This document shows, in pieces, positions 1 to 64,000 of a stretch of 64,000 nucleotides of DNA. The notes below the pieces were generated by a model. It saw only the letters and a program-made list of their open reading frames with translations, was not told the origin of the DNA and did no database searches. Origin of the DNA: Polytrichum commune. Its lineage: Eukaryota; Streptophyta; Polytrichopsida; Polytrichales; Polytrichaceae. The stretch spans positions 7,626,001 through 7,690,000 of the forward strand of contig OX485804.1 in the NCBI GenBank assembly GCA_950295325.1. Reading direction: 5' to 3'. Position numbers and translations under genes: made by a program. Position 1 is the stretch's first letter. The number at the start of each line of letters is the position of its first letter.

Positions 1-1960
1 ATAGGCCTGGAAAAGCACATGAATGTTCTTGAAGTGAAGTTCTTTAAAACACATGTAGTGCAAACTCCTTCCTTGGCACCTATTCCTGACATGGTTATGA
101 AAACTCAAGATGTGCTGCTGTTTTACCTTTGGATTGGTGCAAGAACCGATGCAGCTTCAGCCTATTGTACTTACTTGGACAAAACAACACACTGGAAGCT
201 AAAGGATTCAAGTGTATTGTACCAGAAACTGAGACTCGTTATGACCTGATCCTTTTGCTCAGCCATTTTGCTTGGTATTGTGCTTTTGGGGCGAAAAGAT
301 TTACTCACAAGCAATTATCCTGTTGAGTTGTACCTGACAATTAGGTCCTCATCCTTTTGCTTACCCTTGTTTGCAACAATTTTTATGATTGCAATGATGG
401 GTGTCAACTTTCTCTTTTCTGTGGTGTAAAGAAATATTTACATGGGCAAGCATTTTGAAAGTTTCAGGAAGAAGAATCTCCTTGGATTATTTGCAGTTCA
501 ACCTAGCACCTACACATCAGACTTAGTATCCTGTAGAATTACTCTTAGTGAGGAAAAGCGACAACATGTTGCTTGAAATTGCACAGGCCTTTAAAACCTC
601 TTCCATCTACAGTAACATACACCATTTGGCCATTTACTTCCCCACACTCATCCTTCAAGGAACAAGGCGAGGATCCACTAGTCGATCAATATGTTTTGCA
701 GTCTTTCTAACAAAGCCAATGACCTTTATCTTTTTAATGGGTTGTGTTTTCATGGGAAATGTCTAAGTTTCAATGAGATCCTGGAATTGCATATTTGGAG
801 GAAATGGTTGCACCTGTGATTTGAGAAGAATCTTTGAGCAATGTATCAATGGTCTTTTGGCTATTTTCGGCTATGGGAACAAGTTCAGATTTATTTATTC
901 CTTTGGTTCTTTGTGTCTTTGTTTCTGTATTCCTTTATGAGTCTTCTCATACTCTCAAATTGGTGGACTTTGGACTTTGACATGCTTATTTTTTTTTACA
1001 GTTTGCTAAAGTAATGGGGAGTTAAAGGGATTTTTGAAAGAGGGACCTGATGGTTGGACATTTTAAAATTTTGGTTCCTGCAGCACTATCCTAATCATAT
1101 ATATTGAATGGCGGATTGTTGACATTCCACAAGCTGGTAGGAAAGTGCCTTTAAAGCCAAGTCTTTATGCTTACTGGATTGAATGGCTCATTAGTTATTT
1201 TGCTGAAGACACAATAGATCTTTAAGCTTATTTCTGATAAGTCTCATAGTTCATTGGCATGGCAATGCATAGATGGCATTCCCATTTTGTGGCTTTCAGC
1301 AAAATCTTTGCTCTTTGCTTCTGTTGATTATCACTGTCACCACCAAGAAATGTTGTGTATTCTATGAGTTGTATGGGCAATCTATGAATGAAATCTGGAA
1401 TTGAAATGGCATTCAAGATCAGAGTCGTTTTTGGTGCAATGAGGTGAGTCAGGTGACTTATGGGGAGTTTCCATGTACGCCGCTTGCCCACCAGATTCTA
1501 GTGTGAATAATGACAAACCTGCCCAAATTTAGAGGGGATTTGGTGGGGCAAGGCTCGTATTTGCTTACTAGCTACTCTCATCTTCCCGAATCCAGGTCCA
1601 CATATTAACCTCCTCCTAAACTGGGCCTTCAATCTTTTGGTGATCAAAACTTGTAGGTTAAAGATATTTTAGCGGGCACATGGAAGTCAAGTGGCCTATA
1701 TCCGTGGCCCTTCACATTCTAGTAGACCATTAGAACGTGGTTGGATGGCGGCTTGTGTTTAACTACATGCCAATACCTTCGACATGTGGGCGAGTGACCT
1801 ACATAGAAACTTCACCCTTAGAGGGACTTGAGTTGTTTTAGCGATGAAGTGTATGCATCTTACTTGGTGGAGTGATGTTCTAGGATATTTTATGCTTCTT
1901 TGTTTTAGTTCAAAGTCATTCCCCAAAAAGGTAAATTGAAGAATCATTTTGCCTCAATTG
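1..1960. other. No recognisable gene; possible gene tail at left edge
   Basis: The first 250 bases stay open in frame 1 from the window edge, and a second open stretch overlaps to about 326. Neither gives a protein I recognise. The following 1.5 kb is T-rich and broken by stops in all frames, compatible with a 3' untranslated region or plain intergenic DNA. This could be the last exon of a gene lying to the left, but nothing in the sequence proves it. Confidence 0.2.
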
Positions 1961-1982
1961 ATGCAACATTGGCCTATTTTAA

Positions 1983-2260
1983 GGGCTAGTTTACACCATT
2001 GACCATGAAGTCAGACCATGGAAGATGGCCTTTTTCAATGCTCCGACTTGATGGTCCAACTTTTATGGTCCGATTTCTTAAAAAATTGATCTACAAAGCC
2101 TTTGGGCCCCTCACTAGGTGTAAATGGAATGTGGACCAAGAAGAATGACCATGCACCAAAAAGTGAATGTGCTGATTTTTAAAAATATATTCCCAAAAAG
2201 AGTATTTTTGAAAAAAAATCAACTTTGACCATTCTCTTGTCTTCACTTTTTGTTAAATGT
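1983..2260 (+). mobile_element. Tourist-like MITE relic (GTTTACACC family)
   Basis: Starts with GGGCTAGTTTACACC just after TAA and shares several hundred bases, in inverted orientation, with 27,780-28,091, including the repeated GACCATGAA and GGTCCAAC motifs. A 3-bp TAA/TTA target and a GGGC-type terminus fit non-autonomous PIF/Harbinger (Tourist) elements. The right end is indistinct, so the end coordinate is approximate. Confidence 0.45.
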
Positions 2261-2559
2261 GTCAAAGATATGGCTTGCAAATCTTCTCACAACAATTCTT
2301 ACAAAAAAAAAATGACCGATTTAATTTGTACATGTGACATGTACAATGTACAATAAGCATTGAGTATACATGGTGAAGTAGGTTGCAAATAATGCTCATG
2401 GTCCATGTTGCAAATCAACCCTAAGTTCAGAGTTGTTTTTACAAATTATCCATTAATAAGAATGATTTGTAGATTACTAGTGGGTGGGATCCACTAAAAG
2501 TTGTGATAAATGACATGGTATGCATCTCCCACACCTCAATATTGTTGCACATCATATAT

Positions 2560-3340
2560 TACGGTATTAAACATGTGACTGCAGTTTGGAGCCAACATTA
2601 CCGAGACCCCCTACTTGTAAATCTTTTCTAATTCTTACACAAATCGTATCAATGAGCTCCCCTCATGCATGTTAACTTATGTAGTCCTATTGTAGACACT
2701 TCCAATTCCACAAACAAGAAGAAGAGATGACTCCCTTGTTGCCACCGGTGTAAATGTTGGTATTGTTTCATCTTCAACTTCCTCCAAGTCTACATGAAAT
2801 CCCAAAATGGGCATTGCAAGAATTAGAGGCCCTAAAGATTGCCTCTTTAAAGAAAGGAACACCTTGAACATGCATGGACAAGCCAACTTCCACCCATCCC
2901 CCCCAAGGGCAAGCTCCTAGGTTCTTAGATGATTGATAAGAATACTTGGTCAGCCATATACCCCCACTCGGTATGATTGGGTGGATTATAGATGGCAAAT
3001 TACACCAAAACTTAAGTGCTAAGAAGGTCACCCATCTAAGTAAAATTTTGGCCTTAGGCAACTTTAACCTTGGAGTTTCAATGAAATCCAAGTTAAGGCC
3101 TTGGGTTTAATCCCCCCTAATTCCACAAACAAGTTGATTGTTTGAATTGTCTCATTTGGTCCATGGGCCAACAATGGACTCTGGACCCGTTTAAGGAAGA
3201 AGGGCAACTCTCTCTCCAATGAGGGTTGCAATATTGTTTTCCTTTATCTTGAACTAAGAACGGGTACAAATCCACTCTTTCAAAAATAACCTCCCTCATT
3301 AAGTGGTTTATGACTCACACACTTTTAATACCGCATGCCG
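2560..3340. repeat. Dispersed repeat, second copy at 40.8-41.6 kb
   Basis: This stretch is repeated at about 40,800-41,620 with many substitutions and small indels; both copies contain the same GAGCTCCCCTC and ACACTTCCAATTCCACAAACAA landmarks. On the minus strand both give broken but alignable peptides (for example VDLYPFLVQDKG here and VDLYRFLVQDKG there), so it may derive from an old coding element. I do not recognise the protein. Most likely an old transposon fragment. Confidence 0.5.
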
Positions 3341-3548
3341 GAGAGTTTAAGCGATTAAGGGATGCTTTACACTACGGTGGAGAAGTCCTCCAGTCAAGAA
3401 TTCTAGGGAATTCTGAAATTTGATTGGCCGAGAGTGACACTCTTGACTGGTGGTGGTTTACACTAAGGCCAAGAGTCCTTTGATGAAGAACTTTGTACAT
3501 GGATGAAAAAATGACATGGTTGGCAACGTGGCGACACTTTTTCCAAGG

Positions 3549-3622
3549 GGAGTTCTCCAGAGGTCAAGTTTCTTGGGCAACCTCAAAGCTTTGGACAAGA
3601 AACTTGGCCTCCGGAGAACTCC
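3549..3622. repeat. Near-perfect hairpin with 27-bp arms
   Basis: GGAGTTCTCC, GAGG and CAAGTTTCTTG are followed after a loop of about 20 bases by their reverse complements in mirror order, with only two mismatched spacer bases. The hairpin lies in a short block (3,355-3,650) that also holds two TTTACACTA motifs typical of the Tourist-like elements of this window. Confidence 0.6.
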
Positions 3623-3656
3623 GACTTCAATAAAATATTCTTCTTTAGAGAAATCT

Positions 3657-4058
3657 CTCAGGGGGTGCACTCCATTGTCAAGTTGAACACCGCATGCGAT
3701 AAATAAAATCTACTTTCTACTTAAAGCATCACCAAAATGGGTCAAAATTTTACCAATTATTTTTCATGAGTAGATATACACAGTATCTATTACACAGTAA
3801 AAAAAACCAAATTTGATGATTTTTTTTTTGATAAAATTTATAAAACTTATTGTTTCTAACTAGAATGACACAAAATTGAACTTAAAAATTACTACAAAAT
3901 TAAGATGCTCACAAATTTCAAAAAATTATATAAAGAAGATATTATCAATGGTTATGCATATGTAGAAAATTTCTAAAATTATAAATGGCATATAATATAG
4001 GGTAGCAAACTTTTATTGCACGTGGTTATGAAACGTAAGGGGGTGTGATCGCCCCGAG
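3657..4058. mobile_element. MITE with 8-bp target duplication (CTCRGGGG family)
   Basis: A 402-bp AT-rich element bounded by direct 8-bp repeats AGAAATCT (3,649-3,656 and 4,059-4,066). Its ends are imperfect inverted repeats beginning CTCAGGGGG and CTCGGGGCG. No coding capacity. The interior aligns along its length with 46,545-46,961, which has better preserved ends. An 8-bp target duplication is the hallmark of hAT-type integration, so a hAT-family transposase is the likely mobiliser (inference). Confidence 0.7.
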
Positions 4059-4677
4059 AGAAATCTTTGCACTATTGTTCTCCCTCTTTAGTATGACATT
4101 TTTGGGAAATACAAAACAATCGTATTATCAAGGTGTTGTCTTCTCATTAATATGACAAATGACATAAAGTCGTCATACTATTGAGGGAATACGAAAACAT
4201 AAGTAATATGAGCTTTAAATTATATACAACAAGTTTAAGCAATATAGATGGTATGAAATAATAACTTATAACTCCAAACAATTACAAACATTCTCATGAA
4301 CTCTTAAAATAAGAGTCCAAAGATCTTTGGTGTTGCCTACCCAAGTTAGCAACTATCATCTTATCTAAATTCCCATCTAACTTTTGGAAACTAATAAGTT
4401 TATTAACACCAAAATATAAAGAGTTTTTTTAATAAGAAACTAGACAACAATGATGCATGATGTTTAGCATCAAGATACTGGTGATACTATATCACCCGTG
4501 TACAAGGCAACATACTAGGCAAGAGGCCACTCTCACCCTAACCATGTCCATTCTACACTAGTAACCCTAATTACCATTAAGTTCCCAACCGTAAGTGAAG
4601 TTCCCAAGTAGTTCCCAAGTGAAGATGGATGTATTTTAGATGTACATTATATAGATGAAAGGAGTTTTAGCATTAAC

Positions 4678-4841
4678 TACCTCTTTAATATGACAAAACA
4701 AAGATTCTATATGTTGCATTATCAAGTGTTGTTGTCGTATAAAAGAGGGAGTTTTGAACTAAAAAGTTTGGTCTTGTAAAAATGTGTCGTAATATTGAGG
4801 GTGTCGTATAAACGAGTGTCGTATTAACGAGGTTGGACTAC
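4678..4841. mobile_element. pogo/Tigger-like MITE fragment
   Basis: The left end CTACCTCTTTAATATGACA and the reverse complement of the right end, CAACCTCGTTAATACGACA, match at about 15 of 19 positions. The right end repeats the same unit (ACGACACTCGTTTATACGACA). Termini of the form CCTCNTTAATACGACA resemble pogo/Tigger elements of the Tc1-mariner superfamily. A related CTCCCTCTTTAGTATGACA motif at 4,079 and a partner near 4,160-4,190 suggest a second decayed copy to the left. Confidence 0.4.
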
Positions 4842-5128
4842 ACCAACATGTTATTTCTTTTAAAATAAATAAGAAGATAATGTTACCTACTTATTTACCT
4901 TAATTTGGATGTATTATAGAGGTGGAACATTTTCAACTAAATTATTGTCATGAAAGAAGTTCTAAAAGATTGCCATATACTTTTTTTTTATCAATATAAT
5001 TTTTATAAATATCAATACAATGGTCATTTAGGGGGTAAGGTTTCTATTATGGCCGGCTTTGGCCGTTTTGTGAAGTAGTCCAGTGGACTTCTCCTCTTGG
5101 TGAAGTTGTCCAATACACTTCTCCTATA

Positions 5129-5283
5129 GGTGGTTACACTACGGCCGGTCAAGACTTCTTAAGGCATTATTTTATTATTTTTTCATCTTCTCTGGCATAG
5201 CATCCCTCGCCTCAAACAACCATGTCTTGGGCGAAAGTTCTTGACCGACCGGTGCACTTCTCCACCGTAGTGTAAAGCGGCCC
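5129..5283. mobile_element. Tourist-like MITE fragment, right end intact
   Basis: The right end reads GTGTAAAGCGGCCC followed by TTA; in reverse complement this is GGGCCGCTTTACAC, the terminus shared with the elements ending at 20,263 and 51,098. The left side (GGTTACACTACGGCCGGTCAAG) is a shortened mirror of the right-side ACCGACCGGTGCAC region. The left terminus is not clean, so this is a partial element. Confidence 0.45.
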
Positions 5284-5288
5284 TTATT

Positions 5289-5720
5289 GTAGGTATGTAA
5301 GTTATGAAGTGACACTCAAGGATTCATGTAGAATTTGAGCTCACATGTGCTTTAGGCATTGAACTACACGTGAGTTTATTTATTTATTTTAAGTGTAGGC
5401 ATGCAAACTTTAAAATGGCAATCAAGTGGATTAATGTGGAATTTGAGGTTATACTCGCTTTAGGCATTGAACCACTGTTAGTTTTTTTGAATTTCATGGT
5501 AGGGTTGCAAGGTGTAAAGTGGTACTCAAGTGAGATTCATGTGGAATTTTAGGTCATACAAGACTACAAGTTTTCTCTAGGGATGGAACCACATGTCATA
5601 TTTTTGGAGTTTTTGTGTAGGTATGCAAGGTTTAAAGTGGCACTCAAGTAGGGTTGAAACAAAAGTTGAGCTTCAAAGTGACACTCAACTAAGATTTGAG
5701 GTCAACTTTTACCATCGCAT
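5289..5720 (+). repeat. Tandem repeat, about 105-120-bp units
   Basis: Units begin GTAGGTATGTAAG (5,289), GTAGGCATGCAAAC (5,395), GTAGGGTTGCAAGG (5,499) and GTAGGTATGCAAGG (5,617), giving periods of 106, 104 and 118 bases. Each unit holds a GTGGCACTCAAG-like block, a TGTGGAATTTGAGG-like block and a TTAGGCATTGAACCAC-like block. Units are diverged. The array starts directly at the right end of the Tourist-like fragment. Confidence 0.65.
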
Positions 5721-6437
5721 ACATGTCAAAATGAGGTCACATGTGAGTCGGCCTCCTAGAGTCTAAGCATGCATTAGCCCAAAATATCAATGCGATGGTC
5801 CTACTAGGTGTCTAGACATGTAATTGATATTTTGTAGGTGAATCAAGTAGTCTAATAGATCCTCCCTAGCCACATTCCCATCTAGCAATGCTCTTTCCTT
5901 GCTCACAAGGCCCATAAGTCTTGGAGGTAAGAAAGGATCACCGTCCTCTCTAGAAGCAAATTCTTCTTCTTGCATAGGTCGTAGGTGGCAACCAATGAGA
6001 AATCGGTCCAATATACAATCCTTGTTTACAAGTAGAATGTTGTGCAACACTTAACAACAATGTATAACTATAGGAAGAAAATATATTTTGAAGTGCGACT
6101 TTGTTCAAATTTCTTTAAATTGTGCCTTAAGAATGTCAAATCCTTGTTCGACACTAATGCGAGTGGAATGGTGTTTTTGATTACACCAAGTTTCATCACT
6201 TGATAGTGGCTTCTCCATGTGGCCCTTCTTGAATGGTGTGATGCACCAACTCAATAAAGGGTAAGCCTAGTATGACATAATATAAGGCGAGATAAGAAGT
6301 CCATCTAGCGATGTCATGAGGTCATCGTGTAAGCCCCCCATGACTCCTTCTTCCACCCTTCTGTATAGTTCCATTGTTTTAAAGTGAACACTATTATATA
6401 AGGATATCGGAAGACCAATATTAATTGAAGTGAAGTA
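5721..6437. other. No feature recognised
   Basis: Open stretches of up to 87 codons on the minus strand give no recognisable protein and are flanked by stops. I see no repeat structure here. Confidence 0.3.
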
Positions 6438-6545
6438 TTTCCTCTGTCCTAAAATGATTGTCCTACCCCCCGGAGTTTTATGTCCCAAAATGTTTGTAGG
6501 ACAAACATTTTGGGATTAAAAACTATGGGGGGTAGGACAATCATT
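6438..6545. mobile_element. Short Stowaway-like MITE (palindromic)
   Basis: An almost self-complementary segment. CCTAAAATGATTGTCCTACC on the left is mirrored by GGTAGGACAATCATT on the right, and the centre has CCCAAAATGTTTGTAGG facing ACAAACATTTTGGG. The left border TTTCCTCTGTCCTAAAATG resembles the CTCCCTCYGTCC terminus of Stowaway MITEs, which move by Tc1/mariner transposases and duplicate TA. The right terminus is worn. Confidence 0.55.
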
Positions 6546-8880
6546 AGGTTGTATTATTTCTGGTTATATTACCGCTAGTTGTTTTATTGTAGTTGTCTTG
6601 TTGTGGTTGTATTGTTCTAGTTGTACTGTTGCTGGTTGTATTGCTACTAATTGTATTGTTCTAGTTAGATTGATTTTGATTGCATTGTTTTTGGAGTATT
6701 CTTTCTATCTCATCGAGGTAGAGAAGTAGGGGTTTAGAGGCATGAGATAGAGATATCATTAATAGTTAGAGATAGAATTAGTGATTAGTGACAAAGTTAG
6801 AGACAAAAGCTATAGCTAAAACTCTAGTTTTAGTCTTGATTGGAGTATTGGCTTAGAGCGTGACAAAAGGTTATCCATCCAAATACTATTCATCGGAAGT
6901 CTGGCTCAACATTAAATCCTTTCATTGTTTGGCCAATCCAACCAAGAGTGGCCGGTGTGGAATTTGGTGGAAGTTAGGTATCTTGAGCCAAACCCCCCCC
7001 CCCCATCCTTTGTGGTAGCAATTAATAAGTATGATGGATGAAATTTAGATAAAGTTATGATGATTTAGGTTGGATGAAGAGCGGTATTCCGAGGTATGAA
7101 ATGATGCGCTTAAGATTAATTTAAGATGATGTGCATGTATGAATTTGATGCTCAAATGAATAAAATGTATTTGGATGATGCTAAGAAAGAGAAGATCATT
7201 GCTTGGAGACACTAGATTAGTCCACCCATCCAACCAATTTTGTGGGTTGTTACTTTGGTTGGAGTAGTAATTATTGCCACAATGTGACATCCCTTGCTCT
7301 ATCATATTGTTGAGGGAAAATTGTTGTGGTTGTGATCAATGGGTGCAAAGATGGTGAAGTGGACAACTCTTGATCCTTGTACATGTTTAAATGAAAGTGA
7401 TTCTAAACAATATACCAACTTTTGATTTTGTCAAAATATGGTCATGAATAAATTTTGGACTATATTGATCTACTAAGCCAAATAATATATGTTGACAAAA
7501 ATACTTTTTTAAAATACATATATTTTAGAAGACAAATGCATTGATATTCAACAAGTAATTATTAATTTTCTTTTTGAAACATGATAAATTTATATTGAAT
7601 TGATGATTTAAAAAAAATGTTGGATGATGACCTCAAGCGTATAATGTATTTAAAAAATACGTAAAAAAAATCAAGTTCAAAATAGTTAAGGTCATGAAAT
7701 TTTAAGCATTACTTTTAATGATAAGTTTGGAAAACCTCATATTGGTATTATATATTTGAGTACTTAACACAACAATAGTAGTCACCATGAAGAAATATTA
7801 AATTTAAATAATAGTTGGCGACTACTGTTAGGCGTTTGACCACCTCTCCATTTAGCCCAAGTTAACCTAATTTAATATCCTTAGTGCAATGTGCTTGGTG
7901 TACGATGTGTGGTGATGTTCTCAATGCTTCTATTCAAGGGTGCCTAATTTTAATTCAATTTCTTTACTTGTAGCTGCAAATAAACAATATCTTCATTTGT
8001 AGCCATTTATCCTGCATATGCAAATTGGAGTTTCCAATAAAACTATGTATGATGTGTCATTGTTCCCCCATCATTGGCACATCGATCTAAGATATGTAGG
8101 TCTTGTTTGGTTGTTTTTCTTACTCAAACACCTATATATGATAGGTGAGGATCAAAGGACAATTTAACATCATAAAGACACATGTTTAAATGAGCTAGTG
8201 GGGCAAAAAGGCCAATGTTAGTGGGAGAAGAAAGCTCACAAATTCTAACTAATTTTAACAAAAGTAGTTTTTTCACTTCAATGTTGGTTAATTACTGCAA
8301 CCAAAGTCTAGAATGTATAATGCATTTCAAGACTAGACAAAGAGATCATAATGCTAAGATAATATTCAAAGTAAAAGAACCAAACCAAAATGCTACAAAA
8401 TGAAGGAAATTTGTGACATTTCTCCAGACACCAAAAGAGCATAAGTTTTTGTCAGAACCTTAAATGCTTTGATGTGCATATCATTTCACTTGCAAAAACT
8501 TACAATTAGGTTTTTGTAAGACTCTCCAGTGCTACAAGAGGTTGCTAGCCAAGGGGGATCCACTTGTTCGAGTGGAACCCACCAAGGGGAACCTGCTCTT
8601 TCTCTTCAAAAATTACATAGACCCTCCCTTTGTGTTGATTATTGAACCTAGAATGATGTGTGTATTTTGAGCATAGCCCATATCATCATAACACATGTCT
8701 TTTTTTTTCTAAGGCCCACATACCTCAGAACCCTGCAACCCATACATTCATCCACTATTACATCTTCATAGGTTTGGGGTTCATTCACAAGACATAATGC
8801 CTCAAAGGACAGAAGTGTTAGAGAAATTAGAATAGAGGCAATCTGATGTATTAACCATATGAGGCTTAGGGTGCAAAAGC
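6546..8880. other. Intergenic, low complexity; no gene
   Basis: Contains a degenerate GTTGTATTGTT repeat (about 6,560-6,680), a run of 12 C (6,993-7,004) and a block at about 7,650-7,850 that aligns with 32,660-32,880, showing an old dispersed repeat. No open frame gives a recognisable product. Confidence 0.35.
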
Positions 8881-8889
8881 CATTTGAGA

Positions 8890-9075
8890 CTTAGGGTGGA
8901 CACCCTGGAACCAGGGTATATAGTTTAAATAATAACCCGGGACTTAACCCGGGTATCTGTAGGTTGAAGCTTTAACACTACAGAGTGTAACCCGGGTATC
9001 CCGAGGGTATTAGGGAGTTAAGTTAACTTAGTAAAGTTAAACCCCGGTTATCCCAAGGGTATAAACCTAGACCTC
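8890..9075. repeat. Cluster of CCCGGGTA/GGGTAT motifs
   Basis: AACCCGGG occurs three times, with GGGTAT/ATACCC-type halves spaced irregularly (ACCAGGGTATA, ACCCGGGTATCT, ACCCGGGTATCCCGAGGGTATTAGGG, CCCCGGTTATCCCAAGGGTATAAA). Probably the subterminal part of an unrecognised transposon; no terminus could be fixed. Confidence 0.3.
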
Positions 9076-10383
9076 GACCTCAGTAGGTATGGCCGACAAG
9101 TAGGTGCTTCAAATGGTGACAAGTGGCATTTACCAATATTTTATTATTTTCATACTTATAAATTTCTCTTCTACCGTATCAGGCAGCTTAAGAGGATTTG
9201 CACCTACATACTGTCCAAAATACATCTGACTATTATTCCTCTTACAACAAGAAGCAACATAGGTATTCTTAAACATACTCACAATAGGCATCCTTTGGAT
9301 GCAACAAAACCAATGCGGTGTATTGTACATGCAGACACATGAATTATCTTTTAATTGGAGTTAAGTTGACTTCAATTTACTGTAGGCCACATCGATTTTA
9401 AAATTGTGGGCACTTCAGAACAAGTGTGTCAACACTAATATGGGTGGATCCCCCTTGGCCAGCTCCACTTGACCAAGTGGAATCCCCTTAGCCGCTTCCA
9501 CTGCTGAGCCACTTCAATGGAACTATAATAATGGCAAACTATAAACATGCCGCTTGTTGTACAATGTGTTGCTTCCGTCTCTTTAAGAGTTGCCATCCCA
9601 CACTCAACACATGTGACTAGATGTGGCGCCCGTGCTTATGTCCAAGTTCTCCTGAGGAATTTGAGTGTTTGTTGTTTCATTACTACGAGCGTGAAAGAGG
9701 CCTCTATAGGAACATTAATGCCTCCATGTTGGCACAGTTCTTGAGGCGCATTCGCTAAGTCTTGAACTGGGTAAACCAATTTCTTGATAGAATGACTGTT
9801 ACATGCCCTAGCAGGATCCACTCGATCAAGTGGAACCTCCTCGCAGTGATTCACTCAACCAAATGGATGCTGCAAAGGTACTTACGCATCTACTTCATAA
9901 TTGTTCATCACTAGATCCACTGAGGCTCCAGTCAACCCACTCCTTGTGCTAATTGCAATTGTTACAATACTCACAAGCTCCTCTAGAGCAGATGCTCCAG
10001 ATAAGTTGAACTATGCCATACGTTGAATTGCTGACTAAGTGCGCAAGTGATTTTTTTTGTGCAGGGCGAACGAGAAAATGAATCCAGACCCATTCGCAAC
10101 AAAGGAGGTGATTTTTCTAATACCACATGTTGCCATCACACTATTTGTTGGGATAAATAATAACAATAAAGTTTTATTGTGTAGGGGTCATCCCTATCCG
10201 TAGCAATATTTTTAGAAGAGGGAAATGACGTCCATGTTGAAGATTTTGACCAAAATTGCAATGGGCTTCAAAGGGAGGATTGGATAAACATTCATGTGAT
10301 GCTTGTGAATGAAGATGGACAAAATATGGCAAAAGGCATTTGCCGTAATGTGAACAAAATCGATTGCGTGGAAGACAATTGTT

Positions 10384-11000
10384 TTGGAAGTGACCACGTT
10401 GGTGTCCTTACAAATGAAGCCTATTGAGGGAATGATGGACATGGGAGCCATGTTCACTTTGAGGGCGTGGCCACTCTCTTGTGTTTACCATAGTGGATGT
10501 ACTCTTGCACATCACCTTTTTGTGAGTAAACACAGATTGCATGCAAAATCCAAGTTACTGGAGAAATGGAGGAAGGACGGGAAAATGGCCTACGACATAT
10601 CTTGTACATTAGACCATAGTAAGCCCACTAAAAAAATCTCAAATACTGAACAATGCAAGCATACAACAACTCTTTGCAGTTCTCTGTTGCGATCCTGAGT
10701 GCCTTATCTTCTTTCCTGGAGATGAGGCACTCACACTTCGAATCGAATTTTATGATTGTTCTACAAGGATGAGGCATGCCAAACGACTCGAGGCTCACAA
10801 ACAAGTACGTCCACTTCTAGGGGGGTCTACGAATGTCGTCACTTTGAATGGAGGCAATATATGCGTCATAGCATGGAGGCACATATTTGTGATCTTGAAA
10901 GCCACATTCTATAGAATCTGTCACGAATTGAAGTGTGGTATGCGTCCGCAAGACCATGGAAACTTGAACACCAAATGGTACCATAACTTCCTTATATGAT
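10384..11000 (+). pseudogene. Decayed transposase-like coding fragment
   Basis: Two plus-strand open stretches (10,384-10,698 and 10,769-10,999, different frames) lie close together. The second contains GGNICVIAWRHIF, then KATFYRICHELKCGM, then RPQDHGN. A Cys/Ala-Phe-Arg block, a Ser/Lys-x-Thr-x-Tyr-Arg helix and a Gly-x-x-x-Gln-x-His-Gly-Asn block also occur in order in a family of DDE-type transposase proteins known from plants and invertebrates. I recall the pattern but cannot verify the family name. No catalytic acidic residues are visible and the frames are broken, so this is at best a relic. Confidence 0.25.
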
Positions 11001-11819
11001 GTTAGATGCTTACAAGTGACCAATCCATCATCATTTACGCTTCAAGTAGATGCCAATGGACTCCTCACCTGCCCCATTTGGGCAAGTATAAAGGAAGTTA
11101 TTCCTGTTCAAACCTTGTTAGTCCCAAGAGCCACTCCCATGCCACTGCTGCAACAAGGCTATGTCCTGGGACAGTGCCCCACTCATATTGCCATATGTCC
11201 TAGCTCACACCTCCGATTGAGATGTTCTTGAGCATCCTACGCATAGCTCATGGCCTTATTCTCGTGATTCCTAGTTTGCTTGGGTGGGAGGCGTTCCTAA
11301 CACCTAGGGCCCTCACTCACACTAGAATCACTTGGGCCCTCTCACCAATGGCGGCACAAGTCCCGGGTGTCACTCCAAGGTCCCCCTTGTGCCCATGGTG
11401 TTTTGGGCACTTCTAGTGAAGAGGTGCGCGACAGGGCAAATACCGAGGGCGGTAGGAGTGAGACATTAGAATTGCTTCTTGCATGTGCTTTCGTTGATAG
11501 TGTGAGCCACTACAACAAATACTACCATTGGTACTAAATATATATGGGTGGTTGGTCCATGGGAGACCATCATGACCTCTCAAGGTTAGTGGGATTTATT
11601 TTCGTTGATTTCAATACTTTACATGCTAATTGTACCAATATTGTCGACATGGTGTACTTGTCACGACCTTAATGAAAAGCTTAAAATAATTTGAGGGACT
11701 GTTGACCTATCCAATGTGAAGTGTTGTATATTAAACTTCAAGTTGATATTACAAATTCTATATGTAGTACTAGGAAGAGGTGGACACGGTGCGTATTGAG
11801 CATGCCAACGTGGACGACC

Positions 11820-12060
11820 GTATAGTTCCCACGATACCTTGCTATAATGTTTGCTTGCCATCCCATGTTGTCCTTCCCATATGTTGTTCCAACGTTCCCA
11901 TGGTGTTCCCATGTTCCCATGTAGTCATTCCCATGTAGTCATTCCCATGTTCACATGTAGGCATTCCCATGTGAGCAGCTCACATTCATGTGGTCCGACT
12001 TCAATGTTCCCACGATCCCACAAGCCCGTAATATGTTCATGTGTGCAATAAATTTGTGCC
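11820..12060 (+). repeat. Degenerate TTCCCATG short-unit repeat
   Basis: The stretch is built from variants of GTTCCCATG and ATTCCCATGTAGTC (the latter twice in tandem near 11,926-11,950). The unit length is irregular. No coding role is apparent. Confidence 0.5.
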
Positions 12061-13144
12061 CACATGAACAATACAAACATTTTTCACATTTTGGGACTCC
12101 CGAAAGCCCCGAAATGTTTAACATCATGTTCTTGACCAATCGGAAGCAAGCACCAAATGAACATCTTTTGACATCCCGCAATAAATTACTCACAAGATTG
12201 TTGGTGAAATTCATGATGATTATTCACCTCTTGAACTTAAAAACACAAAGATTAGAAAATCATACATTGGTTTCAACTTTCACCAAATCATGATTGACAT
12301 CAATCCCAATTTCAAGAAGAATAGCTCTCCCTCAGTATGAATATGACATTATTATACGTCATACTACCAGACAATCTCCGTTGTCATAATTGCATGCAGT
12401 CTTAGCACAGTTGTTTGTAAACAAAATCCTACATATGTTGAAATGCTCAAAATGTTCAAAATAGGTTCATTTACCTTAGTTTTGGTACGTGGATGCAGTG
12501 AGTTTTATTTCAAATATTCAAGAGAGGTACACTCACTACAAGTCTACAACCATTGGAGTGGCGAAGCCACATATGGAGGATTGTATAACTTTTCGTCCAA
12601 ATGTTTGCACATCAATTCAAAAGTTGGCAACTTCATCTAGTGTTTTTTTTTGTTGCTTTCTGTTTTTAAGGGGTTTTGAGACTATTTTGTCCATAGGAAA
12701 TCATTGAAAAATTGCAGAAACTTCATTGTCTATTCGAGATTTTGAAAAACAGAGCTAGATAGCCAGTTAGAAAATCACAGATTCTACGAGGTGATCTCTG
12801 CACAGCTCGTGTATCGACACATTTGATGCATTTAAGGCCAATGTGTCCGTGGTTTCAACACACGTGCTAGCAAGTCGTCTCTGGAAGGCTTTTCAAGTAA
12901 AAGTAAGGTGTGTGGGGCCTAAAATGCACGTCCTTCCTACAGTGGTCTTGATATTTATTGGCTCTGTCTGTAGGACAAAGACTATGCATCAACTTCTTCG
13001 TTTCAAGAGCAAATTTCCTAACCACTTTGCGTTCACACTTGGACGTTACTTGTTCTTGTTATTTTTGGTCCACTTTGTTTAATGTGGATGTTAGCTAAAA
13101 TTATTGTTTTATATATATATATATATAAGTGGACATTAAATAAA
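12061..13144. other. No gene; ends at duplication border
   Basis: No recognisable product in any frame. A (TA)n run lies at about 13,110-13,127, immediately left of the point where similarity to copy B begins. Confidence 0.3.
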
Positions 13145-13899
13145 GTGATATGAACTCCACACCATTGAAAATTAAGCATGATCATGGTTCATTTGTAATG
13201 TACAATGTAGCATGCATGCTTCGAGAAGACTTGATGAAGGAACTACATACAACCTTGACACTAAGCCTAGGAAACCAACCATCACTTTCCATTCCGTACA
13301 TTCTTTTTAGACATATATACTTATGCGGGGTGTTGAGAATATTATTTCTCAACCTCTAACTGAATTACGTATGGCCACTCATGATGAATGCATAATCTAT
13401 CTAAATGAAAACATATTTGCCGCAATACAAATGTATCCTACCTATGCTAGCCAAGCCAAAACATGCTAAATGAAGTTTAAAACTATCCCGTAAATTTATG
13501 TACAAATATTTTGAGCCTTTATAACTTGAAATTTTGAATAATTGATTAGTTTGCAATGGCTATGTACATGATTGCAACTGTGGTTTGTTTCTTTGTGCTT
13601 GGTAGGATAGAAACTTACATAGGCAAAGCTCACATGATTTCTAGGCATGTTGAATAACCACTCCAAAACTTGTTGGTGTCATTTGGTTGCAAATTTATAT
13701 AGAACAAAACACGCCGTGGTGATGGTGGTTAGGCCGTTCCCACTATTATTGTCTACAAAACAAAGCAAAATTGAAGAAAAAAGGAATACATCATATATTT
13801 CTCCCCAAAACAAACATGTGACCAAAAAAAAGGAACAAGAATGGAAAAGTGAGGGAACTACAATTGCAAAAAATGGGTATGGTGGGGGAACTTGGCAGA

Positions 13900-14055
13900 G
13901 GTGGCAGGCATGGCATGGCATGGGCAAGAGGGTGGGTCATGGGGAGCTTATGAGTATGGGCACGTGCATACATGCATATGGTGGGTACGCATATGCATGG
14001 GGGCATATGGACATGGGCATATGGGCATAGGGACAGAGTGTTGCATGGGCATATG
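13900..14055 (+). repeat. Degenerate GGGCATATGG repeat
   Basis: Short variants of GGGCATATGG, GCATATGCATGG and GGACATGGGC follow each other. The matching block in copy B (about 47,300-47,412) is roughly 27 bases shorter, the difference being the GGTGGGTACGCATATGCATG part, so the array has changed in length since the duplication. Confidence 0.5.
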
Positions 14056-15650
14056 GGTTGGCTTGACCCGGGATTCAATTCATATGTAAGGATTTCTCAT
14101 TGGCACGTTAAATCCATCTATGAAATATGTCCCGGCACATTGTACATATATCCATCTACAAAATGTTCTTTTCTTCAACCCGAACTTTCCATGCCCAATT
14201 TTCCTCAAATTTTCCGGGAAAATGTGACCTCAATTTCAACAAATGTAGTTGTAAATTTAAAGTTTTTTTGACATACCCAACTCTATAGATGTTTGCAAGT
14301 TAAAGGTGACTATTTATAGTCGACATTTTACATGTTGAAATTTTGTTGTGTAGGAGATTATAATAAGATTGTCAATAATGGTTTTGAGGAATAGAAGTTG
14401 AGAACTTAAAGTGGGGTGGGTTCCCTAATCTTATCTTCACTCAAATCATCTCCAAATGACAAAATATTTCTCTTATTCAAAATATATATATATACCTATT
14501 CAAATCAACTCACAAATCTTGAAACTATTGTTTTGTGAAATTATGGGAAGCTCTACAATTTGAGGAACCCGTGGCATATCTGCGCACCTTCAACATGGAT
14601 TGACATCCACCAACACGTGTCAAACCAAACATTCCAACATTAGATGTGTAGGATATGTTGGATTTGAGTGTCATGCAAACTTTCAAATCAATTGGGAATC
14701 ATTTGCACGTGGGGATCAACAAACTACGTGTTTGAGATATGTTGCCCTAAACCTCAAAGGTGACAAATGTGAAGCTAGAATTCGTGGAGTGATTCCATTA
14801 TAAACAGATTGAGAGCACACTACCATATTTGAAAGAATGAATCAAAATTATCCACATGATAGGACATAACATACCTGAAGATGCACAAGAGGAGTAGTTG
14901 AAACAGTCCCAAAACCATATAAACTAGTGTCAAAGGGGTCATAGTAAACTTGTCACGACCATTTTATGGTTGCATAGGACATTAGGGGTTAAGAAAACTA
15001 GCATGAATAAAGTTTATATTGTCCAAAGGTTAGACAATGGGTACATATGTATTTAGATTTGGAATTAAAGTTCGGTGAGCACGTTCTCAAAAATTCCATT
15101 TGCGTGCCATTTTTCCATATATTGACAATATTTTAGGAAACAAGAGAATGTACAGTTTGGATTTGACGACGAGGAATTCTCACCCATCATGGAAGGTAAA
15201 CCGTAGCTCTCTGGCAGCTTTTTCATAAAATGATTCATTTTCAAGGTGCCTAAATTTTTGAGAAATTAAATTTGCTCAGTGTTAAAAAATATATATTCAA
15301 AGAGTGCTTAAAATCATAATAATACAAGTGACATTCACTGGAATCCAACAAAGTAGTATCAAATAACTTCAAGAGTGTCTTCATGCAACATCAATCTCAC
15401 TCACATTATAAAAACAATACAATCATGAATCTACTCCACAAGTCATGTTGACACACTACCAGGGAATGATACAAGCAAATGGAAGTGAATGTCTAGATTA
15501 TTTTAAATTACTTTTGAATCTGTTTAATTTTAGAATATTATTTTTTAGGCTACCTAACTTACTTTTTGACTTTAATTAATTATTAGGCAAAAAGATGCTC
15601 AAACTGCTAGAGAACTACAATACTTTATCCAATAATATTTATGAGTTTAA
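14056..15650. other. Non-coding stretch of copy A
   Basis: Aligns with 47,413-48,890 in copy B. Its only long open frame (14,600-14,803) is interrupted or altered in copy B and has no recognised product. A (TA)n run occurs at about 14,485-14,496. Confidence 0.35.
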
Positions 15651-15654
15651 AAAT

Positions 15655-16600
15655 TTCCTTCCACTTATGAGCTCAAGAACAAGAACCCCAAAGCTATAAA
15701 CATCAATCTTTTTTACTTATATGACCCATTTGAAATATACTCATGCGCTAAATGGTTTACAAACTTTGGAAGATTAAAATGGCTTGGTAAGTCTATTGGA
15801 AGCATGTTATGTTTAAGATCAACAAATGCTCCCCAAAAAAAAAAAAAAAAAAAAAAACCATAAAATTTAATGCGTGTGTAATTACTGTGTGCCAACAATG
15901 TGCATTGTCATCATGTGAGTTTATTCATTTGGAAACAACAACACCAAACCAAAATTTGCCCTCCATGCTTCTAAATTTTTGTCCAACAAAATATTGCCTG
16001 CTTTGGCATGTCCATGAATGATTGTTAGTTTGACCAAAGCATGTAGATAATGATGGCCTTGGGCTACTCCTTGAGAGATAGATAGATAGAAACTCCGGTC
16101 CCTTTTAGGGGCCGGCGTGAATGGAGTGTCCGTTCGTAATGCCAACAACCCGATGCCCAAACTCCTTGAGAGATGTTTAGTGTATATGCCAAGTCACTAA
16201 TAAACCACCTTCGTGCCCTGCCTTTAGAATTAAAAGGACAAAGATTCATACACAAGCCATAAATTGCTAAAATTCCACCAACGTCAAATAAGTCTCAATG
16301 GTTGCTAGATTGCATCATTATTTGAGAGATCACTATGACATCATAATCCTAGTATTAACATAAAATAAAGCTACATTAGGGACAAAATTGTACCAAAAAG
16401 GGTTTGAACAAAACCATTGTTTTCAATGTACTCATCCACCCAAAGCATTTAATTTGATGTCCATGTAAACAACAACCTTGTAATTTCACAAGATTTTGGT
16501 GTTTTACGTTTCTAAGAAGGATTACTTCATTCAAAAAAAAAAATTCAAATTTTTGATGGGATTTGAGGAAGAGTAGTTTCATGGTTACTTGGCTCCCGCT
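15655..16600 (-). pseudogene. Receptor-like protein kinase pseudogene, copy A
   Basis: Minus-strand fragments of a plant receptor-like kinase catalytic domain lie in N-to-C order from high to low coordinates. These are FLNEVILLRNVKHQNLVKLQ then GCCLHGHQ (about 16,460-16,540; N-lobe helix C and strands 4-5), ISQGVAQG then HYLHALV then IIHGHAKAGNILLDKNLEA (about 15,950-16,075; catalytic loop), and DVYSFGVLVLELIS (about 15,665-15,705; subdomain IX). The family's catalytic-loop Asp is changed (HGHAKAGN where copy B reads HGDVKARN), the frames are broken, a poly(A) run interrupts the activation segment near 15,834-15,857, and an 81-bp retro-insert sits in the catalytic loop. Clearly dead. The same wreck in copy B shows the decay began before the duplication. 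Confidence 0.8.
16080..16160 (-). mobile_element. 81-bp truncated retro-insert (LINE 3' tail)
   Basis: Bounded by exact 14-bp direct repeats ACTCCTTGAGAGAT (16,066-16,079 and 16,161-16,174). Copy B has no such insert at its matching site (about 49,292). Read on the minus strand it begins GGGCATCGGG, runs through AACGGACACTCCATTCACG, forms a stem CGG/CCCCTAAAAGGG/CCG, and ends in TTTCTATCTATCTATC. The same order of blocks occurs at the 3' end of the non-LTR retrotransposon at 61.83-61.90 kb. A long target duplication and a simple tail fit target-primed reverse transcription of a heavily 5'-truncated copy, or a very short SINE borrowing that tail. Confidence 0.7.
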
Positions 16601-16849
16601 ATCAAGACAACCTTGAAATTGTCAAAAACAAATGTAACATGAAACTTGTCAAAAGTTAACAAAGAATTTAATGAAATGCAACCTTCAATCCCTTGCACAA
16701 AATGCTCGAGGTGCATTGGAATGCTATGTGCATCCAAAGTCTTGTAGCACATAGTGCACATCATGTTGTTGGATCTTTGGTCTACACCTTTGAAGGTGAT
16801 ATTTCTAGTGGATTGACATCTATCCTCATTTCAAAGATTAATATATCTA

Positions 16850-18034
16850 GGGAATTGTTAAAACCACCACGCCTTTTGTTAATGCCACCACGCTCGTGAT
16901 TTGTAGTCACGTCATTTAGGATTTTACGCGCGATGTCCGAGTATCTTAAATTAAACTAATCTCTTGGCGGGCCGGACGAGGGCTGCTATATGAACCATTT
17001 ATGACGGGGGAAGATCTTTAATATATGCGGGCCGGTTCTAGGGGGGCGGACATTGGTGGGGCTCACTTATGCCGTTGGCCTCATGTCTGATTTCGGGGAG
17101 CCCACCATTAGGTTCTTGTTGGGCTAGGCGGGCTCGGTGGCTCGGTTTGTTTAGGGTCACACACTTGATTAGGCACATCTACCCTACCGGATTGCAAAAT
17201 GTGTTGCATGTTAAGGATGGGTGGCACAAATAGATGCCCCTATGTGACCACAATGGACGAAGGGGTTTGTTACCTTATGTGATATTTTCCTTGTTTTAAC
17301 TTAAAGAATATTCATTTTAATAAGGAATAGAATATTCATATGAGCTCCTCAAATTATAAGGGAAGTGGCTACAAGCACAAATTGGATTTGCTAATCATCT
17401 CGCACTAATTGCATGTTCGGCATTCTAGTATCCTATTACAAGAAGTGGGTGCAGAAAGAAAATGTCCGTTTAAGACCCGGTTACCTTACAATGTTGGGCG
17501 AAGTTGGAAGTGCCCACATTGCTTTCAAGTTGTAAACCATGTGTGAGTACATAATAGAATTGACTCAACCTTAGTCACCCTTTGCCACTAAGCAAGTAAG
17601 ACTAACGAACTACTTATTAGTAGTAAGTAGGCCTAAGCAACTAGTTATTAAGTAGTAAGTAGGCTTAAGCAACTAGTTATTTAGTAATAAGTAGGCCTAG
17701 AAAGGAATTATACTTAATTGCCTAATCTGCCTAGCCACGTAGCCACCGAGCCCGCCTAGCCCAACAAGAGCCTAAAGGTGGGCTCCCCGAAATAAGACAT
17801 CAGGCCGACGGCATAAGTGAGCCCCACCAATGTCCACCCCCCTAGAACCGGTCCTCGTATAGTAAAGATCTTCCCCCCGCCATAAATGGTTCATATAACG
17901 GCCCTCGTCCGGCCCGCCAAGAGATTAGTTTAATTTAAGATACTCCGACATCGCGCGTAAAATCCCAAATGACGTGACTACAAATCACGAGCGTGGTGGC
18001 ATTAACAAAAGGCGTGGTGGTTTTAACAATTCCC
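16850..18034. mobile_element. Foldback transposon with ~270-bp inverted arms
   Basis: A 1,185-bp element with termini GGGAATTGTTAAAACC in perfect inverted orientation and arms that stay complementary for roughly 270-290 bases (to about 17,150 on the left and from about 17,735 on the right). It is flanked by 8-bp direct repeats TATATCTA (16,842-16,849 and 18,035-18,042); copy B retains the single uninterrupted TATATCTA site near 49,966-49,973. The loop holds tandem TAGTAAGTAGGCCTAAGCAACTAGTTAT variants (17,600-17,700, units of about 40 bases). No open frame of note. Related in layout and core to 40,074-40,730. Confidence 0.85.
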
Positions 18035-18042
18035 TATATCTA

Positions 18043-19684
18043 AACACAATTGTCGTGCATACATAACATTACTCAACTAATGAGTTATATTCAAAGGCTT
18101 TATTCTTGAATCTACCACATGGCCCATCAACACAACTCATCAAATGTGTATTATTATGTAACATGTCAACACATATCTTTAGGTGGGTGGGCCACATACG
18201 GTAATTCTAGGAGTATAATCACAACATCTTGCAAGTTTTCACCCTCCACACTACAATGTCCACCTAATGATGTAGGAAGACCCTTGCTATACCAAGTAAT
18301 GTTGTGTGTGATCAGGACTTGTCATCATGTTTGAAGAGGGGAAGGGAGGGGTAAAATACGATTTTGGTTCTCTAAAGGGAGAACATTGACCACTCGAATT
18401 GAACCACATTACCGTGCCAAGTCAACTTTAAACTAGGTACACAAAATATGAAATTTAGTGGTTGCTTATGCATTGGCCTCATGAGTCAAAATCCGTTTAA
18501 ATGTTTAGGTTGACACCTTGTTGGTTAGACATATGCGGTCAATCCCATGTTGACCAAAGTAGAAAGGAAAAAGAAAAAGAAAAGGAATGTCAATCTCCTT
18601 CTAAATTTAAATGAATTTATTAATTTTTACAGTAACATGCAATATGCGTTTGCCATCTCCTATCCATGGCCATATGGTCAAGGGGGGGGGGGGGCAACAC
18701 GATGGCTTAGTTCCTATTCTCATTGGATAGTGGGTGAGTGTTAGTTATATGTCATATGAATGTTAGTAATTTTTAGTCACATTTGACCCGGGCTTGCTTA
18801 TTTTTTGATTTTCTTTTGTTTAGTATGATATGTGTTAGATATCTTATGGCTATTTGTTGGATTACATGATGCTCAATGTCCCACTCAACCATCATTTTTG
18901 TTATGACAACCTTGAACCTTATGGAGGAGATGTGCACCCACATTAGAGAGTTGTCATTAACACCTCCAACGACATTCATTCTCTTTCTATATAGGACATT
19001 TGGTCAACATGAAATAATATGACTTTACTTGATTCTCCCATTACACAAATTGTTTCAAAATAATAAATTTGAAAGTTCATGGCAAAAAAATAAACATCGA
19101 TGCATGTAAATGTATGACAAAATAAAGTCAACAGAGACAAAAGAGGTGAAACTACATCATAGCCTACCTCACCCGATTTCAGGTCTGGATTGAAATCTTG
19201 AGTAGCTCTTTGAAAGTCATTGTAACTGAATAGTGTTGGTTTGAGATTAGATGCGGCAAACTTTACACATGATCAACTTCCAAATAATGCAATACAATAA
19301 TTACATTTTACCCAGTTCTTTGCTTGAGTCGTCATTGACTAGGCATCCATTCACAGATGTTCTGGTCACCTACTAAGAACATTCCAATATCATTGCTAAA
19401 AATGAAATTGTCTCCATGAAATTGTCTCCTTGGAGCACAAGAGTCAATTATAACCCCAAGGTTATAATTATCTTAGTATATACAGAGTTAATATTTTCAA
19501 TTATAATCAACTCTGTATATTATTATCATTAATATGTGATGAACTATAGTACTGCAACTTTCAAGACAATGATTGAAACCAGTACAGGATATTTGCATAC
19601 TATGTAAAAGTAAGGATTCAAGGATAGATATTCAAGCTGGTTTGGACGGCTTTGGACACTTTGTTTTGGGCTCTCGCAATTACA
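18043..19684. other. Non-coding stretch of copy A
   Basis: About 18,100-18,690 is absent from copy B. The rest aligns with about 50,033-50,880. A run of 13 G at 18,682-18,694 sits next to the border of the missing block. The minus-strand open frame at 18,773-18,979 is conserved in copy B (50,105-50,311) but resembles nothing I know and may be chance. Confidence 0.35.
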
Positions 19685-19686
19685 TG

Positions 19687-19723
19687 GTCACGGCACTTGG
19701 CTAGTGTATGAAGTGGCCCAAAG
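19687..19723. mobile_element. Tourist-like MITE end fragment
   Basis: GGTCACGGCACTTGGCTAG then TGTATGAAGTGGCCC closely match the right end of the element at 34,588-36,686 (GGTCACGGCTCTTGGCTCA then TGTGTGAAGTGGCCC). Only the end is left; copy B keeps just CACGGCTCT at this place, so the rest was lost there. Confidence 0.45.
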
Positions 19724-20129
19724 TTACAGAAGCGTGCCACCTAGAGGGTGGGGCAATTCGTTGTGTAAGAGGTTTGACACACTCACTGGTGATTGGCCAA
19801 AAGGCTGAAATCGTCCCAACCCCTTTACACCTTGAGGCAGGGATGATTGGGTGGTATGAATTTTCTAATAAAAAAAATGCATGGTATGTCACAGTTCGAG
19901 CTCATTGAATTAGGTGCACCCAAACTGGAAGGCCAATTCTTGGCCTCGGGACCAATACCAAATTTCAATAAAAACAAAACCTTTTATAATAAAATATGAT
20001 TTTTTAAGCAAACCATATCCATTGGATTATGTGGAAATATGAATGGCTCTATTGTAGATTATGCTAGATCCGTTGCATTATACTAGATTTATTGAATCAA
20101 CCTAGCTTCTTGGCCCTAAGGCCTTTACA

Positions 20130-20263
20130 TATGGGAAAATTGCCCCCCCCTATAATCTTATCATAATGTGTAGTTGAGGCCGGCCTCCAACCCAAAAGAG
20201 GCTGAAATTTCATGCAATCGGCCTCGAGGGGAATTGGCCCAGCCTCTCGGTGTAAAGCGGCCC
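20130..20263. mobile_element. Tourist-like MITE right part, copy A
   Basis: Ends GGTGTAAAGCGGCCC followed by TCA; copy B has the canonical TTA after the same terminus (51,098). The interior is rich in GGCCGGCCTC and GAGGC. The left terminus could not be placed. It lies just upstream of the region that is also found at 32.3 and 39.2 kb. Confidence 0.4.
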
Positions 20264-20264
20264 T

Positions 20265-21378
20265 CAGTAGCCATGTGGTCACACATGGAGTGACGCAGTC
20301 AGTCTTTGTTTGTTGTGTGGTTCTGTGTTTTGGGATGTGCCACAAGTTGTGGTTGAAGACTTTGTCATTACCTTCAAACCCTGATGCCTCAACTCTCCGC
20401 GTTCAAGGACGGTACTGAACTATTTTCAGGATAACATCTATAATAAACTGAACTGAACTGAACCAGGTACTGAACTGGTGCAGAAGTGCCGCGTGTCGAT
20501 GGGCCATTCTTTTGTTGACAGGGCCCACTTTGAGCACATTTTGGACCTTGGATTCTCCCCCAACTTATTAGGTACTGTACCCCGCAAATAATTGAAGCAA
20601 GACTTCTGTGCATTGGCCCCCTCGCAGACATTTTGAAGGCGGCGACCATGATTCCAGCTACGCTGATGAATGCATGTCCGTACGATGGTGGAGCATCCAT
20701 CCTCTGGACAATCTGCTCTTGATTGAAAAAAAATAAAAGAACCATGTGCACGGACGGCACAATACACTACTCGACATGAACTTGGAAGTTGCATGATGTT
20801 GGTGCTGCCCAACTGCTACCTCAATGTTCTGAATATGATATACCGCACACCGTTTATTTTCATTCAGAATCCATGCCGTATTGTAGAGCTTCAGGAACTC
20901 CGGTGCAACCACGGTTCCGTTGACGACGGACAACCTTCCGAATCCGTGGAGTTTAGATGGGACTGGGGATTTCTAGGCGGCCTCGTGCAGTGCCTCGTTG
21001 GGAGCGTGTGCCCTTCAACCTATTCTATGCGAGAGCTTTTCCGTGGTACATATATTAAAGAGAGAGGAAATTGCACTGAGCAGTGGGATTGTAAGAATCG
21101 GAGAACTTGAGCGAGAAATATTTTTAGCTCACTCTTGCCACGATCCATGTATGAAGACCTACGTACAGCGCAGTTGTAGACGGGAACTGTTGTGCTGGTG
21201 GATGGGGAGCGTGCATCCTCTAATTTCTTCCTCCAAACTTCGGAGTGGAGAGAACATGCGTGGGACTCGTAGGAACTAGTCTGCGAAGGGAAACTTTTGG
21301 GGCGTTCTCAGAAGTGCACTAGTTTTGTAGCACACACTAATATTGTTATCGTTGTTGCAAAACACCGACACAAGAGTC
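20265..21378 (+). promoter_or_regulatory. Upstream region of ROCO-A
   Basis: This block is conserved ahead of both ROCO genes (copy B: about 51,100-51,370 and 52,856-53,583). Parts also occur without a ROCO gene at 39,170-39,720 and 32,290-32,378. It has no convincing open frame, and an in-frame stop (21,328) lies upstream of the start codon, so promoter plus 5' untranslated region is likely. A short direct repeat GGTACTGAAC...GGTACTGAACTGG (20,409-20,480) is present here and collapsed in copy B. No specific promoter element can be assigned. Confidence 0.45.
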
Positions 21379-22939
21379 ATGATGCAGTGGTGGATTGCTT
21401 TCATTTCTCTGTTGGTGAGAGTTGTGGTTTGGTTGAAGTCGCACTTCCGTTCAATTTTATGGAAGCCCCAACGTGAGGATACCAGCTGTGTGCTTGGACA
21501 GGCGGGCGGCTCAGCACCGCATCATGGTGAGGACCAGCTTGTTGAGGGCACGGTGGTTGTGGATGCTTTGGATTCCACATCATGGTGGTCACATGATGCA
21601 CCGGATTTTGGTCTGGACCCGATTCTCTCTGCGATCTCCCGGAATGAGCAACTGCGGTTCGGCGTTACTTATAAATCTTCCGGCGAAGTTGATGCGTCTA
21701 GCCCTGAGGATCCCGATGTATGGAGGAAGACTATTGTGAAAAGGGTTTCCAAAGATCGGAATTTGTGCATGGACATCACCCGACATTCCGTAGCCTCTCA
21801 ATCCGGGGTCGTCCTCATCTTGATGGAAAATTTCTGTGTGGAGGAAGAAATTGCAGTTATGTTCATGGAAGAGTTTGCGAATGCCATGCGCTCCAACCCA
21901 AGGATTGAAATGGTACGTATTTTTGCTGTTTTCTTCGGAGATACAGATAGGACACTCGTAACACGCTTCATAACACTTGTAATGAACATGATTGGAGTGA
22001 TCCTGGAAAACCCTAGCTTGCGAAATGTTGAACTGCGTAATACTGCTGGAAAAGGCGTACTTCCGCTCGACCGAGCTGCAATCGAAAGCTTAGTATCCGC
22101 TCTCCGAAGGAATTTGACCCTGACCGGTTTTAGCATTTACAACAGAGGGGGGGTTTTTTTTGACACGGAGGGGCTCAAATTGTTCCTTGAACCCCTCATG
22201 ATAGGTGGGGAAGGCTCTTACCAAGGTTTAAAAACTCTCACTCTGGACTGCACTGGAATCAACGATGAAAGGGCAGAGGTAGTAGCATCCATGTTGCGGC
22301 ACAACACTTCTCTTACATGCATAGATCTCAGCGGTAACAAAATTGGGCCTCAAGGTGCGGCGCCCATTGCAGAGGCACTACGCTCCAATACTACGCTTCG
22401 ACAACTAGACATAGATTACAATCCCATCGGTGCAGCGGGACTGAAGGCATTGGTTGCATCTTTGACACACAACATGGCCAACGGTGACCTTCAACCCAAT
22501 TCATCTCTTACACATCTTGGTATGGCGGGTGACTTCGGGGTAGAGGACATGGAGCTCTTGGAGATCCTCGTACGCCAAAATACTTCCTTGTTGAGGTTGG
22601 ATTTGACCAACTCAAGGTTATTGGAAGTTGCAGATAATGTGATCCGACTGCTAGAGACCCTCAAAAGCAACAAGTGCTTGGAGGACGTCATGTTACGGGG
22701 TTGTGGCGGAGTGGTTGGGCGGAGGGTGTTGGGGACAATATTCGATCTACTAGATGTGAATCATCATCTTAAAGAGCTCGATCTGCGGCGTACACCGTTG
22801 GCAGAAGATGGAGGGGCGGGGATGGTGGAGGCGGTGCTGGAGCAGAAGGCCAAGCACAACATGTGGGAGGTGTTGCAGGCCATGGCCACTACCAGACCCA
22901 ATTCCGCCAGAATCTTCCTATGTGGCTACCCCTTTGCAG
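21379..22939 (+). CDS. ROCO-A exon 1 (N-terminus, LRRs, first half of P-loop)
   Basis: Encodes residues 1-520 plus one base. LRR units are readable as LKTLTLDCTGINDERAE, LTCIDLSGNKIGPQGAAPIA, LRQLDIDYNPIGAAGLKAL, LLRLDLTNSRLL, LEDVMLRGCGGVVGRR and LKELDLRRTPLAEDGGAG, spaced about 28-45 residues apart, typical of ribonuclease-inhibitor-like repeats. The exon ends FLCGYPFA plus one base of the next Gly codon, so the intron splits the nucleotide-binding loop (phase 1). The donor is GTGAGC. From 22,801 onward the exon is identical to copy B, while upstream it is clearly diverged with several in-frame indels. Confidence 0.85.
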
Positions 22940-25900
22940 GTGAGCCCATGGACCCAATTTCAGGAAGCAAAACTCCTTGTCCTTCTCTTTTCAGGCTAAA
23001 AACAACTTTGAGAAACTTTTGTGCTTTATTATTTGTGAGTTCGATTCCATTTGAGTAGTACACAAGTGTGAGCGGCGCAAGAAGGGCCTAGACAAGACAC
23101 GTGCATATTTGATTCGGCAAAATATTGATAATAATATTAGCTATATCGAGATGAAACACATGGGCGTCTAAATCTCAAAGAAGTCCTCTTAAGATTGGGT
23201 TCCTATACTCAAAAAAAGGGACAAATTAGAAGATTTTGACCCCACTTCAACCCCATACTTTTACAAACAACTCTAATATTCGTTCGATGTTGGTCAGATT
23301 GCTTGTCTTTCAGGTATTTGAAGTAACTTCTTAGGCTTGGTTAATCTATGATGTATCATTCTTGCCACTTAGGGGATGCTTAAGTACTTTGGAGTAGTTG
23401 AATTGGAATGATCTTTAGTACTTACACTAGTACACTTTCAATCACAAATCGGAGCCTCATGTAGAGTAATATATGCATATCAACAGTACATATGGATTTT
23501 TCCAAACAAATGTAATTGACGAAAACTCTCCAATTTGACGCCAATTAATTTTGAACTCTGAAGTTGAACCTGTGGAAAATGGTTAGATGACCATAACCCA
23601 CAATAAATGATGGGGAATGGTCCACATGCAAATTGTTTCATGGACAATTCTCAACCTAGACAAATTGATCATTTTATTTTCTAGTAAAAATAAACCGAAC
23701 ATATATTTCAATGGTGTTTCTAAATTACGGGTTCTTCAATGCCAAAGTGTTGCCATGTCTTTTGGTATCGGAAGTTTACTTCAAATGTTAGATTTTTTCT
23801 CAATTTTTGCAAACCTATATCAAACTTGAGCATGTTAGGTTCATGCCATGATAGTCATGTGTATTTGTGTGATTCTTGAGCAGGCAAGACAACTCTTTCT
23901 CAAACCATAACGAAAGCAGTCAAACCCTCGGACCATAATGCAATACACTCTAAGCATAGAAAGCAATGGACATTTACAAGTTTACTATCAGGCATGCTCC
24001 GCAAGGGCGAGTCAAACAATGATCCAAAAGAAATGACACCACGAACGCGGGGCATTGAAGTACATGGTATGTCATTTGATGACATCATGGTCACCATTTG
24101 GGATATGGCAGGTCAAGATGATTATCATTCTTTCCATGACCTTGTGATTCCAAACCTTACCGGCAACTCCGGGAGTTCATGTTCTTTTTTACTTGTGTGC
24201 AATCCACTCCAACTCGGAACGCGTCGCCTCAAGAGTGTCCAAGTAATTGCAGATGAATTGTTATATTGGTTGCGGTTCATTGCCTCAAATTCAAGAATAT
24301 CAACAGCCTATAAGCCACATGTGATCATTGTATTGACAAACCTTGACATGGTATGTCCCGACTATGAAAGCCTCAATCTACCAAGAATCAAGGATAAGGT
24401 TGAATGGCTCAGAAACCTCTTCAAAGATATTCTTGAGATTGATTTACAAGTGTTTCCAGTCAACGCCTTGTCAATTGACTCCATCAATGTTTTGCTCCAA
24501 ACAATGAAGGCGCACTTGAAATTCCTATTGGGAAGATTGCCACATGTTTTTGAGGCTTGTTCAAGGATGCAAGTTCTTATTGCCAACTGGAACCGTGAGC
24601 ACCCCAACCAACCTCTTGTGCGGTGGAACGAGTTTTCTAAGTTGTGTGACAATGTGGAAGAGTTGAAATCTCTCGAGGGGCTTGGACCGGAGGTTGTGAA
24701 AAGGAAAAAAGAAGTTGTGGCAATTTCTTTACACGACAGCGGACACTTGATGTACAATGAAGAGCTTGATTTTGTGGTCTTGAACCCTCATTGGTTTTGT
24801 CATGATATCATCGGACGTGTGTTGAAATGCAAAGGGCTTGATAACTTGGATGGAATCACAAATGGTACCATGACCAAAATTGATTTCAAGCATGTTGTGA
24901 ATGCCTCCCTCCAACCGAACCTACAAGGGTTTAGTTTTGATGATTTGTTGCAAATGATGATAAAGTTGGAGTTTTGTTATGAGCATGATGACGATAAGGT
25001 GTTGATCCCTGCCTTGCTCAAAGATGACAACGATCAAGCATGTTTGGGGAAACGACAATTGCAATGGCCTTCGCAAGAGAAGCATTCAAATTGGCAGTAT
25101 GTGGGTCGGAGAATATTATGTGACGATAAAGTTCGAACCGTCCTCACTCTTGGGTTTTTCCCACGATTGCAGGTACAAAATTTAAACCATATCAACAGCT
25201 AGTGGTGAGCATGAGAACCTTACAATGCATTTATTGGTTATGAACATGTGAGCATCACAATTATGTAAGAAATAAACTATAATTAGTAAATTTCTTTTTT
25301 GGTATATTTCATGTCATTGGATTTCCCCTTGTTGTACACTATGTACACATGAAGGAATCAACGGAAGTATAATTCTTCATTGTCATGTCTTTTGTTTTGG
25401 GGTTCTTCTCATGTATATAGAGTATACGAGATTCTCATGATGTAAATTGTTTTGCGCTCAAGCAAAAATAGTACCACAAAATAATCTTTTGGAAAATATT
25501 TTAGAACCTTCGTTGTTTATCATTGTGCTAAGAAGTAATGCATTTACAAATCAAAGAGAGCGACGTTTAATGAAATTCTCTTTCATCGCAGGTGGTATTT
25601 CAAAAGCTTTTTGGAAAAGACAATGGTAAAAATAGCTACAAGCTCGCCAAGAATGTGATATCATTCTACATGAGCGGGATGGAAGTCATCGTGGAGAGTA
25701 GTGGTCAAATCGGTTTTTACATTGATATCATGGTGCGCTCTGCAAGGACCGACAAAGATGTTATGTTGGAGTTCTTACATACACATGTTATGAAACATAT
25801 CTATGACCTTTGTGCTCATCCTGTTTTGGGTTGCCAAGGAGTGAAACTTGTTGAGGGAATTTTACGTCCCACATGTGTGGAACGTTTGATTCCACGGATC

Positions 25901-26992
25901 CACAGGGAAGATCAAGTTGTTTTGGTTGAGGATCTCCAATCTATTGTTTTGGCAACTTGCGATTTTTCTTATGAGCACAATTGGAAAGAAGAGGGTCCGT
26001 TGGAAGGAGGTCATGATTATGCACAAACATTGTTGGGCAAGAAGGCATGGGAGATAATACTAAATAGACATCTCCGAGACTTGCAAAAGCTACAAAAGGT
26101 GCTCCCTTGTGACACGAAACATGAAGAGTTGATGCTTACACAACCGCAATGGATTGATGATTGTGATGATCATACATGTGAAGTGAGGATTGTAGATGTG
26201 CAAAAATTGGTTCAACGAGTGGGACGAAGATTGTATCACAAGATAGAAGAGATTGAAACCAACATTGTGAAGAGGGTGGATGACATGGAGAGCCGAATAT
26301 CCATAAAATTGAACCATATCATTTCTATGGAGAAAGACATGCTACCAAAGATATGTGAGAATATTGACAAGTTGATGACATTCTCAGTGGAATTGCAACA
26401 ATCTCAAGTGCCACGACTTGTGTACTTCACCACAACTCCCAAGAACAATTTGAAATGTATTGTGACACGCATGGTGCCTGGCCTTACCAATTTGAAAATG
26501 CACTTCATGTGTGAACATCGTGGAGGATTTCACATTGTGAATGATCAAAAAGGTTGTGATGTAACATTTGGCACAGAAGCAACAAGAGTGTTTCAAACGA
26601 TTTTGGTGTGGGGATTGAGAATATTCACTATATTGGCAAAAGTTGGTGCACATTTGACGGCCGGTATGGGAACAATGATTCCAGATCTAGCAAAGGATTT
26701 CATGTTGGTCGTTGATACGCCAAGCTTACTCGATGGTTGGGAATTACCTTATGTTGATGAAACGCTTGACCATAAACTTCAAAGATTAACAATCACGGAT
26801 GACGATAAACGTACAACTGAACAATGGTTGATTGATTTTTTGAAGGGAAAAAACTTGTATGGTTCTTTTTCTTTGCGAAAGGCTATGTACAAAAATAATA
26901 TTGGAGGATGTCATGGAACCATTGCATGGCTTTGTAGTGACCACATACAGGAAGGTGAAGATGAGTCTTCGTTAGTTTTGCTTCCTTGCTAG
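21379..26992 (+). CDS. LRR-Roc-COR (ROCO) GTPase, TORNADO1-like, three exons
   Basis: Exons 21,379-22,939, 23,884-25,172 and 25,592-26,992 join in frame to 1,416 residues, close to Arabidopsis TORNADO1 (about 1,380). The start is the first ATG after an in-frame TAG at 21,328; ATG ATG gives MMQWWIAFISLL. Order: a hydrophobic N-terminal stretch (residues 5-20, possible membrane anchor); ribonuclease-inhibitor-type leucine-rich repeats (about 230-480); a Roc Ras-like GTPase with P-loop GYPFAGKT (516-523), switch II WDMAGQ (593-598) and base-binding TNLD (672-675); a COR domain (about 690-950) with the HDSGHLMYN and VVLNPHWF landmarks; a coiled-coil-prone segment (about 1,163-1,212); and a C-terminal region of unknown fold. 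ROCO proteins are GTPases that dimerise through COR. TORNADO1 acts in plant patterning, but that role is only a family analogy here. Both introns are GT..AG. Confidence 0.85.
22940..23883 (+). other. ROCO-A intron 1, inside the P-loop
   Basis: 944 bases, GTGAGC...TTGAGCAG, phase 1. Removing it joins GYPFA to GKTTLSQT and completes the GxxxxGKT nucleotide-binding motif, which is strong support for the splice sites. It looks identical in sequence and length to copy B (55,135-56,078), unlike intron 2. Confidence 0.85.
23884..25172 (+). CDS. ROCO-A exon 2 (Roc GTPase and COR)
   Basis: Starts GC AAG ACA ACT (rest of Gly, then KTT). Carries the remainder of Roc, with IWDMAGQDDYHSFHDLVIPN and IVLTNLDMV, and the COR domain, with KEVVAISLHDSGHLMYNEEL and FVVLNPHWFCHDIIGRVL. 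The exon ends LGFFPRLQ in phase 0 with donor GTACAA; reading on without splicing meets a stop after NLNHINS. Against copy B (offset 32,195, no indels) the first coding difference is at 24,354, and only a handful of substitutions follow. Confidence 0.85.
25173..25591 (+). other. ROCO-A intron 2
   Basis: 419 bases, GTACAA...TTTCATCGCAG, phase 0. It joins GFFPRLQ to VVFQKLFG. Unlike intron 1 it shows many substitutions and one net indel against copy B (57,368-57,787, 420 bases). Confidence 0.8.
25592..26992 (+). CDS. ROCO-A exon 3 (C-terminal region)
   Basis: 466 codons plus TAG (residues 951-1,416). The first part (YKLAKNVISFY, MEVIVESSGQIGFYIDIMVR) looks like the continuation of a ROCO C-terminal domain. 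Then follow a charged, coiled-coil-prone stretch (RLYHKIEEIETNIVKRVDDM), the block VPRLVYFTTTP...PGLTNLKMHFMCEHRGGFH, and a hydrophobic segment (VWGLRIFTILAKVGAHLTAG). Function of this part is unknown to me. Differences from copy B cluster at about 26,225-26,450 and 26,600-26,720. Confidence 0.75.
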   Translation: MVFQKLFGKDNGKNSYKLAKNVISFYMSGMEVIVESSGQIGFYIDIMVRSARTDKDVMLEFLHTHVMKHIYDLCAHPVLGCQGVKLVEGILRPTCVERLIPRIHREDQVVLVEDLQSIVLATCDFSYEHNWKEEGPLEGGHDYAQTLLGKKAWEIILNRHLRDLQKLQKVLPCDTKHEELMLTQPQWIDDCDDHTCEVRIVDVQKLVQRVGRRLYHKIEEIETNIVKRVDDMESRISIKLNHIISMEKDMLPKICENIDKLMTFSVELQQSQVPRLVYFTTTPKNNLKCIVTRMVPGLTNLKMHFMCEHRGGFHIVNDQKGCDVTFGTEATRVFQTILVWGLRIFTILAKVGAHLTAGMGTMIPDLAKDFMLVVDTPSLLDGWELPYVDETLDHKLQRLTITDDDKRTTEQWLIDFLKGKNLYGSFSLRKAMYKNNIGGCHGTIAWLCSDHIQEGEDESSLVLLPC

Positions 26993-27615
26993 TACACAAT
27001 TTGAAGACACAAAACTAGTGATTTCCAAACTGTAGAAAGTGAATCACATATGCACATGTGATCCAACCAAGGTTTAGGCCGTGAATGTAGAAAAGTTTTG
27101 TGCATGACAAATACTCGACAAGCCAACGTATGTTCATTTTATTTCAAAGGTCATAGCATGCCAATTTGGTTCAAATTCGTTACCTGTAAGCTTGATTTCA
27201 TCACTCAATTTGTTGGCTTGTGAGGTGGTCAAATGTTCACATTTCACTTAGAAGGTTAAATTATGGGTTGTTGGTTACATGTGTTTCCAAGGGAGATTTT
27301 TTGTGTGAAGCCTTTAAGGCATGTTTAAGTTGAAAATCTACACAAATGACTTGTCCAAAATTTGGGCATGACTATCCAAATACATCCTTTTAGTAGTGTA
27401 TCTTTTTAGGCATTCAAGGTGTTCAGGTTCAATAAAAAAACATGTGACGTCCCTTGGTCTATTGAATTGTTGAAGAAAAATCACAGTGGTCGCGATCAAT
27501 GTGACATGATCCAATGTAGTTGTAATTTAATTGCTCATGTTTCCAGCATGAGTGCAACTCATACGAAATATAATATGTGCAAATCCGAGTACAAACCATC
27601 CATGTAGCATCCATA

Positions 27616-27779
27616 TTGTAATTTTTTCCCATTCTCCTTGTAAAATCAGTGTTTGAATGCCCACAACATTCTTCACAAGCATGTACAAAAATATATACAA
27701 TCCTAGTAGCATGACTAGCTTCCTCCTCCTCTCCTCTATTTCGACCATACTTGTTGAATTTTAAGGCGAAAAGAAGAAA
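27616..27779. other. Right flank of copy A, no feature
   Basis: Similarity to copy B stops at about 27,615. From here to the MITE at about 27,780 nothing is recognised. Confidence 0.3.
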
Positions 27780-28091
27780 AAATTAAGTGACAAGATAAGT
27801 GAAGGCATGTGTAGGCAAGTGAAGGCAAATTGAAGTCAACAAAATGGTCCAACTTCATTTTTTCCCAAAACTGCCTTTTTTGGGCTTATATTAAAAAAAT
27901 CAGCACATCCACTTCTTGCCCCATGGTCATTCCTCTTGGTCCACATTCAATTTACACCTAGAGAGGGCCCCAATGGCATCGTAAATCAATTTTTTAAGAA
28001 CTCGGACCATGAAATGTAGACCATGAACTCGTACCATGGAATAAGGCATCTTCCGTGGGACGAGTTCATGGTCTATGGTGTAAACCGCCCC
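27780..28091 (-). mobile_element. Tourist-like MITE (GTTTACACC family), second copy
   Basis: Ends ATGGTGTAAACCGCCCC followed by TTA (28,092-28,094). Reversed, it begins GGGGCGGTTTACACCATAG and aligns with 1,983-2,260. The subterminal block holds an imperfect palindrome around CATGGTCTA and TAGACCATG. The left end is approximate. Confidence 0.5.
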
Positions 28092-28094
28092 TTA

Positions 28095-31000
28095 AATATC
28101 ATATGTAGTCTACTACCTTATGCAACTTGTAGAGCAGAGAGATTGAATTCGACGTCTGTAAGGGGATAAAATATCAATATTTAACAATCTTTGTCAAAAT
28201 AGAGTCCGAACTTCTAGTCTTTCTATTGAGAGCCTTGTGTTCGGTAATGACAACCAAGAACATGGGAATGGGTTCCATGGATTTGTGTTTTTCATTTCAA
28301 CAACACATGCTTTGATTCAAATCAACAAATATTATTTCAATGCCTACAAATTGATATGTCCTACATATTACATGGTTCGCAGAGGACTGCCCTCTTAGTG
28401 TATTTATCAACACGTACATAGTTGATAAGGGTGCTCTTCTATTGTTGTGGATATTAATTGCGATCATGACATCCACAACTTTAATTGCTTGTATAAAGTG
28501 AATGTATGGAACATATATGAAGGAACATCTCTCCTCTGAATTAAAGGTACCCAGTTCAGCACCTTGTTTGTGTTAATGCTTGGTGTACACCCTGTGACGA
28601 TCCCAGGTTGGTCACGTAGAAAAGTTAGGTAACCATGTGCAATCAAATATAGGTCACATCTTATTCTTTTGAGATAAAGGTTTGAACATTGTGAGAGAAC
28701 GAAAAAACCCTAATAATATTTGGGAGTCATGTGTATAAAAAACATGGGGGTCCAATTATTTCTCATAGTTTCTTAATTTCTAAATATTACCAAAGGGTAC
28801 TAAACAAAAAAGGGAAGGGAAAACGTACCTACATGTATAGTTGGTTTTGTATTTGAAGAGAGATGAAAGATGGTTTTATTCGCTCTCATGGATGATTTCG
28901 TAAGACATATTTCCTCCTCGTCATCCCTAGGGTTTGTGCCTACAAGTGGTGCATTTGTGTGGTTTATCATTCTCTTTTCCATGACACTATGTGTTTTTGT
29001 GGTAACTTTGAATGGGATTTTCATGGGTGGGAATTTATTTTTAACAAACATACCCCTTAATAAAATCATTGCATAGTTTATTTTTCTAGTTAACTATAAA
29101 TTATCATTAAATCAAGAAACAAAAAATAAAATTATGACTTAAGGGGTCCAAAAATACTATGGTGCACCAAACTCCCCCCCCCCCCCCTCCAAATTTAATT
29201 ACACTATGAACACAAGTGCATACATGAAAACATGCTAAGTGATCGATCTGGGATGGTGACAGTCTTTACACTCCATTCATATTAAGCACCTAAACAACTG
29301 GAATTGTTTTATTTGTTCCCTAGAAATAAGAGTTGTTAATTCTATACATTGGGACTATACACACCGTTAGTGGTTCATCAAGCACGTCTTTGATACATTG
29401 CCCATCAAAAATTGTAAATGTTAGAATTTTGCACATTGTTGAGGTGAAACCTATTGGACTCAAATTTTATGTACATGTTTGATAAGGTATGCCACCAACT
29501 AACACTAGCATGAATGGAACGTCACATTGTGGAAAGTTGTTGCGCCCTTAAACGAAGGGTACCTACATGTCACTTGCGGGGGTAGACCTTAGAGTGACAC
29601 CCAAGTCCCCAAATGCAACAAATGTGGTGGTGATGGTCACATGAGGTTTCATTTGATGCCGGTAAATGAACTACCATTGGACAACTATTAGACTATTAGA
29701 ATGGAATGAAGGATTTTCCAACAATTTACTATTAGACTCGCAAAGTGACTTGCAAAGCCCACCAAAGTTTGTTGGGATGTTTAACCACATAATTGGCATC
29801 AGGCCAAACTTGACATGGGCATTCCATTCTTTGATGGAATGGTGGGGTCCTACATGGAGGATAAGAGGTTGATTTAATATGAGTGGGGAAGGACAACTAA
29901 GTCACGGATGGTGTCCCATGGATTCCCCCACTCTAGTCCAATGCAACTAGTTCCCATGGAGGTATTTTCTCTTTTTATCTACCCGTACCAGTAAGAACGT
30001 GACCCAAACTCCTGAATGGATGGCCCAAAAGCTAGGATTCCAGGGAAGTCTCTAAGTGGAAACAACATCATGTAGGAAGTTGGGAGATGTCATCATGTTT
30101 TGATTTAACTGTCAGTTTTCTTTTCAATCCAAATTACCATTCATGTACCTTTAAAGAACAAGTAGTGTTATATGTAGGTTTTAAGGCATTTTTAAGTTGA
30201 AAATCAAGATAAATAACTTATCTAATTAGTGTAGGGCATCATGTTGTGGGGTGGGCAAGTAGTGTGTTGGCTATTGTGTTTACGGCTTTGTTATGTTGAT
30301 TGGATTGAAGGTTGTTGATGTGTTTAATGTTGTAGCATGAAGTAGGTGTAAGCATGTGTCATTTTGTTGGGATGTGCATAGACTACATAGGGGGGATATC
30401 TTTGGTATGACGATGTGTTTGTTTTTTGTAGTTGCCTAGATATCTACCATATCTAAAATTCAGGGCTTGAGTAATTTGTGCATCTGCGATCCATGGGGCA
30501 TCCTAGAATAGAGTGGACCACATTAGGTGGAGGTTAGTGTGGAGAGTCATTTGTGTACATAGGGAAGTGTGTTTTTTGCTTGTGAAAGTATTGCATTTTC
30601 ATATTCTTTTTAGATTTGTGAACAAATCCGTCATGTTGAGTACATGTTGGATGGATGAAAGTCCAATACAAAGCCTGGGAGTTTGGGCAACTACATTGAT
30701 GTGTCCCATAAGTGTATTGGATTAATATAATAGGTACAAGTTGCTAAACATTTTACTAGGAATATCATTTTCTACAAAATAATTTGTTTCCATTCTTTTG
30801 ATGTGCACATTAGCTTCTTCTTCTTATTATTATTATTATTATTATTATGATGGGGGGTGGGGGAGGGAACATATTATCAATAAAACATTACATCAACATG
30901 GAACTCTAGTCGGTAACTTATCTTACTAGGTGTCACAAGTTACAGATGAGCCATTTACCTTTTCAAAATTGTCGATTTTACAGCAAAACTTTTGACAGTT

Positions 31001-31140
31001 CACTGTTCACTTATATGTCAAGAAAATGTTTAGATCAAGTAAATGTACCTATAGAGAATAACCAAAGCATTGCAATGAACAGTAGCCAACTGCTGATTCG
31101 AAAGTAAAGACAATAGCTGGCATGATTATTTCATGTAATA
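28095..31140. other. Intergenic; no gene recognised
   Basis: Several short open frames (28,464-28,646 minus; 28,800-29,069 minus; 29,666-29,872 plus; 30,513-30,725 plus) resemble nothing I know and none has convincing neighbours. Simple repeats: 14 C at 29,174-29,187 and (ATT)n at about 30,820-30,848. The text at 30,175-30,225 echoes 27,305-27,370, an old short repeat. Confidence 0.3.
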
Positions 31141-31144
31141 TCTG

Positions 31145-32640
31145 AAACCAAATTGCTTGTCATTGTATGTAAGGAAATAGTCACAACTAGGAGATCAAGA
31201 AAGACCCATGGACAAAGGTGACTGGACCAAGGACACTCGTCGTACAAAAAGAACCAAGTGACCACATGACCAAGCAGAATTGTTAAATTACTACACTAAA
31301 TACTACATTTAGCGTCACCAATTCTGGTAATAGAAATTGGGCATTATAGATTGCCTTGTTGCAACTATAGTCACTTACTAAGTGTTTTTCATCCAAATCT
31401 CAATCATCCAAGACAATAATTCGTTACATAAATGTTAGGATGCAAAGTATACCAAAGTTTGTTCCATTAATTGGACAATGGATGAACTAATAATAAATTG
31501 GGATGCCAAAACTTGTCAACTTATTCATAAGAATTGTCATTAAATTAGGTACGGCAATTACACAAAATACCACATGACACTAAATACAAAATTTAGTGTT
31601 GTACCAAAGTAACCTCACACCCGGGGAGATTGCATAGGTGTGTTCCTCTCATTCATCCAACAAAGAAGTGATGAAATAGTATGTAGTTTGGAGCTTGTTT
31701 TTTTGAGTTGACTTGACAATGGAATAAGTTAAAAAGACCAAGTCTATTCCAAGTCAAGTCATTGGAGATGAATTAGCCACAATCCAAGGGGGGGGGGGGG
31801 TCAAGTTATCTGTGACTTAAGATAAGCCTCGCAAGTGGGTGTCTGCACAATACCTTGACTTATTTTTGCAATGTCAAATGTCCATAAGCAAGGTCGAGGC
31901 ATCCATGGTTGACCAAGTCCATTTCACCGCTCACTAGGGTCATGTAATAGCGCCATAGATGAGATTTACAATTTCCGACGAACAAAGTTAAAGTTTATGT
32001 GGTGGCAACTTGTGATTGATTACCGTCATAAGAGTTTTCACAATTGACGTAGCAAAAGAGTAGCATTCAGATGAGCGGTTGTGGGTTAACCTATAGATCG
32101 ACTATGGGTAACCCTAAATTTCACAGTTTGAAATTTGTGACAATTTCCACATTCAAGAAAATTATTATTCCAAAATAATAGCATTCTCCTTGGAATTTGT
32201 TACTCTTCGCAAGAAAAGCGGTTCTCCTTTATTACTCCTCCTAAACATATGCAAACTCTCTTATCTTATCGGTTATTAATGCCTCGACGTTAGTTGCCAT
32301 GTGGTGTTGCCCTACAGAGGGTACGATCTTTTGGATACGCTACAAGTTGTTGTTGTTGTTGTTGTTGAAAACTTTGGCCTAATTAGGTGTGGCCATGCAA
32401 GCTCATTAAGACCCACCAAGGAATTTCGCCTCACTCGGTGGGGGTTCAAAGTGTGACCTATCTCGACGTTGTACCCAACTAGGGTGAAGTTGCACCTCCT
32501 TCATGAAATATACAAATAACACTACTATTTCATGTATTATTTCAGCCATTACCATACATATTATACGTAAGGAAGAGATCATCTTTTTCTCTAGTGTGTA
32601 CATTTAGAAAGAGGTTTTTCTTAATGTGAAGTAAAGGCAT
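31145..32640 (+). repeat. Second segmental duplication, copy 1
   Basis: Aligns with 38,045-39,210 plus 39,755-39,890, and its tail (32,520-32,640) with about 43,760-43,880. Both copies hold a run of 13-14 G (31,788-31,800 here) in the same context. The part 32,290-32,378 is a short remnant of the region found upstream of the ROCO genes, deleted internally in this copy and followed by a (TTG)n run. Confidence 0.75.
31294..31598. mobile_element. ACTAAAT-palindrome MITE, copy 1
   Basis: Begins CACTAAATACTACATTTAGCG and ends ACACTAAATACAAAATTTAGTG, each end itself a small palindrome, with an AT-rich interior of about 300 bases. Duplicated together with its surroundings at about 38,200-38,510. 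The same end type occurs at 33,504-33,806. No coding capacity. Confidence 0.5.
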
Positions 32641-33500
32641 GTGTACAAACATGTGTAAAAAAATCCAACTTCAAAATATTTAAGGTCTTGAAATCTACAT
32701 CCAAAACCAAATTTAGTCATTACCTTTGGGTAGTAATTTTAATGAAAATTTTGGAGATCTCATTTTCATATTCTATAGTTGAGCACCTAATACAAAAATG
32801 GAGGGCACCATGAAAAAGAAATTCTAAATTAAACAACACTTTGCTACTACTTTTAAGCGTTTGACTAGAAATATTAAGGTTTTAGTATACCGAAGATTTT
32901 TTTCCGTATACTTGACCGTATTTGCTCTCCTTACGTTGAATCGACATCATTATGGAACATCTAGCATCTAAGCCTTCTCCACACAATCCTGTAAAAATTC
33001 TTGAACCATTGTTATGTCCCACTAGTGATCGCCATTAGCAATGCAGTAGGACAATGGCAGTTGTGACTGTAGATTGACCTTCGCTTCAAATTGAAGACCA
33101 CAAAATACTAAATGAGGAGGAGAGATGAACTATGGGAGATTGCGACTATAGATTGAGATTCAATTAAAATGGAAGAGTACTAAATGTAAAGTGGAAGGAG
33201 AGTTGAGCTAGATGAGATGAGCTATGGGAGTTTGTGACTATACATTGAGCTTCACTTCGATTGAAAATTGTTGTTAAAGAGTGTTTTTATTCTACTCCTT
33301 TGGTAAAACCGGGCATTCTTACCTAATCATTCTTTCTCCACCGTCGATTACTAGACCATGCTACCGGGTTCGCCCCTCCACCGGAAGTGGCCTCCACTAC
33401 CTCGTTCACCAACCGGGTCACACTCTCCATTGGATTTCGTCCCTCCATGCAATAATACACAACCATTTGGTGGATACCAATATTGTCTTCACGTGCGTCA
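32641..33500. other. Old repeat and non-coding DNA
   Basis: 32,660-32,880 is an alignable but much diverged relative of 7,650-7,850. From 33,050 to 33,270 the phrase GACTATAGATTGAGMTTCA...AAAATGGAAGA recurs about three times with variation, a weak tandem repeat. No gene seen. Confidence 0.35.
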
Positions 33501-33503
33501 CTA

Positions 33504-33806
33504 CACTAAATAGGATATTTAGTGTTTGATACACTAAATACGAACACGTACACTAAATATCAATAACCCTATTAAAGTAAGTAGCATTAAATGTAAACTC
33601 AAACACTAAATATCAACTATGGTAATATGTGGAAGTTACATGTTTGAATTTAGTGTTAGTTAGGATGTGAAAAAAAAGGATGTAATAAGGGAGGAGGCAA
33701 TAGGGAAGGTAGCGGCACATCTATGTCTTACGCTAATTTTCAAAGTATTGAAAATTAGTGTTGAGGAGGGTAGGGTGGTAAACAACACTAAATATCCTAT
33801 TTAGTG
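33504..33806. mobile_element. ACTAAAT-palindrome MITE with TA target
   Basis: The left end CACTAAATAGGATATTTAGTG and right end CACTAAATATCCTATTTAGTG are near-exact inverted repeats of about 23 bases, each internally palindromic, flanked on both sides by TA. The interior has further ACTAAATA motifs (33,531-33,660). TA flanks fit a Tc1/mariner-type MITE, though the CACTA start could also suggest a CACTA element; a matching 3-bp duplication is not seen. Confidence 0.6.
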
Positions 33807-33809
33807 TAC

Positions 33810-34584
33810 TTTATGAACCAACACTATTGTTGGTAAATAATGTCGTAACCTTTACCATCCCGGGAGTGATGTTGACTATCATCCACGTCATCGATTTGGG
33901 CAAACCGACCCATAAACTCGTTCCTTGTTGGATGCCTAAACCCTTGCCTCAAAGGAACTAGTGTACAGGTTGGTTCACCCTAACCCACATCACCAATGTA
34001 TTAACTACTAGCTACTTCTATCATCCTAGACTATCCTAATATGGTTACCCCCATTATAATGCTTTCCGGTAGCGCTTATACTACCAGTAAGATGACGTAG
34101 ATCTCTCTCTAACAATAGTTTATGATGTTTACCTGGTAAACAACAGTCATGCCCCAATCACATCAAACTTACTGTCCAGTTCTAACCATGAAATTGTTGG
34201 GGATCATGTTCAAAAAATAGATGTCGGCCCACCACTTTTCACATTATTACAACCGGAGATACCAACGGATGGTGCCAAAAATGGCCGGTGTGATCGACCC
34301 ATGCATCTCACCATAATTCAACTATGGGTGTGTTTCCTATTGTTGGGTTTACTTTCACTACTTCCTTGGCTACTAGTTCCAACCACCATTACTTTTATGG
34401 CTTGAGTAACTTTCATTGCCATGATTCAAAATTTATACCAGGAATACACTATATTGCCTATTATAACCTTCATTGGCTAAATTTTCCCACTACTACTGGA
34501 TATTATCTCTAATTGAACATCCTCAAGTTTCCATCAAGAGAAATGATAAATCAAGTCCATTCTAACTCCCATACCTTGCACAAC
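33810..34584. other. No feature recognised
   Basis: Mixed AT-rich sequence without a defensible open frame or repeat. Confidence 0.3.
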
Positions 34585-34775
34585 TAAGGGCCACTTCACA
34601 CACAAGGCTGAAGGCCCTTGACCATGGCAATGTAAGAGCTCTCATTGGTCGAAAAGGCGGAGACCGTCCAAGTTCACTTCACACTAGGAGGTGAAGGCCT
34701 AAAGGCCCAAAGAAAAGTTCGTGGATGAAAAGTCTACATGGAGTCCTACATGGCTAGTTGTGGATAAGGGTGTAT

Positions 34776-34840
34776 GGTCTACCGGAATTTGCGTCAGACC
34801 CACCTCCAAGAGGTGGGCTTGACGCAAATTCCGGGAGACC
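34776..34840. repeat. Strong hairpin (about 32-bp arms)
   Basis: GGTCTACCGGAATTTGCGTC and CCCACCTC are mirrored by GAGGTGGG and GACGCAAATTCCGGGAGACC with two or three mismatches and almost no loop. A transcript would form a long stable stem. It lies inside the Tourist-like element. Confidence 0.7.
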
Positions 34841-35159
34841 ATGATTTTTTTAATATTTTTTCCAGCAGGACAGATTTCAGGACAGATTGCATGGCAAATT
34901 CCAGGATAGATTCCAAGATAGATTCCATGATAGATTCCAGGACACAGTCCGGGGAGTTTTATACAAAAATCGGTACATTTCCGATCTTTTATAAAGACAT
35001 TCGGATTTTTATTTTTTTGCTCGGAAGCTACCTAAATCCAATTTTTATTCTCGGTTAAAAACCGATATTTAAATTTACCATTCGGTAATTTTCCGACTTT
35101 CTGAATTTCATTTCGGTATGTTTCCGAAGATTTGTATTGTATGTCGGATTTGTTTTCTT

Positions 35160-35300
35160 AAATATTGTAAAACAAAATTGGTGTTATGCTTTTAAAGGGG
35201 TGAATTTTGTTGATAGAAAATCCAAGTATCCTTGGAAGGATTTGAACTTTGCCAAGCCCCCACCAACTTGGGGCCAAGGATTTAGCCTTTAAAAAATATA
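35160..35300 (-). other. tRNA-like (SINE-type) pol III promoter block inside the element
   Basis: On the minus strand TTGGCCCCAAGTTGGTGGGGG resembles an A box (TGGCNNAGTNGG), and GTTCAAATCC (35,238-35,247) is a perfect match to the B box (GWTCRANNC), about 30 bases downstream. CCTTGG and CCAAGG flank the block and could pair. This is what a tRNA-derived SINE head looks like. It does not fold as a complete tRNA and no SINE tail or target duplication was found, so it may be captured sequence. The same block is at 51,596-51,736. Confidence 0.4.
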
Positions 35301-35730
35301 TACTGGATTTGTTCGAAGGAGACACAAAAAACATACAATACAATTTCGACTCTCAAGCCGCATAAGGAAGACCAACAACAAGTGTCACATTGAAATTTCA
35401 GAAATAGTTTCTACCTTGTCAAAACAAGGTGCTCCGGGTGTACACGAAGGAAGGCACCAAATAGTTGCGGCTGAGAGAAACTTCATCCCACGCTTTGTAC
35501 TTAACAGCGCCATGCACAAGACGGAGAAGAAAAGCTCTATATTTCACGGCGCCATGCACAAAATTCCAGTGTGATGTCACTGTGAAGTATCAAAATCGTT
35601 GTGAGAGATTCGAGAGATCCAGGAGACAAGCATTGGTTCCGCACAAGTTTGTTTCCTACTCTTCAAGACTTATCTACAGGATTTCAAGAGATTCACGACC
35701 TCCAAAATAGATGTCTCCGAGTGGATCGCA

Positions 35731-35930
35731 GTGGATCGCCGCACCGAACTGGACCTTCACCCTGGACCTCCGAAACATATGTCACCAACTGGATCGTAGG
35801 TGGATCGCCGCACCGAACTGGACCTCCGAAACATATGTCTCCAACTAGATCGCAGGTGGATCGCCGCACCGAACAGGACCTCCGAAACATATGTCCCCAA
35901 CTAGATCGCAGGCGGATCGCCGCAGGTGGA
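35731..35930 (+). repeat. 56-bp minisatellite, about 3.6 units
   Basis: Units start GTGGATCGCCGCACCGAACT at 35,731, 35,800, 35,856 and (shortened, GCGG) 35,912. The last two intervals are 56 bases; the first is 69 because of an extra TTCACCCTGGACC block. Each unit continues TCCGAAACATATGTC and CAACTAGATCGCAG. Repeated exactly in the second copy of the element (52,167-52,366). Confidence 0.8.
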
Positions 35931-36689
35931 TGCAGAAACAAATAGAAGCGGAAGAGCAGTAGCGAAAGAGCACAGAGAGAAATCCCAATAGAGGAGTGAG
36001 AGGAGTGAGATACTTTGCCCAAGGGACTCAAACTCCTTATACTCGTGAGAGAGGGTCCTTGGGTGCTTAGAGCCTCAAAACCCTAATCGGCCCAGTGAAC
36101 GGAACCAACCCTAAATTAATTAGCCTCCATGGTTCTTGACTTTATGAGTCATGACTCTAGTATTACCCTAGTAGAAATTTCCGCCCTATCCCTAGTCCCT
36201 TCGGCTACTTGCCTAAAATTTAAAAATTGGCTCGGTAAATATCCTAAAATATGATGCCTCAACCGGCTATATTGCCGATCTTTTCTCATTTGAACCGGTC
36301 AATTTCCGACCTTAACAATTTTAAGTCGGTACCTCGTCCGAATCATTGCGAATTCATTCGGAAATCTCCAAAAAATTTCGGCTAGCTCGTAACCAAAGTT
36401 CGGTACTCCCCGTTCATTGTTCCAGGACAGACAAACACCACCAAGTAGTTATCTTAAATTGATAAACTTGGAGACATATTAAATTAAACCAAATCCTCCC
36501 CTCTTTTTCCGCCAACAAAATATGCAATGGTCCCGCAACATGGTTCATTCTCACTTCACACTATGCTTGAGGGCCAAAGACTACATAAAATGGCTTTCCC
36601 AACACCCATGGTACGGCCTTTGGATGAGAGTCAAGGGTCCTCACCATTACAAGGTCACGGCTCTTGGCTCATGTGTGAAGTGGCCCTAA

Positions 36690-38040
36690 GTCCTTCTTGC
36701 CAACATCTATCGATTTCAACATTCCATAATCAATCTCCACATACACATACAATCCAATCCAGTGTAATTTAAACAACTTCAACTTCACATATTCTAAAAG
36801 GAGACAACCCTTGTACATAACTACTTAATATTTTGGTCACCCAAAACACTGTTCCCTCTTATCTCATATACATTTCAAATCCAAGTCTCTATTTCCTATC
36901 CTTCATTCCCAACCATTCCTTAAAACAGTGGCTCCTCTTGCACATAACCCTTTACCTTATTCTTATCTAGTGTCTCCTAATCCTTATCCATTCTTACTAC
37001 CGACACCCTTATTATGGAAAAACTATGCATAACTGCTAAATGGAAGGAGATATGAAGTATATGAGCTAGGTGAACTTCCATAATGCCATGTGCATGAATA
37101 GTGGAGGCTCTCCCATACATCAAACACATGGCTATGCCATAATGCAACTTTCACACATGGAATCATTCAACCTAACAAGGGGATAGTCATCATGCAACAT
37201 GGAAATGAGGACTTAAGGTAATCGTAGACTGCTCAATAGTTACTGGGGAGTTTTAATGACGGAGTACTCTAAGTAATACGTAGGAGTAGGTCTTCATCTA
37301 GAAGTAGGTTGGTTACTTTGGTTACTTTTATCAAGTAACCCACTTCTACTAACTTATGAAACATGCAATTTCAGTACGAGACGGTTGGCAAATCCAAATC
37401 CACTTTAAATCCATTATCCTTGAATATCTTCTTGACATTCTAATAAAAGATTTTCATGTCCATCAACTTTTTAACATGTGTATGGATGGTGTGTCCCTTC
37501 TTTAAGTTTTGAACGTATGTTGCGATGGCATCCATCCCCCTTGACCTTACTCTTAATTACCAGCTATAAACTAACAATGGCCTTGAGGATGTTATCGCCA
37601 ACAAGGAGGAAAATGCAAACTACACGTTTGTAGTGCTATATATTATAACATGTTTGATTGTTAGATTATGATCATAACAATATATAGCTAAGTATGGAGG
37701 GTGGGTGGGGTTGGGAATTTGTAAGGTAGTATCCGGGACATGGGGGGTGCACCTACACTTGATTTATGTATACACGTGCGAGAACCCCTTATTTAGTGCG
37801 TACTATGCATACATTACATTGCGCAAATATTACTCTGCACATTACACACACACAACCATCATATTATAAACTTTAGGATATTGCGTATGGTTCTTCAACC
37901 CCTTAGGAAACTTTAAATAAGCTAGCCAACGTATTCATTGCCAAATGACCGTACTTTTCATCCAAAGGCGACCGTTTCACCAATCCATCCACAAGTCCAC
38001 ATACATTTTACTTATTTCTCATCCAATGCCACTAATGGCA
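36690..38040. other. Intergenic; no gene recognised
   Basis: No open frame over about 80 codons. Nothing repeat-like stands out apart from short AT-rich runs. Confidence 0.3.
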
Positions 38041-38044
38041 AAAA

Positions 38045-39890
38045 CCAAATGGCTTGTCATTATATCTAAGAAAATAGTCCTAACTAGGACATCGAGAAAG
38101 ACCCGTGCGCAAAGGTGACTGGACCAAGGACAATCGTCAAACAAAAAGAACCAAATGACCACAGACCAAGCAGAATTGTTAAATTAACTAACGTCACTAC
38201 ACTAAATATTGTATTTAGTGTCACCAATTCTTGTAATAGAAATTGGGCATTGTAGATTGCCTTGTTGCAACTATAGTCACTTACTAAGTGTTTTTCATCC
38301 AAATCTCAATCATCCAAGGCAATAATTCGTTACATAAATGTTAGGATGCAAAATATACCAAAGTTTGTTCCATTAATTGGACAGTGTATGAACTAATAAT
38401 AAGTTGGGATGCCAAAACTTGTCAACTTATTCATAAGAACTGTCATTAAAATAGGTATGGCAATTACACAAAATACCATATGACACTAAATACAAAATTT
38501 AGTATTATACCAAAGTAACCCCACACCCGGGGAGATTGCATAGGTGTGTACCTCTCATTCATCGAACAGAGAAGTGATGAAATAGTATGTAGTTTGGAGC
38601 TTGTTGTTTTGAGTTGACTTGAAAATGGAATTAGTTTTAAAGACCAAGTCTATTCCTAGTCAAGTCATTGGAGATGAATCAACCACAATCCAAGGGGGGG
38701 GGGGGGGTCAAGTTATCTGTGACTCAAGATAAGCCTCGCAAGTGGGTGTATGCACAATACCTTGACTTATTTTTGCAATGTCAAACGTCCATAAGCAAGG
38801 TCGAGGCATCCATGGTCGACCAAGTCCATTTCACCGCTCACTAGGGTCATGTAATGGCGCCATAGATGAGATCTACAATTTCCGACGAACAAAGTTAAAG
38901 TTTATGTGGTGGTAACTTGTGATTGATTACCGTCATAAGAGTTTTGACAATTGACGTAGCAAAAGAGTAGCATTGAGACAAGCGGTTGTAGATCGACTAT
39001 GCGTACCCCTAAAATTCACGCTTCGAAATTTGTGACAATTTCCATATTCAAGAAAATTTTATTTAGAAGTAATAGCATTCTCCTTGGAATTTGTTCCTCT
39101 TTGGAAGAAAAGGAGTTCCCCTCTATTCCTCCTCCTAAACATATGCAAACTCTCTTATTTTATCAGTTATAAATGCCTTGACCTTAGTTGCCATGTGGTG
39201 CTACCCTACAGAGGTTTCGACTTTCGGAATACGCTACAAGTTTTTGTTGTTGAAGACTTTGTCATTCCAACAAACCCGGATGGCTCAACTCCACATGTTC
39301 GAGGACATGCGGGTGCAAGATGCAAGATGAAAGTGGAGAATTGACTGCTAGTTACAGATGAACCGGTGAAGTTGAAGAAAATTAGAGGTTGAAGTTCAAG
39401 GCTTCAGTAAAATAAGCGATATTTCAACCAATGAAGGAAAAAACTGGAGGATGTGCACATGCAACGTGTTGGACTTGGATACACTAGAATCTCGACTGAT
39501 AATGCCCAAAAACCTCCGCCAACACTGCTTGGAATCCTCCCCGAACTTGCGTAAGAAGTTGCCCCACATATAATGAAAGCTAGCCTTTGTGTGTATTTGC
39601 AGACACTTTGAAAATGTGGCCAAGACGATTTCATCTATGATGAATGTGTGTGCCGACTATGGTGGAGCATTCATCCTCCGCATAATATCTCTCCCAAGTC
39701 TTAGCGGATGAAATTCTACATGTCTGAACATTACCTAGTGCGAAGCACTACTATGGCCTACTTAGGTGTGGCCGTGCAAGCTCATTGAGACCCACCAAGG
39801 AATTTCGCCTCACTCGGTTGGGGTTCGAAGTGTGACCTATCTCAACGTTGTACCCAACTAGGGTGAAGTTGCACCTCCTTCATGAAATAT
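38045..39890 (+). repeat. Second segmental duplication, copy 2
   Basis: Direct copy of 31,145-32,515 at an offset of about 6.9 kb, including the ACTAAAT MITE (about 38,200-38,510) and the G-run (38,694-38,707). Between 39,215 and 39,750 this copy keeps about 500 bases that copy 1 has lost. That part is the divergent relative of the ROCO upstream region. Confidence 0.75.
39170..39720 (+). pseudogene. Orphan relative of the ROCO upstream region
   Basis: Shares with 20,270-20,700 the ordered landmarks GCCATGTGGT, CTACAAGTT...TTGAAGACTTTGTCATT, a Ser/Pro-rich CCNGATG-CTCAACT block, TTGCAGACA/TCGCAGACATTTTGAA and GATGAATG...GATGGTGGAGCATCCATCCTCCG (here ACTATGGTGGAGCATTCATCC). No LRR or GTPase coding follows; after 39,720 the sequence returns to the repeat shared with 32.4 kb. 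It looks like the stump of a third ROCO copy that lost its coding part. Confidence 0.55.
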
Positions 39891-40073
39891 ACAAATAACC
39901 CAACACTTGTATCTAAGTAAAGTTGGACATATTCTCAAAATTTGGACTTTTGGGGTGCCTCATATCTATGGGGGGATTCGTCGATACACTTCCAAGATAT
40001 GTGAATTCTATGGGAGATATGTGAATCCTTGTTGAAAATCTGAATGCCATGATGATAAAACATGATAAAAATA

Positions 40074-40730
40074 GGGGATCGCTATTTCCACACCTTTTTT
40101 GGCTAGATTCACACCTTTTTGCTGGTTCGGTTGGCGTTGCACTGAGGCGCTACATATAAGATTCTTCATGGTGCATCCGGACCGTTGATCCACCAAGGCC
40201 CATCCAAGGGCCTCAATGATCCTAGGTGGCGGTGGGGCGGGGGTGGTGCTTGCCACCAAGGCGGGGTGGGGCCGTGGGCCTCATGTCTTTTTTGGGGAGG
40301 CCGGATTTAGGGTGGTGTCGGGCCTAGTGGCTAGGTGGGCCCAGTGGCTAGGCCTACTTATTATATAACTAGTTAGTTAGCCTTACTCTACTTACTAAAT
40401 GACTAGTTGGTTACCCTTACTCTACTTACTAAATAACTAGTAGGCCTAGCCACTGGGCCCGCCTAGCCACTAGGCCCGACACCACCCTAAATCCGGCCTC
40501 CCCAAAAAAGACATGAGGCCCACGGCCCCACCCCGCCTTGGTGGCAAGCACCACCCCCGCCCCCCACCCCACCGCCACCTAGGATCATTGAGGCCCTTGG
40601 ATGGGCCTTGGTGGATCAACGGTCCGGATGCACCATGAAGAATCTTATATGTAGCGCCTCAGTGCAACGCCAACCGAACCAGCAAAAAGGTGTGAATCTA
40701 GCCAAAAAAGGTGTGGAAATAGCGATCCCC
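40074..40730. mobile_element. Foldback element with ~280-bp near-perfect arms
   Basis: A 657-bp palindromic element, GGGGATCGCTATTTCC...GGAAATAGCGATCCCC, flanked by 8-bp direct repeats TAAAAATA (40,066-40,073 and 40,731-40,738). The arms (about 40,074-40,355 and 40,450-40,730) are almost fully complementary. The small loop has two tandem units containing TTACTCTACTTACTAAATGACTAGTT-like text. Core phrases such as AGGCCTAGCCACTGGGCCCG and GACATGAGGCC also occur in 16,850-18,034, so both belong to one family. No coding capacity. Confidence 0.85.
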
Positions 40731-40799
40731 TAAAAATATTGAATATCTATTCCTCGGTGTTAAATATATATAACTAAATATTTTGAATGGTGGGCATCA

Positions 40800-41620
40800 T
40801 ATATTTTGGTATTAAACCTGCAACTGCAGTCTGGGGCAAGCATCACCGGGACCCCCTATTTGTAATTTTTTTTTAATTCATACATTAATCGTATCAATGA
40901 GCTCCCCTCGTGCATGTTAACTTATACAGTCCTATTGTGGACACTTCCAATTCCACAAACAAAAAGAAAAGAAAAGAGACGACTCCCTTGTTGCCATCGG
41001 TGTAAATGTTGGTGTTGTTTCATCTTCAACTTTCTCCAAGTGTACATGAAATCTTGAAATGGGCATCACGAGAATTAGAGGCCCGTTGAATGCTATTGCC
41101 TCTTTTAACAAATGAACACCTTGAACAGGCACGGACAAGCCAACCTCCACCCATCTCCCCCAAGGGCAAGCTCCTATGTTCCTAGACGATTTATTAAGAA
41201 TCCATGGTCAGCCATAAAACCCCACTTGGTATGATTGGGTGGACTATAAGTGACATGGTGCACTAGGAATTTAGTGCTAAGAAGGTCACCCATCTAAGTA
41301 ACATTGTGGCCCTAAGTGGCTTTAACCTTGGAATTTCAGTGGAATCCAATTTAAGGCCTTGGGTTTAATCCACCTTCATTCCACAAACAAGTTGATTGTT
41401 TGATCATTTTGGGAATTGTCTCATTTGGTCCATGGGCCAACAACGGAATATGGACCCGTTTAAGGAAGAAGGGCAACCCTCTCTCCAATGAGGGTTGCAA
41501 TAAATTTTCTCCTTTATCTTGAACTAAGAACCGGTACAAATCCACTCTTTTAAAGATAGCCACCCTCATTAAGTGGTATATGACTCACGCACTTTTACTA
41601 CCGCATGTCGGAGAGTTCAA
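40800..41620. repeat. Dispersed repeat, partner of 2.56-3.34 kb
   Basis: Collinear with 2,560-3,340 in the same orientation, with substitutions and small indels. The minus strand again gives broken peptides alignable with the other copy (for example EVGLSVPVQGV here, EVGLSMHVQGV there). Identity of the source element is unknown. Confidence 0.5.
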
Positions 41621-41891
41621 GAGATGAGGAATATAATCAAGGATGCACATGCATACTTTATAGAATTAACTATTTAATTGAACTTAATGATTTCTAATCA
41701 ACATTTACATGCTCCCTTTTGTCATTTATGGGTAGGATAAAAGACATGAAACAACGTTTTGAATTAAATAATTTGACTTGCTAAGAAAACATGTGTGAAT
41801 GCGTGCATACGAGGGTGCGTTGTCACCCCACTACTAACCCATTCACAAAGGCTCGGTTGTGTTGCACATGGAGAGAGCCCTTTATCCCTAG

Positions 41892-43493
41892 CAGTGTTCA
41901 AGATTGAAGCCCTCATATGAGTTTCATTTTGAAGGGCTCTAAAATTTGAGCCCTTCGGTTGAAGGGCTAGTTCAAATTCAAGACGTCAATTCAGTAATAT
42001 AGAAATAAAATATAAAAAACTCATATTAAACTTATGCATGATTTATATGGTGCATGCTTCCAATACAATGTGAAGAATTAAGAATCAACCATCTAACTCC
42101 ACCTCTTCTAGTGATAATGCCCTACGCTTGTTGGTTCTTGTGCCAATTTTCCAAGATTCAAAAATACTATCCCAATCCATGAATTCAACTCCTAACCCAT
42201 TTAGACTAACCCTCATTAAAGCATCTAGTGTGTCAAGGTTGAGTCTAGTTCTCCTTTCACTCTTAACCCAATTTTGCTTTGAAAAACCACGCTCACAAAC
42301 AACAGTGCTAGTTGGGATCACAAGTATGGCTTGCCATAGCGACATCATAGTTGGCCAATTAATCATGAACTCCCGGTCATTGCCACAAAAAACCCAAGCT
42401 TCTTGCATACTTCGGCGTTCACAAACGGAACATAACATCTCCACGAATTCTAGCAATTCCGCATTGCATTGATTAACAAGGTCATCGCTCCAACGGAAAT
42501 GTGTCACCAACCGGTTCAACCATTGTTCCGTTAATGTCCCTCTGTCCAATTCATCTACGGGATAGTGCTTCGGGCTAAAAAGCCGGGCCGCATTGAAAAT
42601 GGACAAGTCAGGAAATCGATCATTGAGTGAATCGATGATTTTCTGCACATACTGCCTCCCCAACATGATGCATGCCTCCAATGAGCCTCCTACGTCACAC
42701 TCGGGCATGGAATCATAATGCAAGATATGCATTTTTTCACACCCAAAACTATCAACATACAATATTTGCCCATTGGGTACCACCTCGCGGAGAAACTTTC
42801 CTAGGTGTTTGGTTGTCAGGCCAAAACTTACACCCAGATAGTGTCTACGAAACAAGCTGATTGTTACATCAATCGTAGAAGCTATGCTAGTGATATCTAC
42901 AAGATCAAACTGAAACTTGCGATTGACCTTATTCAACTCTGATAATATATCAGCTAGCATGTGAATGAAAAATTGGAACTGAAGAGAAGTTAGATCCTTG
43001 TACCATGTGGGTTCTTCAACCTCCCAAGTTTCTAAAATTGCAGGCATACAAAATACCAATCTCTCCATGACCAAGCCACAGGATAACCATCTCACCGAAT
43101 GGATCTGTAAAGTTGCACGGGATTTCAAATCAGCACTGATTTCACATTGATTGAATCACATCACACTACAACACTGACTCAATGCTTACCAAAGAAAGGG
43201 TTGGATTCCAATCTTTTGCAAGACCTAAAAAGTTGAATTCCAAGTCAGATCGATGTTGAATGAATCATTTGCTAGGTGTTGAGGTTGTCACTGTAGCGAC
43301 CTCCTCGTTGCTGTAACGACCTCCTCGTCACTGTAGCGCTACAGTGTTGACGGGTGTAAAAAATTTGAAGACGTCAAGTGAAGTTTTCATTTTGAGTTTG
43401 GGGTTGCATTTTGAAGGGCTGTTTTGAGAGAGGTATATTTTGAAGGGCCAAATCGCGTTTGAAGGGCATTGAAGACTTCAATCTTGAACACTG
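41892..43493 (-). mobile_element. hAT transposon, internally deleted
   Basis: A 1,602-bp element with an 18-bp perfect terminal inverted repeat CAGTGTTCAAGATTGAAG (fits the hAT YARNG start) and 8-bp target duplication ATCCCTAG (41,884-41,891 and 43,494-43,501). Both ends have GAAGGGC subterminal repeats (four or more per end). It carries the C-terminal part of a hAT transposase on the minus strand but no N-terminal BED zinc finger or first catalytic region, so it cannot move itself. The 5' side has a tandem CTGTARCGACCTCCTCGT (43,274-43,328) and an 18-bp perfect palindrome CACTGTAGCGCTACAGTG (43,329-43,346). Confidence 0.9.
42085..43155 (-). pseudogene. hAT transposase C-terminal fragment (hATC dimerisation domain)
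   Basis: About 356 codons open on the minus strand without an ATG at the front (an in-frame TGA lies at 43,156-43,158). The N-terminal part LQIHSVRWLSCG matches the conserved block before the insertion domain of hAT transposases. The C-terminal part WPTMMSLWQAILVIPTSTVVC followed by ERGFS and RRTRLNLDTLDALMRVSLNG is the hATC dimerisation domain. The length is about half a usual hAT transposase. The open frame is clean, so the internal deletion may be recent, or the fragment may be read through from an upstream promoter. It is non-autonomous as it stands. Confidence 0.85.
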
Positions 43494-43501
43494 ATCCCTA
43501 G

Positions 43502-46112
43502 TGTTATTAAAATTCTATATATTTTAGGAAGTTTGTGTGGTGAGTGGGAAAGGCTCAGGGCGATGATTGGCTCCTCGTAGAGCGAGGGGGTACACTGGGC
43601 ATATGACTATGGGCTACCTTGATTGGTGAGACTCCTAGTAACAAGGCATCAAGGGCAATTATGTAGTGGAAGAGAGCAACTTCCAACAAAGGTTTTCCAA
43701 CAAGCACAGAGGCTCCAGGAATGGACTCTTCATACCACGTACAAACTAATGTGAGTGTAAGAAGGGGTATTATTTGAGGCATCAACGTACATACTACACG
43801 TAAGGGAGAGATCTTATTTATCTCTAGTGTGTACATTTAGAAAGAGGTTTTCTTAATTTGAAGTAAAGGCATGTGTACAAACAGGGGCCCTAAGGTTTGG
43901 AGTAAAAATTGGCAATAGATGTATTGGTTTCATCCAATTCACGTTTTCATCCATTGTTGTCTAATGGTAATAGTCCTCAATGACTACCCTGTGCATTCTT
44001 GTTAGGGTTTGCATTTGGGTTCTAGGTTTTTACAAATTGGAGGGTCTTGGACAAATCAAGGGCTTCCTTGAGTTTTCCTCTCCGGATTATTATGCTATGC
44101 TCTTTGTTTATTTGATGCAATTTTTGAGTTACATGCTTGATGAAAAATTGTTCAATGACTTTCAAATTGGAAAGTGAAAGCCCAGGGAGTGCACTCTTCA
44201 AGTACTGTAAATATACACGTGCGTGCACAAAAGGGGTATTATTTAGAACAAGCATGTACAAAATGTACGTACAAGAGTCATATTGCTATTAAGCAGGAAG
44301 TAGATATACATGAGGCTGGAGATAAGGCTATAGAAAAATATATGTAAAGTACGCGTTTACGCGTTTACGCGTTCAAGTCAGACCTGGACCAAGAATCATG
44401 TGTTTTTTCATCCACTAAGTAACAACTTTATAACTAAAAATCCATAATTTGATATTATACATATAATAGGGCCATATTTTTGCATTTCCAAACATTTGTA
44501 CACATGTTATATACAATTTATGTATTTGTTTTTGGACCCTTGTGTACGTATGGAAATGTATTTTGAAGCAATGAGATTTGTAAGTATATTGCTCGATTTT
44601 AGCAAAAATAAAATGTATACATGGGTATTTTAATAAGGGGTATGCACGCACGTGATGCTTGGTTTTAATGAATAGTGCACTCCCTGAGAGTGAAAGTGAA
44701 AGTGAAAGTTTAATGTAATAAGGGCCTATTTAAATCATGATTCATATTTTGTACATGTAATGAAGGCATTTATCACATTAAATTCAAAAGCTCAATCTAA
44801 AGACATGAATCCATTTTCTAGGATGTTGTTAACACATATACATTTGTATCTCTTCATAAATTCCCATATATAAAGGGTTTCATTTCATAGTGACCCATGT
44901 ACGTCGTCTAGGTATTAAATGAAGCGTCCACTCCCGGGGCATATAGGCAGTGTTGCCATTAGTAACTACACTACTTTGGTTCAAATACAAGCAATTTGCT
45001 TCTGCTACAATCAAGTTTATGAGAACAACATTCCGGTGATGCTAGAATCTACAAAATGTTGAAATTTGTATAAATTTGGCTACATTTAAATTCCTAAATG
45101 TTGCCACTTAATTTGTAATCACTTTCAACTTAACCTGCAAATGCAACTCTTCTTTGCGCATTAAACTCCAAATCCACCTGACACTTGTAAAGCAAACCCA
45201 AATCACTCACTCCAATGCCAAAGAAAAGTAATAACAATTGAAGAATGATGCCAAAATTTAAAGAAATATGGAAATTTCGTCATCTTGAATTGAATATCCT
45301 AAATGTTGCCACTGATTTCGTCATCATTTATGCCACTGAATTTAGAAGGGCAACTCTTCATTGCACATTGAACTTCAAAGACACCCAAGACATGCAAAAC
45401 ATACATAAATCACCCCATTTGATGATAAAGCTAGTAATAATAATTCGAAAAAATGAATAGAAAAGATGCACAATGTAACATGCTACCCGCTCCATTGGAG
45501 GCTTGTAAAAGAAACACCAAGATAACCCTCCGATGCCCACAATGACAACTATCGTCTATATGAGCAACTATCATGGAGCATGCAATGGTTGTGAAGGAGT
45601 GGAGGGCACCCACTCCTTAGCATTCTAGGTCTTTGTTGCAACATTTCTCCCTTATGTGGCACCATGTTGCCTTGGGTGTTGTTGTAGTGTTGTTTCAACT
45701 TTTCCAAATGTCTTGGATCTGTTGCTCTTGGATTGGAAAGTGATGTTTGCTCTCCTATGCTTGCTTGATTTATTACAAATAACACATGCCAAGTGCACAC
45801 ATGACATCCTGCACATAAATCCTCTTCAACTCATTTGAGTGGCATGCAACAAGGTAGAGCATGTCCTTCACGAACCCCAATATGACGTCTTAATCAATGT
45901 GGGAAGCCTCCTCGTAATCCTCAGGGAAGGTCGTGGAGCTCATGCTAGCCATGCGTGACTCCCACAACCTTGTACACAAGATGCATCTCCTTGGTGTTGA
46001 AACAATAACCCATTCTTGCTCTACAAATGGTGATGTGTTGGAGACTAATTACTAAAATTGCAAGGAGCTTAGGACTGGAAAGTGACGTGATATTTTCTCT
46101 TGGATTGGAAAG
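43502..46112. other. Non-coding; includes tail of second duplication
   Basis: About 43,760-43,880 aligns with 32,520-32,640. TTTACGCG is tandem three times at 44,352-44,372. The remaining sequence has only short, unrecognised open frames. Confidence 0.35.
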
Positions 46113-46544
46113 TGATGTGAACTCCACACCATTGAAAACATTAAGCATGATCATGCTTCATTTGAAATGTACAATGTAGCATGCGTGCTTCGGGAAGACT
46201 CGATGAAGGAACTACATACAACCTTGACACTAAGCCTAGGAAAGCAACCATCACTTTCCATTCCGTACATTCTTTTTAGACATATATACTTATGCAGGGT
46301 GTTTAAAATATTATTTCTCAACCTCTAACTGAATTACCTAGGGCCACTCATGATGAATGCATAATTTCTTTGAATGAAAAGCATATTTTCCGCAATGCAA
46401 ATCTATCCTAGCTTTCCTAGCCAACTCAAAACATGCTAAATAAAGTTTAAAACTATCCCATAAATTTATGTACAAATATTTTGAGCCTTTTATAACTTGA
46501 AAATTTGAATAATTGATTAGTTTGCAATGGCTATGTACATGATT

Positions 46545-46961
46545 CCCGGGGGATGCACTCCATTGCCAAGTTGAACATCGCATGTGTACAAAAAAATCTA
46601 CATTTTCTAAGTTGCATCACCAAAATGGGTCAAGATTTTATCAACTTTTTTTCATGAGTAGATAGATATACATGGTATCTAGTACATAGTAAAAGAACGG
46701 TAACCAAATTTGATAATTTTATTAATTTTATTTTATAAAACATACCATTTCCAACTAGAATGACGTAGAATTGAACTAAAATAATTACGACAAAAATGAA
46801 GATGACTAAGAAATTTCAAAAAAAACATAAAAAAACATTATCAATGGTTATGTATATGTAGAAAAAATAGAATAATTAAAAAAATTGTGCCATATAATAT
46901 AGGGGTAGCAAACTTTGATCGCACGTGTGAGGGACAATCCTATGGAGTGCAACCCCCGGGA
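46545..46961. mobile_element. 417-bp MITE with 8-bp target (TCCCGGGGG family)
   Basis: Inverted ends TCCCGGGGGATGCACTCCAT and (reverse complement of right end) TCCCGGGGGTTGCACTCCAT. The left flank is TACATGAT; the right flank reads TATGAT, i.e. the same 8 bases less CA. Copy A has the uninterrupted site TACATGATTGCAAC near 13,566-13,579, so the insertion came after the duplication. The AT-rich interior aligns with 3,657-4,058. Confidence 0.75.
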
Positions 46962-47519
46962 TATGATTGCAACTGTGGTTTGTTTCTTTGTGCTTGGTAG
47001 GATACAAACTTACATCGGTAAAGCTCACATGATTTCTAGGCATGTTGGATAACCGCTCCAATACTTGTTGGTGTCATTTGGTTGCAAATTTATATAGAAC
47101 AAAACATGCCGTGGTGATGGTGGTTAGGCTGTTCCCACTATTAATGTCTACAAAACAAAACAAAAATTGAAGAAAAAAGGGATACATCATATATTTCTCC
47201 CCAAAACAAACATGTGACCAAAAAAATAGGAACAAGAATGGAAAAGTGAGGGAACTACAATTGCAAAAAATGGGTATGGTGGGGGAACTTGGCGAAGGCG
47301 GCAAGCATGGCATGGGCAGGAGGGTGGGTCATGGGGAGCTTATGAGTATGGGCACGTGCATACATGCATATGGACATGGGCATATGGGCATAGGGACAGA
47401 GTGTTGCATGGGCATATGGGTTGGCTTGACCCGGGATTCAATTCATATGTAAGGATTTCTCATTGGCACGTTAAATCCATCTATGAAATATGTCCCGGCA
47501 CATTGTACATATATCCATC

Positions 47520-48890
47520 TACAAAATGTTCATTTCATATTCATAGTCGACATTTTAAATGTTGAAATTTTGTTGTGTAGGAGATTATAATAAGAATGTC
47601 AATAATGGTCTTGAGGGGTAGAAGTTGAGAACTTAAAGTGGGGTGTGTTCCCTAATCGTATATTCACTCAAATCATCTCCAAATGACAAAATGTTTCCCC
47701 TAGTCAAAAGAGGGGCAATATACCTTCTCAAATCAAGTCACAAATCTTGACACCATTGTTTTGTGAATTTCTGGGAAGCTTTACAATTTGAGGTAGCGGT
47801 GGCATATATCTGCACCTTCAACATAGATTTACATCCACTAACACATGTTGAACTAAACATTCCAACAGTATGTGTTTAGGATATGTTGGGTTTGAGTGTC
47901 ATGCAAATTTTCAGATCAATTGGGAATCATTTGCACGTGGGGATCAACAAACTACATGTTTGAGATATGTTGCCCTAAACCGCAAAGGTGACAAATGTCA
48001 AGCTAGCATTCGTGGAGCGATTTCATTATAAACAAATTGGGAGCATGCTACCATATTTGAAAGAATGAATCAAAATTATACACATGATAGGACATAACAG
48101 ACCTGAAGATGCACAAGAGGAGTAGTTGAAATAGTCCCAAAACCATCCAAACTAGTGTCAAAAGGGTCATAGTGGACTTGTCACGACCATTTTATGGTTG
48201 CATAGGACATTGGGGATTAAGAAAACTAGCATGAATAAAGTTCATATTGTCCAAAGGTTAGACAATGGGTACATATGTATTTAGATTTGAAATTAAAGTT
48301 TGGTGATCACATTCTCAAAAAATCCATTTGCATGCCATTTTTCCATATATTGACAATATTTTAGGAAACAAGGGAATGCACAGTTTGGATTTGACGACGA
48401 GGAATTCTCACCCGTGATGGAAGGTAAACCATAGCTCTCTGGCAGCTTTTTCATAAAATGATTCATTTCCAAGGTGCCTAAATTTTTGAGAAATAATTTT
48501 GCTTAGTGTCCAAAAAAAAATTCAAAGACTGCCTAAAATCATAATAATGTAAGTGACATTCATTGGAATCTAACAAAGTAGCATCAAATAACTTCAACAA
48601 TGTTTTCATGCAACATCAATCTCACTCATATTATATAACAATACAAGCATGAATCTGCTCCACAAGTCATGCTGACACACTACCATAAAAATGGGAATGA
48701 GGCAAGAAAACGGAAGTGAATGTCTAGATTATTTTAAATTACTTTAGAGTTTGTTCAATTTTAAGAATATTATTTTTTGGGCTACCTAACTTACTTTTTC
48801 ACTTTAATTAATTACTAGGCAAAAAGATGCCCAAACTGCTAGAGAACTACAGTACTTTATCCAATAACATTTATGAGTTAAAAATTTTGC
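47520..48890. other. Non-coding stretch of copy B
   Basis: Aligns with 14,300-15,650 of copy A with scattered differences; it lacks about 130 bases present there at 14,180-14,310. No gene recognised. Confidence 0.35.
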
Positions 48891-49665
48891 TTCCACACTT
48901 ATGAGCTCAAGAACAAGAACCCCAAAGCTAAAAACATCAATCTTTTTCACTTGGATGACCCATTTGAAACATACTCATGCGCTAAATGGTTTACAAACTT
49001 TGGTAGATTAAAATGGCTTGGTAAGTCTATTGGAAGCATGTTTTGTTTAAGATCAACAAATCCTCCAAAAAAAAACAAAACAAAGAAACCATAAAATTTA
49101 ATGCGTATGTACTTACTTTGTGCCAACAATGTGCATTGTCATCATGTGAGTTTATTCATTTGGAAACAATAACACTAAACCAAAATTTGCCCTCAATGCT
49201 TCCAAATTTTTGTCCAACAAAATATTGCGTGCTTTCACATCCCCATGAATGAATTGACTAAAGCATGTAGGTAATGATGGCCTTGGGCTACTTCTTGATA
49301 ATTGTTAAGTGTATATGCCAAGTCACTAATAAACCACCTTCGTGCCCTCCCTTTAGAATTAAAAGGACAAAGATTCATACACAAGCCATAAACTGCTAAA
49401 ATTCCACCAACGTCAAATAAATCTCAATGGTTGATAGATTGCATCATTGTTTGAGAGATCACTATGACATCATAATCCGAGTATTAACATAAAATAAAGA
49501 ACCATTAGGGACAAAATTGTACCAAAAAGGGTTTGAGCAAATCCTTTGTTTTCAATGTACTCATACACCCAAAGCATTTGATGTCCATGTAAACAACAAC
49601 CTTGTAATTTCACAAGATTTTGGTGTTCTACGTTTCTAAGAAGGATCACTTCATTCAAATGAAAT
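48890..49665 (-). pseudogene. Receptor-like protein kinase pseudogene, copy B
   Basis: Same relic as 15,655-16,600. Minus-strand pieces are NEVILLRNVEHQNLVKLQ then GCCLHGHQ and VYEYIENKGFAQTLFG (about 49,520-49,655), IHGDVKARNILLDKNLEA (about 49,185-49,245, catalytic-loop Asp kept), EYVSNGSSK (activation segment, about 48,947-48,975) and DVFSFGVLVLELIS (about 48,900-48,940). Frames are still broken between pieces and the N-lobe ATP-binding region is missing, so it is a pseudogene, but less damaged than copy A and without the 81-bp insert. Confidence 0.8.
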
Positions 49666-51098
49666 TATCAATTTTTTGATGGGATGTGAGGAAGAGTAGT
49701 TTCATGGCTACTTGGCTCCCGCTATCAAGACAACCTTGAAATTGTCAAAAACAAATGTAACATGAAACTTGTCAAAAGTTAACAAAGAATTTAATGAAAT
49801 GCAACCTTCAATCCCTTGCACAAAATGATAGAGGTACATTGGAATGCTTTGTGCATCCAAAGCCTTGTAGCACATAGTGCACATCATATTGTTGGATCTT
49901 TGGTCTACACCTTTGAAGGTGATATTTCTAGTGGATTGACATCTACCCTCATTTCAAAGATTAATATATCTAAACACAATTGTCGTGCATACATAACATT
50001 ACTCAATTGATGAGTTGTGTTCAAATGCGTATGGTGGCTTAGTTCCTATTCTCATTGGATAGTGGGTGAGTGTTAGTTATATGTCATATGAATGTTAGTA
50101 CTTTTTAGTCACATTTGACCCGGGCTTGCTTATTTTTTGGTTTTCTTTTGTTTAGTATGATATGTGTTAGATGTCTTATGACTATTTGTTGGATTACATG
50201 ATGCTCAATGTCCCACTCAACCATCATTTTTGTTATGACAACCTTGAACCTTATGGAGGAGATGTGCATCCACATTAGAGAGTTGTCATTAACACCTCCA
50301 ACGACATTCATTCTCTTTCTATATAGGACATTTGGTCAACATGAAATAATATGACCTTACTTGATTCTCCCATTATACAAGTTGTTTCAAAATAATAAAT
50401 TTGAAATTTCATGGCTACCAAAATAAACATCGATGCATGTAAATGTATGACAAAATAAAATCTACAGAGACAAAAGAGGCGAAACAACACCATAGCCTAC
50501 CTCACCCGATTTCAGGTCTGCATTGAAATCTTGAGTAGCTCTTTGAAAATCGGTGTAAGTGAATAATGTTGGTTTGAGATCAGATGCGGCAAACTTTACA
50601 CATGATCAACTTCCAAATAATGCACTACAATAGTTGCATTTTACGTAGTTCTTCGCTTGAGTATCTTAGTATATACAAAGTTAATATTTTCATTTATAAT
50701 CAACTCTATATATTAATATCATTAATATGTGATGAACTATAGCACTGCAACTTTCAAGACAATGATTCAAACCAGTACATGATATTTGCATACTATGTAA
50801 AGTTACGGATTCAAGGATAGATATTCAATCTGCTTTGGATGGCCTTTGGACACTTTGTTTTGGGCTCTCGCAATTGCACGGCTCTATAATAGATTATGCT
50901 AGATCCATTGGATTATACTAGATTTATTGAATCAGCCTAGCTTCTTGGCCCTAAGGCCTTTATATATGGGAAAATTGGCCCCCGCTATAATCTTATCATA
51001 ATGTGTAGTTGAGGCCGGCCTCCAACCCAAAAGAGGCTGAAATTTCATGCAATCGGCCTGAAGGGGAATTGGCCCGGCCTCTCGGTGTAAAGCGGCCC
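49666..51098. other. Non-coding stretch of copy B
   Basis: Aligns piecewise with 16,601-16,849 and 18,035-20,263 of copy A. It holds the empty target site of the foldback element (near 49,966) and the Tourist-like right end GGTGTAAAGCGGCCC plus TTA at 51,098-51,101. Confidence 0.4.
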
Positions 51099-51378
51099 TT
51101 AGTAGCCATGTGGTCACACATGGAGTGACGCAGTCAGTCTTTGTTTGTTGTGTGGTTTTGTGCTTTGGGATGCGCTACAAGTTGTGGTTGAAGACTTTGT
51201 CATTTCCTTCAAACCCCGATCCCTCAACTCTTCGCGTTCAAGGACGGTACTGAACTGGTGCAGAAGAGGCAAGTGCCGCGTGTCGATGGGCCATTCTTTT
51301 GTTGACAGGGCCCACTTTGAGCACATTTTGGACCTTGGATTCTCCCCCAATATATTACACTGATGAATGCCTTCGATG

Positions 51379-52855
51379 CACAGTCCGGGGAGTTTTATAC
51401 AAAAATCGGTACATTTCCGATCTTTTATAAAGACATTCGGATTTTTATTTTTTTGCTCGGAAGCTACCTAAATCCAATTTTTATTCTCGGTTAAAAACCG
51501 ATATTTAAATTTACCATTCGGTAATTTTCCGACTTTCTGAATTTCATTTCGGTATGTTTCCGAAGATTTGTATTGTATGTCGGATTTGTTTTCTTAAATA
51601 TTGTAAAACAAAATTGGTGTTATGCTTTTAAAGGGGTGAATTTTGTTGATAGAAAATCCAAGTATCCTTGGAAGGATTTGAACTTTGCCAAGCCCCCACC
51701 AACTTGGGGCCAAGGATTTAGCCTTTAAAAAATATATACTGGATTTGTTCGAAGGAGACACAAAAAACATACAATACAATTTCGACTCTCAAGCCGCATA
51801 AGGAAGACCAACAACAAGTGTCACATTGAAATTTCAGAAATAGTTTCTACCTTGTCAAAACAAGGTGCTCCGGGTGTACACGAAGGAAGGCACCAAATAG
51901 TTGCGGCTGAGAGAAACTTCATCCCACGCTTTGTACTTAACAGCGCCATGCACAAGACGGAGAAGAAAAGCTCTATATTTCACGGCGCCATGCACAAAAT
52001 TCCAGTGTGATGTCACTGTGAAGTATCAAAATCGTTGTGAGAGATTCGAGAGATCCAGGAGACAAGCATTGGTTCCGCACAAGTTTGTTTCCTACTCTTC
52101 AAGACTTATCTACAGGATTTCAAGAGATTCACGACCTCCAAAATAGATGTCTCCGAGTGGATCGCAGTGGATCGCCGCACCGAACTGGACCTTCACCCTG
52201 GACCTCCGAAACATATGTCACCAACTGGATCGTAGGTGGATCGCCGCACCGAACTGGACCTCCGAAACATATGTCTCCAACTAGATCGCAGGTGGATCGC
52301 CGCACCGAACAGGACCTCCGAAACATATGTCCCCAACTAGATCGCAGGCGGATCGCCGCAGGTGGATGCAGAAACAAATAGAAGCGGAAGAGCAGTAGCG
52401 AAAGAGCACAGAGAGAAATCCCAATAGAGGAGTGAGAGGAGTGAGATACTTTGCCCAAGGGACTCAAACTCCTTATACTCGTGAGAGAGGGTCCTTGGGT
52501 GCTTAGAGCCTCAAAACCCTAATCGGCCCAGTGAACGGAACCAACCCTAAATTAATTAGCCTCCATGGTTCTTGACTTTATGAGTCATGACTCTAGTATT
52601 ACCCTAGTAGAAATTTCCGCCCTATCCCTAGTCCCTTCGGCTACTTGCCTAAAATTTAAAAATTGGCTCGGTAAATATCCTAAAATATGATGCCTCAACC
52701 GGCTATATTGCCGATCTTTTCTCATTTGAACCGGTCAATTTCCGACCTTAACAATTTTAAGTCGGTACCTCGTCCGAATCATTGCGAATTCATTCGGAAA
52801 TCTCCAAAAAATTTCGGCTAGCTCGTAACCAAAGTTCGGTACTCCCCGTTCATTG
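51379..52855. mobile_element. 1,477-bp hAT-like non-autonomous element, copy 2
   Basis: Identical by eye, with no indels, to 34,943-36,419 (constant offset 16,436), but flanked by a different 8-bp direct repeat, CTTCGATG (51,371-51,378 and 52,856-52,863). The matching site in copy A (near 20,667-20,690, GATGAATG...TACGATGGTGGAGC) lacks it. It sits about 0.73 kb upstream of the ROCO-B start codon and splits the conserved upstream region. Carries the same tRNA-like block (about 51,596-51,736) and 56-bp repeat (52,167-52,366). Confidence 0.85.
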
Positions 52856-52863
52856 CTTCGATG

Positions 52864-53583
52864 GTGGAGCATCCATCCTCCGGAGAATCTGCTCTTGATT
52901 GAAAAATATGAAAAATTAAAAAAACCTTGTATACAGACAGCACAATACACTTCTCGACATGAACTTGGAAGTTGCATGATGTTGGTGCTGCCCACTTGCT
53001 ACCTCAATGTTCTGAATATGATATACCGCACACCGTTTATTTTCATTCAGAATCCATTTCGTATTGTAGAGCTTCAGGAACTCCAGTGCGACCATGGTTC
53101 TGTTGACGACGGACAACCTTCCGAATCCGTGGAGTTTAGATGAGACTGGGGATTTCTAGGCGTCCTCGTGCAGTGCGTCGTTGGGAGCGTGTGCCCTTCA
53201 ACCTATTCTATGCTCGCACTCCTTCCCCCCGGAGAGAGCTTTTCCGTGGTAGACATATTTCAAAGAGAGAGGAAATTGCACTGAGCAGTGGGATTGTAAG
53301 TATCGGAGAACTTGAGCGAGAAATAGTTTTACCTCACTCTTGCCACGATCCATGTATGAAGACCTGCGTAGAGCGCAGTTGTAGAGGGGAACTGTTGTGC
53401 TGGTGGATGGGGAGTGTGCACCCTGTAATTTCTTCCTCCAAACTTCGGAGTGGAGAGAGCATGCGTGGGACTCGTAGGAACTAGTCTGCGAAGGGAAACT
53501 TTTGGGGCGTCCTCAGAAGTGCACTAGTTTTGTAGCACACACAAATATTGTTATCGTTGTTGCAAAACACCGACACAAGAGTC
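52864..53583 (+). promoter_or_regulatory. Upstream region of ROCO-B, separated by transposon
   Basis: Similar to 20,690-21,378 of copy A with scattered changes, including an extra ACTCCTTCCCCCCGG-type insertion near 53,218-53,234. The distal part (about 51,105-51,360) is now 1.5 kb further away because of the hAT-like element. A stretch corresponding to A 20,570-20,655 is missing. Confidence 0.45.
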
Positions 53584-56500
53584 ATGATGCAGTGGTGGAT
53601 TGCTTTCATTTCTCTGTTGGTGAGGGTTGCGGTTTGGTTGAAGTTGTACTTCCGTTCAATTTTATGGAAGCCCCAACTTGAGGATACCGGGTATGTGCTT
53701 GGACAGGCGGGCGGCTCAGTACCGCATCATGGTGAGGACCAGCTTATTCAGGGCACGGTGGTTGTGGATGCTTTGGATTCCACATCATGGAGGTCACATG
53801 ATGCACTGGATTTTGGTCTGGACCCGATTCTCTCTGCGATCTCCCCGGATGAGGCACTGCAGTTCGACGTTTCTTATAAATCTTCCGGCGAAGTTGATGC
53901 GTCTATTGTATCCCGATGTATTAAGAATCCCGATGTATGGAAGACTATTGTGAAAAGTACTCCCAAAGATCGGAATTTGTGCATCGACATCACCCGACAT
54001 CCCGGAGCCTCTCAATCCGGGGTCTTTCTCAACTTCCTGGGAAATTTCTGTGTGGAGGAAAAAATTGCAGTTATGTTCATGGAAGAGCTTGCGAATGCCA
54101 TACGCTCCAACCCAAAGATTGAAAGGGTACATAGTTATACTAATTTCTTCAGAGATACAGTTAGCACAGTCATAATGAACATGATTGTGGTGATCCTGGA
54201 AAACCCTGGCTTGCAAGATGTTGACCTGCTTCATTGTGGAAAAGGCTTACTTCCACTCGACCGAGCTGCAATCGAAAGCTTAGTATCCGCTCTCCGAAGG
54301 AATTTGACCCTTACCCGTTTTAGCATTGACAACGGAGGATGGGGGGATTCTTTTGACACGAGGGGCTAAAATTGTTCCTTGAACCCCTCATGATAGGTGG
54401 GGAAGGGTCCTACCAAGGTTTTAAAACTCTGTATCTGAGCCGCACTGGAATCAACGATGAAAGAGCAGAGGTAGTTGCATCCATGTTGCGGCACAACACT
54501 TCCCTTACATGCATACGTGTCACGGGTAACGAAATCGGGCCTCAAGGTGCGGCGCGCATTGCAGAGGCACTACGCTCCAATACTACGCTTCGACAACTGG
54601 ACATAAGTTACAACTCCAATATCGGTACAGCGGGACTGAAGGCACTGGTTGCATCTTTGACACACAACATGGCCAACGGTGACCTTCAACCCAATTCGTC
54701 TCTTACACATCTTTCTATGGGGGGCAACTTATGGACAGAGCACATGGAGTTCTTGGAGACCCTCGTACGACAAAATACGTCCTTGGTGAGGTTGGATTTG
54801 TGCTCCTCAAGCTTATTGCGAGTTGCAGATAACGTGATCCGCCTGCTAGAGGCCCTCAAAACCAACAAGTGCTTGGAGGACGTCTCCTTAATGGGTTGTG
54901 GCGGAGTGGTTGGGCGGAGGGTGCTGAGGACAATATTCGATCTACTCGCAGTGAATCATCATCATAAAAAGCTCGATCTAGAGGCTACATCTCTAGCAGA
55001 AGATGGAGGGGCGGGGATGGTGGAGGCGGTGCTGGAGCAGAAGGCCAAGCACAACATGTGGGAGGTGTTGCAGGCCATGGCCACTACCAGACCCAATTCC
55101 GCCAGAATCTTCCTATGTGGCTACCCCTTTGCAGGTGAGCCCATGGACCCAATTTCAGGAAGCAAAACTCCTTGTCCTTCTCTTTTCAGGCTAAAAACAA
55201 CTTTGAGAAACTTTTGTGCTTTATTATTTGTGAGTTCGATTCCATTTGAGTAGTACACAAGTGTGAGCGGCGCAAGAAGGGCCTAGACAAGACACGTGCA
55301 TATTTGATTCGGCAAAATATTGATAATAATATTAGCTATATCGAGATGAAACACATGGGCGTCTAAATCTCAAAGAAGTCCTCTTAAGATTGGGTTCCTA
55401 TACTCAAAAAAAGGGACAAATTAGAAGATTTTGACCCCACTTCAACCCCATACTTTTACAAACAACTCTAATATTCGTTCGATGTTGGTCAGATTGCTTG
55501 TCTTTCAGGTATTTGAAGTAACTTCTTAGGCTTGGTTAATCTATGATGTATCATTCTTGCCACTTAGGGGATGCTTAAGTACTTTGGAGTAGTTGAATTG
55601 GAATGATCTTTAGTACTTACACTAGTACACTTTCAATCACAAATCGGAGCCTCATGTAGAGTAATATATGCATATCAACAGTACATATGGATTTTTCCAA
55701 ACAAATGTAATTGACGAAAACTCTCCAATTTGACGCCAATTAATTTTGAACTCTGAAGTTGAACCTGTGGAAAATGGTTAGATGACCATAACCCACAATA
55801 AATGATGGGGAATGGTCCACATGCAAATTGTTTCATGGACAATTCTCAACCTAGACAAATTGATCATTTTATTTTCTAGTAAAAATAAACCGAACATATA
55901 TTTCAATGGTGTTTCTAAATTACGGGTTCTTCAATGCCAAAGTGTTGCCATGTCTTTTGGTATCGGAAGTTTACTTCAAATGTTAGATTTTTTCTCAATT
56001 TTTGCAAACCTATATCAAACTTGAGCATGTTAGGTTCATGCCATGATAGTCATGTGTATTTGTGTGATTCTTGAGCAGGCAAGACAACTCTTTCTCAAAC
56101 CATAACGAAAGCAGTCAAACCCTCGGACCATAATGCAATACACTCTAAGCATAGAAAGCAATGGACATTTACAAGTTTACTATCAGGCATGCTCCGCAAG
56201 GGCGAGTCAAACAATGATCCAAAAGAAATGACACCACGAACGCGGGGCATTGAAGTACATGGTATGTCATTTGATGACATCATGGTCACCATTTGGGATA
56301 TGGCAGGTCAAGATGATTATCATTCTTTCCATGACCTTGTGATTCCAAACCTTACCGGCAACTCCGGGAGTTCATGTTCTTTTTTACTTGTGTGCAATCC
56401 ACTCCAACTCGGAACGCGTCGCCTCAAGAGTGTCCAAGTAATTGCAGATGAATTGTTATATTGGTTGCGGTTCATTGCCTCAAATTCAAGAATATCAACA

Positions 56501-59188
56501 GCCTATAAGCCACATGTGATCATTGTATTGACAAACCTTGACATGGTAGGTCCCGACTATGAAAGTTTCAATCTACCAAGAATCAAGGATAAGGTTGAAT
56601 GGCTCAGAAACCTCTTCAAAGATATTCTTGAGATTGATTTACAAGTGTTTCCAGTCAACGAATTGTCAATTGACTCCATCAATGTTTTGCTCCAAACAAT
56701 GAAGGCGCACTTGAAATTCCTATTGGGAAGATTGCCACATGTTTTTGAGGCTTGTTCAAGGATGCAAGTTCTTATTGCCAACTGGAACCGTGAGCACCCC
56801 AACCAACCTCTTGTGCGGTGGAACGAGTTTTCTAAGTTGTGTGACAATGTGGAAGAGTTGAAATCTCTCGAGGGGCTTGGACCGGAGGTTGTGAAAAGGA
56901 AAAAAGAAGTTGTGGCAATTTCTTTACACGACAGCGGACACTTGATGTACAATGAAGAGCTTGATTTTGTGGTCTTGAACCCTCATTGGTTTTGTCATGA
57001 TATCATCGGACGTGTGTTGAAATGCAAAGGGCTTGATAACTTGGATGGAATCACAAATGGTACCATGACCAAAATTGATTTCAAGCATGTTGTGAATGCC
57101 TCCCTCCAACCGAACCTACAAGGGTTTAGTTTTGATGATTTGTTGCAAATGATGATAAAGTTGGAGTTTTGTTATGAGCATGATGACGATAAGGTGTTGA
57201 TCCCTACCTTACTCAAAGATGACAACGATCAAGCTTGCTTGGGGAAACGACAATTGCAATGGCCTTCGCAAGAGAAGCATTCAAACTGGCAATATGTGGG
57301 TCGGAGAATATTATGTGACGATAAAGTTCGAACCGTCCTCACTCTTGGGTTTTTCCCACGATTACAGGTACAAAATTTAAACCATATCAACGGCTAGTGG
57401 TGAGCATGAGAACCTTACAATGCATTTATTGGTTACGAACATGTGAGCATCACAATTACGTAAAAAAAAAACTATAATTGATAAATTTCCTTCATGATAT
57501 ATTTCATGTCATTGGATTTCCCCTTGTTGTACATTATGTAGTCATGAAGGAAGCAACGGAAGTGTAATTCTTCATTGTGATAATTTTTTGTTTTGGGGTT
57601 TTTCTCATGTATATAGAGTATACGAGATTCTCATGATGTACATTGTTTTGCGGTCAAGCAAAAATAGTACCACAAAACAATCTTTTGGAAAGAATTTTAG
57701 AACCTTCATTGTTTATCATTGTGTTAAAAAGTAATGCATTTACAAATCAAAGAGAGCGACGTTTAATGAAATTCTCTTTCATCGCAGGTGGTATTTCAAA
57801 AGCTTTTTGGAAAAGACAATGGTAAAAATAGCTACAAGCTCGCCAAGAATGTGATATCATTCTACATGAACGGGATGGAAGTCATCGTGGAGAGTAGTGG
57901 TCAAATCGGTTTTTACATTGATATCATGGTGCGCTCTGCAAGGACCGACAAAGATGTTATGTTGGAGTTCTTACATACACATGTTATGAAACATATCTAT
58001 GACCTTTGTGCTCATCCTGTTTTGGGTTGCCAAGGAGTGAAACTTGTTGAGGGAATTTTACGTCCCACATGTGTGGAACGTTTGATTCCACGGATCCACA
58101 GGGAAGATCAAGTTGTTTTGGTTGAGGATCTCCAATCTATTGTTTTGGCAACTTGCGATTTTTCTTATGAGCACAATTGGAAAGAAGAGGGTCCGTTGGA
58201 AGGAGGTCATGATTATGCACAAACATTGTTGGGCAAGAAGGCATGGGAGATAATACTAAATAGACATCTCCGAGACTTGCAAAAGCTACAAAAGGTGCTC
58301 CCTTGTGACACGAAACATGAAGAGTTGATGCTTACACAACCGCAATGGATTGATGATTGTGATGATCATACATGTGAAGTGAGGATTGTAGATGTGCAAA
58401 AATTGGTTCAACGAGTGGGACAAAGATTGTATCACAAGATAGAAGAGATTGAAACCAACATTGTGAAGAGGGTGGATGACATGGAGAGCCGCATAACCAA
58501 AATATTGAACCACATCATTTCCATGCAGGAATACATGCTACCAAAGATATGTGAGAATATTGACAAGTTGATGACATTCTCGGTGGAATTGCAACAATCT
58601 GAAGTGCCACGACTTGTGTACTTCACCACAACTCCCAAGAAGAGTTTGAAATGTATTGTGACACACATGGTGCCTGGCCTTACCAATTTGAAAATGCATT
58701 TCATGTGTGAACATCGTGGAGGGTTTCACATTGTGAATGATCAAAAAGGTTGTGATGTGACATTCGGCACAGAGGCAACAAGAGTGTTTCAAACGATTTT
58801 GTTGTGGGGATTGAGGATATTCATTATATTGGCAAAAGTTGGTGCACATTTGATGGCCGGTATGGGAACAATGATTCCGGATCTAGCAAAGGATTTCATG
58901 TTGGTCGTTGATACGCCAGGTTTACTCGATGGTTGGGAATTACCTTATGTTGATGAAACGCTTGACCATAAACTTCAAAGATTAACAATCACGGATGATG
59001 ATAAACGTACAACTGAACAATGGTTGATTGATTTTTTGAAGGGAAAAAACTTGTATGGTTCTTTTTCTTTGCGAAAGGCTATGTACAAAAATAATATTGG
59101 AGGATGTCATGGAACCATTGCATGGCTTTGTAGTGACCACATAAAGGAAGGTGAAGATGAGTCTTCGTTAGTTTTGCTTCCTTGCTAG
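53584..59188 (+). pseudogene. ROCO-B: LRR-Roc-COR gene with exon-1 frameshift
   Basis: Same structure as ROCO-A: exon 1 53,584-55,134, exon 2 56,079-57,367, exon 3 57,788-59,188, with all four splice sites conserved. Exon 1 breaks at about 54,358-54,366, where copy A reads GACACGGAGGGGCTC and this copy GACACGAGGGGCTAA. A single base is lost and a TAA follows (54,367-54,369), after about 261 residues and at the start of the LRRs. Downstream of the break the LRRs, P-loop GYPFAGKT, WDMAGQ, TNLD (now TNLDMVG), COR and C-terminal region are all open. Other indels against copy A are multiples of three. So it is either a very young pseudogene, an assembly error at one base, or expressed from an internal start. 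Confidence 0.8.
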
Positions 59189-60025
59189 TACACAATTTGA
59201 AGACACAAAATTAGTGATTTCCAAACCGTGCAAGCGAATCACATATGCACATGTGATCCAACCAAGGTTTAGCCCGTGAATGTAGAAATGTTTTGTGCAT
59301 GACAAATACTCGACAAGTCAACGTATGTTCATTTTATTTCAAAGGTCATAGCATGCCAATTTGGTTCAAATTCGTGACCTGTAAGCTTGATTACATGACT
59401 CAATTTGTTGGCTTGTGAGGTGGTCAAATGTTTACATTTCACTTAGAAGGTTAAATTATGGGTTGTTGGTTACATGTGTTGCCAAGGGAGATTTTTTGTG
59501 TGAAGCCTTTAAGGCATGTTTAAGTTGAAAATCTACACAAATGACTTGTCCAAAATTTGGGCATGACTATCCAAATACATCCTTTTAGTAGTGTATTTTT
59601 TTAGGCATTCAAGGTGTTCAGGTTCAATAAAAAGAAACATGTAACTTCCCTTGGTCTATTGAATTGTTGAAGAAAATTCACAGTGGTTGTGATCAATGTG
59701 ACATGATCCCATGTAGTTGTAATTTAATTGCTCATGTTTCCAGCATGAGTGCAACTCATACAAAATACTCCCTCCGTTTCATATCAAAAGTTACGTTTCA
59801 CTAAATATGTGGGATTAAGGTCATTTTTCGCATTTTTAGCACGAAATTGTGTGCGTTGTATAGCTCTCACTAAGCACTTTCCGGTGAGCTAGGGGTGTCC
59901 AAAAAAAAATCAAATTTTTTTTAACGCCAATTTCATTGGAAGCCCGTCATTTTGGGCGGATGGCACCGAAGCTCATTTGCTAATGAGTAGTGAGGTTGAG
60001 ACTCGTGCTCCTTAAGGTTTGTGTT

Positions 60026-60041
60026 TAGGGTTAGGGTTTTT
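60026..60041 (+). other. Telomere-like motif ahead of transposase
   Basis: TTTAGGGTTAGGGTTTT, a telo-box-like plant motif, lies about 15-30 bases before the transposase ATG. Such motifs are common near transcription starts of plant genes; no function is shown here. Confidence 0.3.
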
Positions 60042-60054
60042 GAGAAGAAACGGC

Positions 60055-61365
60055 ATGGCGATGTCCATTTCTGATGAAATCGATGTTGACGGTGATGCTC
60101 ACGGAGTGGAGATGGAGCCCATTGTGAACAACAAGAAAAAGCCCAACCTGGGTAATGAGAACCGCCAGTTGATCTACCAGAAGTTGTTCGCCAAGCAGCG
60201 AGACGATGGATCGCTCCCGAAAGGTGTTTTACTCAATGTTGGCAAGGAGTTCGGTGTCACACGTCAATCCATCTCGCGAATCTGGAATCGTGGAAAGCAA
60301 TCACTTGCGGCTGGCGATCAGTTGGCCAACATATTGAATCGCAAGCAGAAGACAGGTCGCAAGAAGAAAATCATCGACATGGATCGGATTAAGGCTGTTC
60401 CGCTAAGACAACGCGGAACTCTGCGGGCGTTAGCAGCTGCGCTTGGCGACGTGTCATCCACGACCATTCATCGTCACATTAAGGACAAGAGTCTCAGATT
60501 CCATTCAAGTGTGGTTAAGCCTTTCCTCACCGATGCGAACAAGTTGGAGCGGTTGAAGTTTTGCCCGTCCATGTTGACATACGACACCTTGCAGCACCGG
60601 GATTACGAGTTCGACAGCATGATGTGGCGTATCCATTTGGACGAAAAGTGGTTCCAGGTGACGAGAACCCAGACCGGATACATCCTTGCCCCAGACGAGA
60701 CGGACCCTCATCGTACGTGCAAGAGCAAGTGCTTTATTGACAAAATCATGTTCCTCTGTGTTGTCGCGCGACCTCGATGGGATACAGTTCGGAATCAATA
60801 TTTCGACGGCAAGATTGGAATATTAATGTACCCATTCATTAGGGTTGAGAAGGCCAAGAGGGCCAGCCGCAATCGCCCAAGAGGGGCAGACGTGATCAAG
60901 CCGGTGGATGTCGATCGGGAAGTGTCGCGTCGGATGCTGATCGACAAGGTGCTCCCAAACATTCGTGCGAATTTCCCGAAAGGATGGGACGGGATGGGCC
61001 CTGAACGGGAGACTGAGCTTTAGCAAGACAACGCGACACCCCATGTTAATGGCGATGATGAAGAGCTCGCTCCTGAGCTTGTCAAAGATGGCATCAAGAT
61101 CGTGCTCGTCAATCAGCCGCTGAATTCGCCTGACATGAACGTTCTAGACTTGGGATTCTTCCGCGCAATTCAATCGTTACAACACACTCTGCCTCAAGAG
61201 GGGTACGCTGGGATCATCAGTGCAACAACAAAGGCCTTCGAATTGATGTCGACGGACGCGTTGAACAATGTTTTTCTCACTTGGCAGTCGTGCATGATTG
61301 AGGCCATCATGACTGAGGGGTCGAACCACTATAAGATTCCACACATGGGAAAGGCAGCGTTGTAG
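60055..61365 (+). pseudogene. Mariner-like transposase with a single in-frame stop
   Basis: The ATG at 60,055 (MAMSISDE) opens a 436-residue frame interrupted only by TAG at 61,021-61,023. The N-terminal helix-turn-helix region has ENRQLIYQKLFAKQ...VGKEFGVTRQSISRIWNRGK (residues about 37-85). Catalytic blocks are HLDEKWF (first Asp, about 60,637-60,657), QDNATPHV (second Asp, directly after the stop) and NSPDMNVLDLGFF (third Asp in LDLGFF). Exactly 39 residues separate the second and third Asp, giving the DD39D signature of plant mariner-like transposases. The family usually has glutamine at the stop position (CAG to TAG is one change). Without readthrough the product lacks two of three catalytic residues. 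Confidence 0.9.
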
Positions 61366-61825
61366 CGCAGGGGCGAACTTCCTCACACTTTGCGTTGTTT
61401 GACAGAAATCATTATGAATGCTTGTGAATTTGTTGAAGGCAACACGCCCGTTCATCACCATTGACGAATGATACACATAAAACCGTGTTGATGTTTGGGT
61501 TTAGGTTGAGTTCAAATATCAATTGTTAAATAAGTGTAAATTGTTAGTTGATTGACTTGGTAGTTCATCAGCAACAAGATTTACATTGTTTATAGCAACA
61601 TTCCAATTCGTTTGACGAAGTTTGAAAGAAATTTCACCAAACGTATCTTTTGTTTCGTAACGCAAATTATGTCCAAACGTAACTTTTGATATGAAACGGA
61701 GGGAGTATAATATGTGCAAATCCCAATACAAACCATCCATGTAGCATCCATTATGCATCTATTGCAATCTTGATAAAAACAACCTAAAATGTGCATCCAC
61801 GTCAAGTTTTATGTAGAAGAAGAAA

Positions 61826-62878
61826 AACTTCGGTCTCCGTGAGGAGACCGACGTGAATGAAGTGTCTGTTCGATCCTCCTCCAATCCGATGCCCACAGGA
61901 CAAAGGTATGGAGGTAAAGATCTACTCCTCCCTTTCGAGAGTAGACACTATAGTCACCAGTTACTAGTAACAAGAACCAAAATGGTTAGTTTTTAGAGGG
62001 GATTGTTAGTGTGCTTTGGGTCGCCAATTCTCTAGTGCATTTGTTGGTGGATGGAGTAGAGTGGCTTAGTTACCAAAGTTTTATGGCTTTGTCTATGGGG
62101 GGTCCAGTGTTTGGGGCAGGGGTTGGTGGTTTTCTATTCTTCTTTTGTGTAGGAGGATAGACATGGCATATTTAATAGCAATAGTATTGATGCTTTTAAA
62201 AGTATTTTTAATGATAGGCATAGGTATTTTAAATTTATTTTCAAGTGATTTCATTGAAGGAATGTGTGTAGTGGCTCTAGCGCCTGCGGTGATTATAATA
62301 AGGGGGTCAACTTTCCATCCTCTAGCAACAATACTATCGATTAATGGTTTATATTTGTTATTTTTTGCTTCGAGTGTTTCTGGAGAGAATCTATCATTAC
62401 AGTATGTGAATTCGATGAATTGTATGGTGAGGTTGGGGTCCATGTTTGTGGGGGGGTCATTTTGGTACGGTAATCCTCTAACACAAAGGATGTCAGGTCT
62501 GAATCTGGAGTTACAATGGCATCTTTGTGTACCGCATGTGCAAGGGAGTAGCCAATTGGGAACGGTGTTTTCCTGGGATGTATTATTGAAGGTGCCAGCG
62601 TTCATGAGAATATAACATCGAGATTTTTCAGATGAGATTAGTAATTTCCTAATTTCCCATACAGCTTTGTTGTGTCTTTTGACGTGAAGTGAATGTATAT
62701 GTTGTTGTTTACACGTAAGTAGTACATGTAACCATGTGTCCGGTTTGTATGAGTTGCAAATGGGGCATGTAATGGAGGGATATGATTGTCTACCGAAGAA
62801 CAATTGTTTTCGAGCATTGCCCATATAGGTTCCTGTTCGGAAGCAACAAAAACATATCATGAACAACATGCATAATGA
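61826..62878 (-). mobile_element. 5'-truncated non-LTR retrotransposon, REL-endonuclease type
   Basis: Minus-strand element consisting of the C-terminal coding part (62,093-62,869) and about 265 bases of 3' untranslated sequence. The 3' part ends GGGCATCGG, GATCGAACAGACACTTCATTC, a stem CGGTCTCC-TCAC-GGAGACCG and a TTTTTCTTCTTCT tail (61,826-61,900). The reverse transcriptase domain is missing, as expected from 5' truncation. The same tail design appears in the 81-bp insert at 16,080-16,160. No target duplication could be identified. Confidence 0.75.
62093..62869 (-). pseudogene. C-terminal fragment of non-LTR retrotransposon protein (zinc knuckle + REL endonuclease)
   Basis: About 258 codons on the minus strand. 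CPICNSYKPDTWLHVLLTC is the CxxC...H....C zinc knuckle that follows the RT/thumb in R2-type elements; HVKRHNKAV matches the RHD/N block next to it. RFRPDILCV, then IQFIEFTYC, then EAKNNKYKPLI, then RGWKVDPLIIITAGARA follows the PD-(D/E)xK order of restriction-like endonucleases in the R2/NeSL/CRE group: Asp in RPD, Glu in IEF, Lys in KNNKY. This domain nicks target DNA for target-primed reverse transcription. The start is an open frame without a true initiation site; the RT part is lost. Which clade it belongs to cannot be told from this part alone. Confidence 0.75.
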
Positions 62879-62879
62879 T

Positions 62880-63130
62880 TAAGATTCATAAACATTCATT
62901 TTGTGAATTGGTTCTAAACTTGGGAGGGTTTTTTTGAATATGTAAGATAGGTGGAAGTTGCTAAGATGCATACTCAACCTTATCGCGGGTGAGAGCCTTC
63001 GCTTAGACAAAGGTAATGTTCCCCTTTGTGGATCATTTTCTTACACCACCTCGTTCAGCGGACAGATCCTCAATAAGCCATTAGAATTGACCAAAGTTAT
63101 GTGTTTTTTTGAAAACATTTTTGTATCCTT
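62880..63130. other. No feature recognised
   Basis: Short stretch between the retrotransposon fragment and the tandem repeats; nothing recognised. Confidence 0.3.
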
Positions 63131-63137
63131 ATCACAC

Positions 63138-63400
63138 CACTACATCGTTTGTGGTATTTAGGGTCACATGCATAACAATGTTACTCACCCTCTTTTGAAG
63201 CATATGCTAGGTCATATTGATGATTAACAACTTCACCATAAGTGTCAGCCATGACATTTGGGGTTCAACTACACTATTTATGGCATTTAGTGTCACATGC
63301 ATAACAGTGTTACTTACCCTATTTTGTGGTGTATGCTAGGTGACGCTGATGACTAACAACTTCACCATTAATGTCACCTCATGACACTTGGCGTTCAAGT
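63138..63400 (+). repeat. Tandem duplication, about 130-bp unit
   Basis: Two units, each running ACTACAY...GTGGTATTTAG/GTCACATGCATAAC, then GTTACTYACCCT, TATGCTAGGT, TAACAACTTCACCAT, ATGACAYTTGG. The second starts near 63,268. Units differ by roughly one base in ten. Confidence 0.7.
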
Positions 63401-63419
63401 GCGCTTACTATTATATTGG

Positions 63420-64000
63420 CATGAGTAAGTACAGTAATGTTATAAGGTGTATGCCTATGTTAAAAAGTGGTCTACAAGATGATTAAATTGTACACAATTG
63501 GCACTTGGCATGAATATGTTCATGAATATCTTCCTCTTGCATACCCAAATGCAAACACACTTGCCGTTAGTATGCTTAAGAATATCTTCCACTTGCATAC
63601 TAACCCCACAAGAGTCTCATTTGAAGTATCTCAATGTGCTACTCTAAATGTCATAACGTAAATAAATCATCTCTTGAAAAAGTAACTTATGTTGACAAAT
63701 AGTATCATATTGGCAATTCATAGGCGTGACTATTGGAGACTTGTAGGCATCTAGTTAGATCCTTTGCAAACAATGTACGTGACACTAAATACCATAAACA
63801 ATGTCGTGGGCTTACTTATATTTTGGCATGACTATGTCAATAGTGTTATGATGTGCATGCCGAAGTTACACAATGATCTACAAGTTGACTAAAGTGTACA
63901 CAAATGACACTTGGCATTAGTATGCTCAAGAATATCTTCCTCTTGCATACTAAAATGTAAACACATGACACTTGCCAGTGGTACGCTCATAAATATCTTC
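63420..64000 (+). repeat. Tandem repeat with ~400-bp period, cut by window end
   Basis: The segment from 63,424 (ATGTTATAAGGTGTATGCC, CTACAAGATGATTAAA, TGTACACAA, CACTTGGCAT, GAATATCTTCCTCTTGCATAC) recurs from about 63,828 with substitutions. Within each, a smaller unit of about 70 bases (CACTTGCC...AGTATGCT...GAATATCTTCC) is itself repeated. The array runs off the right edge. Confidence 0.65.

Follow-up and report, generated by a model that had tools for sequence, protein, structure and literature searches.

A 1,553-bp identical tract in two tandem LRR-Roc-COR genes of Polytrichum commune, very probably left by recent gene conversion

Introduction

Tandem LRR genes of resistance-gene clusters are well known to undergo gene conversion with one another. 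In the Arabidopsis NLR (NBS-LRR) gene RPP8, the LRR is reported to make up 20.7% of the length and to hold 40% of the shared polymorphisms (PMC6771003). RPP8 and the two Polytrichum commune genes studied here, copies A and B, appear alike in that paralogous LRR genes swap sequence without crossover, but copies A and B are LRR-Roc-COR genes with no NB-ARC match, and are known here from one genome. In brown algae, LRR-ROCO genes are described as an expanded family with diversified LRRs and proposed immune receptors (PMC11378527). The P. commune family is likewise an expanded LRR-Roc-COR family with diversified LRRs; however, each brown-algal LRR has its own exon and these exons are shuffled (PMC11378527), whereas here the LRRs lie in a single 1.56-kb exon, which in the array changes via substitutions, small indels and patchy conversion. 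Among plant ROCO genes, TORNADO1 (TRN1) carries RI-like LRRs followed by Roc-COR, as the array genes do, and a 2014 review reports ROCO genes, within the green groups that it names, from flowering plants alone, mosses being unnamed there (PMC4104024). PMC11378527 cites a plant complement of one or two ROCO genes, in contrast to approximately 17 loci here.

These loci were found in a genome of 408 Mb in 64 contigs. To our knowledge, ROCO receptors evolving in the manner of resistance-gene clusters have not been described in land plants, and a search of the literature outside subscription for ROCO in mosses or plants gave no paper on such a family among the matches listed.

Results

Copies A and B are neighbours in a tandem array of predicted ROCO genes

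The window analysed is a 64,000-nucleotide stretch of contig OX485804.1, a chromosome-size contig of 70.3 Mb. Copies A and B lie 32 kb apart as neighbours in one tandem array of at least six LRR-Roc-COR genes, and a second tandem ROCO array of six copies is also present in the genome. The gene models are as follows, all on the forward strand.

21379..22939: copy A exon 1, N-terminal part and LRRs (PF13516 LRR_6), open frame, ending inside the P-loop (GYPFAG/KT), GT donor at 22940
22940..23883: copy A intron 1, 944 bp, phase 1, GT-AG, interrupting the P-loop; length and splice sites the same in copy B
23884..25172: copy A exon 2, remainder of the Roc GTPase and COR-A (PF16095 and PF08477 matches)
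25592..26992: copy A exon 3, C-terminal part, open frame, stop at 26990-26992, weak HSBP1 match under cut-off
53584..55134: copy B exon 1 (LRR), one-base frameshift near 54359, straight reading reaching a stop at codon 262
56079..57367: copy B exon 2 (Roc-COR), open
57788..59188: copy B exon 3, open

Based on their domain content, both copies are predicted members of the ROCO (LRR-Roc-COR) family. In copy A the N-terminal LRRs matched PF13516 LRR_6 (E 1e-13), and the COR domain matched PF16095 COR-A at 36.5 bits versus a Pfam cut-off of 35.3, which was exceeded by six of the seven genomic matches. The Roc GTPase profile PF08477 scored 19.2 bits, under its 27-bit cut-off, and three weak PDB matches were obtained, namely two GTPase chains and 4wnr, a 'Leucine-rich-repeat protein'. 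The spliced copy A protein contains GYPFAGKT and WDMAGQ, which we assign by motif, not by profile, to the P-loop and switch II. NB-ARC, the domain expected of an NLR resistance gene, was absent among the Pfam matches of copy A down to E 0.1.

A 1,553-bp tract spanning intron 1 is identical in copies A and B

Through global alignment of 20571-27614 with 52850-59810, both as assembled, a tract without a single difference was delimited by the substitutions A22800/B54995 and A24354/B56549.

22801..24353, forward strand: identical tract, copy A side, comprising the exon 1 end, entire intron 1 and the exon 2 start; 0 differences in 1,553 bp
54996..56548, forward strand: identical tract, copy B side; 0 differences in 1,553 bp versus copy A

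The tract consists of 139 bp of the exon 1 end, the 944 bp of intron 1 and 470 bp of the exon 2 start. A sequence-only reading of the window had called the copies equal over 1,553 bases, which is exact, although it ended the copy B side at 56549, one base too far. Its further observation that the 944-base intron lies wholly inside the block was borne out as well. With a noncoding A/B divergence of 83/1,692 (4.9%) outside the tract, approximately 46 differences would be expected in intron 1, and none was seen (Poisson P ~1e-20). The synonymous sites of the tract were also unchanged (0 of ~135).

The differences between the copies are unevenly spread, with 0/1,553 in the block versus 3.5-10.6% in exon 1, intron 2 and the flanks. 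As the same reading had noted for the LRR exon and intron 2, exon 1 upstream of the tract differs at 148 of 1,394 positions (10.6%), plus six in-frame indels and one 1-base indel, and intron 2 up to 25532 differs at 28 of 360 (7.8%), plus a 1-base indel. The 5′ flank differs at 35/696 (5.0%), the 3′ flank at 20/577 (3.5%), and the region further upstream, compared for this pair alone, by 6.0% over 4,820 bp. B-specific insertions were found, and the two copies are distinct on either side of the tract.

The significance of the run was evaluated by a GENECONV-type permutation test (our own script, 2,000 permutations, columns with a gap or non-ACGT letter in any row dropped). With copies C, D and E included, A and B matched at 140 consecutive polymorphic sites of 741, and the global P of 0.0005 is the lowest value that the test can give. 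The test assumes exchangeable sites and exon sites evolve unevenly, though a run on noncoding sites only gave the same global P 0.0005; with nine copies the global P was 0.001, the floor of 1,000 permutations. Among two-state sites in the tract, 0 changes were A-only and 0 B-only, with 27 shared by A and B and 29, 31 and 22 in C, D and E, respectively, whereas the 5′ flank and exon 1 before the tract had 47 in A, 59 in B and 5 shared (Fisher P 3e-17). The divergence since the tract formed has a 95% upper bound of ~0.19%.

The left edge is abrupt and the right edge patchy

The sequence-only reading had described a sharp block of identity amid diverged flanks. This holds on the left, where nine differences fall within the 16 bases preceding the tract, but not on the right, where A/B divergence is 0.8% to 25010, then 4-8% to 25532, followed by another low-difference tract.

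24354..25010, forward strand: low-difference stretch past the tract, 5 A/B differences; its part 24701-25010 is near-uniform in A, B, C and D (0-0.6%)
25533..26225 (copy B 57729-58421), forward strand: second low-difference A/B tract, 1 difference in 693 bp; matched run 25747-26220, global P 0.0005; 0 A-only and 0 B-only two-state sites

The A/B pair is thus a mosaic rather than one block, and its patchy near-identity past 24353 could reflect several events. The tree of 24354-25172, in which A grouped with C, not B (84/85), counts against the conversion reading.

Other copies argue against whole duplication and intron constraint

Ten loci, A to J, were compared, J being left out of the DNA alignment; a further locus, C5, entered only the tblastn/blastn comparison and the protein alignment. 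Over the whole gene region, B is the closest single-piece match to A (95.1% identity), with D at 93.6%, E at 93.2% and C at 90.0% and 96.1% in two large pieces. This closeness and the neighbouring positions of A and B would suit the idea that B arose recently as a full duplicate of A, with flanks later replaced or fast-evolving. Against it, the A/B divergences of the 5′ flank, intron 2 and 3′ flank fall within the range of other pairs, the upstream region is diverged as given above, and many replacements would be required to leave a single identical island. Outside both A/B tracts, the A-B distance was the smallest of A's four distances (to B, C, D and E) in only 4 of 14 segments, and trees of 20683-21800 and 21801-22800 gave A to E as an unresolved fan. 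A recent whole duplication from A to B was rejected, because the neutral flanks of this pair show no clear excess of similarity over those of C, D and E, and we regard it as extremely improbable.

Inside the tract, C, D and E differ by 2-8% from A and B. In intron 1, 52-64 of ~940 positions (5.5-6.8%) differ between A and C, D or E, and the intron halves are 10-16% divergent between A and G, H or I. Strong purifying selection on the block, including an intronic regulatory element, would be in keeping with the low exon 2 dN/dS (~0.1-0.6 in the 12 pairs computed), but intron 1 cannot be held by constraint, since it varies to this extent among the other copies, and the A/B synonymous sites are unchanged too; this explanation, whose intronic part was rejected, has a negligible probability in our view.

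A transposon pair bears on assembly artefact

Between and beside the two genes lies an identical pair of transposon copies.

34943..36419, forward strand: hAT-like element copy between A and B, 8-bp target-site duplication TTCCAGGA
51379..52855, forward strand: hAT-like non-autonomous transposon upstream of copy B, 100% identical to 34943-36419, 8-bp target-site duplication CTTCGATG

The 1,477-bp element is a member of a genome-wide family; no transposase was seen in it, and the label hAT is an assumption based on the 8-bp length of the target-site duplications. The pair was rejected as a further conversion tract, being a transposon with two separate target-site duplications.

Because these duplications are distinct, repeats as long as this element are taken to be resolved in the assembly. 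This weighs against the possibility that the A/B block arose in assembly or polishing, with the reads of one copy used for both, a possibility raised by the perfect identity in assembled sequence and by the other array copies, which at 90-95% alike could draw stray reads. The contig is of chromosome size and the window is free of N, C, D and E retain their differences in the same stretch, and the left edge is abrupt; we therefore consider an artefact improbable, less so than duplication or constraint.

The LRR exon diverges more than the Roc-COR exon

Among A to E outside the A/B tract, the 5′ flank and introns differ by ~4-9%, versus 6-16% in the LRR exon. Exon 1 before the tract combines this 6-16% with dN close to dS, and exon 2 differs by 0-6% with low dN. 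The dN/dS comparison covered 12 pairs out of the 36 that nine copies allow, with codons containing gaps or stops skipped. At uncorrected P < 0.05, dN was above dS in 21379-22200 for five of the 12 pairs, which are not independent, and for none of the 12 when all of exon 1 ahead of the tract was taken. The idea that the array's LRR exon dates back to the split from F, G, H and I was rejected, since the 21801-22800 tree groups A to E at 99/99, although in four windows (22100-22899) distances within the array reach 0.67-0.83 of those to G, H and I. In the second array, intron 1 and exon 2 are also less diverged than exon 1, and a run test on five of its six copies (copy b omitted, part of its 3′ region missing) found no comparable tract.

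The sequence-only reading had suggested a homogenising effect of conversion on the Roc start alongside divergence of the LRR half, which is supported only in part. The tract is common to A and B alone, and against the ~4-9% of the 5′ flank and introns it is the LRR exon that stands out, with no special homogenisation of the Roc start shown. The near-uniform 24701-25010 of A to D and the exon 1 to exon 2 drop in the second array do point toward a homogenised Roc part. In addition to conversion itself, selection may have kept Roc conversions for a shared switch and lost LRR conversions where receptor diversity was favoured. The exon 1 and exon 2 contrast is in line with this, as are the second array's drop at the exon 1/intron 1 border and the distribution of long A/B runs, which are found in the tract and in exons 2 and 3, the two significant exon 1 runs being only ~50 and 105 bp. 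However, within the tract C, D and E remain distinct from A and B, 5′ flank and intron 1 divergence is ordinary, low divergence makes long runs easier to detect, and the excess of dN is confined to the few pairs and the part of exon 1 given above. Such selection is thus conceivable, though we lean against it.

Discussion

Diverged flanks, the fan of A to E, the zero A-only and B-only changes and the permutation P strongly support the recent gene conversion proposed in the sequence-only reading. The block is very probably the product of a very recent non-crossover ectopic conversion between A and B in the tandem array, with gene conversion as the molecular route that we infer; a simple crossover is excluded because A and B hold distinct flanks on both sides. 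During break repair or meiotic recombination, 1,553 bp of one copy, the P-loop-splitting intron included, would have been rewritten on the template of the other, each copy retaining its own LRR exon, intron 2 and flanks. The second tract (~25533-26225) may be a separate or patchy piece of the same kind of exchange. Through recurrent exchange the switch part would stay similar, and the LRR exon would evolve with dN close to dS.

A direction from A to B is weakly suggested. In the 100 bases left of the tract, A is E-like (3/100) and B is not (14/100), and the left end of the tract is E-like too (2/100), which favours A as donor; the right edge carries no direction signal, A being C-like (1/100) and B identical to H for 100 bp.

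Gene conversion here is an ordinary, known process; less expected is the presence of ROCO arrays in this plant, since a family of this size is unusual for a plant of its kind. The record is unusually clean, the event being so young that 1,553 bp have remained unchanged since, with paralogs fixing the background, and the tract offers a natural marker for conversion rates in a mostly haploid plant. The ROCO family of P. commune is a candidate for receptor-type evolution. We raise only tentatively, as somewhat doubtful, that its two tandem arrays evolve like resistance-gene clusters, with the GTPase switch kept alike by repeated conversion and the LRR sensor diversifying; if true, the array products would act as receptors that recognise pathogens or self, of a type for which we know of no description in land plants.

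Extent of the identical tract in copies A and B

Copies A (21379-26992) and B (53584-59188), neighbouring ROCO (LRR-Roc-COR) genes of a tandem array, were aligned over 20571-27614 and 52850-59810. The alignment is free of differences between A22800/B54995 and A24354/B56549, so the identical stretch of 1,553 bp is A 22801-24353 and B 54996-56548. The block of identity described in the sequence-only reading is thus real, except that its end in B, given there as 56549, lies one base beyond the true end and made the two strings unequal in length. Exon 1 contributes its final 139 bp to the tract and exon 2 its first 470 bp; the 944-bp intron between them lies within it entirely and without difference, and the divergence noted for the upstream LRR exon and for intron 2 was also found.

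A/B divergence along the alignment (positions of copy A)
5′ flank: 5.0%
Exon 1 before the tract: 10.6%
Tract: 0
Exon 2, 24354-25010: 0.8%
Exon 2, after 25010 to exon end: 4.3%
Intron 2 to 25532: 7.8%
Exon 3, 25592-26225: 0.2%
Exon 3, 26226-26803: 4.8%
Exon 3, 26804 to exon end: 0.5%
3′ flank: 3.5%

A two-state segmentation separated low-difference stretches (0.16%) from the remainder (7.4%), and the three longest identical runs in the gene region measured 1,553, 551 and 543 bp. Farther upstream, the homologous regions 13142-20570 and 46109-51357 differ by 6.0% over 4,820 aligned bp, with a longest identical run of 166 bp. Five differences lie just 3′ of the tract, at 24354 and, as two adjacent double substitutions, at 24371-24372 and 24466-24467. 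An inverted repeat (16848-17142 / 17741-18036; arms of ~296 bp, 94.6% alike, 599 bp between) was also observed upstream of copy A, while the corresponding region 5′ of copy B is continuous without it.

Gene structure of the copies

Copy A, with GT-AG introns and a product of 1,416 aa, has three exons:
21379-22939, exon 1
23884-25172, exon 2
25592-26992, exon 3

Intron 1 is in phase 1 and splits the P-loop into GYPFAG and KT. Pfam matches to LRR_6 (E 1e-13), COR-A (36.5 bits, above cut-off) and Roc (19.2 bits, under the cut-off of 27), with a weak HSBP1 match in the C-terminal part, give a predicted layout in which LRR, Roc and COR are followed by a C-terminal part. The exons are the same in copy B, where exons 2 and 3 are open and the LRR exon has an apparent frameshift of one base near 54359 (one base fewer than A), so that the straight reading ends at codon 262. 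Under this gene model, only A, D and E among the nine aligned copies (A and B, array members C to F, and G to I from other loci) have full-length open frames; a frameshift, stop, insertion or altered start was found in B, C, F, G, H and I. The defects of H lie at its start (first ATG altered, frame shift within the first 34 codons), its three exons being otherwise open.

Tests for gene conversion

Within the tract the A-B distance is 0, and A/B are 2-8% from C, D and E. Outside this and the second A/B tract (~25533-26225), A lay closer to B than to C, D or E in 4 of 14 segments (22201-22500, 24701-25010, 25173-25532 and 26804-26992). Two-state sites in the tract among A to E numbered 0 for A only, 0 for B only, 27 for AB, 29 for C, 31 for D and 22 for E; the number in the AB class is that of a single lineage, as though A and B had become one in this stretch.

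The sequence-only reading had proposed conversion and a test such as GENECONV. In a permutation test of that type on A to E, the tract gave 140 consecutive matching A/B sites among 741 polymorphic ones, with a global P of 0.0005, the lowest value that 2,000 permutations allow. The same global P was obtained for a second A/B run (25747-26220), and A/B again reached 0.0005 on noncoding sites alone; with all nine copies the tract ranked top (P 0.001, again the lowest attainable, with 1,000 permutations). Exchange is not limited to A and B, since other pairs have significant runs too: A-C, B-C and D-E near 26200-26300 among A to E, and B-H (24252-24454), G-H, C-D and others in the nine-copy test.

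Segment trees recovered A to E as a clade in all five segments. Inside it, 20683-21800 and 21801-22800 gave no resolution, A and B are identical in the tract, A grouped with C in 24354-25172 (84/85), and A grouped with B in exon 3 (100/99), where the second tract falls.

Direction and age

To the left of the tract, A differs from E at 3/100 sites and B at 14/100, and the tract's own left end differs from E at 2/100. As A and the tract's left end are E-like and B is not, the comparison weakly favours A as the donor. At the right edge the comparison is ambiguous: A follows C (1/100), B follows H (0/100), and both equal the tract end. Tract divergence is at most ~0.19% (95% upper bound), against ~6% between intron 1 of A and that of C, D or E.

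Assembly and neighbouring transposons

The A/B identity would also arise had the assembler copied one sequence into both copies. This is unlikely: two transposons in the window are identical over 1,477 bp, yet carry separate target-site duplications, which means that two identical 1.5-kb sequences were placed in the window, each in its own setting.

34943-36419 and 51379-52855, hAT-like non-autonomous elements, 1,477 bp, identical; 8-bp target-site duplications TTCCAGGA; CTTCGATG; imperfect terminal repeats
59768-61705, Tc1/mariner-type element inserted 3′ of copy B; TA target site, terminal repeats CTCCCTCCGTTTCATATCAAAAGTTACGTTT

The second hAT-like element ends 729 bp before the ATG of copy B. 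The family occurs on all seven large contigs, and its other pieces are 79-97% alike among the 77 matches listed (best 40 of 418 candidates scored); with none above 97% among these, the pair suggests a recent local hop. The transposase ORF of the Tc1/mariner-type element (60064-61023) matches DUF7769, and HTH_Tnp_Tc3_2 slightly under cut-off.

ROCO paralogs in the genome

In the 408-Mb assembly (64 contigs; the window's contig, C2, is 70.3 Mb), the tract as DNA query gave 38 matches, A and B included. C, D, E and F lie in tandem on C2 downstream of A/B, with 94, 95, 95 and 90% identity to the tract; six matches belong to four other loci (C2 5.62 Mb, C3 28.69 Mb, C2 10.17 Mb and C1 64.77 Mb), and six weak ones at C3 41.3-41.5 Mb. 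The remaining 20 (68-75%, genome-wide) cover only ~22960-23280 of intron 1, a part that looks like the remnant of an old dispersed repeat; their divergence is much too high to account for the A/B identity.

A protein search with exon 2 gave 22 matches, several being pieces of one locus, which in our reading represent 17 gene loci and a short fragment at C2 67.8 Mb. Six of the loci make up the C2 array and two others lie elsewhere on C2; C3 has a single locus at 28.7 Mb and a second array of six; C1 and C5 have one each.

C3:41.29-41.52 Mb, second tandem ROCO array, six genes, ~38% identical to A in exon 2

The copies at C2:5.62 Mb and C3:28.69 Mb, on different chromosomes, are 12-16% apart over most of exon 1 and only 0-3% apart in exon 3 and beyond, a contrast that may reflect exchange between unlinked loci.

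The genome also holds four above-cut-off matches to PF01698 (LEAFY SAM family), a family to our knowledge confined to the green plant line, and none was found in 14 control genomes. For the DNA-binding part beside the best match, the nearest PDB entry among five sequences matched was 4bhk ('FLORICAULA/LEAFY HOMOLOG 1'), which we take to be LEAFY of the moss Physcomitrium. These matches point to a land plant, probably a bryophyte.

Divergence of the LRR exon and of Roc-COR

For 12 pairs, exon 1 before the tract showed dN of 0.08-0.15, dS of 0.10-0.16 and a ratio of ~0.7-1.3, while dN was below dS in all 12 over exons 2 and 3. In 21379-22200, dN exceeded dS at an uncorrected one-sided P<0.05 in 5/12 pairs, which share copies; at that level no pair did so over all of exon 1 before the tract or in 22201-22800. 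The pattern in exon 1 fits relaxed as well as diversifying selection and is no proof of the latter.

In the second array, mean divergence among the six copies is 9-15% in windows 2800-3599, which align with exon 1 of A, and 4-7% in windows 3600-5199, which run from the end of exon 1 through intron 1 into the first part of exon 2; in the one copy read an intron at the same place also splits the P-loop. Of the 15 runs listed by a run test on five of the six copies, five short ones were significant, with intron 1 and exon 1 each holding one of them. Thus, of the proposal that the LRR half diverges while the GTPase start is kept alike, the divergence contrast recurs in the second array and the long identical tract does not.

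Relation to known ROCO genes and LRR paralogs

Passages of PMC11378527 cite one or two ROCO genes per plant, report an LRR-ROCO in Chara braunii and describe how the LRR exons of ROCO genes are shuffled in brown algae. The exchange among LRR paralogs at RPP8 (PMC6771003) is a close parallel to that seen here. Given such parallels, the A/B conversion is a new case of a known process; what is less expected is to find ROCO arrays in this plant.
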